From Porphyridium purpureum (taxonomy: Eukaryota; Rhodophyta; Bangiophyceae; Porphyridiales; Porphyridiaceae), in NCBI GenBank assembly GCA_008690995.1, contig VRMN01000020.1, forward strand, positions 101,935-165,934: 64,000 bases of DNA, written 5' to 3'. Under the pieces are notes generated by a model. It was not told the DNA's origin, made no database searches, and saw only the letters and a list, made by a program, of their open reading frames with translations. Shown in pieces: positions 1 to 64,000 of the stretch (its first letter is position 1; each line of letters starts with the position of its first letter). Both the position numbers and the translations under genes were made by a program.

Positions 1-751
1 AAAGGTACTCGTCGCAAATAAGCCCGGTCTCTCACCAGCACGTGCATGATGGAACAGAGGGTCTCGGGTAAGGGACATGTAGATCGCGAAGACAGACGCA
101 TTTGCAGCGTGCCATTTGACCATCTTGCTGTTCTAGCTCTTGTGGAAATCTCGCATGTGCCCGAGAAGATTGGGCTTTCACTGGTCACGCTCTGGGCGAG
201 AGAGGCAGGTCTCGGGTTCACCGCACGCCCGCGCGCGCATCTCCCTGCGCTCTTGCCGCGGAAAGAAAGGGCGCGATTCAGTGTACTATGCGCGTCCTGG
301 TGGCGGTATTGTTCGGTCTGAGCTCGCTTCGGGACGAGGTTCTTCTGGGGTTGAACGCGACGCCATGGCGTCTTGCTGGTCCGACCGGCACGAAACGGCC
401 CAAGGTATTGCTCCGAGCCAACTGGAAATAGTTCTCACCCAGGATCGGGTGTGCAGGAGCAAGTGGGTTTGGATCCCGAGCAGGCGCCTGCGCTTCCGAT
501 GTCCGTTCCGCCCGGTGTCGAGGAGCAGCTGGCGCGCAGGGGGGCTTGGGTAGGAGGCGCTTGCACATGTGCGCGGACCGCACGGCACGCGAAGAATGGA
601 ACCCACGATCAGAAGGCTGTACGATTCAAATGCGCTTATGGGCTAAGTGTATGCCCGCGCGCATACGTGTCCTTGTGGTAGTCTGGGAAAGGAGGAAACC
701 TATGTGTGGCAGATTCCCAAGCTTGTGGAACCGTAGGTACTTGCATCAGCG

Positions 752-1583
752 GCTGAACTGCTCACTACGCAGAGTATCGGTGAGAAAGTTTCTCGCGAGT
801 GCGACAGCAAACCGTATCAGCTGGCTTTCACGGCTGAAGCGCGCTCCTCACCTGCGTTCATGTTATATTATGTCCCGGTCGGGCATAATCCGGACATGTT
901 TGAAACTTTTCTTCTTGAGACGTGCGATTGTGGCAATATGTTCGTGGTCGATAAAGGCGCCGTGACACACCTGGCGTGAAAAACGCCGTTTTCGTCGCGC
1001 GACTCCATCGCAACTCATCCGGAGCGGTGGGCGCGGGATGCGGGCAAAATGCCTTATCTGTTCAGAAACGAGGCAGAGCTCAAAGGGATGGATGCTGGGC
1101 GTTGGAAGATTGAGAAGGCGCCGCGTTATTTGTTGCTCACCGAACGTAAGCTGTCCTAGCATCCACTAGCTCGGAAAATCGTGACGGCGGGTTCCAACGC
1201 AAACTTGGCGTATGTCATCCAGATTGTGCTCGGGTATGCTCTCACGCACCTGGAGGAATGTGAGTTGAGGTCTGATCAGACAGTAGCCATCGTGTACCAT
1301 TCAGTTTCAACCCAAGTTTGAGTGGCATGAAAGCTCGCCGATGCAGGACGGCGCCGGAAGGGTCCCACGCATGGTGATGTGGAAATGGGCTGCAAAGCGC
1401 GCGACCCCTTCAGAGGCGGTCATTCTTGATTTTTTTGGGCATTGCGTGGGATGCTGTGCCACTGGCGAAGCTCTTGCACACTGCTTTGTTCCGATGCAAT
1501 GCATTGACCAAAGCCATGCAACGTTTCTCTTCATGGGTCGTGGGTGCGGAATACATGTATTGAGTGTAAAGGTGTGTCGATGA
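752..1583 (+). pseudogene. Decayed coding region, possibly DNA-methyltransferase-like at its 3' end
   Basis: A protein-like reading frame runs from 752 and is broken by in-frame TGA (977-979), TAG (1157-1159) and TGA (1319-1321). The coding character then moves to another frame that runs to a TGA at 1581-1583. The second part contains the stretch VILDFFGHCVGCCATGEAL, which faintly resembles the AdoMet-binding motif and following helix of N4/N6 DNA methyltransferases (D-P-F-x-G-S-G-T-T-G-x-A), but the glycine pattern is spoiled. Amino acid composition and the smooth flow across the stops suggest an old gene rather than chance. The family assignment is only a suggestion; the decay is the firmer part. 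Confidence 0.35.
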
Positions 1584-2182
1584 TGCAGCTCGTCAACGCG
1601 ATCATCGTCATCGATGCGCAGCGATCTCCATGTATCCATGGATTCATGTGAATCGGCGCACATGCGCAATCCAACCGTGGAGCACTTTGTGTGGTTGTTC
1701 ACGTTTGCTCACTTGCTGTTATGTTTGCCACTGTCCGACGAACAATGCATCTACCGTGGACAGAGAAGGGATTTTACTTCCCTGAGTAGGATTGACTCCA
1801 AATCAAAAGCGTGGCCTTGCGATGCTGAAGTCTCGTGAAATCGTTCACCGTGCGCAACGCGCGTAGATGGAATATGTTTTCTACTTGGAAGTATAAAACC
1901 GATTCATAGTTCAATCATCTTTCATCAAGCTTTGGAGAAATAATCGTTGTCCAGCTGAGCATGACTTTGGTGGCACCATTAAGCGCGAACATATGCGGCA
2001 TTGGCACGCGAAATACTAGGAAATGGACCTTTCCACACCTCACGGTGAAATAACTTGAACACCAACAGCCCTTTTTTCGACATCATAATGCGACAAGTAA
2101 TCGAAGGATAACGCCAGCAGCTTTGCGTCTCTATAAACCACTCAAGGCAAAACCTTGCCTTCACATTTTAAGCTGACCTCCT
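1584..2182. other. Intergenic, no gene seen
   Basis: Between the decayed region and the 3' end of the alpha-kinase gene I see only short open frames without recognisable motifs. It is probably 3' flank of the minus-strand gene that follows. Confidence 0.4.
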
Positions 2183-4990
2183 TCATTGCACAGGACGACG
2201 CATACGGTGACGTGAGCCTTGCTTCGGTTCGCCTCTCACATCTGATGGCCTCGAGAGACGCGCCCTCATGCAGAAATCGTTGCATCGATGAGCTGCGAAC
2301 CAGTCCATCATACCCTCCTCTCCTAGGTCCGTCAGCCCAAATTGGCCTTCTGTCTTGCTCAGAATCACCGGATCAGTGAACAGGAAGTAAGTCGAAGCAC
2401 CGTGCAGCTTCGGCCCACCCGGTTTACCCCTGTAGCCCTGCAAGTCACAAACGATATGCTCGCCTTTCGAGTGCACCCACGTCCAGTGGCTAAAGAAGTC
2501 TGGTACAGAGCCACTTTCGCTTGTCCACCCAGAATTACTGTTGAACTTTTCGTACTCTCCATGAACCTTCATCTCCACAAACATGTCTTCACCAGCAGTG
2601 ATGGCCAAGCCGCCATCAGGCACTCGCACGTCAATTGGACATTTCGCGATACTGCCCAGTCGGAAGTAGACCTTCAAACTCTCGCCATCCTTGGAAAGGT
2701 TGAAAGTCGCATTAAATGCATCAGAATAATCGCGACACAGCATTTGAAGCGTCCTCTCGTCCGCATCGATACGTACGCCTTGGGCATACAGATCCCGCTT
2801 CATCACCTTCAACACGAGTTCCGACCCGCATTCAAATCTGAGCGGAGTGCCACGCTTCACGACACCACCGAAAACCACGCGAGACGCACCTTCACCCAGC
2901 GGTTTCGTGTCCATCGTAATTGCTCCCGAATCAATGAGTAGATCCACGGTCAGAGCACTAATAAACATGTCGAGAGGAACGAACTGGACGACAACTGTTG
3001 TCCGCGCAGAGCGTGCGTCTGATCTAAGATCTCGCTTTGTCTCATAGTTCACCGCACCGACCTTGAGGGCTTCAAACATTGATGCCACGGAATCCAGATG
3101 TATCTCACGAAATCTTGCCAGCTCGGCCTGAACTCGCTGATCCGCATTGTCTGTGCCTACGTTATTCTCATTTCCCCAAGGTATAAAGGCAAGGTATACT
3201 TTTGCGGGAAAAAACAGTTCCTTCACGTTCTTCCCAGCTCCATGCGACGAAGTAGGCTTTCCAACAAAGTGTAGTCTTCTCGTGCTGCCTCTGGTATACC
3301 TTGCGAATATTCTGCACATGGACGCTTCGGCAACTTGGCGCAGAACAGCTGTAGACAGATCGAGAAGCGCCTTTTCCTTCGCCGACACATCGTTTCCAGA
3401 CGCTAGGCCTTTGGCGAGCTCTTGACGCTCAATATCAAACTGCAGGCGGAACTTTGTGGTGATAATATTATTTGTCGACGCCCAAGACAACAATTCCTCG
3501 CGACGCGTGCGTGCGGCTTCGGTCTCGATCTCACAGTCTGGATCATACTCGGCGTCGAGGGCGAACCAGCGCTTTGGCGGTGGAACTGAGATGCCGAAAG
3601 ACTCTAACACCTTGGATTGGCTCTCCACCAGTCGTGTCAAGCTTTCGCCTTTAATCGCACGCTTCTTGGCAACTTTCGGGTTGAGAGTCCATTTCGTCAG
3701 CACAACACCCATCACCTCATGGGCATCGTCCCCGAACACTTCAACTGCAATCTCAAACAATTTCGCGTGCAACGGCGTCACGCGAGGGTTGGATGTGTCA
3801 ACAACCAACAGCACAGCGCATGCTGATTGGTCCCCACTGAGAAATGTCTTGAACTCGTGCAACACTTCCACGTCTGTGCCGGACGAGTCCGAGAAGCCAG
3901 GCGTATCCACACAGTTCAATCGAGTTCCTTTGAAGTCGAGTGAAAGAGACAGGAGCTCTTTGGTGTCAGACTCAATGCCGTGGCTGATGTGGAAGGCGCT
4001 ACTGTCATTGGCGGCCAAGGACGCGCCATCCACCAGAAAAGAAGCCAAACTTGATGTGCCCGCGCCTGTCGTACCCAGCAGGAAAATATTCCTTGGGTTT
4101 TTGCTCGCTGATGTCAACTGACGAACGAGGTTTGAGTCTGTGCTAGCTGCTACAGGTGCGTGTATACCGTGATTCGCGTCTTCAGCTTGATTCACTAGCG
4201 GCACGTCTGGATACAATGGATAAAGTGGCGCAGGAAGGAGGGCCGTATCGAATGGCGCCACGGCTGGCTTCGATGGCGCCGGGTCTGCATGCAATGGCGC
4301 GTCGTCTGCATACAATGACGCCTGGCCTGCATGCGATGGCGCGTCGTCTGCATGCAATGGCGCCTCGTCTGCATACAATGGCGCCGGGTCTGGATTCCAT
4401 GACTTCGCGTCATGCCAGGTCTCATCCGTAGAAGCATTCTCATAGGGAACCTCAACGGACGCACGTGTCGTCTCAAGATCTCCAACAGGGGCCCTTGCGG
4501 TTTGCGGTTCACAATGACCTGGATACCCATTGTTCGCACCAGATGTACCAGCCAAGGAGAAAGCATCCGCGGCATGGATCCCCGAGCTTGGAAAGCTTGT
4601 GACGGATTCTCTCGCACCAGAAACACGCGGACCATGCGGACCTGAAATTCTACGATATCGAGGATCTGTGTCGTAGTCCCTGCCTAAAGCCATGTTTCGG
4701 TACAAGATCTGATGGCTGACCGGGTCCTTCACCACAATCCACTTTTCACCGTTGAGGATGAAAATATGGCCTTCCGGCGGGTCCAATGACTTCTGATTGT
4801 GGGGACCTCCATTATAGACGGACTGCTTTCGGTCTTCGTCCCACTCCTCTCGATACGTAGGGTGGGTGGATGCATTGGAAATTGCAGACGGACACGAATC
4901 AGAATCGTACGCTTTGTTTGTGCGCACGTTTCGTGAAACCTGCTCGCGCGGGCGATCGCCAAGAGGCAGGTCGTGAATTTGCTGAGACAT
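2183..4990 (-). CDS. AIG1-type GTPase fused to an alpha-kinase (935 aa)
   Basis: The N-terminal 200 or so residues look disordered and are followed by 7-residue repeats of the APLHADD type. A GTPase-like domain of the AIG1/paraseptin kind starts near residue 300: Walker A is GTTGAGTSS (306-314), G3 is DTPG (362-365), followed by a VLTK G4-like motif. The middle part aligns by eye with the GTPase gene at 6098. Residues from about 690 to 912 form an alpha-kinase (MHCK/EF2K type): an N-lobe VLKVMKRD lysine, then GEYEKFNSNSGW, HIVCDLQG, TDPVILS and FGLTDLGEEGM followed by HRCNDFC, so the zinc-ligand His/Cys pattern is kept. Oddity: the Walker A lysine is Thr312 (codon ACA, one base from AAA), so nucleotide binding by the GTPase part may be weak or lost. 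The start is the first ATG of the frame. Known alpha-kinases are Ser/Thr kinases; substrate unknown here. Confidence 0.88.
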   Translation of the reverse strand: MSQQIHDLPLGDRPREQVSRNVRTNKAYDSDSCPSAISNASTHPTYREEWDEDRKQSVYNGGPHNQKSLDPPEGHIFILNGEKWIVVKDPVSHQILYRNMALGRDYDTDPRYRRISGPHGPRVSGARESVTSFPSSGIHAADAFSLAGTSGANNGYPGHCEPQTARAPVGDLETTRASVEVPYENASTDETWHDAKSWNPDPAPLYADEAPLHADDAPSHAGQASLYADDAPLHADPAPSKPAVAPFDTALLPAPLYPLYPDVPLVNQAEDANHGIHAPVAASTDSNLVRQLTSASKNPRNIFLLGTTGAGTSSLASFLVDGASLAANDSSAFHISHGIESDTKELLSLSLDFKGTRLNCVDTPGFSDSSGTDVEVLHEFKTFLSGDQSACAVLLVVDTSNPRVTPLHAKLFEIAVEVFGDDAHEVMGVVLTKWTLNPKVAKKRAIKGESLTRLVESQSKVLESFGISVPPPKRWFALDAEYDPDCEIETEAARTRREELLSWASTNNIITTKFRLQFDIERQELAKGLASGNDVSAKEKALLDLSTAVLRQVAEASMCRIFARYTRGSTRRLHFVGKPTSSHGAGKNVKELFFPAKVYLAFIPWGNENNVGTDNADQRVQAELARFREIHLDSVASMFEALKVGAVNYETKRDLRSDARSARTTVVVQFVPLDMFISALTVDLLIDSGAITMDTKPLGEGASRVVFGGVVKRGTPLRFECGSELVLKVMKRDLYAQGVRIDADERTLQMLCRDYSDAFNATFNLSKDGESLKVYFRLGSIAKCPIDVRVPDGGLAITAGEDMFVEMKVHGEYEKFNSNSGWTSESGSVPDFFSHWTWVHSKGEHIVCDLQGYRGKPGGPKLHGASTYFLFTDPVILSKTEGQFGLTDLGEEGMMDWFAAHRCNDFCMRARLSRPSDVRGEPKQGSRHRMRRPVQ
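4268..4390 (-). repeat. 21-bp coding tandem repeat
   Basis: About six imperfect copies of a 21-bp unit (on the plus strand, variants of GTCTGCATGCAATGGCGC) encode the 7-residue Ala/Asp/His repeats in the linker of the GTPase-alpha-kinase. The unit length keeps the frame, so copy number can vary without breaking the gene. Confidence 0.75.
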
Positions 4991-6097
4991 TGTTTCGCCT
5001 ATCTCTTTCTGATTTGGGTACCGACAAGCTTCCGGATAAAATTAGACACGTAGACCACGCAGCGAATGAGCGCCTACCTAGGCGTGCGAACCTGTCCGCT
5101 GCCACCCAACTTGATTCACGCACTCTTCACCGCTCCGCGAAGCTTGGCGAAGATATCTGACAGACGGAGCGCTAGGAAGGAGCGCTCGACATCCTCTAGT
5201 TATACTTGTTAGTCTGTATGCTTGGGATAGAAAGAGTCCGCCGTGCTGCGACAACTAGCTGCTAACCGTGAAATCATATGAAAGCAGGCGGTTAGAAGCG
5301 AGTAGATCGCGGATTGATGGCGCAGCCCGTTGTACTACCAAAATATCGCGTCTCCGTGATGTGGATGCGCCCCAAATTAATTTGCGATATGCCCTCGCAT
5401 TTTGCGTGTCAAAGGCGTGAGCTGTCCGGGCCTACGTGCGCCCTTTCTGCGGCGCTCCACACTACGCCTTCATTCCCACTTTTCCATGTGTTCACGCGAG
5501 TTGCCTTGCGAATCGCGTCCGTTGGCGTCATCCTTGTCGCGGCGTGGATTTCCGCCGTTATGGAATAATATTCCACACACCACGCTCATGATCATAACGA
5601 CCTACAGTTGGAGCGTGACCCACTGATAATCGTGTCCGTTTTTCAGTACTCACGGCTTCTGCCCTTTTCGCCTATAAAAAAGCGCCGGTGCTTTGTGGCT
5701 TTTTCTTTTTTCTTTTTTCTTTCTCAGCGTAGAATTTAGCACCGATGTGTCTCAAATTCACACGACGCGCGAGGAAAGAGACTCCGCACAGCAGCACTGT
5801 ATGCACGTGTCTGATAAGCGTTTCATTCTGGCGAGGATGGAACAGAAACGTGCGTTCCGCATAGGTCGCTGTGGGGTATAAAGAGGCGGGCAGTCTTGTC
5901 AGGCTGCTTTCACGAACACCACATCCGCGCGGGCGAGCGGGCGTGCAGCTGGGAATTATCGCGTAGACATTGATTTGCGCGAGCGAACACGGTCTTTGAC
6001 GAGCGTTGGGTCTCGGTTACTTGCGGAACGTAGTACGAGGCTTCCCTGCCCACAGTAGCGGAAGACTTGAGGAGCCCCGTTCGAAGACTGTGGTAGC
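4991..6097. other. Divergent intergenic region between two GTPase genes
   Basis: This 1.1-kb space separates the minus-strand GTPase-alpha-kinase from the plus-strand GTPase, so both promoters should lie here. I see TATA-like elements facing the plus-strand gene but no clear one for the minus-strand gene. No open frame here looks coding. Confidence 0.55.
5877..5883 (+). promoter_or_regulatory. TATA-like box upstream of the 6098 GTPase gene
   Basis: TATAAAG lies in a GC-rich setting about 215 bp before the ATG at 6098, a spacing similar to the TATA-like elements before the two DUF2254 genes. A second candidate, CTATAAAAAAG, lies at about 5672-5682. Confidence 0.5.
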
Positions 6098-7336
6098 ATG
6101 ATGGGTACGCTGCCACTCCAAATCATTTTGATTGGAGTGACCGGCGTAGGGAAAAGCACTCTTGCGAACACGATTGCGACTGGATTATCAAATGTTGATC
6201 CGGACGAGAGAGATAGACTGACCCAGATTTTCGCTGTCTGCAATGGCGCAGAGTCGTGTACGACCGCGACAAAGCGTGAAATAGTCAAACATAAAAGCCG
6301 AGAGCTCTCCATTGTCGATACGCCCGGGTTCATGGACACCTCGGGAAGCGACACAGGAATCATGCAGGCTTTTCGTGCATTTCTGAACAACAACCAGAAC
6401 GCCAGTGGTGTGTTGCTGGTACTCAACGCAACAGATTGTCGAATTACTGAGGTCCATCAAGCGATGTTTAGGACAGTTGGTGAAGTGTTTGGCAAGGAAG
6501 TTGGTCGGATTTTCGGAGTAGCCTTTACGCACATGTCGCAAAACGCAAAGGAAAAAAGGAAGCGTGAAGTCAAGGGCCAATCTGAGAAGTCGATGATTGC
6601 ATCTTGGACATCTGCGCTGAAGAGCAGAGATATACTTTGCCCCGCAAATGACAAGTGGTTCTTTTTGGATGCAGAGTTTGCACATGATGATAAAGACGAG
6701 GTGGTCTTTGCCCAAAAGGAACGCCAAAGACTGCTGGACTGGGCCCTTTCGAATCCTGTGGTGAAGACTGAGATGCGTCTCGAACTTGAGCAGAAACAGC
6801 AGGAATACCTTCACCTCGCTAGGCAGACCGGTGATATTAAGGATGCGATGCTCAAGCTCTCGAAAGACATCTTTGCACGACTGAAAGAACTCGTTGGTGT
6901 CGACAGGAGGTGGAGGCGACCACAAGGGAAAGAATATTTTGAGTTTCAGCCCAACAAGGGTGGAAATGCGATTATTGGGATACTAACCCTCGGCATGGAA
7001 GTCCAAGTTGACCGTTTCCGACTTTATTTCGAGGCGACTGACGGTGATGGGGACAATGCTGACGACGACTTGGTGGATCACTTTTTGACCATGACCACTG
7101 AACTTACGCTGCGCCAGATTGAGGCTATTATGAACAGGAAAAAAGTGGGGCTGCGCGACTTTCGCACATCAAGTTTGGTCAAGTATGGCGCCGTGCACAG
7201 GAATAATATCCTCAACATTACGCTTGTTTTGTGCGGAACGGGAGGTTTTGAAGCACTCGCCAAAGCTGCGGCTACTGCGGCAGACAGCATCCGAGCCACG
7301 AAGATGGGGAAGCCGAAAGAGGCATCGTGGAAGTGA
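6098..7336 (+). CDS. Stand-alone AIG1-like GTPase (412 aa)
   Basis: A P-loop GTPase with an intact Walker A, GVTGVGKST (residues 13-21), a threonine-rich switch I region (CTTATK), G3 DTPG (74-77) and a hydrophobic strand GVLLVLNATD before the G4 region. The order fits AIG1/GIMAP/Toc-type paraseptin GTPases. The roughly 180-residue C-terminal extension matches, by eye, the linker between GTPase and kinase in the gene at 2183-4990, so the two genes share a two-module core and this one lacks the kinase. The ATG at 6098 is the first after an in-frame stop at 6068 and is followed at once by a second ATG. No signal peptide or membrane segment is seen. It may partner or regulate the kinase-fused paralogue; that is inference. 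Confidence 0.85.
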   Translation: MMGTLPLQIILIGVTGVGKSTLANTIATGLSNVDPDERDRLTQIFAVCNGAESCTTATKREIVKHKSRELSIVDTPGFMDTSGSDTGIMQAFRAFLNNNQNASGVLLVLNATDCRITEVHQAMFRTVGEVFGKEVGRIFGVAFTHMSQNAKEKRKREVKGQSEKSMIASWTSALKSRDILCPANDKWFFLDAEFAHDDKDEVVFAQKERQRLLDWALSNPVVKTEMRLELEQKQQEYLHLARQTGDIKDAMLKLSKDIFARLKELVGVDRRWRRPQGKEYFEFQPNKGGNAIIGILTLGMEVQVDRFRLYFEATDGDGDNADDDLVDHFLTMTTELTLRQIEAIMNRKKVGLRDFRTSSLVKYGAVHRNNILNITLVLCGTGGFEALAKAAATAADSIRATKMGKPKEASWK

Positions 7337-8040
7337 AGGAAGCTCAGAGTGTGAAGCAGGTTTTAAATATTGAATGTAGAGTATCGTGGCTGTCTCCACA
7401 GATGTCTGCGCTTTGCTTATCTCACGCATTTCGCGTGAGCTTTTCAGTCTCTCCTGTGACGAGTATATTAGATAACGTGCGACCCTGAGCACACGAAATC
7501 GACGAGAAAAAGTCCAAGAATGAGAGACCAGGTTGCTTTTTTTTTGGTATTGAGCACTTCAACCTTGCAAGCTCTGACAAGCCCCCTGACTTTGTGCCAA
7601 TGGTGTAAAAATACTCTGCTGCTTCCGCGCTTCTCCACATCTTGCGCCACGCGCGTGGGTCCAAGCCCGTTCCATTCAACAGGCCTCTGGACGCCGCGTG
7701 ACGTCTTCCACACCGCCTCGAATCGTTTGCCATGCCCGCAGACGACATCCACAGCGGCTGCAGTCACGCACTTTCCGCCTTCGTGCCGCGAGCGCCGCAG
7801 CGCTGCGCCCCCAAAGCGTCCACTGTACTTACGCTGGCCGAAGTGTACCGCTTTAACCGTTTAGATCCGGTTGGAGCCGATAAGCGATAGCGGTTAATTT
7901 CGCGAAGAAAGTTTTGCCGGGGCAGGGGGGAGCGGCACGCGCGCAGCATGCGCACGGCATGCGCACGGCATGCGCACGATTTCGAGCGTGTGCGACGCGC
8001 GGTGCGGCACGTCGGGTGCGCAGCCGCACGGAAGCGTTTA
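7337..8040. other. Intergenic, no gene seen
   Basis: 3' flank of the GTPase gene. The open frames here are short and unrecognised. It contains a short tandem repeat at 7946-7978. Confidence 0.4.
7946..7978. repeat. Three tandem copies of an 11-bp unit
   Basis: GCATGCGCACG is repeated three times without a change. It lies in noncoding DNA; no function is apparent. Confidence 0.8.
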
Positions 8041-8560
8041 CCGCGCTCGTCCTTGTAACAAAGAATATTGCTCAACAAACGCGCAGCCAGGAGTCTGCGT
8101 TCGACCGTCTGGCAATTGCGGCTGAGAACGCGTGTGGTCATGACACAATGGTCACACAAGGGCAAGAGGCGGCGGTGATGATTCGCCGTTTAGGATTGCT
8201 GGTGCCGTGCATCGCCTGTCGCATGGTGCCCAGTCTTTGTTTCTGAAGTCGTCGAGCTGGGGGCTGGGCTCGGCTGCGCTCGAGAATGATGAGCAAGTGA
8301 CGAGCCGGCAGCGAGCGCAGGCTGTGCGTGCGCACACCAAGGTACGTTCGACCAAGCTAGAGCTCCATCGCACTGAGCAGAAACTGACTCGGCAGCGCTA
8401 AGGAAATTTATTGCAGATGAAGTCTGGCTGGCCACGGCGCAGGCCCTGAAGGATGGTGCTATGAGATGGGACCGCACAAGTCGTCGTGTGAGGGGCCGAG
8501 GAGAAAACAGGAGCTGTGGTGATGGATGAAGAAGGAGCGGGCGCTGAGATGTGTGCCTCT
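8041..8560 (+). pseudogene. Possible decayed coding region, unknown family
   Basis: Protein-like segments appear in succession in different plus-strand frames: a charged helical stretch ending at a stop near 8245, another charged stretch at 8207-8401, then a segment reading FIADEVWLATAQALKDG from about 8405. The switching of frames and the stops suggest a decayed gene, perhaps with coiled-coil character. No family is recognised, and chance cannot be excluded. Confidence 0.22.
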
Positions 8561-8684
8561 GCTGCGGAAAGGCTTTGGTGCGACAGGTGATGGTAGCGAG
8601 CAGACGGTGGCTGAGTTTGGTTGCGAAGCAGTAGAGCCACATCCGCGAATTGCTACACCAACGCGTGACGACGGTAAGCCGCCG

Positions 8685-9407
8685 CTACCAGGGCAACTGG
8701 CAAAGGCGCTGTGGAGTACAACTCTGATGCTTCCGTGTTACGCCGCAGTGCGCGCAGTCGTGTGTCGAATATCGGTCAAACAACGTACCTGGCTTTTCTG
8801 GAGCACTCCGAACAAGGGCGGATCCAAGGAAGCGAGCGATCCGGACATGCTCTAGGGTACGAAGGTGGTGCAGAGTTGCGGCGCCAGGATGCTTGCATGC
8901 CTTCGCTCTGACTGCGTACCGGTGCGCCTTGTTGAGGCGGCCCGCGTGCTCGTCATTGCACCAACACTGCCCGGAGACTCGGCATAAAATGTAAATGGGG
9001 CTCCTAATGCGGAGAAAGGGGCGCCATGGGTTCTTAATTGAAGAGAGGCGCTGCTTTGAGGAAGGATGAGCGGATATTGCCTTTCCAGCAGAACGCCCGA
9101 TCAGAATGTGGTATCTTTTCGCCAGCAAGTAGAGGGAACAAGGCGTCGGCGACCACAGATGCTCTAGGTATCGAGATGGTTTAGCAAGAGGTGCTGCTGG
9201 GACGTCTTTGTGGGCTACGCGCTGGTATACGCCAATGCGCACCGCGAAACGATCTCCTCCATGCATGCTGTCTCTTTTTTCAATATCACATGTAATTTTT
9301 TTTCTCTTCCGCCGGGCCAAGCAGCATCGATTCGACACACGAGAGCAATATTGGCCAGTAAAGAAGTACATCATGTCATAGCACACATTCTCTTCCTTTT
9401 TCAGCAT
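8685..9407 (-). CDS. Hypothetical ORF, doubtful
   Basis: An unusually long open frame (241 aa from its first ATG; the frame stays open to 9665 without another ATG). The product is rich in Cys, His, Lys and Arg and has no motif I recognise. Its length alone argues mildly for a gene; its odd composition argues against. No TATA-like box or homologue in the window supports it. Confidence 0.2.
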   Translation of the reverse strand: MLKKEENVCYDMMYFFTGQYCSRVSNRCCLARRKRKKITCDIEKRDSMHGGDRFAVRIGVYQRVAHKDVPAAPLAKPSRYLEHLWSPTPCSLYLLAKRYHILIGRSAGKAISAHPSSKQRLSSIKNPWRPFLRIRSPIYILCRVSGQCWCNDEHAGRLNKAHRYAVRAKACKHPGAATLHHLRTLEHVRIARFLGSALVRSAPEKPGTLFDRYSTHDCAHCGVTRKHQSCTPQRLCQLPW

Positions 9408-10264
9408 ATGGTGCTCGTTGGGCTTGCGAGCAGCCTTCCCTGCCGACACTTTGTGTCTCCGCAGCCGCTCGGCCACGTGCTCTTCAGAACTTATTTTGCA
9501 CAAAACTGTGGAAGCGTGACCTTGTCCGATAAATCTTCTGCTTTCTTGGCAGACCACATTCCGTGTGCAGCACACGAGGTTGACGCACCCTTTGCCGTCT
9601 AAGTTGCAGTCACGCGCCAGTTTGCTTCGATTTGAACCGGTGACGTCGACATCCGCACCGCGCAAAAGTGCGCAACACCGGTGTAAATTGCGTCTCCTCC
9701 GACCAGTTTACACCTGCAAGCTGCCTTACGTGTTGAACGTCGCTTCTTGTTTCACCGGCACGGTGGCTTGGACGCTAATCTTGCCATTCACTCTGTGCCG
9801 AGATACGTCGCCGCACGAGTTTTGTAAAAGCTGAATACATATTCAACATGTGCTAGGAAGGCGCCATCCATTCCGGCGCTTCACGATGGAGCAAAGGCTC
9901 GACATGCGCCGAGTCCTCTTCCGTTTAGACCTTCCACCACGTCGTGTCCTCGTCTGACCCGATTGTAAATCTCGCAAAATGGATGATGCGTGTCAGGAGA
10001 ACAGCAGCAAAGGGCACCGTCCGCTGTCCGACTTGGCCACACGCGTCTCGCGCGAGCGGCGGCGAGCGCAGCAGATGCACACCGGCAGTTCCAGTGGATT
10101 CTTCAACGCGAGTATCGTGAGATGGGCCTACTCCACTGCGGAATTGAGGCGAGCGTCCTTCCTGATTGCGGACAGCAGCGGAGGTGCGGGCACCGGCAGA
10201 CGCGCGTGGGCGTGTGAGCGTGTGTGGAAAGGTGTGCATTGGCGTGTCTCGTGTTGGGCTTGGT
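9408..10264. other. Intergenic region upstream of the NAD kinase gene
   Basis: No gene seen. The NAD kinase promoter should lie here, but I find no clear TATA box. The frame of the NAD kinase is open upstream of its ATG only through non-ATG codons. Confidence 0.4.
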
Positions 10265-32800: not shown

Positions 32801-34191
32801 CTTGCCTGAAGGCTTTGTATGGTCTGCCGGCTTCTGGCAGCGTGTATCAAGTTGACGCAATGAGAAAAATGTCGGCGCGAGGATGGAACGCAATGGAGAC
32901 GGAGATGAACACTTTTTATCGCGAGATCAACGGGCATAAGTTGAGTCTGACTTTGTATGTCGACGACGGCATAGTTACAGGGCCGCGTAAAGAAATCTGC
33001 GAAGTCCTGGACGAACTGAGGTCGGACTTCAGCATCACGAAGCCGGTGTGCTTCATCAATGCGGCGACGAAAGAGGTGCCCGCCCGTTTCCTCGGAATGA
33101 ATCTGTTCCTTGAAAACAACAAACTCATGCTCGAAAACAGCACCTATGCTAAGCTGATACTAGCGAGATACGTCGAATACTGCTTCAGCACAAAGCCAAG
33201 AAAAGTCACGACTCCCACCGTCGACACTGAAACCATCAAGAAGCTGATTGATGAAGGAGCGGCCAGTGGCGGGGAGACAGCACCTTGCACAGGTTGGCAA
33301 CGTGAAGCAATAGGCCGGCTGCTATGGTTGGCGAGAACGTCGAGGCCAGACATCTGTTACGCGGTGCACAGGCTCGCAACGTTCACGGACAAGTGGGACC
33401 AAGAAGCCGACGCACGATTAAGGAGAATACTCGCGTACCTTTACTATCACGTGGAATCTGTGCTGTGCCTCGAGGGCAACCTACGTGATGGGACTCCAGA
33501 TCTTTTATTGTTCACAGACTCGGACTGTGCAGGGTGCCTGCGGACTCGAAAATCAACGGGAGGATGGTGCGTTTTCCTGCTGGGCAGGCTTGTCGACTGG
33601 AACAGTAAGAGGCAAGGTCGCGCTGCCGTAAGTTCTACCGAGGCAGAGCTGGTTGCTCTACATGCTGGGACAACGCGGGGACTTCTTCCTTGCGCAAGCA
33701 TTGTGCGCAGCTTCTTCGGAAAGCAGCCGAGCTCCTCGACCTTCATCGACAACGAGGCCGCGCGTAGTGCGGTCAAGCGCGGCTACTCTACAGCCCTGAG
33801 GCATCTGGAGAGACATGACGGGGCAAGGCTTGCGGTTCTGAATGAAATATACGATGACATCGATGGCTCCGGTCTGTACTTCACACCGTCAGCAAGTAAC
33901 ATAGCAGACATTCTGACGAAGGACGTGAGCACTGACGTTTTCCGGCGTGCAAGAAAAGTTTTTCAGGTAGGAGTTGGTGTCGAGGGGGGGTGTTGGAATT
34001 CGACAACCCACTCCAACTCAAGAGGCACAGTTTCAGGTGACACGGTTTCGGATTACGCGGTTTCGGATTGCATGGTTTCAGGTGGCACGGTTTCGGACTA
34101 CACGGTTTCGGATTGCATGGTTTCCCGTGAAGACGATGAGCATAAAAGGGCGAGTGGAGCGCACGGAAGACGCGAGAGGCAAGAGACATAG
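29839..34191 (+). CDS. Copia gag-pol polyprotein (about 1,450 aa)
   Basis: Gag begins with a segment typical of copia elements (LNPYNYATWKTQMKM) and ends with a zinc knuckle CFRCQSEEHLIREC (30492-30533). The protease has IIDSGATSHMTP (DSG at 30817). The integrase has an HH-CC zinc finger and its D-D-E residues at 31387, 31576 and 31684. The reverse transcriptase has YVDD (32956-32967), and RNase H has a TDSD motif near 33516 and ends with NIADILTKDVS. No frameshift or stop interrupts it. The ATG at 29839 overlaps the last base of the LTR; the next ATG (29860, MDSGMARLN) is an alternative start. The last 67 residues are encoded inside the right LTR. Confidence 0.95.
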   Translation: MVSSLGNMDSGMARLNPYNYATWKTQMKMRLLEKQVWSAVVPLTEGVEDSSTGTDNMKALGLIGSAVEPALVSHIAHVESARDAWNVLQSVFQMSGAARGASLRRELHAMKLKAGQAINEYVAEAVRLRNEFIIAGISIDAQELNQALFAGLPGEYAIAEHMALVGGAQALESILPSLLLAEASINLKSEPRSAGEHGHGVALMAPSRQPRRQRRRLTCFRCQSEEHLIRECPHPPTTGAPYSSTHGTSHARLSLEPDAAIGSRNGEVVLACRVAVTRSYADVCAGRMAQSGRVAEEPAATSAFRAGNFTDAFHLDDQAKRCGFIIDSGATSHMTPNLELLCKTAPCEKNILVADGRRLTASLEGSVILGDGVRLDRVLYVKDLEASLLSVRQVVASGASVSFNEDACVISKGGRTVLTGTRSKLDGLYRVRETRKAFAASMTADKHWLWHGRFCHPSPSALQKTMSMVDGVDAEIVGEKVSMQESCTACLESKHSRRVFPATGTRAQAPLDLIHTDICGPISPPAHDGSKYFITFYDDATRLSVAQPIKNKDESFAVLTRTLKYLERQSGRKVRRIRSDNGGEFVSRKMEEWFADNGIAHELAPPYTPQMNGRAERLNRTLLEKLRTVLRASGMGKQLWNEALLAVNHARNRTAVDDLTCTPWQAFFGRRPDVSHLKVFGAKCIVLDTQAEKLDPRGKAGRIVGYGTRPHVYRVHLNEGIVVSTNVRVVSENGDPMQTTMGQVDCEDEDQDIPLDDEEASTESSIATVESGGVPTPSTPQDDSLGIVRNRVRGWQTETPSAFIKSTRSGRDIRMPTRYRADLCFLTQLVIDPDMLASKEAISARHRELETIKRFKTWEPTQVMEKREAEKIPGALFVRVKFVHALKNSELDGQAEWKARLVAQGCVVRDATGRNVKDELEFPYVAPASLLAVKSNLVLARALGHDAGIFDFEAAYLGARLTGPPIFLILPREAWDLDWATLNQPVVPCLKALYGLPASGSVYQVDAMRKMSARGWNAMETEMNTFYREINGHKLSLTLYVDDGIVTGPRKEICEVLDELRSDFSITKPVCFINAATKEVPARFLGMNLFLENNKLMLENSTYAKLILARYVEYCFSTKPRKVTTPTVDTETIKKLIDEGAASGGETAPCTGWQREAIGRLLWLARTSRPDICYAVHRLATFTDKWDQEADARLRRILAYLYYHVESVLCLEGNLRDGTPDLLLFTDSDCAGCLRTRKSTGGWCVFLLGRLVDWNSKRQGRAAVSSTEAELVALHAGTTRGLLPCASIVRSFFGKQPSSSTFIDNEAARSAVKRGYSTALRHLERHDGARLAVLNEIYDDIDGSGLYFTPSASNIADILTKDVSTDVFRRARKVFQVGVGVEGGCWNSTTHSNSRGTVSGDTVSDYAVSDCMVSGGTVSDYTVSDCMVSREDDEHKRASGAHGRRERQET
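29840..29855 (+). other. Primer-binding site, fits initiator tRNA-Met
   Basis: TGGTATCATCGCTGGG directly follows the LTR. Its first eight bases equal the start of the plant copia site (TGGTATCAGAGC), which pairs with initiator tRNA-Met. The implied tRNA end ...CGATGATACCA would give an A1:U72 pair, a mark of eukaryotic initiator tRNA. Confidence 0.8.
33983..33990 (+). other. Polypurine tract
   Basis: AGGGGGGG directly precedes the right LTR, the standard place for plus-strand priming. Confidence 0.85.
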
Positions 34192-34340
34192 AGGCAGAGG
34201 TTGTTGGCTGAAGGTATAGAAGTAAACGGTGCTCCATTCGTTTACGCGAGCGAATCCCCGGCGAAGGCAGAGAGCCTGCGCGGTGCGCCGGGCACGGAGG
34301 ACGAGTGGCGAATTGCGCGAACGACGAGCCATTTTCAACA
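33991..34340 (+). repeat. Right (3') LTR, 350 bp
   Basis: Matches the left LTR base for base as far as can be read. It also encodes the C-terminal tail of the polyprotein, where the repeated GGTTTCGGATT words are read as TVSDYTVSDCMVS. Confidence 0.95.
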
Positions 34341-35912
34341 TGCGACTCCGTAATTAATGAGCGGAAGAATCACAGAGCTGAAAAGGGTCTTGAAATTAGG
34401 GAGTGGAGTGGCAAGTAGCACTCGCTTCGACGCATCCGTGGAACGAATGACTCGCGGCTCGCAGCGCAGGGTCGCAATCTGAGAAAGAAGTCTCTGCTGC
34501 CGATGAATGGATTCGATGGCAGTGTTCGGGTCGTTCACCGCAGGGCTCAGCGCTTTCAAGGCCACGTCCGTGATCTGCTGCAGTCCAAATTTGACGTCAT
34601 CCTCAGTGGAGCGGTCTTTGCCGAACTGAACACACGAAAGAATCAAGGAGGAAAGCAAGGCGCGGCTAATTCGCACGTGCGACTCCTCCCGATAGAACCA
34701 AATCCACGCGATGTGCGTGCCCTTTGCGATATATGTCCCAGGTCGCGGAAGAATGCGAATCCCGAATGCCCACTGTTGCGCCATACGAACGAGGGCAGTC
34801 TCAGAAACACCTAGCAGGTGGCCGTTCCGGCGCGCATGGAGCTTGTAGGCCCCTTTGGGAACAACAGGAAGCGTAACCGACGAATCTTGGGAGTTGTGTA
34901 AGTCCGTTTTAGAACGATGACCCATCCAGTGCCATTTCCTTCTTTTTCGATCTGCGTTCGTTTCAAACGGCGCATGGAAGCGAGCCACGGCCCTCTCAGT
35001 CTCGAAGGCGACGTCATCCATTAGCTTTGAAATACGCAAACTCCTCACCACGTAGTGGAGATAGTAGACCAAGCCGAGCACCGTGGCTATCACGTACAGC
35101 ACCAGAACATTGACAGCAACCGACGGCACGAAAGGATTGTGCTCAGCCGTCTCCGTGCTTAAAATCCCCGCAAACGAAAATGCAAACGTTCCCAGGAAAA
35201 TGCAGAGCACAATTTTGGTCGCGAGGCGGTTTGTCAAGCCCGTGAGCATCCTCGATGAATATGTCACACTTGCCACCTGGAAGGCCACGATGCACAGCGA
35301 AAACAAAATAGCGGTCAAGCTCAGCGCAAATCCTCCGACATAAATGAAAATGGCCAAGGCGTCCGAAGCGGTGCCGTTGAAATACCACACCAATGTGTCG
35401 CCTCCTTCCTTGATACCAGATGACCCCAGCAGACAAAAAAGATATCCAATGATAAAATTCAAGCCCAAAGCAAGGATTGGTAAGACCGCCATTGAACGTC
35501 TGGACCAGCGCAGTACATAAAAGGCTCGAAGCGATAGAAATACGGATAGGCGCTGCATTGCCAGCGACATTCGGAATGACCATGTCAAGCCGGGCTCACC
35601 TTCAGCATCCTGTTGAGGACCTCCTCTACCCCGCCCGCGCTGCGGGATACCAAATGACGACGATGAATTATCCTGCGCAGCCGAAGGTGGAGGCGCTTCT
35701 CCGTAGTCTTCTGCCCGAAATGTCGCAACATTCTTCAGCACCTTCGCTTGAAGTGAGGCAAAGTAATCATCATCATCATCGATATCTGTCCGAAGCGACG
35801 GGGATCTGTGAGCATGCCGATTCGACATAGTTTCACGCTCCGTCGGACTCCGATCTCCGCAATGCGGTACTTGGCATTGCTGTCTGTCACCCGTGTATAC
35901 ATTGTCCATCAT
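34341..35912 (-). pseudogene. 5' part of the split DUF2254 membrane-protein gene
   Basis: From ATG 35912 the frame encodes about 522 residues that match the intact paralogue at 37824: an acidic, disordered N-terminus with an Asp run, then four membrane segments (for example VLPILALGLNFIIGYLF) and the soluble DVKFGLQQITDVALKALSP region. At the TSD it runs into the LTR and stops after a few foreign residues. All membrane segments are kept, so a truncated protein lacking about 130 C-terminal residues could still be made. The N-terminal repeat of GAT codons (DIDDDDDYF) is absent from the paralogue. Confidence 0.92.
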
Positions 35913-36100
35913 GGCCGCGCAACGGACTGCTCACACGCTTTATCGTTTTACGGTGGCCAAGTGACTATCGAACGACGATCTTTCAACCGCTTTCTCCTCT
36001 AGCCACGCCATGCACCTGCCGACTTGTTCACTCACGAAAGGTTCAACGTCCTCACGTCGCGGTCGGTGCATGGTGTGTGCAACACGTGCAACGCGGGTCT

Positions 36101-36110
36101 CATTATATGG
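36101..36110 (-). promoter_or_regulatory. TATA-like element of DUF2254 copy 1
   Basis: On the minus strand this reads CCATATAATG, about 190 bp before the ATG. The same place in copy 2 has CCATTATAAA, so element and spacing are conserved between the duplicates. Confidence 0.55.
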
Positions 36111-37823
36111 GGGACCCCACGAAGAACTCCCGTGTCGGACGATTGGTTTCATAGTTCGAAACAAGAAATGATGAGAAACAAAGCGGCGATGACAGTGATA
36201 AACACCCCCAGAACCTCATACTCGTTGCTTCGCTCAAAGCACAGCGCTGAGAACGTGGCGCATTGTGCTAAGCGAAAATATAGTCCCAAATTCAGAAAGC
36301 CAAAATAAAGACCAAAGCCGTTAGCCATCGCCGCCGCTCGCGGCAATCTTGCGCCAGCTCGTGTCCCAGCGCACAAAGGTGTCTGCTCTCGCTCCTCTCG
36401 TCTGCCGGAGTGGCAGTGAATTGTGGTGTCAGCGTGCGCGGGATGACAAATCAATGCATGCTCGGGGTGGTCATTTCGACGCGCCGTTATCAGCACCGAC
36501 AAAGGATTTCCACACAGCGAGCCGAGGCGAGGCACCATGTGTCATGTGTCTGCTGTTTCACGTGTGTGTGCCCCCCTTCCGCAATGCAGCCGGTGCGCGG
36601 CAGAAGGCGCAAAGCGGCTGCTGGGTGGAAATCGGTGCTCGGCATAAGGCACTCCCGTTTTTTTTGCTCAACGAGGCTTCGATCGGAAATATATTCGCAG
36701 CAGGACGTCCTGCCTGGGAGCACTGCCAGCGTGAGATCAAGCACGCAAGTGCGAATTCTTTCGACGCAGAATTTGTCGCGTGTCTGCAACGCCGCTCGCC
36801 GCGTGCCACACCGCAGACCAGCGACGCGCCGCCCTTTCACATTTTCGAATGCGCGAGCGGGCGGAAATGGATGGCGCGGAGAGCAGGTGGGCCGCGCGAT
36901 GCCGCGTCCGCGCGCAGGGTCGTGCGGGATGCCAGCACTTTAAATGGACCGCGGGCGCGCGCTTGGCTAGTTGAGCGCACAGCCGCAGGACATTTGGCGA
37001 ACGAAAGGTCAAAAGAAACACGGAATGCGGACCGCAGTCTTGCGGCAGACATTGAAAGCTATGGTTTCTGTTTCGAATACGTAGATACCCGACAATTTGT
37101 CCCCACAAAGGCGCAAAGCATCTCGCCGCGTGGCCCTTGTTTCATTTTGCGCGTCAATACCTTTTCGTTTGAAACAGGGTCCATGGTTCAATACGTACAC
37201 CTTTCTAGGAGGACCTGAGGCCGGGAGCGCGTGGGGTGACTCGGAAACCACCACCGAGCAGATTGCTCGGTCCGACGAAGGCGAGTTCAAGACCAAGGCT
37301 TTCTCCATCGTTGTGAAGAGCTTGTTGTTACACCGATTTACAGGAAAGTCTGTGGAACTGGTGTGGACGCCGCCGCCGCCGCCATGAAGCCAATGGAGCG
37401 CGCAGAATAGATTCCCAGGACACTGGCGGATGATTTATTAAGTTGAGGAGAATGGGACAGGGAGATCCGTAAAAAATATCCATGCATAAATGAAGGACCA
37501 GATGCTATTATGCGGCAATTGAACGCGACTATGCCTGTTCCAACAAGGCGCAGATGCCGATCTTTGTGGCACCGGCTCGTCCGGTTTGGCGTATGCATGC
37601 CCGCAAACTGCTGCATTGATATGAGACATGCTCTGGCGCTTCCAACGTGTATCGCTCCTGAAATCGTAGTTTGTACAGAATGACAGCGTCTCTCGCCGCC
37701 GACTTTAATCAAATGCATAGCTCGCGACTAAAGCACTAAATATCAAACGCATTCACGATCTGCCGCTGCGTCATCCAGCGTTGCGTGAATCGACCGACAC
37801 AAACGCACTTTGGCGATGTCCCA
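36111..37823. other. Flanks of the tandem duplication, no gene seen
   Basis: The part to 36660 is 5' flank of copy 1; from 36832 it is 3' flank of copy 2 and matches 28110-29088. A 289-codon open frame (36349-37218 plus) runs through it, but the matching frame in the other duplicate is broken by stops, so I do not call it a gene. Confidence 0.55.
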
Positions 37824-39782
37824 CTATTCAAGATCAACAAAAGACTCACGACAGTCAATTCCTTCTGCCTGGCAAGTGTCTTGGGCGTCGCACTGCGCGG
37901 GATCCACCTCGGTGAGCTCTGATGAACCGGCGAGGCTTGTGTAAACCTTCGTCTCCATAACGTCCTCTTTCCCCCTCCTCAATGTGGCCATGGCTTTCTT
38001 TGTAGCATGTTTGATGGCATTGTAATTATGGTGATGGTGCTCGTACTCTTTGCAAGCCATCTTCAGCAAAACTTTCATGTGACTTATCACAAGCCCAATG
38101 CGAGATTCCAGCTCAGCCCTACTGCTCTCGTTCACCGCCAAAGCCAGCTGACGGTTGATGGCGTAGCCAATGTTGCCCAGCACAAATTGCAATTTCCTTG
38201 CGACCTGGACGTCTGCGACTCCGTAATTGATGAGCGGAAGAATCACAGAGTTGAAAAGGTTCTTGAAATTGGGGAGTGGAATGACAAGTAGCGCTCGCTT
38301 TGGCTTAACTGTGGAACGAATGACTCGCGGCTCGCAGCGCAAAATCGCAATCTGAGAAAGAAGTCTCTGCTGCCGATGAATGGCTTCGATGGCGGTGTTT
38401 GGATCGTTGACCGCAGGGCTCAGCGCTCTGATTGCCACATCCGTGATTTGCTGAAGTCCAAATTTGACATCATCCTGGGTGGAGCGGTCTTTGCCCAGCT
38501 TGAAACACGAAAGAATCAACGAGGAAAGCAACTTGGGGCAAACATTCGTTTTTGACCCGTCCGTGTGAAACCAAATCCACGCGATATGTGTGCCTTTTGT
38601 GATGTACGTCCCAGGTCGCGGAAGAATACGAATCGTGAAAGCCCACTTTTGCGCCATACGAGCGAGCGCAGTCTCAGAAACACCTAACAAGTGGCCGTCT
38701 CCGTCGGCATGAATTTTGTAAGCCCCATTGGGAACATCCGGAAGCTCAACCAACGAATCTTGCAAGCTGGACAAATCCGCTTCATGACGTTGTCGCAACC
38801 AGTGCCATTTTCTTTCGTTCCGGTCCGTGTTCGTGTCCAGTGGTGCATGGAAGTGAGCCACGGCTCTCTCCGTCTCAAGCGTAACATCATCCATCAGCTT
38901 TGAAATACGCAAACTCCTCACAACGTAGTGGAGGTAGTAGACCAAGCCGAGCACCGTGGCTATAACGTACAGCACAAGGACGTTGACGGCCACTGACGGC
39001 ACGAACGGATCTTCCTCAACCGTCTGTGTGCTCAAGATCCCTGCAAACGTATACGCAAATGTCCCCAGGAAAATACTGACTACCAGCTTGGTCGAGCGAC
39101 GGGTTGTCAAGCCCGTGAGCATCCTCGACGAATACGTTACGCTTGCCACCTGAAAGGCCACGATGCACAGCGAAAAGAGAATGGCAGTCAAGCTCAGCGC
39201 AAATCCTCCGACATAGATGAAGATCGCAAAGGCGTCCGCAGCTGTGCCGTTGAAATACCACGTCAATTTGTCGCCCCCATGCTTGATGCCAGAGGAGCCC
39301 ATCAGACAAAAAAGATATCCAATGATAAAATTCAAGACCAAAGCAAGGACAGGTATGACGAACATGGAACGCCCGAACCAGCGCAGAGCGTAAAAGGCGT
39401 TCAGCGATAGAAAAACGGATAGGTGCTGTATTCCCACCGACATTCGGAATGACCACGTCATGCTGTTCTCCCACTGCGCGTCCCCTTGAGGACCTACTGC
39501 ACCTCGCGCGCGCTTTGGGAGCCAAAACAACGACGCTGACTTCCGATTTGCTGCTAAAGGCGGCGGCGCTTCTCCGTAGTCATCTGGCGGAAGTGACAAA
39601 ATATTCTTCAGCACATCATCTTCCGGTTCATCGAATACAGAATCCACACAGCTGTCTCTGTGAACCGAGGGTGAGTTCTTAGCCTTCTGGTTTGACTTGG
39701 TCTCACGCTCCGTTGGAGTCGTACCGTCGCTGTCCGATTCTCGGAATGGCTGCCCCTCACAGTTGCATATGCTGTCCATCAT
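37824..39782 (-). CDS. DUF2254-type predicted membrane protein (652 aa)
   Basis: The first 110 residues are polar and probably cytosolic. Four membrane segments follow at about 140-162, 184-210, 231-251 and 262-288. A soluble part carries the family-like stretches RSLRISKLMDDV and DVKFGLQQITDVAIRALSP followed by AVNDPNTA, which are the hallmarks of DUF2254 (COG4325) proteins known mainly from bacteria. The C-terminal 150 residues are mostly helical. Function of the family is unknown. Its neighbour copy is disrupted by copia, so this is the only complete copy in the window. The ATG (MMDS) is conserved in both copies, which supports the start. Confidence 0.88.
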   Translation of the reverse strand: MMDSICNCEGQPFRESDSDGTTPTERETKSNQKAKNSPSVHRDSCVDSVFDEPEDDVLKNILSLPPDDYGEAPPPLAANRKSASLFWLPKRARGAVGPQGDAQWENSMTWSFRMSVGIQHLSVFLSLNAFYALRWFGRSMFVIPVLALVLNFIIGYLFCLMGSSGIKHGGDKLTWYFNGTAADAFAIFIYVGGFALSLTAILFSLCIVAFQVASVTYSSRMLTGLTTRRSTKLVVSIFLGTFAYTFAGILSTQTVEEDPFVPSVAVNVLVLYVIATVLGLVYYLHYVVRSLRISKLMDDVTLETERAVAHFHAPLDTNTDRNERKWHWLRQRHEADLSSLQDSLVELPDVPNGAYKIHADGDGHLLGVSETALARMAQKWAFTIRILPRPGTYITKGTHIAWIWFHTDGSKTNVCPKLLSSLILSCFKLGKDRSTQDDVKFGLQQITDVAIRALSPAVNDPNTAIEAIHRQQRLLSQIAILRCEPRVIRSTVKPKRALLVIPLPNFKNLFNSVILPLINYGVADVQVARKLQFVLGNIGYAINRQLALAVNESSRAELESRIGLVISHMKVLLKMACKEYEHHHHNYNAIKHATKKAMATLRRGKEDVMETKVYTSLAGSSELTEVDPAQCDAQDTCQAEGIDCRESFVDLE

Positions 39783-39970
39783 AGCCGCGCAACGGAGGGT
39801 TCACGGTTGATTTTGTTTGTGGCAACAAAGTGAGTACCCGATGATAAACTTTCAACCCTTTTCTTCTCTGGCCGCCCTGTGCACCTGCCGACCTCTTTGC
39901 CTACGAATAGCCCAACGTCTTCACGTCGCGGTCGATGCGCAATCGCTATGGCATGCGCAGCGCAAGCCTC

Positions 39971-39980
39971 TTTATAATGG
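39971..39980 (-). promoter_or_regulatory. TATA-like element of DUF2254 copy 2
   Basis: Minus-strand reading CCATTATAAA, about 190 bp before the ATG at 39782, in the same place as the element of copy 1. Confidence 0.6.
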
Positions 39981-40410
39981 GGACCCCGCAAAGAACTCGC
40001 AAGTCGTGCGTGACGATTGATTTCAGAACTCGAAAGGAGAAATGATCATCGACCCTCTTTGTTGCTAGCAACGACACCGAGAATCCCCACTACGCCTCAC
40101 TTGTTCTTTGCTTTGCTCCGAGTCGAGTGGCAAGAAAGAGAACAATTATCCTGCGCAACTTATATTCGCGAATTCCGAAAGGCAAAGCGCCATCCAAATC
40201 CGTTAACCATCACTGCCGCTCGCGGGAATCTAACGCCGACGCGCTTCCAGACGCGCTAGGGCGTCTGCGCGCGTTTCGCATGTCCGCAAGAATGGCTGCG
40301 AATTGTGGTACCACTAAACGCCCTTCCACACCGCAGCCAGCGCGGCAGCAGCCGGCACAAAAGCAGCCGGACGCTAGAAATCGGTGCTTCTCATAAAACA
40401 CCCCTGATTT

Positions 40411-41160
40411 ACTAGACCATGCTCGTCTCGGAAACATCCACGTACTCTTTCGACCTGTCCCACGTCGACACAGGAGGTTTCACACATGCTCCTTATTTCC
40501 CGCGCATGACAAAGCATGCCGTGCGACTTTGGCCAGCGACCGTGGTCCTGGAGCCGAACGGCGGCCGAATTCTGGCGCTCGTTGTGTGTTTAGTTGGTTT
40601 TGCCGCGCGGCGATCGATCGTGACTCACAGCGTAAGCAACGGCACGTTTTCGCGCTGTGGAAGGCGGCGTTCACAACACAAGCGACGTGAGCTACAACTT
40701 ATTTTTCCAAAGCACACAGTCGGCCCTTGTCACATTTGCGCCGACTCACTCGCGATATTGCGCGCGATGAGGCGCGGCCACTACCCGTGGAACTCGTATC
40801 GCGAGCCTGATGCAAAAAGCAGACAGCCGAATTCAAAAGGCGGCTCGCACTGGCGTTCGAAAAACCGGCGCGCGCAGGAGAAGAGAAATTGATGGAAAAA
40901 TCGGTATAAAGCGCGGGGGCTCGATACTAGTTTCGACGTTTCTGTCAACTCGGTGTTTGCGGTTCGGGAAAATCGGAGATAGCGCGTGGGGGGCAGGGGA
41001 GGTTGGCGTGCGACGAGGTGGGAATCCACTGGAGAGGCATGATCTTTTTGTTTGGTTTCCGTGGTGGATGTGTATCTCTGAACGGCTCTGATGGAATCAT
41101 GATCGTCAAGCCGTTGCTTGGACGGCAGCGGTGAGCGAGCACCGGCACCACACGTGTACG
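40411..41160. other. Intergenic, no gene seen
   Basis: Right of the duplication. A 157-codon open frame (40419-40892 plus) shows no motif. Confidence 0.4.
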
Positions 41161-41760
41161 ATGGGCTCATTCTTTGCGCCCGGCAGCCGCGTCCAGCTGG
41201 GGAGTGAGACGCCGCCCGACTTGCAGCGCGCCGCTCAAAAGGCAGATGGAAGCACTGTTGCGGCGACCGCGAACTGCTTTTCTGGACGATATAGAGTTAG
41301 CATCCCATAAAATTGGAAAAGGATCCGAGCCGCGGTGGTTGCTGACGTCAAGCCGGATCTCTGGCGCCTCCGGTTCGGGTGTAGGCCCTTAAATCGGAAT
41401 GCTACAATCTGTGTGAATGAGAAAGTCCGCCAAACTTCCACGCGTTGCTGCGAGCGTCAGAGGATACAAAGAGCAAGTGACCTGAGCCACCGGGTCAGTG
41501 CAGAGGTTCGTGCCATTTACTCAAGCAAAGCATACAAACGCTTGCGCTGGTTTCGCGATGAGAAGGATGTTGACTGCAAACCAGGGCTAGTGCGCATAGA
41601 TCTCAGTTGAAACCGTGAGCTACAGCAGTCGCACGTTATCGCAATACTTGTCCGGCAGATGGCGCTCCATATTCGGCGCGTGCGTGACGTGGATGTTGTT
41701 GAGTGTGATAGATAAACCCGCGACCATACGATTGCACTTGGTATGGCGTCGCGGATGCCG
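41161..41760 (+). pseudogene. Decayed coding region, unknown family
   Basis: Protein-like segments follow each other on the plus strand in changing frames: MGSFFAPGSRVQLGSETPP at 41161, a segment DLSHRVSAEVRAIYSSKAY from about 41480, and RELQQSHVIAILVRQMALHI followed by RRVRDVDVVECDR near 41620-41708, separated by stops. The pattern suggests a frameshifted gene. The family is not recognised. Confidence 0.3.
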
Positions 41761-42677
41761 GGTTGCACTGCATTTTCGTGCCTTTATTTTCCTGCTTGTG
41801 CGCGCACGCGGTGACCGTGGTCGCGGACTTTGCACAGCAGATGCAATGGTGTGTGTTGCCACGCATGAACTTGATATTGTCAACACATGCGATGGATCGG
41901 GACTCATACAGTACTGCGCCGTGGATAAGTAAGCCCTGTGCTTCACGCACCTCTTACACTTTGCTTGTTTATTGCCGCAGCGAAAGCCGGATCTGGTTGT
42001 TTCGCCGGCGGTCACACACTACCCCGTACTGCGGCTGGGTGGCCGCCCTGCTAGGATGATTTGCTCAAGCTGGCGACTAGAAGGCGTAACTAGAGCGCGG
42101 TAGCGGTCATGTGCATTGTCGACAAGCACAAAGTTGCGTCGCTCAAAGCTCAGTCCATGAGAAATCCATCCACATCCACGAGTCGGGGGAGAAGTACGCA
42201 CCAGCTGTGGTGGTTGCCACTGGAGCAGCGCTGTCGCGAAGTCCGCTGTGATTGCTACTTGTAGAAAGTCGCTTGAAACGCTCGTCTACAATGATTGCAA
42301 GACTAGAACCCAAGCTCGATGCCAAGTCCAGCAATCGATGGCGAATGGCTCACGCTCGTCACGTCGTGGTTGTCTACTCTTGTGTGGCGCGTCTGTGGCC
42401 TCTTTTCGAAAAGAGTCTCACAAAGACCAAGCCCGCTCATGGTTTGTGAAAAGGTACTATGCGCTCTACATGTATAGGTCTCGGCAAGCCAAATATCCGT
42501 CTCACGAATTGAAACTTTCAAAGCGGCTTCTTTCCGGGATTGTTTTGCCCAGGGCGTGAGTCCTCCTTGTGTGCACCAAGCTGGCTTGACAATGATTGCA
42601 CAATGGCCGCGGGGTCTTCCGTGTCCACCAGCACCTTATCCCATCATCATTGTGCCCTTCGTAGTACAATCATAAGG

Positions 42678-43034
42678 TCAGCTCTTCCACTGGAGCGTCT
42701 GTATGAACTGGTCGTTTCGCGCAGCGTGTGTGTGGCTATTGGCTGCTGAGGATCCGAACTTGCGTGTTCGGAAATCGTTGTCGGGGCGCAAGGAGCTAGT
42801 GCCCGAACTTGCTGCCGAGAGCAGCGGCAGGCGCGAGCTCTTGATGGTAGCTGGACACCGGAACGTCCTGGTAGAAACGCGCAACAGATCGCCAGGACAA
42901 AGGCATGACATCACCTTTACCACGAGGCGACGTAGGGTTGACTGTGAACTGTGCGTAGACCACGGATGATCGGAGTGTTGAACAGGCATGCCCGAAAGAA
43001 CCGTGGGGATGGTGTTACCGAAGGTGAGCGCCAT
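42678..43034 (-). CDS. Possible 118-aa ORF starting with a duplicated 5' end
   Basis: The ATG at 43034 opens MALTFGNTIPTVLSGMPVQ, a hydrophobic, natural-looking N-terminus that recurs at 53901. After it the two copies differ entirely, and the rest of this ORF (Ser/Arg/Thr-rich) does not look like a natural protein. I read it as the 5' end of a gene joined to unrelated DNA. A TATA-like element lies about 90 bp upstream. Confidence 0.35.
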   Translation of the reverse strand: MALTFGNTIPTVLSGMPVQHSDHPWSTHSSQSTLRRLVVKVMSCLCPGDLLRVSTRTFRCPATIKSSRLPLLSAASSGTSSLRPDNDFRTRKFGSSAANSHTHAARNDQFIQTLQWKS

Positions 43035-43315
43035 GATGATATGCGAGTGAAGACTGCTACTCTCCTGTATCACCTTGCTTCCTTTACTGAAGCCCTACGC
43101 ATGCAATCGTGGGGCGAGGCGCTCTTTATTTAATGCGACGGTGTGCCCCGCAGGGCAGGTGAAGGCAACACGCGCTGCATGTGCGGACGTGCTTGTCCCC
43201 GAGAGCAATTGCACGGCAGCTCGGACGGGTTGCAACGCCCTGCCAGCACGGCGAGGTGTCGTTACGCCCTTTCCGCCTTTCGCGCCATCCGCAGGACACG
43301 TTGCGGTTCGCGACC
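42979..43315 (-). repeat. Dispersed duplicate of a promoter and first codons, copy 1
   Basis: About 335 bp match 53849-54190 in the same orientation. The match covers a TATA-like element, a short leader and the first 19 codons of a minus-strand gene, and it ends at the same codon in both copies. Confidence 0.75.
43125..43132 (-). promoter_or_regulatory. TATA-like element in the duplicated 5' segment
   Basis: Minus-strand reading TAAATAAA, 91 bp before the ATG at 43034. The other copy has TATAAA at the same spacing (53990-53995). Confidence 0.45.
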
Positions 43316-43611
43316 CCACGGGCTCCGGCTCCTGCATACGGTGGCTGTGTGCAGTGACATCTTTACAGTTTTCCTTTTTTTTTTTTTCATTGCATTTGAT
43401 GAATGAGCAGTTTGCGCACAGTGCAAATGCTGGAGCGCTTTGTTTGAATGCTGGCCAAAATCCCGCGCAGTCCTTCGCACTCGGGTAGGAGCGACGTACC
43501 GATAGTGCCCGCCGGCGCGCTTACTTTCGTGCGCGCACCTCTTGTAGTCGTCAACGTTAGCCGACTCCCGGCGGCAACTGAATTACTTCCGGTTTGGTAT
43601 GGCTTCTGCTC

Positions 43612-44628
43612 GAGAACGTCTTGGGGTGGCGACCTTTGGGCTCCCTCAATGTTGTTGCGCCCGCTGATATTCTACGAGTGTCTCTGGCGGTGCTCGAAGT
43701 GCAGCTGGACGTCATGGAGCGACTTCGCCTGTCGATGTGCATGGAGAGGTTTCCCAAGGTAATGATCTAGTATCGGCGGCGCTGCGTGCTCAAGATATCA
43801 CGCACTGTTTGTGCTGAACCCCAACGTCGACCACACGTTTACTACCGACCAACCGCTATGCCCGCAGCAATTCCAGCGATGCTCACGTCGAGGCGATGCA
43901 ATTAGCAGAGCGCGTTGGCGTGCCCATTTATCAGGTCGACCGTCGTTTTCTGAGCGTCCTGAGCGGTCGGCGTCCGTCCGATGGCATCGCACTGGACGAT
44001 GAGCCGCTAACGCCCCCGACAATACTCTACTTGGAGGCGATGCAGCTTCCGCGCAGCAATCACCGAAAGTATGGGTGGCGTTCGACCAAATCATGGATCC
44101 GCAAGTCGGTCAGAGCAGCTGTGCGCGCTAAGAATCTCGGCGCCATCCTTCGTAGCTATCACTCTTTCGGAGCTCACGGCACGGTCACGTGTGCCCGCAA
44201 GTCCGCGCCGCTTTCACCCATTGTCGCCAAGGCCTTGTGTAGTGCTTTGAAGTTTCCAGATGTGCCCCGCTTCCTGAACGCAGGCGCGTGCAAGGAAATG
44301 TTGTCCTGTTCCCTCTTTCACGCCATGGCATTGAAGTTGTGTTCTGCGGGCTTGTGGAGTATCGTTGGGATGTCGTCGGGCAAAAATGCTGAGGACTGGA
44401 AAGATCTCTCGCTCGAAATGTACAATTCGATAAAGTTATTTTGGTCGTAGGCAATGAAGGCTTTGGAATGCGACCTTTCGTGATGGAAAAATTTGTACCA
44501 ATCTCGTCAACGTTTCTCCTGGTCTCTCAGAGCAGCTGTCCGCTGACAAGTCCTCGCGGTCGCCTTTTGTGGAATCCCTCAACGTCTCGACTGCGCTTGA
44601 CATTTCATTGTTTCAGCATTTAGGATAA
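43612..44628 (+). pseudogene. SpoU/TrmH-type RNA 2'-O-methyltransferase pseudogene
   Basis: All family landmarks are present but in different frames. The substrate-binding part reads LVSAALRAQDITHC, an in-frame TGA, then AMQLAERVGVPIYQVDRRFL and SGRRPSDGIALD (from 43896). WVAFDQIMDPQ follows in a second frame, then motif 1 KNLGAILRSYHSFGAHG (from 44130). Motif 2 ILVVGNEGFGMRP starts near 44440 in yet another frame, and motif 3 VESLNVSTALDISLFQHLG ends at TAA 44628. At least four frame changes rule out an active gene. The closest style is the mitochondrial MRM1 or bacterial RlmB group; this is inference from motifs. Confidence 0.85.
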
Positions 44629-44721
44629 GTAGTAGTCATGCTCTACTGCGCTCCTTTTCAGGATGCTAACAAGGATGAGGCTCTAGGCTTTATTTGACCA
44701 CAACAGGTGTGAGAGCCAAGT

Positions 44722-47700
44722 TTATATGCCAGCGTTTCGACGGATTTCATCGAGATTCACGCACGCTCCGTTGCTCAAACGAATCACCCGGATGAAGCAA
44801 TCAACGGGAATCGGTCCCGGGCAGCAAATGACATTATTTTGCGATCGGTAGAAGCGAAGACCGTGGCGAATGGCGCGCGCGACGTCAATGTAGATCACTA
44901 CATCGACACCACGACGAATTCCGCTACGAACCTCCGGGTCGTCGGGCAAGCCAACGGCCATTTGAATCGCATGTCGCTGCATTCGATTGAGGCCACCACT
45001 ACGCAGAATATTCAACAAAGAGTCATCATACGTGCCGTGCGCACACACGGGCACATCATCGGGATCGTAGATGGGCGTCAAAAGCTGCTCGGGGTCCACA
45101 GACGTAATCGTGTGTCCCTGATTGGCGCGAACCAAAAGCAAGCCGTCCTCCTCGATCACGGAAAAGCGCGTCTTCTCGTCTGCCGCTGCCGCTTGGAGCA
45201 CACTGTCTGCAGTAGCCGCCGGGAAGTCAAGGGCATCCAAGAGAGCGTCGACCGTGATGTAGCCATCGGGTCGAGTAGCTGCTCGGTGTCGTAGATACCA
45301 CGTCATGCTGCGCTGGAAGCGCTCCACGTCAAGTCGCGTCGAGCGATTTCCACCTGCGCCAGCACCGCGCTTGGCTTGGGCGTCAGCGCTGACCTCATCG
45401 ACATCAGTACCGTCGGGCCTTCGTCGACGGCGCAAAGCTGCAATTCGGTCGGCTTCGCGTAGCTGGTGAACACGAGTCAGCGTCTCGATCAATCGCAGAT
45501 CGTCTTGAGGAATCCAGACAGCTTCCAGGGCGTCTCCGAGCATATCGGGAGAGGAATCGCCAAGCTCTAGTTCAACGCGGCGCAGGAGCGGAAGAGGTTG
45601 TGGCTCAGCAGCTACATCGACACAAGCATGCCGAGCGATTGAGTCGCGCAAGCTCGGCACAAGCATGGCTACATATCTCTCCAGCGTTTCCGCATACACG
45701 TTGCCTGCCGATGGTCCGGAGCGCCCGACCAACCTTTGTACGACGCGATGCACAAAACTTGACGTAAACTCCCAATTGCTCAGATCCTCGGCACTGCCCG
45801 TTTGCTGATATTCCTTGGACATCTCCTTGTACAGAGGGACCGCAGTGGTACCTGCAATGAACGAGCCGGTCGGCGACGATCCATAGTACCTCGCCATCAG
45901 GCGGCCGCGAGCACCGCGAACATGATCCGTCAGCCTCAGTACCATGTCCGAACGGGATTCATTTGCAATCATCTCAAAGCCTTGTGTCATATCAACGACG
46001 GTTCCATCCGACGTATAGAACCACAGTGTCGAAGGTCCGAATGGTGTCGCAAAAGGCGGCATCGGCTCGAGGGGCACCCGCGCCCACGCCAGATCACTAC
46101 GAATCGTGTCGAGGGCCTGCTCAGATGTCACTATGCCAGCCGTGTTGACATTCATCTCGGCCGCGACATCGTTGGTGTAACTGCGAACCAGCTGGACGGC
46201 TTCGTACGAGCTGATGTCCGGGGACGTGATGCAGTCCAAGGTTGCCCTGACGACTAGCGATAAGCCGGGCACCACGAGATCTTCGATGGAGATCGCCAAC
46301 GGGTTCGCAAATGCGATTACGGCCTGAAGAGCGTGAGGCGGCAAAAGCGGTTCAAGAGATGCAACGAGTCGGCTGGTTCCAGCGATGGAGATATGAGCCC
46401 CTCGAGCGTCGACCCGGGTGTCGCAAATCGACGACAGGAGAGCGCTCAGGGAGGTTGCGCCCTGATCGGCCCAAACGTCAGCCCTGTTGTTCTGAAGCCA
46501 GTTCCTATGCATTTGAGGCACTGCCACCGCAATTCGGGCGAGCATCGATTGTCGAAGTGTCGCATTGGAGAATGCAGCGCGTGTCGGGAAGCGGTGCATG
46601 AGCCGCAAGATCACGGACGCCTCCTCGACCGACGAGTGCACGGTTAGGACCTCACTTCGCAGAATGGCAACGAGCGCTTCGTTGATCGGGCGACTGGCGT
46701 CTGGCGAGAGCCGTGAGCCCTCGGGAAGAATGACATGCTCCATAATCTGCACCGCAAACCATTCAAGCAGTCTCCCGGTAGGAGTCGTGCCGGCAGCTGC
46801 CCATTCCTGCGTCTCCAAGGTACGGAGGATGCTCGAGAGAGCGACAAGCCACACATGCTGCATCGACAGTCCGCTCATGAATACTAAGCACAAGCGCTCG
46901 AACACCACTCGTCGATTGTGCTCGTTCGCCAGGGGCACAATAGGGAGACACACCGACAAACGCTCGCGCGTCAGAGGCGAAGTGTCACTGCGCTCGATTC
47001 CGTCTGCAAACTCGAGCGCCACTAACAGTGGCTCGATAACCGCGTTTGCGGGGTACTGGCCGACGCGGAGCGCCTGATTGAGCGCAAAGTCACTCGTATT
47101 GTGCTCCGTGTCCGACATGGCTTTAAAGCACAAGGCGACCGGTCCTTCTTCATACAGAATCATATCTTCCTCTTGAGGGGCGCCCGACGCATCCAAACTG
47201 ACGAGCTCAGCGATCGCGTTGCGGTCGATGGTTCCAGCACGCGTTGCCCGATTGCTTAGCCGACCCAAACTCATCGCGCTCATTCCGGATATCGAGAGAG
47301 CCAACGCTGTGTCCAGAGCAGCATTGACAAGAGCTCGAGGGCCTCGGACGCTACGGCTGGCTTGTTCCCTGGCTTGCCTTTCTTGCGACGCACCAGTTGC
47401 AACTGCCTGGCGAATCTGCGCGGACAAGCTCTCGCGCTCACTGTCATTGGCCGCCAGGCGCAGACGCCGGAGCAATCCATAAACGCCGGTAGACGAATCA
47501 TCGCTACTGGCTTGCACTTGCGTCGCAACCCTCTGATCCAGAGAGACGAGCCAGCGGTTCAGCAGAATACGCCATTCTTCGAGTCTCCCGAGAACAAAAT
47601 AGGCCCGGGTTATATTCTCGATATCCGCCTGCGAAATCTGCGAGAGAGATTCAAAGTGATCTTGGACTCTTAGCAGAGCTTGCAGGTCAAGGAGGGACCC

Positions 47701-48423
47701 ATCAGCAAGGTAAATTGTGCCGGCATCCACCGGCTCGTAGACTCGTGATGGATAATCGAGCAGGTCGCTGGCTGAAACACTCGGGCAATCTTGCAGAACG
47801 AGCGTGTCCGTGAGTGGCGGTGGCTGAGGCAGATGATCGCCAAGCCAGTCTCCCTTGACGGCAATCAACCGCGAACACTCGGCATCAACAATTAGCACGG
47901 CCGCCGTGAATGCCGCCGTGAAATGAGCCATGACAACAGAGACGTTGAACTGAGACACGCAAGAGAGGTGGTTATCACCGGAAGCGAAAATTATGAGCAG
48001 AGATGGCAAATGCGCTGTCACCGAAGCATGGCGGGCCAATTCTTCCGTGCTCCACACTTGACCGTCCGTCATGAATACAAAACACGACGCATCGTCCGGT
48101 ACGAAGTTTTGGGGAGAGAAGATTGTCTGAGGTTCGGTACCTCCCGTTGATATCCAGCAAATTTCTCTCAAAGGCCTTGGAGCGTCGCACGTCGAGTTCC
48201 AGAGCGAGACCTTGTGCACGCCCAGACTCTGCACAAATCTTTGTGCAACCAGAAGCGGCGCGCCCCGTGTCGAATCACTGTTGTCGACCGCCGCAAACCC
48301 CGCGCCGTTCATGAGCACTGACAAGCGGGTCAGCTCCCGTCGAAGCTCACTTCTTGGCGCCAGGAAGACGCCATCGCTTGAGCTGGTAGCAACGTTCGTT
48401 ATCGTAAAAGTTGAATCACCCAT
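44722..48423 (-). CDS. vWA-like/large helical protein with C-terminal Tpt1 (KptA) domain (1,233 aa)
   Basis: The last 200 residues carry the RNA 2'-phosphotransferase pattern in order: TWYLRHRA (near 1043), RFSVIEEDGLLLVRANQGH (near 1085-1102), PVCAHGTYDDSLLNILRSGG, RSGIRRGVDVVIYID (near 1165) and FYRSQNNVI. The Arg-His, Arg and Arg residues used in catalysis appear to be kept. Known Tpt1 enzymes are short (200-300 aa) and remove the splice-junction 2'-phosphate from tRNA using NAD. Here the domain follows about 1,000 residues: an N-terminal vWA-like part (CFVFMTDGQVW near residue 115) and a long helical region of unknown family. I start at ATG 48423; the frame is open further upstream but has no ATG there. 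A role beyond tRNA splicing is possible but unproven. Confidence 0.85.
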   Translation of the reverse strand: MGDSTFTITNVATSSSDGVFLAPRSELRRELTRLSVLMNGAGFAAVDNSDSTRGAPLLVAQRFVQSLGVHKVSLWNSTCDAPRPLREICWISTGGTEPQTIFSPQNFVPDDASCFVFMTDGQVWSTEELARHASVTAHLPSLLIIFASGDNHLSCVSQFNVSVVMAHFTAAFTAAVLIVDAECSRLIAVKGDWLGDHLPQPPPLTDTLVLQDCPSVSASDLLDYPSRVYEPVDAGTIYLADGSLLDLQALLRVQDHFESLSQISQADIENITRAYFVLGRLEEWRILLNRWLVSLDQRVATQVQASSDDSSTGVYGLLRRLRLAANDSERESLSAQIRQAVATGASQERQAREQASRSVRGPRALVNAALDTALALSISGMSAMSLGRLSNRATRAGTIDRNAIAELVSLDASGAPQEEDMILYEEGPVALCFKAMSDTEHNTSDFALNQALRVGQYPANAVIEPLLVALEFADGIERSDTSPLTRERLSVCLPIVPLANEHNRRVVFERLCLVFMSGLSMQHVWLVALSSILRTLETQEWAAAGTTPTGRLLEWFAVQIMEHVILPEGSRLSPDASRPINEALVAILRSEVLTVHSSVEEASVILRLMHRFPTRAAFSNATLRQSMLARIAVAVPQMHRNWLQNNRADVWADQGATSLSALLSSICDTRVDARGAHISIAGTSRLVASLEPLLPPHALQAVIAFANPLAISIEDLVVPGLSLVVRATLDCITSPDISSYEAVQLVRSYTNDVAAEMNVNTAGIVTSEQALDTIRSDLAWARVPLEPMPPFATPFGPSTLWFYTSDGTVVDMTQGFEMIANESRSDMVLRLTDHVRGARGRLMARYYGSSPTGSFIAGTTAVPLYKEMSKEYQQTGSAEDLSNWEFTSSFVHRVVQRLVGRSGPSAGNVYAETLERYVAMLVPSLRDSIARHACVDVAAEPQPLPLLRRVELELGDSSPDMLGDALEAVWIPQDDLRLIETLTRVHQLREADRIAALRRRRRPDGTDVDEVSADAQAKRGAGAGGNRSTRLDVERFQRSMTWYLRHRAATRPDGYITVDALLDALDFPAATADSVLQAAAADEKTRFSVIEEDGLLLVRANQGHTITSVDPEQLLTPIYDPDDVPVCAHGTYDDSLLNILRSGGLNRMQRHAIQMAVGLPDDPEVRSGIRRGVDVVIYIDVARAIRHGLRFYRSQNNVICCPGPIPVDCFIRVIRLSNGACVNLDEIRRNAGI

Positions 48424-48723
48424 AGCTGCTGAGACTTGAGAGACGAGATGAAAAAAAGCGCCTTGAAAGTGTCCGAACACCAGGGTATTTGGGATATGAT
48501 TTCGTTTCTTGTGAGCGAAGAATGCGGGAACGAGCGTCCCGCTCCGTTCCCGGTGCACAACAAGGGCACTGACCCCTGCTGTGTCCACCGCCAGGCTCCC
48601 GCAAGGCAGAGGATTGATACAACTCCCGTTTCAACTCTACAATAAGCCAACTGTATAGTGTCGACACCATCAACTTCTTCGCTGCTCTTCCCCAATTCGC
48701 CGCACCTTTCGCGTGTGTGCTCT

Positions 48724-48731
48724 CTATATAG
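48724..48731 (-). promoter_or_regulatory. TATA-like element upstream of the Tpt1 fusion gene
   Basis: CTATATAG is its own complement and lies about 300 bp before the ATG at 48423. It is the best TATA candidate in this flank. Confidence 0.4.
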
Positions 48732-49215
48732 GTCGCCAATTTTGGCGAAAGGTGACAGCGCTCCCAGAGGTCCTAGTCAGATGCAAAGTCGTTGGCGAGT
48801 TTCATTGTGTACTCAGTGTACACGTGCGCGCTTTCCGACAGAAAGACCACGTCTGTTTGAGCCACAGAATACGAAATTGAAAAATCAAGTTGTGGCGGAT
48901 GGCGGCGACCATGAGCACCGCGATTGCGGGAGAGACAAGGGCAGTATGGATTGGCCCATCGTTAAAGAGCGGGCCGCTATTCCTGGAAGGGTGAACTGCG
49001 GGCGTTCTACTCTCTTGATCTGATGACTCGCGGCGCCAATAACTGAAGCCGTTGGCCTTGAAGTCGACCTGGACGCCCGCTGTCGGCCGCGCGCCGAAAT
49101 TTCTTGCCGAATGCTCGTTGGCGAAGACTGCGTCGATGCACGTTGGCTATTGGAGCCTTTAGCGGACCAGCGTGGAAGAGATTCTCCCAGATAGGCTGGT
49201 CTCAAATCTCGAACA
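48732..49215. other. Intergenic, no gene seen
   Basis: Upstream flank of the Tpt1 fusion gene; only short unrecognised frames. Confidence 0.4.
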
Positions 49216-50592
49216 ATGAACGGTTCGAGAAAGTGTTCGAGAAATTACTACCGTGCGAATAGTGCCTCCACTTCCGGATCCAATGTGTTCGCGTTCCTGG
49301 ATCAGGACTCCCAGCCACCATTGTGGACGTACAAGTGTTTGATGGCGCGTCAGGCCAATCGAGAACGGGATGTGGTCCTACTGCGAATCACTGACCAGAT
49401 ATATTAATCGATTCATGTCCAGGAGACACTAGAAACCATTTAGAATTGTGATTCCCAAAGCCAATCATCTGGAATACGAAGACAGCGAAAATGATGAACA
49501 GCCGCCGACAGTGTGCGCTACATTGAGGCGCCGCAGGCATCGATGCAAATCACCCGCGAGGCATTACCATCGTGTGATCAAATTGATTGGGGTGCTTTCG
49601 AGACAAGACAGCTTCCGCCCTCTTTCGTCAAGCACCCAGCCAGCCAGTACGATGATCGCGGGATCCACTCGCGCGCAATCGCCTGCCGTCCTATCAAATC
49701 GTTATGTTTTTATTTTTTTATGCGAAAATGCCGAGCGGCTCAGGCGACCCGCGATAGCGTGCGGGCTCCGCAGATGCAGATCCGTAGCGGAAATCGTCAA
49801 TGGCACGCACCTGGAAGTACCATCACATCACAGACCAAACAAATTACTATGCCGCAGAGTGCCCGAATTCGTTTTCCGGCGCTGCTAGGCTCTGCGGGAA
49901 GCAATACGATGCGGCAGTGTCAGAGATGGAGCATATCGACGACACACGATGAACTGCTTTGAGACCGGCAATTGGCGAATTTGCGCGCCTCGAAAATGAG
50001 AGTCGACAAAGTACAGCGCATCCTGAAACTTTACCACCCTGGCGACATTTGTCGCCCACTGCATTATGCCCAGATCTTGGAATTGCTGTCACGGTGTCCT
50101 CTTCAAGAGCATGTGCTTGGACAAGGGAATGATCGTGCCGCATCGATTCGCGTAGCTCAACACCCGGCCTACAAGGATGAACGCAACATGTGTTTTGCAG
50201 CCGTTCGATACGAGAGCACAGAATGCATATTTTCTTATCGCCTTTGTATCAGAGCAAACTAGGAGAGCGGAACATGGAAAATCTTCCATGATGCTGCCAA
50301 GCGTGAGCTGGATGTCGCCGGTGTATTGAAGAAAATGAAGGCGGTCCAGTCAACCTTTGAGCGAGAAAATCCTGGACAACAGCTCTCGTTCCATTTCGAC
50401 AAGCTCCTGCAAAACTTTTGCGATCGCAAGCATATCCTTTTTGGAAGCAAGCTGCAGCTTGTAGCTCTCGTTGAACGCGATGCCGGGCTGCACATGCGTG
50501 TACGGTCTCACGAACCCACCGATGAACTATTGTCTTTTGCAGTCGAGGATGTAAAGAGAACGTTCAAATCCTCGCGACGAGCTCGACGATGA
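49216..50592 (+). pseudogene. Decayed gene of unknown family
   Basis: A single frame carries protein-like sequence at both ends: NVFAFLDQDSQPPLWTYKC at the start and SGTWKIFHDAAKRELDVAGV, then FHFDKLLQNFCDRKHILFG, at the end (to TGA 50592). The frame is cut by stops at 49405-49407, 49960-49962 (TGA) and 50260-50262 (TAG). In the middle the coding signal also jumps to another frame (ECPNSFSGAARLCGKQYDAA, SEMEHIDD). So the gene has both nonsense changes and frameshifts. I do not recognise the protein; the last part is helical and charged. Confidence 0.55.
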
Positions 50593-51560
50593 CCCATGGG
50601 GCGCCATGCTTGAGCCCGCGATGGCCCGAGGGGTCGTCGCCAATGGGGGCGTCAAAGCAACGACCGGTATGCGCAGCGGACCACCACGTGCGCGCGCTGT
50701 GTGAGCCCCAGCCCACCTCGGTCCGGGGGCGCGTGGCTGAGATATAAAAGTGGCGCCCATGTCCTTGGAGCGGCGCCTGTCTAGACTCAGAGGTAGAGAT
50801 GAATAGGTTTTGACGTGTAAAGACAGCCTTGGCATCAGGAAGTCAATGTCTCTCGGTAAGGTGACGACACGTACCATGACATTCGTCAACGCTCATGCCC
50901 CCGGTCATAATCCTACTTCAGAGAAAGGACATCATTTTGCGATCATGCAGCAGGATCGTCAAAAAGTGCTGCGTCGTGATTCTTGCCGCTGGTGTGAATG
51001 CGCGGGCGCGCGCGCGCGCGGCGGACATTGCGTGCCGACCAACGCTGTGCACGCACGCTTCGTGCTGCTGCGTCCCGTCATCGAATAGGTCCGAAGCGAT
51101 TGGCGCATCTGCACGGAAAATCGCTCGACGCACTCAGATGCCCGCCTGTGCGGCACAAAGCGCTGCGCGACGAGCACCAAAGGCACCCGCTTTGCGCCGT
51201 GAATGCGGTTGAGCGGCAGCTCGCACTCATGCTCGCGTGTCTGCGTCATCGCACTCCACCTCACGAACACCTGGGGGTGCAACAGCACACCGCGCGACAC
51301 GTGAAGCAATGTCTACCGCGTCTGAACGTTGCGTTGTGCGTAGATGCCAAGAACGCGCACGTGGACGGCGCCATGCTGGGGCATTTACGCGCCCCACTAA
51401 TTTGTGGCCTCGCGACGCCCCCCAGTGTTGCGACGGCTGGACATTCTTGCTTGCCGTGTCACTGAGGCGCTGGTGCTCTGTCGAGCGCCCGTGCTTGTTG
51501 ATGCCGCCTCGTAAGTGGCGACCTGGGCTGGGCGCTTGCGTCTCTCAGAAAGCAGGGCGC
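50593..51560. other. Intergenic, no gene seen
   Basis: GC-rich DNA between two pseudogenes. GATATAAAAG at about 50739-50748 is a good TATA-like word on the plus strand and could once have driven the ATPase gene. The short CG-alternating run at 51004-51021 is notable but small. Confidence 0.4.
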
Positions 51561-53520
51561 TTGTTTTGAGCTGGCGTGGGGGCAGAGGCCGGCGCGGCGG
51601 CGGTCGTCGTGGCGCTAGTGTCGCTGGTGGTGCTAGATTCAAGCTGTACGACGATGCTTCTGCCGGTGGCTATGTTTACGAGACACGAATAGACACTATG
51701 GGCAGTGACGCGCGAGGCTTAGCGGCCGATCTACCTCGACTGCTTCAGTGCAATGATAGTTCTGCATACGGAGCGTACGAGCAGCTTGTATCGCGTTGGT
51801 ATACGTTTGCTGCGAGCGGCGCGCCGCGCTTTGAGCTCAGCATCGCGCACGTTCAAAGTGACGCGTACGCTGCACCAAGCCGCGTAGGTGTCAGCTGCTT
51901 GGCGGGAGAGCTCGCGGTACCCGTAGAGCTACTGGCGTTGCGCGTACGCTGCGTCGCCTGTTGCGACATTCTGGCACGACGCTGCTGCATAATAATGCAT
52001 CAATTTGAAGAGCGTGCTCAAGGCTTTTCCAGCTCTGGCGATGCAGCAAGCACTTTCGGTTCTGACCGGCCGGTGTCAAAGAGTGGGCAACCTGCGGATG
52101 GCGCACCCGGGCGCGTGTATTCTAGAGCGGTCGTCCCCGTAGCTTTTGCGCGCCCATGATTCGTTGGAGTGGACGTTCGAGGCACGCTTTGAGCTCGGCC
52201 TGCCCGCATCTGGTCGTACGATTGAAGGAAGAAAGGCGCACATGATCCTGTGCGAGACTGTTCCGCGCATTGTTCAGCAAAGCTTTTTGTGGCTTTGCTT
52301 GGAGAAGGAGAATGACCATCAGACCGGGCGCCAACACAGCGCGCAGGCCGCGCATGAGCACGTGATCTGTACGAAAGATCAAGCCGCACTGCGAGGCATG
52401 CTGGAACCAGCTGGCCTCGTTGCTTTCGTTCTGCATGGTGCGAACGAGCTTCCGATGCCTTCAGCGTCTGCGCTCCCGTTTTCCTCGCCAGACGCGCTGC
52501 GCGTCAGCACGGTATTGCCGAGCGGCAAGACGCTGACCGGCATGGGCATTCGAAATGGAGTGAATCTTATTGTCGGAGGCGGCTTTCACGGCAAATCGAC
52601 GCTGTTGCAGGCGATCGAGCTGGGCGTATATGACCGTGTGCCCGGCGATGGGCGAGAGTTTGTCTCGTGCCTGGCTTTTGCGTCCAAAATGCGCGCTGAA
52701 GGTGGTCGCGCGGTGACGTCGCTCGACATGTCACCATTCATTTCAAACCTGCCGTTCGGGCGTGCCATAAAAAGGTTTTCATTGCCGCCGCATCTGGGAG
52801 TACGAGCCAAGCGGCGAATATCGCCTAAGCGCTGGCAATGGGATGTAACCTGCTTATCTTTGACGAGAACACGGGCGCGACCAACTTTATGTATCGAGAT
52901 GAGGTCATGTCGGCGCTCGTGGGTAAACACAACAAGCCGATCGCACCCTTTTTGGAACGTGTCCGCATGCTGTACAAATCGCACGGGATCTCGAGCCCGC
53001 TGTTGGTGGACAGCTGCGGTGCGTTCTTTGATGTTGCCGATACCGTGATCCTGATAGAGTCTGCTTCAAAGCATATGGCGTTTCAGACCAAGCGAAAAGC
53101 ATTTCGTGTGCCCCAGGTCGCGGTGGCGCGCAGCAGGTGAGCAGGGCCGTGCTAGACAATGACGCGGGACAATCGACCTCGCTGTTTTCGGACGGGAGGA
53201 TCCTTTTGCGCTCGCCGGCAGCGGCACGTTACAAATACAGGATACGGGGCGAATCTATTGTGGCTTGGAGGAGTTTGCCATGAAGCTTCGTGCGCTCGAG
53301 CAACTCGTTGAATTGGGACAGACGCGCGTGACCGCGGATGCTGTACGATTTGTGGAGATGGCGAGCGAGCAGACCGCGCCGATGCAAGGCTTGAAGGAGC
53401 TGGTTGCGCGTGTCGAGGCTGCGCTGGGCGCGAAGGGGATTGACGTCTTGGCTCCGAGCGGGTGGAAAGGTATTGGCTTCTACTCGCGGCCGCGATCAAC
53501 CGCTGGCGGCTTTTGAAAGT
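51561..53520 (+). pseudogene. ABC-class ATPase (PF09818/COG3044) pseudogene
   Basis: The family landmarks appear in order but in shifting frames. A Gly/Arg-rich start (WRGGRGRRGGGRRG) is followed by SSAYGAYEQLVSRW and AHVQSDAYAAPSRVGV. After a frame change near 52150 come RFELGLPASGRTIEGRKA, VAFVLHGANELP, GMGIRNGVNLIVGGGFHGKS (Walker A, about 52550-52600) and DRVPGDGREFVSC. After another change near 52780 come AASGSTSQAANIA, an in-frame TAA, CNLLIFDENTGATNFMYRD (Walker B) and FFDVADTVILIES. A last part, LRALEQLVELGQTRVTADAV and GIDVLAPSG, lies at 53285-53460. Three or more frameshifts and one nonsense codon make it inactive. The cellular role of this family is not established. Confidence 0.88.
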
Positions 53521-53848
53521 GTCTATCGACGCGTCCGTGAAGGACCAGACTTTGCTTAGAGGCATGTGTCTACGAAAGGCTTTAAAAAGCTTTGGACGCA
53601 CGTATCTGTGTTTTCGAAAAGCCACTTCCAAGTACCGAACCAAGCCGCACCGAGTGATCCCCGGGTTGGCCATTGAGGACCTTGCGCGACAGGCGGTTTC
53701 TGCTTTGCGCGGGAGTCGGTGACCACCGCGCACGAGCTGTCCCGCTCGCGCTATCCGCGCACTGTCAGCTGGACCCTGCGCCGTTCACGCCGTACGGCGG
53801 GAGCCCCTTCTCCGGCCGGTAACAAGTGTACGCAACGGTCCCTTTTGA
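53521..53848. other. Possible 3' tail of the ATPase pseudogene, then intergenic DNA
   Basis: An open frame continues to 53722 with a basic, helical product (ALKSFGRTYLCFRKATSKY) that could be the old C-terminus. After that nothing is recognised. Confidence 0.35.
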
Positions 53849-54190
53849 ACAGGCATGCCCGAGAGAACGGTGGGGATGTTGTTACCAAAGGTGAGCGCCA
53901 TAATGATCTGTGACGAAAGACTGTTCTTCTTCTGAATCACCTGGCTTCCTCTACTGGCGTCCCACGCATGCAAATGTGGGGAGCGGCGCTTTATACATAT
54001 TGCGGCGCCGAGCCCGGCAGAGAAACGTGAAGGCAATGTGTGCCGCGTATGCGAATGTGAACCTCCCTAGAGCAATCGCACAGCAGGCCGGACGGGTTAC
54101 GACGCCGTGCAAACAGAGCGAGTGGTCGATACGCCCCCCTGCATGCCTGGCGCCTACCGAATTTCACGACACCAGGTGTTGCGCGCGTGA
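53849..54190 (-). repeat. Dispersed duplicate of a promoter and first codons, copy 2
   Basis: Matches 42979-43315. It carries TATAAA (minus strand, 53990-53995) 90 bp before an ATG at 53901 that opens MALTFGNNIPTVLSGMPVQ; the match ends there and the following frame is short. It touches the edge of the inverted kinase duplication. Confidence 0.75.
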
Positions 54191-55014
54191 CCGTAACACA
54201 TAAGCGCACATTGTTAAACAACGCGCGCTCAGGCGTTAATTAAGATCTGAGGTACAGCGCCCGTCTGGCGGAGTGTACTCCATTCCCAACGGCTGGACTG
54301 TACTTCCATTTCTTTAAATTCAGCGCGCCGCTCGCGGTCTATCAAAACGGCGCCGTTCAAGCACACCCGCGCGTGCTCCTTCCACGCGACCGCCACGGCC
54401 CGCCAAGCTGTACCCCACGCCTCCGCAAAAATCGCGAATCCGCGCCGCTGAGTGATAAACTCAGCCCAAGTCCCCTCGAAACTCGCGGCAGAATCGAAAA
54501 ACAGGCGTCGTGCGCGCGCTTGCGTTGCGCGTGCAGAAAGCGCGCCGTTTCGGTGTGCTTTGCAGGAGAGAAAAATAAAAGGAGGGAATGAAATTATCGC
54601 TCGGTTGCATATCAGAACATGAGCAGTTGCCTGGTGAGACGCGCCGCTGTTGATTTGGACAGCGCTCCGTTTGCCGCGCAGGACGCTGCGGAGGTGTGAG
54701 GTGTCGCATTCGGCACAAAACTGCTAGTCCTTTTGCGTGGGCAGGTTGCGTCCATAGAGACAGAGACGTCGGGGTACGCACAAAAGAGTGAAAAGCTGGG
54801 TCTGCGTTGCTCGGTCCTCCGGCTTGAAGAGTGGGAAGAGGTGAACGGGAAAACGAAGGGGTGCTTGTGCGGGTCGGCATCGTAACGTCGGCTTTCGTCC
54901 TTGGCTCGGGCCACGGCGTCGTGGATTGTTTGCATCCGGTGCTCACGGTGGATTACAAGCGAGTGTATTTTGGTGTTGTAAATCCGGTGAGGTAATCAAG
55001 CAACACACGGAGGA

Positions 55015-58000
55015 ATGGCGACGGCCAAGAGAGTGCTATGGGGTGAAGGTATGAAAGTGGCTGGCGCAATCGCCGACGATGTTGGGCCTGCACTTCCATA
55101 CGTTGCGGTCGCTTTCGCGGTTACCAAGATTATTATAGAGTATGCGCAGGCGGCAAAGGCGAACAAGGACTCATGCATGCTGCTCGCCAAGCGCGCCGTG
55201 TCCATCAAAAACATGCTGGTTGAATACTTTGGCCCCGATGGTGAGAAGCTCGTGAATAAGACACACGACTTGACGCACAAAAGTCTACTTGAGTGCCTCA
55301 GCGACCTGGAGTCTGGACCCCAATCCGCCTGCTCGCTCGTGAAGAAGTTTTCAAGTGCCGAAAGCGCGTATGGAAAAGTGCTGCGCGCTATGCGGGCGAA
55401 GAACTACCTCGGCGAGTTCCAGGCGTGCGGCGATCGGCTAACCGAACTCGAGTCGCAATTATCGAACATCATCACTTCCAAAATCGCGCACGACCAAGAG
55501 CAGAACCAGCAGGAGTTGCTGCGCAAGCTAGAACAAAATCATCTGGAGATGATGCAAGCACGAGATGCGGACAGAGTGAGGGATAGATCAATGCTCGAGC
55601 GTGAACTACGGGCTCTTCCGGAGAGGATCGCCGTTCTCCAAATGCACAGCATATCAGCGGATTTTCCAACTACGTGCGTTGGTACAGGCAATACCGGCAG
55701 TGGTGATTCTATGCAGCCACAGCTCATCGAGCCGTGGTTTATAGACGTTGCTGATATCGAAAAGGAAGAGCGCATTAACGGTAAGAAGCGGAAGGTTGTC
55801 ATACTCGGCACCGGTGGCTTTGGGACAGTTTTCCGGGGAACGCGCAGGGGGGAGACCGTTGCCATCAAGCAAGTGAATTCATCAGGCGACAAAGCGATGC
55901 GGGAGTTTAAGAACGAGCTAGGAATGATGTGGCGAGTTTCACACGAGAACATCATTCGGACGCATGGAGGCTTTTACCCATTGGATGACGTTGACGACCA
56001 TGAAGACGAAATGCCACTCATTGTGCTCGAATACGCCCCGAAGGGTTCGCTTGAAAAGTACATGTTTGCCGATAGGAAGATGAACTTGCTTCCGAAAGAT
56101 ATATTGTTGATTATTTTTCGTGGGGTTTTGGATGGCTTGAAGTATCTTCATGCAAGCAAGGTTGTCCATCGAGACATCAAGCCTCAGAACATTCTCCTGA
56201 TGGAAGACTGGACGCCGAAGATTAGCGATTTCGGGTTGGCTACCGTGAAGAATACCTGTTCATTTGCAAATACAAAGCTTGGTACAAGGGGTTATATGGC
56301 ACCCGAGGTTATCCGTGGTGACCAGTACAACCGCTCTTGCGACGTGTGGTCGTAAGGAGTCATGTTATTCGAAATGCTGCTCGGCGAGGCGATGTTCGAA
56401 AGTGAATTCTCAGATTACCAAATTTTAAAGATTCTTGAAGATCCGAAGCAAGGTGTGCCGTGGGACAGATTGAACAAGTCGGAGTACGCGAAGCAATGGC
56501 CGGCCTGGGTTGTGAAAATAGCAAGCGCGTGTCTGCAGACTACGCCCAAGAAGCGCCCGACTGTTCCGGATATCTGGCTGGAGTTTTATGGCAGTATGGG
56601 TGCGGAGGGCGCCACTGCGGCTGCAAAGTCACAGACCACCCAATATGCGGCGTCCACATCCGGCTTGAGCACAGCAAAGTTTGATGCGTTGACAGGAAAA
56701 CTTTCGCATATCACGGTATCTGGTGGGCCAGTAGGCCCGTCATCAAGCACCGGAGGCAGTTCGGCGGGGCCGAGTGGATCCCGGCCTGTGCAAGCACTGA
56801 GTGCCGATGACAAGCTTCGCTACGCAGAGGAATGGGAGAAAGCAGGGAACGTGGCGCACGCGTATGAGTATTTCAAGCTAGCAGCGGAATCAGGTGCCGC
56901 GGAAGGCCAGTTCCGGCTGGGCAAGATTTTGCTTGACGGCTCGCACGGCAAGAGCCAGCACTTGGAGCATGGCGCGGGTTGGGTGCAGGCTGCTGCTGAG
57001 AAAGGACACACGGACGCCATGATTGAGTATGGCCGCTGCCACCATTCTGGGCGGGGAGTACCGCAGAACTGGAGCCTGGCGAAGGAGTGGTATGCGAAGG
57101 CCGCGAAGCTCGGCAGCTCGGCAGGGTCCAAATGGCTCAAGGCGTTAGAGGCCGAAGAGCAAACAGCACTGAGACGGCAACAGAACGAGGCCGCAAAGAG
57201 GCGGTTCGAGGAGGACAAGAAGAAAGCGGAGCGCGATCGTCAGGCTCTGGAGCACGCAGCCGCCGTTCGTCGGGCAGCTGCAGAGGAACACGAGCGCCTC
57301 GAGAAGGAGGCGCGAGATCTTGCCGCGCGGCGCGAAGCGGAAGCTGCTGCTGCGCGGAAGCGTGAAGAGGAGGCCGCTGCCGCCGCCGAGCAAGCGCGCC
57401 GCGACGCCGCAGACTGGCAGCGACGTGGCCAGGCCGCAGAAGACGAAAAGAACTTCGCGGAAGCGCTGATTTGGTACCGCAAGGCCGCGCAAGTGGAAAA
57501 CGCCTTCTCGCAGGGCAGGGTGGGCTATTTCTATCACAAGGCTTTGGGCGGCCTGCCGCAGGACAAGCGCTCTGCGGTCGAGTGGTACCGCAAGGCCGCG
57601 GCTCAGGGAGACGCACAGGCGCAGTGCAACTTAGGCACTTGCTACGAGAACGGGGAGGGCGGCCTGCCGCAGGACACGCGCGCGGCGGTCGAGTGGTGGC
57701 GCAAGGCCGCGGATCAGGCAAGTGTAACGGCGCAGTGTGGTTTGGGCTATTGTTACGAGAAAGGGCTGGGCGGGCTGCAGCGGGACAAGCGCGCGGCGGT
57801 CGAGTGGTTCCGCAAGGCCGCGGCACAGGGTCTCGCAGAGGCGCAGTGCATTTTGGGCTATTATTACAGCAGCGGGGAGGGCGGTCTACCGCAGGACGCG
57901 CGCGTGGCAGTCGAGTGGTGGCACAAGGCCGCGGATCAGGGACTCGCAGAGGCGCAGTGTAGTTTGGGCTATTGTTACAGCAGCGGGGAGGGCGGTCTAC

Positions 58001-58317
58001 CGCAGGACGCGCGCGTGGCAGTCGAGTGGTGGCACAAGGCCGCGGATCAGGGACTCGCAGAAGCGCAGTATATTTTGGGCTATTGTTACGAGAACGGAGA
58101 GGGCGGTCTGATGCAGGACGAGCGCGCGGCGGTCGAGTGGTGGTGCAAGGCCGCGGAACAGGGACAAGCAAACGCGCAGTGTGGTTTGGCCTGTTGTTAC
58201 GAGATCGGGTCGGGCGGGCTGCCGCAGAACACACTCGCGGCGGTCCAGTGGCTCCGCAAGGCCGCGGAACAGGGACTCGCAGAAGCGCAGAAAGCGTTGA
58301 AAAGATTAAGATACTAG
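55015..58317 (+). pseudogene. Second MLKL-like bundle-kinase-Sel1 gene with one nonsense codon
   Basis: Same architecture as the gene at 12413: MLKL-like bundle, charged coil, kinase (GTGGFGTVF near 265, VAIK, VVHRDIKPQN near 384, DFG, APE), then about eleven Sel1 repeats. The only break is TAA at 56353-56355 in DVWS-stop-GVMLFEM, where the paralogue has Tyr; the frame stays open on both sides, to TAG 58317. Without readthrough the product would be 446 residues: bundle plus a kinase cut after the activation segment. Compared with the paralogue, this copy has about 85 extra coiled-coil residues (Glu/Arg/Ala-rich, about 57160-57415) before the last repeats. It may be a very young pseudogene, an allele, or a read error. 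Confidence 0.85.
57868..58089 (+). repeat. Two nearly identical 111-bp Sel1 repeat units
   Basis: Adjacent units at 57868-57978 and 57979-58089, each coding 37 residues that begin SSGEGGLPQDARVAVEWWHK, differ at only a few bases. Neighbouring repeats differ much more, so this is a recent unit duplication. Confidence 0.85.
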
Positions 58318-61300
58318 TGCTGAGCAGCGAAATAAAATATACAATCGCGACTTTGCTCGCGTATGAATCCCAAGCATGACGAGCCGAGCGCTGACCAGTC
58401 CTGATTTTCTCGCTGTGCAACGCCACCAGTGCGTGGGTGTGGCCGTTTTGCTCTCACGATCGAGCATGCGAGAAGACCAAAGTCTTGCTTGTGTTCCGCA
58501 TTCACCCGTGTCCTGCGATTGCGATGCCCCGGCACTGAGGAAACACTTCAGCGAGTCCTCAATGCCAAGCTGGTTGTGCGAGATGACGCCCAGTCGCTTG
58601 TTCGCTCATGTTGTGCCACTGGCTTGATTTGCAGGACCGTCTCGACCTGGTCGCTGTATAAGTGTCGATAAAGGCTCTGTTCGGTTTGATTGTCGAACGG
58701 AGGACGTTGAGGCACGAGCGTGCTCGGTGAGCAGTGAAGTCCTTTCTCGCCGCGGAGGTGCGCGTCTGTTTGAGCCAAGCAAGGGAAATTGACTGGGTCC
58801 GGTCGTGCTTGGGCCTCTTGCCTGTTTGCGCGTGGTGATGCGGAGACTTTGACACACGAGATCGAGTCAAACGAGGAGGAGGGGTAGGCGGACAACACAG
58901 GATTGTGCGACAGGTAAAGCATACACTCTGGTACATGGACAAGATGTGCTTGGTTCCGAGGTCCAGAGACGTACGTGGCCGAAAGAGACGTGCGCACTGG
59001 ACATGCGACGTGGACGGAGCCGGCGTCCGGTCGCTGGTGTGGCTGTCACGAAAGCCTATAGTGCGGGGGTGCGTACGCGGATCAAAGTGGAACGTCGGCA
59101 GACACGCTGCTCTGTGCGCAGGGCCGGAAAATTCCATTGTGCACCGTTTCAGATGAGGTGCGGAGGAACATGCCCACTTGCGATCACCGGCAAGGTCTTC
59201 CTGGAAAGCATTCGTGGGCGAGCGATGCTCACTGGCGCCTGTAGTTCCAATGTGCTTGGCGTTGGTCCGCGAACTGTCGCGCGAGAGAATTGCAAAGCTT
59301 GACCAGTGCGTGCGTGGCATCGCACTGAGAGCTGGTGCGGGTCCAGGCCGCAGAGTGACGGAATGGACCTGGTCTCACTCGTTCAAGGATTCAACAACGC
59401 GACAAGATACAGCATGCCGTCACGTTTTCATACCAGCTCTTTCTGTGGTATTGCGGAGAATCCGTCTCTTGCTTGCATCTGCTTCACCTTGACGCGAAGC
59501 GCGTGCAGCATGCGTTTTTGGTGAGAGGGGTCCGGTCACCCTCGTGCTTGCACGCCGCGCTAGTGTCGCCTTGCCGACGTGCATGCTCCCGCACCAGTTC
59601 TTCTGTCAGAGTATATCGCGGACGGCGCGGTGGCTGCACTTACCGGAATGTCGAGTTGAGCCCGCGACATGGGCATTCTTGCGAACTACTGCCTCCAACT
59701 CTCATTCATGCAGCCTTGGGCACCGCAACGTCTGACGGGAAAGGCCTTACCCGGCTGTCCTGTTGACGCACCGGCCTGAGAGGCTCGTGACAAGACTATC
59801 GCGACCGTTGGTTCTGCGGCCTTATCCGTTTCGTGATTGCTCGACTAGTACGTACCTCGATCGACGGTTCCAGCGTCGACTTGGCAGCTTCCAGTGCATA
59901 TGCCCTTGCGGACATTCCACGCGCAGCGCACGGTGCTTGGCCGCACATCAGATGCAGCAGAACTGCCGCACTAACCCGGGTAGTTTCGGCTCGGTCCCGC
60001 AGTGGCGCGATCGCATTTGCCGCTTTTCCAAGCGGCAGCACATCGACATTCACACGCTCATTTTTTCGCAGCCGGCGATGGATGACGCCGCCCGCTGCTT
60101 GGCCTGCAACACCCGTAGCAGCTCGTGGTGGGTTCTGCAGGCGCTGCGTTGACCGTTGCAAGGTATACTACCTGCCGATTACCGCTGCGCACGTTGTGGA
60201 AATTGCAGTTCCGATCGTGCACCCGCGCCGCATCTAAAAAAATGATCAGCTGCAGCGCCGTGTGCATAGTCCTCTTTACCTTTTACCATCACGGGAACAC
60301 GAATAGTGCCGACTTCTTGCGGCAGCAGCGCAGCCAATCGTGCAGGTGACTGGATCTCGTATTCAGTTTCTAAACAAATGGCAAGATACCTACCTCCTTC
60401 AGCACCTTGAATGCAGAGACAGCGCACTCTCGTTCTTTCCATGTGGCGCACACAAACCTTGCGCGTGTGCATTCGCCCGAGTCATGTCGCCTTCTTTTGC
60501 CTACGTAGCGAGGCGCTTCGTGCACTTGTCGTCAGTACTTGCCGTGGAGAGTTAATGGCAGAAAATCATAAGATGAAATAGCCGACTGCTTATGCAGCCG
60601 AACGCGGCAAAGTGCGGCTCTCGTCAGTTCCTCAATGGCATCGCATACGTCAACGAGTCCCGTGCTCCAGTTCCACCGACAGCCAGCGCCAGCGCCAAGC
60701 TTTACGAACCAGTCATCGGCGCCTGCACAATTGCGTGTTCTAACCTGAAACAGCCCCATCATTCGTCTTTCTCGCCAGAAGCTATGTACGACATGCCCTG
60801 AGGAGCCCAATGTTTTCGCCCTTTTCCCATGACACTGACCGACACGCAGTCACATTGCCGTGGACGCTGTTACGGTCAGTGCGCACGACACGGCTTGATT
60901 TCTCCGGGGAAACGCGCACAAACAACGACTTGCACGTACCCAACCGCTGCAACAGCACAACACGAGTGTGTGTTTGCCTCGCGTGTGGTTCACAAATCTC
61001 ATTTAATCCACCGATATTCTTTCTTCTGGTGCATGTCTTTTACGGACGCTCGTTCTCGATCGTCTCTGCTCCGCTGACGAGTTTAGCTCGGGCCCGGCGT
61101 TCTCAAGTGTCCCATCGTGTGGCCGAACGTCCGTTCCAAGTTCTATCTCGCGTAACCCTCCCGTCCGTGAACGACATCATCCACGTTGCAAACCACAGCT
61201 TCATGTCCACACTCACGGTCAACAGTCGCCAGTCATGGGCCACGGTTCAGCATCGCCACCGAGTCGCGACGCAACGCGACAACACTCCGACATGGCAGCA

Positions 61301-61600
61301 GCAGACAAGACGGAAGGAGCTGTGGCATATCGAGCGGACCGCAAACGGGAGACCTTGGAAGCCGCTGTTTGCGTTGAGAAACACGAACCGCCGCGTCCCA
61401 CGGTTCGTTCTCGCCGTTCACCCGTTGCGCCACGTCGGGTCTGTTGTTCTCGAACCAGCTTCCACAAACCCAGGAAAAAGCCAAATATCCCATTATCACT
61501 CTAGCAGAAATTCCCTTTCAGCTCGATGTGTGAAGGTGAGGCTGTGGCCGCGACACCAACTTCCGAGGCGTCGCGACCAGATCTGAACCCGTTGCAGGTA
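58318..61600. other. 3.3 kb without a convincing gene
   Basis: Many overlapping open frames (up to 258 codons, at 60810-61586 plus, and 253 at 58559-59320 minus) lack motifs and have unnatural compositions rich in Arg, Ser and His. Some stretches, such as the plus-strand frame near 60285-60560, could be relic coding DNA. No RNA genes or repeats were recognised. Confidence 0.35.
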
Positions 61601-61609
61601 GCTGTCGCC

Positions 61610-61930
61610 AGCGCCAGAGTCGCGCCTGTTCCGGGCTTGTGGCAAGGGCGCTGTTCTGGGAACACCTGGCCGGCATATTTGGACTGGCAGCGTGGCTGTG
61701 CGAGAAAGCGCCACAGTATGTGAGTGCATTGCTGGAGCGGACGCAAGACGAGCAGCAGCAGGCGTAGAAACGCGAGCACTGTGACTAGTTCTTGGAAATG
61801 GCGTAGACATTTGGAATTGATGAGATTGACGTACAGAACGCGACGCCTCGGAACGATCGCACGTGCGCAAGCGGCGCGCGAGAGTCGTCGGGTGGTGAGC
61901 GCGCGAGGTGCAGCTCTGCTAATGAGCAGG
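61610..61930 (+). pseudogene. Small decayed coding fragment, unknown family
   Basis: One frame reads LVARALFWEHLAGIFGLAAW and then CEKAPQYVSALLERTQDEQQ, followed by three in-frame stops within 60 bases and FGIDEIDVQNATPRNDR. The natural composition across stops suggests a relic. Confidence 0.3.
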
Positions 61931-62769
61931 ACAAGAGAAGACGGCCAGGTTTCGTTCAGAGCAAGAGTCAAGGGTTACTGCGACTTTTGTGTAGTTATTC
62001 AGGTGACATGTGTTGACTCATTTCGCGACACATCGGCACGAGAGGAGCAAGCGAATCACTTCCATCTGACCTCGTACCGCCATCGCATTGAGCATTTGAT
62101 TGATTGAGTGCTGGGATCGACTCGAGGACAGCCAAGCTTCGCGCAGGATATTTTTTTATCGGCTGCCTTGAACCATGCTGCATTTGTTTCCAAGCTCGCA
62201 TGATCGACTTGGTAGACGTTTGCGGACACAAGGGCATGCGAGCATGAGACGGAGCGCTGTGCTCCCTGCATAGAGCATATGCCAACTCCTCTTATCCTCT
62301 TTTCGTGACACATACTTTAAAACTTGACCCGGCGAGCGTTTCACGAACGCGCAGTGGGGCTCAAGTGCAACTCTGCGCCTCTCGCTTGCACGAGATCTCC
62401 TCCAGGACCCCGTCAGGATTCCGCCGCATGGTGGCGCCCTCGTTGAGGACGCGCAGACTTCTGTTTCTCATGCATCGGCTTTGTCGGAGGCGCCGGTCGG
62501 GCCGCACCCGTGAGAAGAGATGTCTGAGGTGAGCTCTCCGTGGCACGTCGCAAAGATTGAACACTCGCGGTGCACGTTACCCCTGTCAACGAACCGTCGT
62601 CCAGACACCTTGGGCATATGGCGACGGAAGGCAAAGAAAACCAATTAGCTCGTCGCTGAACACACGCAGAATCTACAAATCGACCAAGTGCTGCGAGTGC
62701 TCCGCAGCTATGCTTCTCACAAACGTGTCAGCGCGTCTGCCGAGGCATGGATTCTGCGATCAAGAAACT
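61931..62769. other. Intergenic, no gene seen
   Basis: Short unrecognised frames only. Confidence 0.4.
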
Positions 62770-63642
62770 GTACAATATTAAGGATCCTTATCCTGAGAGA
62801 TCTGCATCGAGTCCCAGTCCTGCGCGTACAGTCCCACCGGCCACGTACCCAGCTCCGGGAACCGCCGCACAATCGCCCTCATCTTTGTTCGCCGGCTCGG
62901 TTGAGCGCGGAACTACAAATACTCCTCCAAATTCAAAACCGCGTAAATCCCCAGCAACGCGTACCCACCTTTAGCACGCACCGAGTCGCCATCCAAGACA
63001 TCCACCACGAACTCCTAGTATGTTCGCCCAATTTCCCCCCGCTACCCACTTTTCAATCTTCTTCATGTCTGGGAATGACGGTTGCACAAGCTCTTGAAAC
63101 TCCCTTGTGTCGTACAGTGCCTCGCCATTCACTTTGAGCTCTCTCACAGTCTTCACCGCTGCGGCGTCAACCTCCAAGACCTTCTCCAGCAATCGAGCCC
63201 CCAGCTCACACGTCAGATCGTCAAGGGATGTTTCTGCAAGCACGATCTCCAACTCGTCGTGTGGCGGCCGCACGAACGGACCCGCGGACTGTGACACAAG
63301 CGGCGCGGCCTCAGCCTTGATGCCCGTCGTCAGTTCTATGCTGCCGCCCGCCGCCTCGACCAGATCCAGCTTCATTCCCTTCTGAACCATCGCCAATAGC
63401 CGCGACACAGTCTTAAATCGCTCCACATTCAGCGACGAAAACTCCCCTTGGCTGGTCGCAAGGCCCCAGATCTCATTCAGCAAGCGGCTTCGCAGTCCTG
63501 ACTTGACCAAAAATGCGACCGCTTTCTGCACGTCCACCCCTCTGCTTCCGTCCGCGTCGGCCAGCTTCAACTACTTCTCGAGCAGCGAAGTCTCCGACGA
63601 CAAGCGCCAGCGCAACGAAGCGCGAACAAAAAAGGTATTAGC
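62770..63642 (-). pseudogene. EH-domain gene remnant
   Basis: The frame from 63570 leftwards reads LKLADADGSRGVDVQKAVAF, then FLVKSGLRSRLLNEIWGLA, the pattern of an Eps15-homology (EH) domain (EF-hand-like DADGS loop, KSGL, LxxIWxLA). EH domains bind NPF motifs in endocytic proteins. Just before it, TAG (63571-63573) stands where EH domains often have Tyr (EK-stop-LKLADADGS). A 200-codon open frame follows, ending at TAA 62971. Further coding-like sequence (GGYALLGIYAVLNLEEYL, then ELGTWPVGLYAQDWDSMQ) lies in another frame down to about 62770. It shares the reading frame with the WD40 ORF upstream, so both may be parts of one broken gene. Confidence 0.6.
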
Positions 63643-64000
63643 TCAATGCGCCCCTGCTGCGACCTGCCACATTCGATCCAGCAACAAGGTCGACAGCCTC
63701 ATATTTGCGAAATGCCCGAGTGCCTCGTGCGCGTCCCACACCCTGACGGTGTTGTCGCCGCTGCCGGACGCGATGAACTTGCCGTCGGGCGAAAAGTGCA
63801 CCGCGCGCACCTCACGTGAGTGCCCCTCCATGGTGCGCACGCACGCGCCGGTGTGCGCGTCCCACACCTTGACGGTGGTGTCGTAGCTGCCGGACGCGAT
63901 GAACTTGCCGTCGGGCGAAAAGTGCACCGCGAGCACCCCATATGCGTGCCCCTCCATGGTGCGCACGCACGCGCCGGTGTGCGCGTCCCACACCTTGACG
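63643..64000 (-). CDS. WD40-repeat protein, 3' part (runs off the right edge)
   Basis: At least two full WD40 repeats with nearly identical units (VWDAHTGACVRTMEGH, VHFSPDGKFIASGS) end in the tail RLSTLLLDRMWQVAAGAH and TGA at 63643. The start lies beyond the window. The near identity of the repeats suggests recent repeat turnover. The next 23 codons after the TGA stay open and lead, after a TAG, into an EH domain in the same frame; the family may therefore be a WD40-EH protein that has been cut short. WD40 domains act as protein-binding platforms. Confidence 0.8.
   Translation of the reverse strand, partial: VKVWDAHTGACVRTMEGHAYGVLAVHFSPDGKFIASGSYDTTVKVWDAHTGACVRTMEGHSREVRAVHFSPDGKFIASGSGDNTVRVWDAHEALGHFANMRLSTLLLDRMWQVAAGAH

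Follow-up and report, generated by a model that had tools for sequence, protein, structure and literature searches.

In the red alga Porphyridium purpureum, a single gene appears to encode a GTPase-controlled alpha-kinase and, together with a dedicated GTPase partner, to form a conserved two-gene cassette. The gene lies in the stretch of 64,000 nucleotides that was analysed (hereafter the window, in contig C17), and the probability of this reading, which is drawn from sequence comparison, could be put at about one half. It best explains the domains and their order, the conserved neighbour, a P-loop that is intact in three of four fusions and in all three partners, an arginine conserved at the finger position, and the fact that dN/dS is lowest in the kinase. 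The parts of the fusion are all familiar; what looks new, and undescribed, is their combination in an AIG1-alpha-kinase architecture.

The encoded protein comprises, in order, a WW-like N-terminus, a low-complexity spacer, an AIG1-type GTPase, a linker domain and an alpha-kinase (Table 1). A preliminary description, made from the sequence alone, had placed an alpha-kinase and an AIG1-type GTPase in one frame of 935 residues, and the Pfam search agrees: both families exceed their cut-offs in the window protein, far beyond chance (PF02816, 120.4 bits against a cut-off of 21.3; PF04548, 34.2 bits against 27), and Foldseek returned structural matches for both. The order from GTPase to kinase is the same in the two other genomic copies and in a protein of Erythrolobus australicus (P0002). 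At E<=1, Pfam does not recognise a WW domain in the window copy; the domain is marginal in the C11 copy (14.2 bits) and reaches 25.7 bits, just under the cut-off of 26.9, in Erythrolobus P0002. Structure prediction recovered a kinase fold and a GIMAP fold, while the model that spans both domains (residues 290-915) was poor overall (mean pLDDT 51.9, pTM 0.42) and thus does not give their relative placement. The preliminary description did not mention the strand of the fusion frame, which is the minus strand; frame 1 of the plus strand of 2183-4990 holds many stops.

Table 1. Features of the fusion gene, its genomic copies and its neighbour. Positions are those of the window unless a contig is named; residues are those of the window fusion protein.
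Feature	Residues	Position	Strand	Details
Fusion gene, window copy (C17)		2183..4990	-	935 aa, single uninterrupted frame
WW-like N-terminal region	46-111	4658..4855	-	
Ala/Pro/Asp/His-rich repetitive spacer	about 199-240 (by eye)	4271..4396	-	
AIG1/GIMAP-type GTPase domain	301-433	3692..4090	-	Pfam and Foldseek
Walker A / G1	306-314	4049..4075	-	GTTGAGTSS
Thr312 codon	312	4055-4057	-	ACA; Lys (AAA) in C27 and C11
G3 motif	362-365	3896..3907	-	DTPG
Arg403	403	3782..3784	-	at position of GIMAP7 GRYT arginine
Linker domain	531-690	2921..3400	-	partly common to stand-alone GTPase
Alpha-kinase domain	699-907	2270..2896	-	K728, H835, D849, Q851, D873, H901, C903, C907
Divergent intergenic region, fusion/partner		4991..6097		1107 bp
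Stand-alone AIG1-type GTPase (partner)		6098..7336	+	412 aa, intact P-loop GVTGVGKST
Fusion copy, C27		C27:79952-82780		942 aa
Fusion copy, C11		C11:1822063-1824681		872 aa

The alpha-kinase half matches PF02816 over the whole profile (positions 1-185 of 185, E 1.3e-34). Among solved structures, phmmer relates this C-terminal part to the Entamoeba alpha-kinase, MHCK-A, eEF2K, the TRP-channel kinase and ALPK1. The kinase model, built from an alignment of seven sequences, reached a mean pLDDT of 77.0; its best Foldseek match is MHCK-A (E 3.1e-13, TM 0.66), and alpha-kinases occupy rows 1-43 of the best 50. The catalytic and zinc-site residues that had been recognized beforehand are all in place. 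Lys728 aligns with a lysine of MHCK-A by phmmer and is invariant in the four fusions, while Asp849 and Asp873 are invariant in all seven aligned kinase rows (the near-identical C17 and C27 copies being two of these) and align with the aspartates of the DIQG and TDP motifs of MHCK-A. From their spacing of ten residues, these two are taken as D756 and D766; the MHCK-A variants D756A and D766A are termed inactive in PDB titles. His835, His901, Cys903 and Cys907, likewise invariant in the seven rows, are the presumed zinc ligands, two histidines and two cysteines at the C-terminus of an alpha-kinase being what we take to be its zinc site. In the C11 copy the glutamine of the catalytic loop, Gln851, is replaced by arginine (DLRG vs DLQG), so that the copies may differ in activity. 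A glutamine at this position helps to hold the metal in other alpha-kinases.

In the GTPase half, the AIG1 profile PF04548 is matched from position 2 to 125 of 212 (E 2.1e-08), and the other fusions score similarly or higher (C27, 35.4 bits; C11, 43.8 bits; Erythrolobus, 38.5 bits). Among solved structures, phmmer matches this half to GIMAP4 (E 0.0002). With the model of residues 290-915, in which ten-residue blocks 2-22 have pLDDT values of 56-91, Foldseek places GIMAP structures (GIMAP7, 1, 2 and 4) in rows 1-14, with TM scores by target of 0.46-0.62, ahead of the first Toc34 structure (row 15) and of GIMAP5 (row 16). The G3 motif is DTPG in the window fusion and DAPG in Erythrolobus. The G4 region is atypical in the fusions and partners compared: it reads TKWT, TRWS or TKLS in the fusions, where the aspartate of TKxD is absent after T432, and in the stand-alone partner it carries an insertion relative to GIMAP7; guanine specificity is thus only putative. 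Every aligned fusion and partner has an arginine at the position of Arg403, which matches the GRYT arginine of GIMAP7 and, as we take it, marks the arginine-finger position.

A six-frame search of the genome (22,164,627 bases in 46 contigs) yielded three matches to the alpha-kinase family, every one a copy of the fusion. The C27 copy is nearly identical to that of the window and the C11 copy is an older paralogue, with protein identities to the window copy of 97% and 68%, respectively. Residues 1-250 are identical between the window and C27 proteins, all differences lying after them, including a difference of seven residues in length at residue 261, past the repetitive spacer. At the codon level, the C17 and C27 copies differ by 27 non-synonymous and 14 synonymous changes (13 with another placement of the gap, i.e. 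41 or 40 differing codons); positive selection between them was considered and is not supported (27 non-synonymous of 41 differing codons, p 0.14). With C11 as reference, 23 of 40 differing codons could be polarised, the other 17 being dropped because C11 shows a gap there or a codon unlike either copy, and these 23 assign nine non-synonymous and two synonymous changes to the window copy against six and six to C27 (p 0.19), a hint, and no more, that constraint on the window copy may be relaxed. Over the longer distance to C11, dN/dS for the window copy is 0.20 in the kinase, 0.37 in the GTPase, 0.49 in the linker and 0.97 in the N-terminus, and for the C27 copy 0.15, 0.32, 0.59 and 0.99, so that GTPase and kinase look to be under purifying selection, the kinase most of all.

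The surroundings of the gene also recur elsewhere in the assembly. C17:71935-160254 and C27 share four collinear blocks with a total of about 74 kb and identities of 98.6-99.7%, while one stretch does not match (C17:87486-101933 vs C27:72175-77764); the first 2000 bases of C27 match nothing in the C17 sequence compared, from which C17:1-71934 was left out. The differences are patchy, only 12 occurring across C17:127000-160254 and dense tracts elsewhere. C17 and C27 could be two haplotypes or the outcome of a recent duplication; they are not for certain simply two alleles, since the right end of the window is also collinear with C1:2356506-2364500 at 94-98%, continuing to window position 63,900, and this region is thus multi-copy. 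A haplotype duplication of the whole assembly was also considered and is not supported by the one family examined, PF00623, which we expect in three nuclear RNA polymerase subunits and which gives three matches, not six.

The Walker A motif had been read beforehand as GTTGAGTSS, with threonine in place of the P-loop lysine, and this is what the codon of residue 312 encodes. The corresponding motifs are GTTGAGKSS in C27, GMTGAGKST in C11 and GSSGAGKSS in Erythrolobus P0002, so that the window copy alone lacks the lysine; with C11 as outgroup, AAA is the ancestral codon and ACA is derived in the window copy only. Sequence comparison thus identifies Thr312 as a derived and recent change that is private to the window copy and not a trait of the family, and the suggestion of the preliminary description that the GTPase half may be a pseudo-GTPase sensor does not hold for the design of the family, the lysine being present in three of four fusions and in the three neighbouring stand-alone GTPases. 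Thr312 may reflect a natural loss of function, a specialised variant that still works, or an error of assembly. If it is not an error, nucleotide binding is probably reduced or lost in the window copy and in no other; the kinase of this copy would then escape its own switch or fail to respond to it, or the product would simply be a hypomorph.

Two explanations of this residue compete with a simple private loss. The window copy might function as a pseudo-GTPase sensor, controlling an active kinase while neither binding nor hydrolysing GTP, as could be argued from the threonine at the place of the lysine beside intact kinase residues. There is a precedent in the septins, in which, according to the abstract of PMC10731463, G domains that have lost catalysis still pair through dimer interfaces, activity having been lost several times; on this ground a regulatory role of the kind is possible for the window copy alone. 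It is not favoured and appears quite unlikely, given that only one fusion of four lacks the lysine, that the nearest copy, identical at 97% of residues, has it, that the codon differences between C17 and C27 are indistinguishable from neutral (p 0.14), and that the polarised codons, if anything, hint at relaxed constraint. The other explanation, that no such protein exists and that Thr312 stems from an A/C miscall in assembly or consensus between two near-identical segments, is improbable but draws on several circumstances: ACA and AAA differ by a single base; the assembly was probably a Nanopore and Illumina hybrid, as an excerpt of PMC6811547 indicates; four long blocks at 98.6-99.7% identity make mixing of consensus easy; and the right end of the window has a further collinear segment in C1. 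Against it, about 40 other codon differences and the seven-residue indel make the copies look truly distinct. In more general terms, the loss of a catalytic residue in one gene copy says little before the sister copies have been read, and the natural Lys and Thr copies already allow one kinase to be compared in the presence and absence of a normal P-loop.

The stand-alone GTPase is transcribed away from the fusion, and the intergenic region between them presumably holds the promoters of both genes. Its alignment with the C27 fusion covers residues 306-658 (106 of 358 positions identical, 30%; E 1e-45), which identifies the partner, at the level of sequence, as a kinase-less paralogue of the GTPase and of much of the linker of the fusion. 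The divergent pair is found at all three loci (C17, C27 and C11), with an intact P-loop in each partner; the C17 and C11 partners share 87% identity, compared with 68% for the fusions of these two loci. Among the 13 AIG1 matches listed in the genome, the six strongest are the three pairs of fusion and partner; the seven weaker ones lie in C46, C45, C2 (two) and C11 (three). PADLOC gave only weak matches on the partner, over the part with the P-loop (LeoBC, E 1.3e-04; mad8, E 1.1e-03), and nothing on the fusion protein.

Outside Porphyridium, the same fusion occurs in Erythrolobus australicus, another red alga of the Porphyridiaceae (P0002; MMETSP1353, taxid 1077150). The protein searches covered about 5.8 billion proteins and reached only relatives sharing short words with the query, the candidates scored being the best by shared words for the full-length query (7996) and for a rotated profile with the kinase before the GTPase (7993), and 2518 for the kinase region. 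Among the matches listed, AIG1-alpha-kinase fusions are restricted to the window protein and Erythrolobus P0002: the full-length query listed the window protein alone, the kinase region added P0002 and P0003, and the rotated profile added P0004 and P0005. None of the last three, all alpha-kinases, has an AIG1 domain listed; their accompanying domains are oligonucleotide-cyclase-like (P0003), ZZ (P0004) and TPR/SAM-type (P0005). The architecture thus extends to a second genus, with no such fusion from beyond the Porphyridiaceae among the matches listed. As the C11 copy of the same genome is absent as a protein of its own from all search lists, absence elsewhere is weak evidence. No relative was found in genome contigs searched with P0002, nor in viral contigs searched with the window protein. 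The earlier remark that no described protein has this pairing is consistent with the open-licence PMC literature searched (spelling variants not covered), in which no description of an AIG1-type GTPase paired with an alpha-kinase was found. No paper on an alpha-kinase of Porphyridium turned up there, and those linking alpha-kinases to red algae, judged by their listing and PMC4083560 also by its passages, do not deal with such a protein; nor, by title, do the papers on alpha-kinase domains fused to GTPases or the 12 of 91 listed for alpha-kinases and their domain architectures.

If the fusion is indeed a GTPase-controlled kinase, its AIG1-type G domains would pair in a nucleotide-dependent manner, either fusion with fusion or fusion with stand-alone partner, and this pairing would bring the alpha-kinase domains together or release them; hydrolysis, aided by the arginine finger of the pairing partner, would then end the signal, and the WW-like N-termini may recruit proline-rich targets. 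Dimerisation, the direction of activation and the substrate are the parts that we infer. Passages of PMC8201404 present dimerisation as the presumed control of GIMAP G domains, hydrolysis by GIMAP2 being promoted by GIMAP7, and an excerpt of PMC11238149 reports R-fingers in ‘paraseptin’ GTPases, among them TOC34/TOC159 and AIG1/GIMAP. Together with the conserved Arg403, these properties suggest a nucleotide-dependent switch acting on the alpha-kinase. Should Thr312 be real, this switch would be impaired in the window copy.

The GTPase could also be a scaffold or assembly module that places a constitutively competent alpha-kinase at a membrane or organelle, rather than a switch. This alternative is tentative and on balance doubtful: by fold, the GTPase is nearest to GIMAP and Toc structures, and membrane-bound GIMAPs have been proposed to form scaffolds (passages of PMC8201404), but a hydrophobic membrane segment is not evident by eye in the fusion, and since fusion to a catalytic domain has been retained at three loci and also in a second genus, control of the kinase is likely, though not certain. 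That two genes were misread as one is hardly credible, no supporting point having been found, whereas a single uninterrupted frame holds both domains in all three genomic copies and Erythrolobus has one continuous protein, in an MMETSP record set that we understand to consist of transcriptomes. A more elaborate version of the switch seems unlikely as a whole: in a cassette specific to the porphyridialean lineage, the stand-alone GIMAP-type GTPase would license the fusion, or activate its GTPase, in trans, as an independently evolved analogue of GTPase-kinases such as LRRK2 and possibly as a defence switch, with copies differing in one half or the other, i.e. in the P-loop lysine (window copy) or the kinase-loop glutamine (C11 copy). 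Asymmetric pairs, with one kinase-competent and one GTPase-competent subunit, would then result. AIG1/GIMAP and alpha-kinase domains both belong to classes with immune roles in animals, and the cassette sits in an algal group whose signalling is little known.

Each half of the fusion has well-known relatives. With MHCK-A, the Entamoeba alpha-kinase, TRPM7/ChaK, eEF2K and ALPK1, it shares the profile, the catalytic and zinc residues and the fold; to our knowledge, MHCK-A, TRPM7/ChaK, eEF2K and ALPK1 all lack an AIG1-type GTPase. With the AIG1/GIMAP (IAN) GTPases it shares the Pfam match, the GIMAP fold and the arginine at the GRYT position, but it differs from them in carrying a kinase and an atypical G4, and the window copy also in its P-loop. 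Toc34/Toc159 and septins have a related G-domain fold but lack a kinase, and Toc34 ranks behind 14 GIMAP rows. A parallel in design is provided by ROCO proteins such as LRRK2, which are GTPase-kinase fusions made of a Roc-COR pair and a TKL-type kinase. Like these, the fusion joins GTPase and kinase in one chain, with dimerisation of G domains as the proposed control. The class of GTPase and the family of kinase are different, however: no Roc, COR or Pkinase match is listed in the window protein at E<=1 in Pfam, its kinase being PF02816, and a Roc match is seen only in Erythrolobus P0002 (E 0.12). The resemblance is therefore at most convergent and does not make the fusion a ROCO protein; if its GTPase does control its kinase, the cassette would represent an independent evolutionary route by which a GTPase switch has been wired directly to a kinase.

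The right end of the window (53115-63900) is collinear with positions 2356506-2367400 of C1, a further contig of the same genome, at 94-98% identity. Its last part, which by eye is WD-repeat-like, has many C1 matches at 126-bp spacing, and more matches are found on other contigs. The features located are collected in the table.

Features located in the window and on contig C11 of the same genome (L031, a stretch of C11)
Feature	Position	Strand	Basis
Copy of the AIG1-type GTPase-alpha-kinase fusion	C11:1822063-1824681 (L031:2063-4681)	-	
Protein kinase gene with Sel1 repeats	window 12413-15385	-	Pfam
DUF285 repeat protein	window 18778-20358	+	
Uninterrupted frame resembling Ty1/Copia gag-pol, 1487 codons	window 29728-34191	+	by eye
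DUF2254 membrane-protein gene	window 34335-35912	-	
DUF2254 membrane-protein gene	window 37824-39782	-	
1288-aa frame with KptA/Tpt1 domain	window 44722-48588	-	Pfam
Protein kinase gene with Sel1 repeats	window 55015-58317	+	repeats by eye

The two Sel1-repeat kinase genes are mutually related; the rightward one is split into two frames (55015-56355 and 56362-58317), perhaps as a broken copy or through an assembly effect. The DUF2254 genes are neighbours, and inspection by eye suggests a possible signal peptide in the DUF285 protein. The KptA/Tpt1 RNA 2'-phosphotransferase domain is C-terminal in its frame (residues 1091-1258, E 6.9e-39), and the approximately 1090 residues ahead of it gave no Pfam match at E<=0.001.

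In the alignment of the fusions, the C11 copy retains the P-loop lysine; alignments also show Arg replacing the conserved Gln of its kinase DLQG loop. Protein searches for relatives of the fusion recovered other alpha-kinase pairings. P0003, a JGI metagenome protein of 593 aa, carries an alpha-kinase (Pfam, E 6.1e-46) and an N-terminal part that is oligonucleotide-cyclase-like (CD-NTase/OAS-type; PADLOC Cyclase, E 1.4e-09), a pairing of which we know no description. In P0004 (362 aa), a ZZ domain is listed alongside an alpha-kinase that is near the red algal one, with 46% identity across the aligned part.
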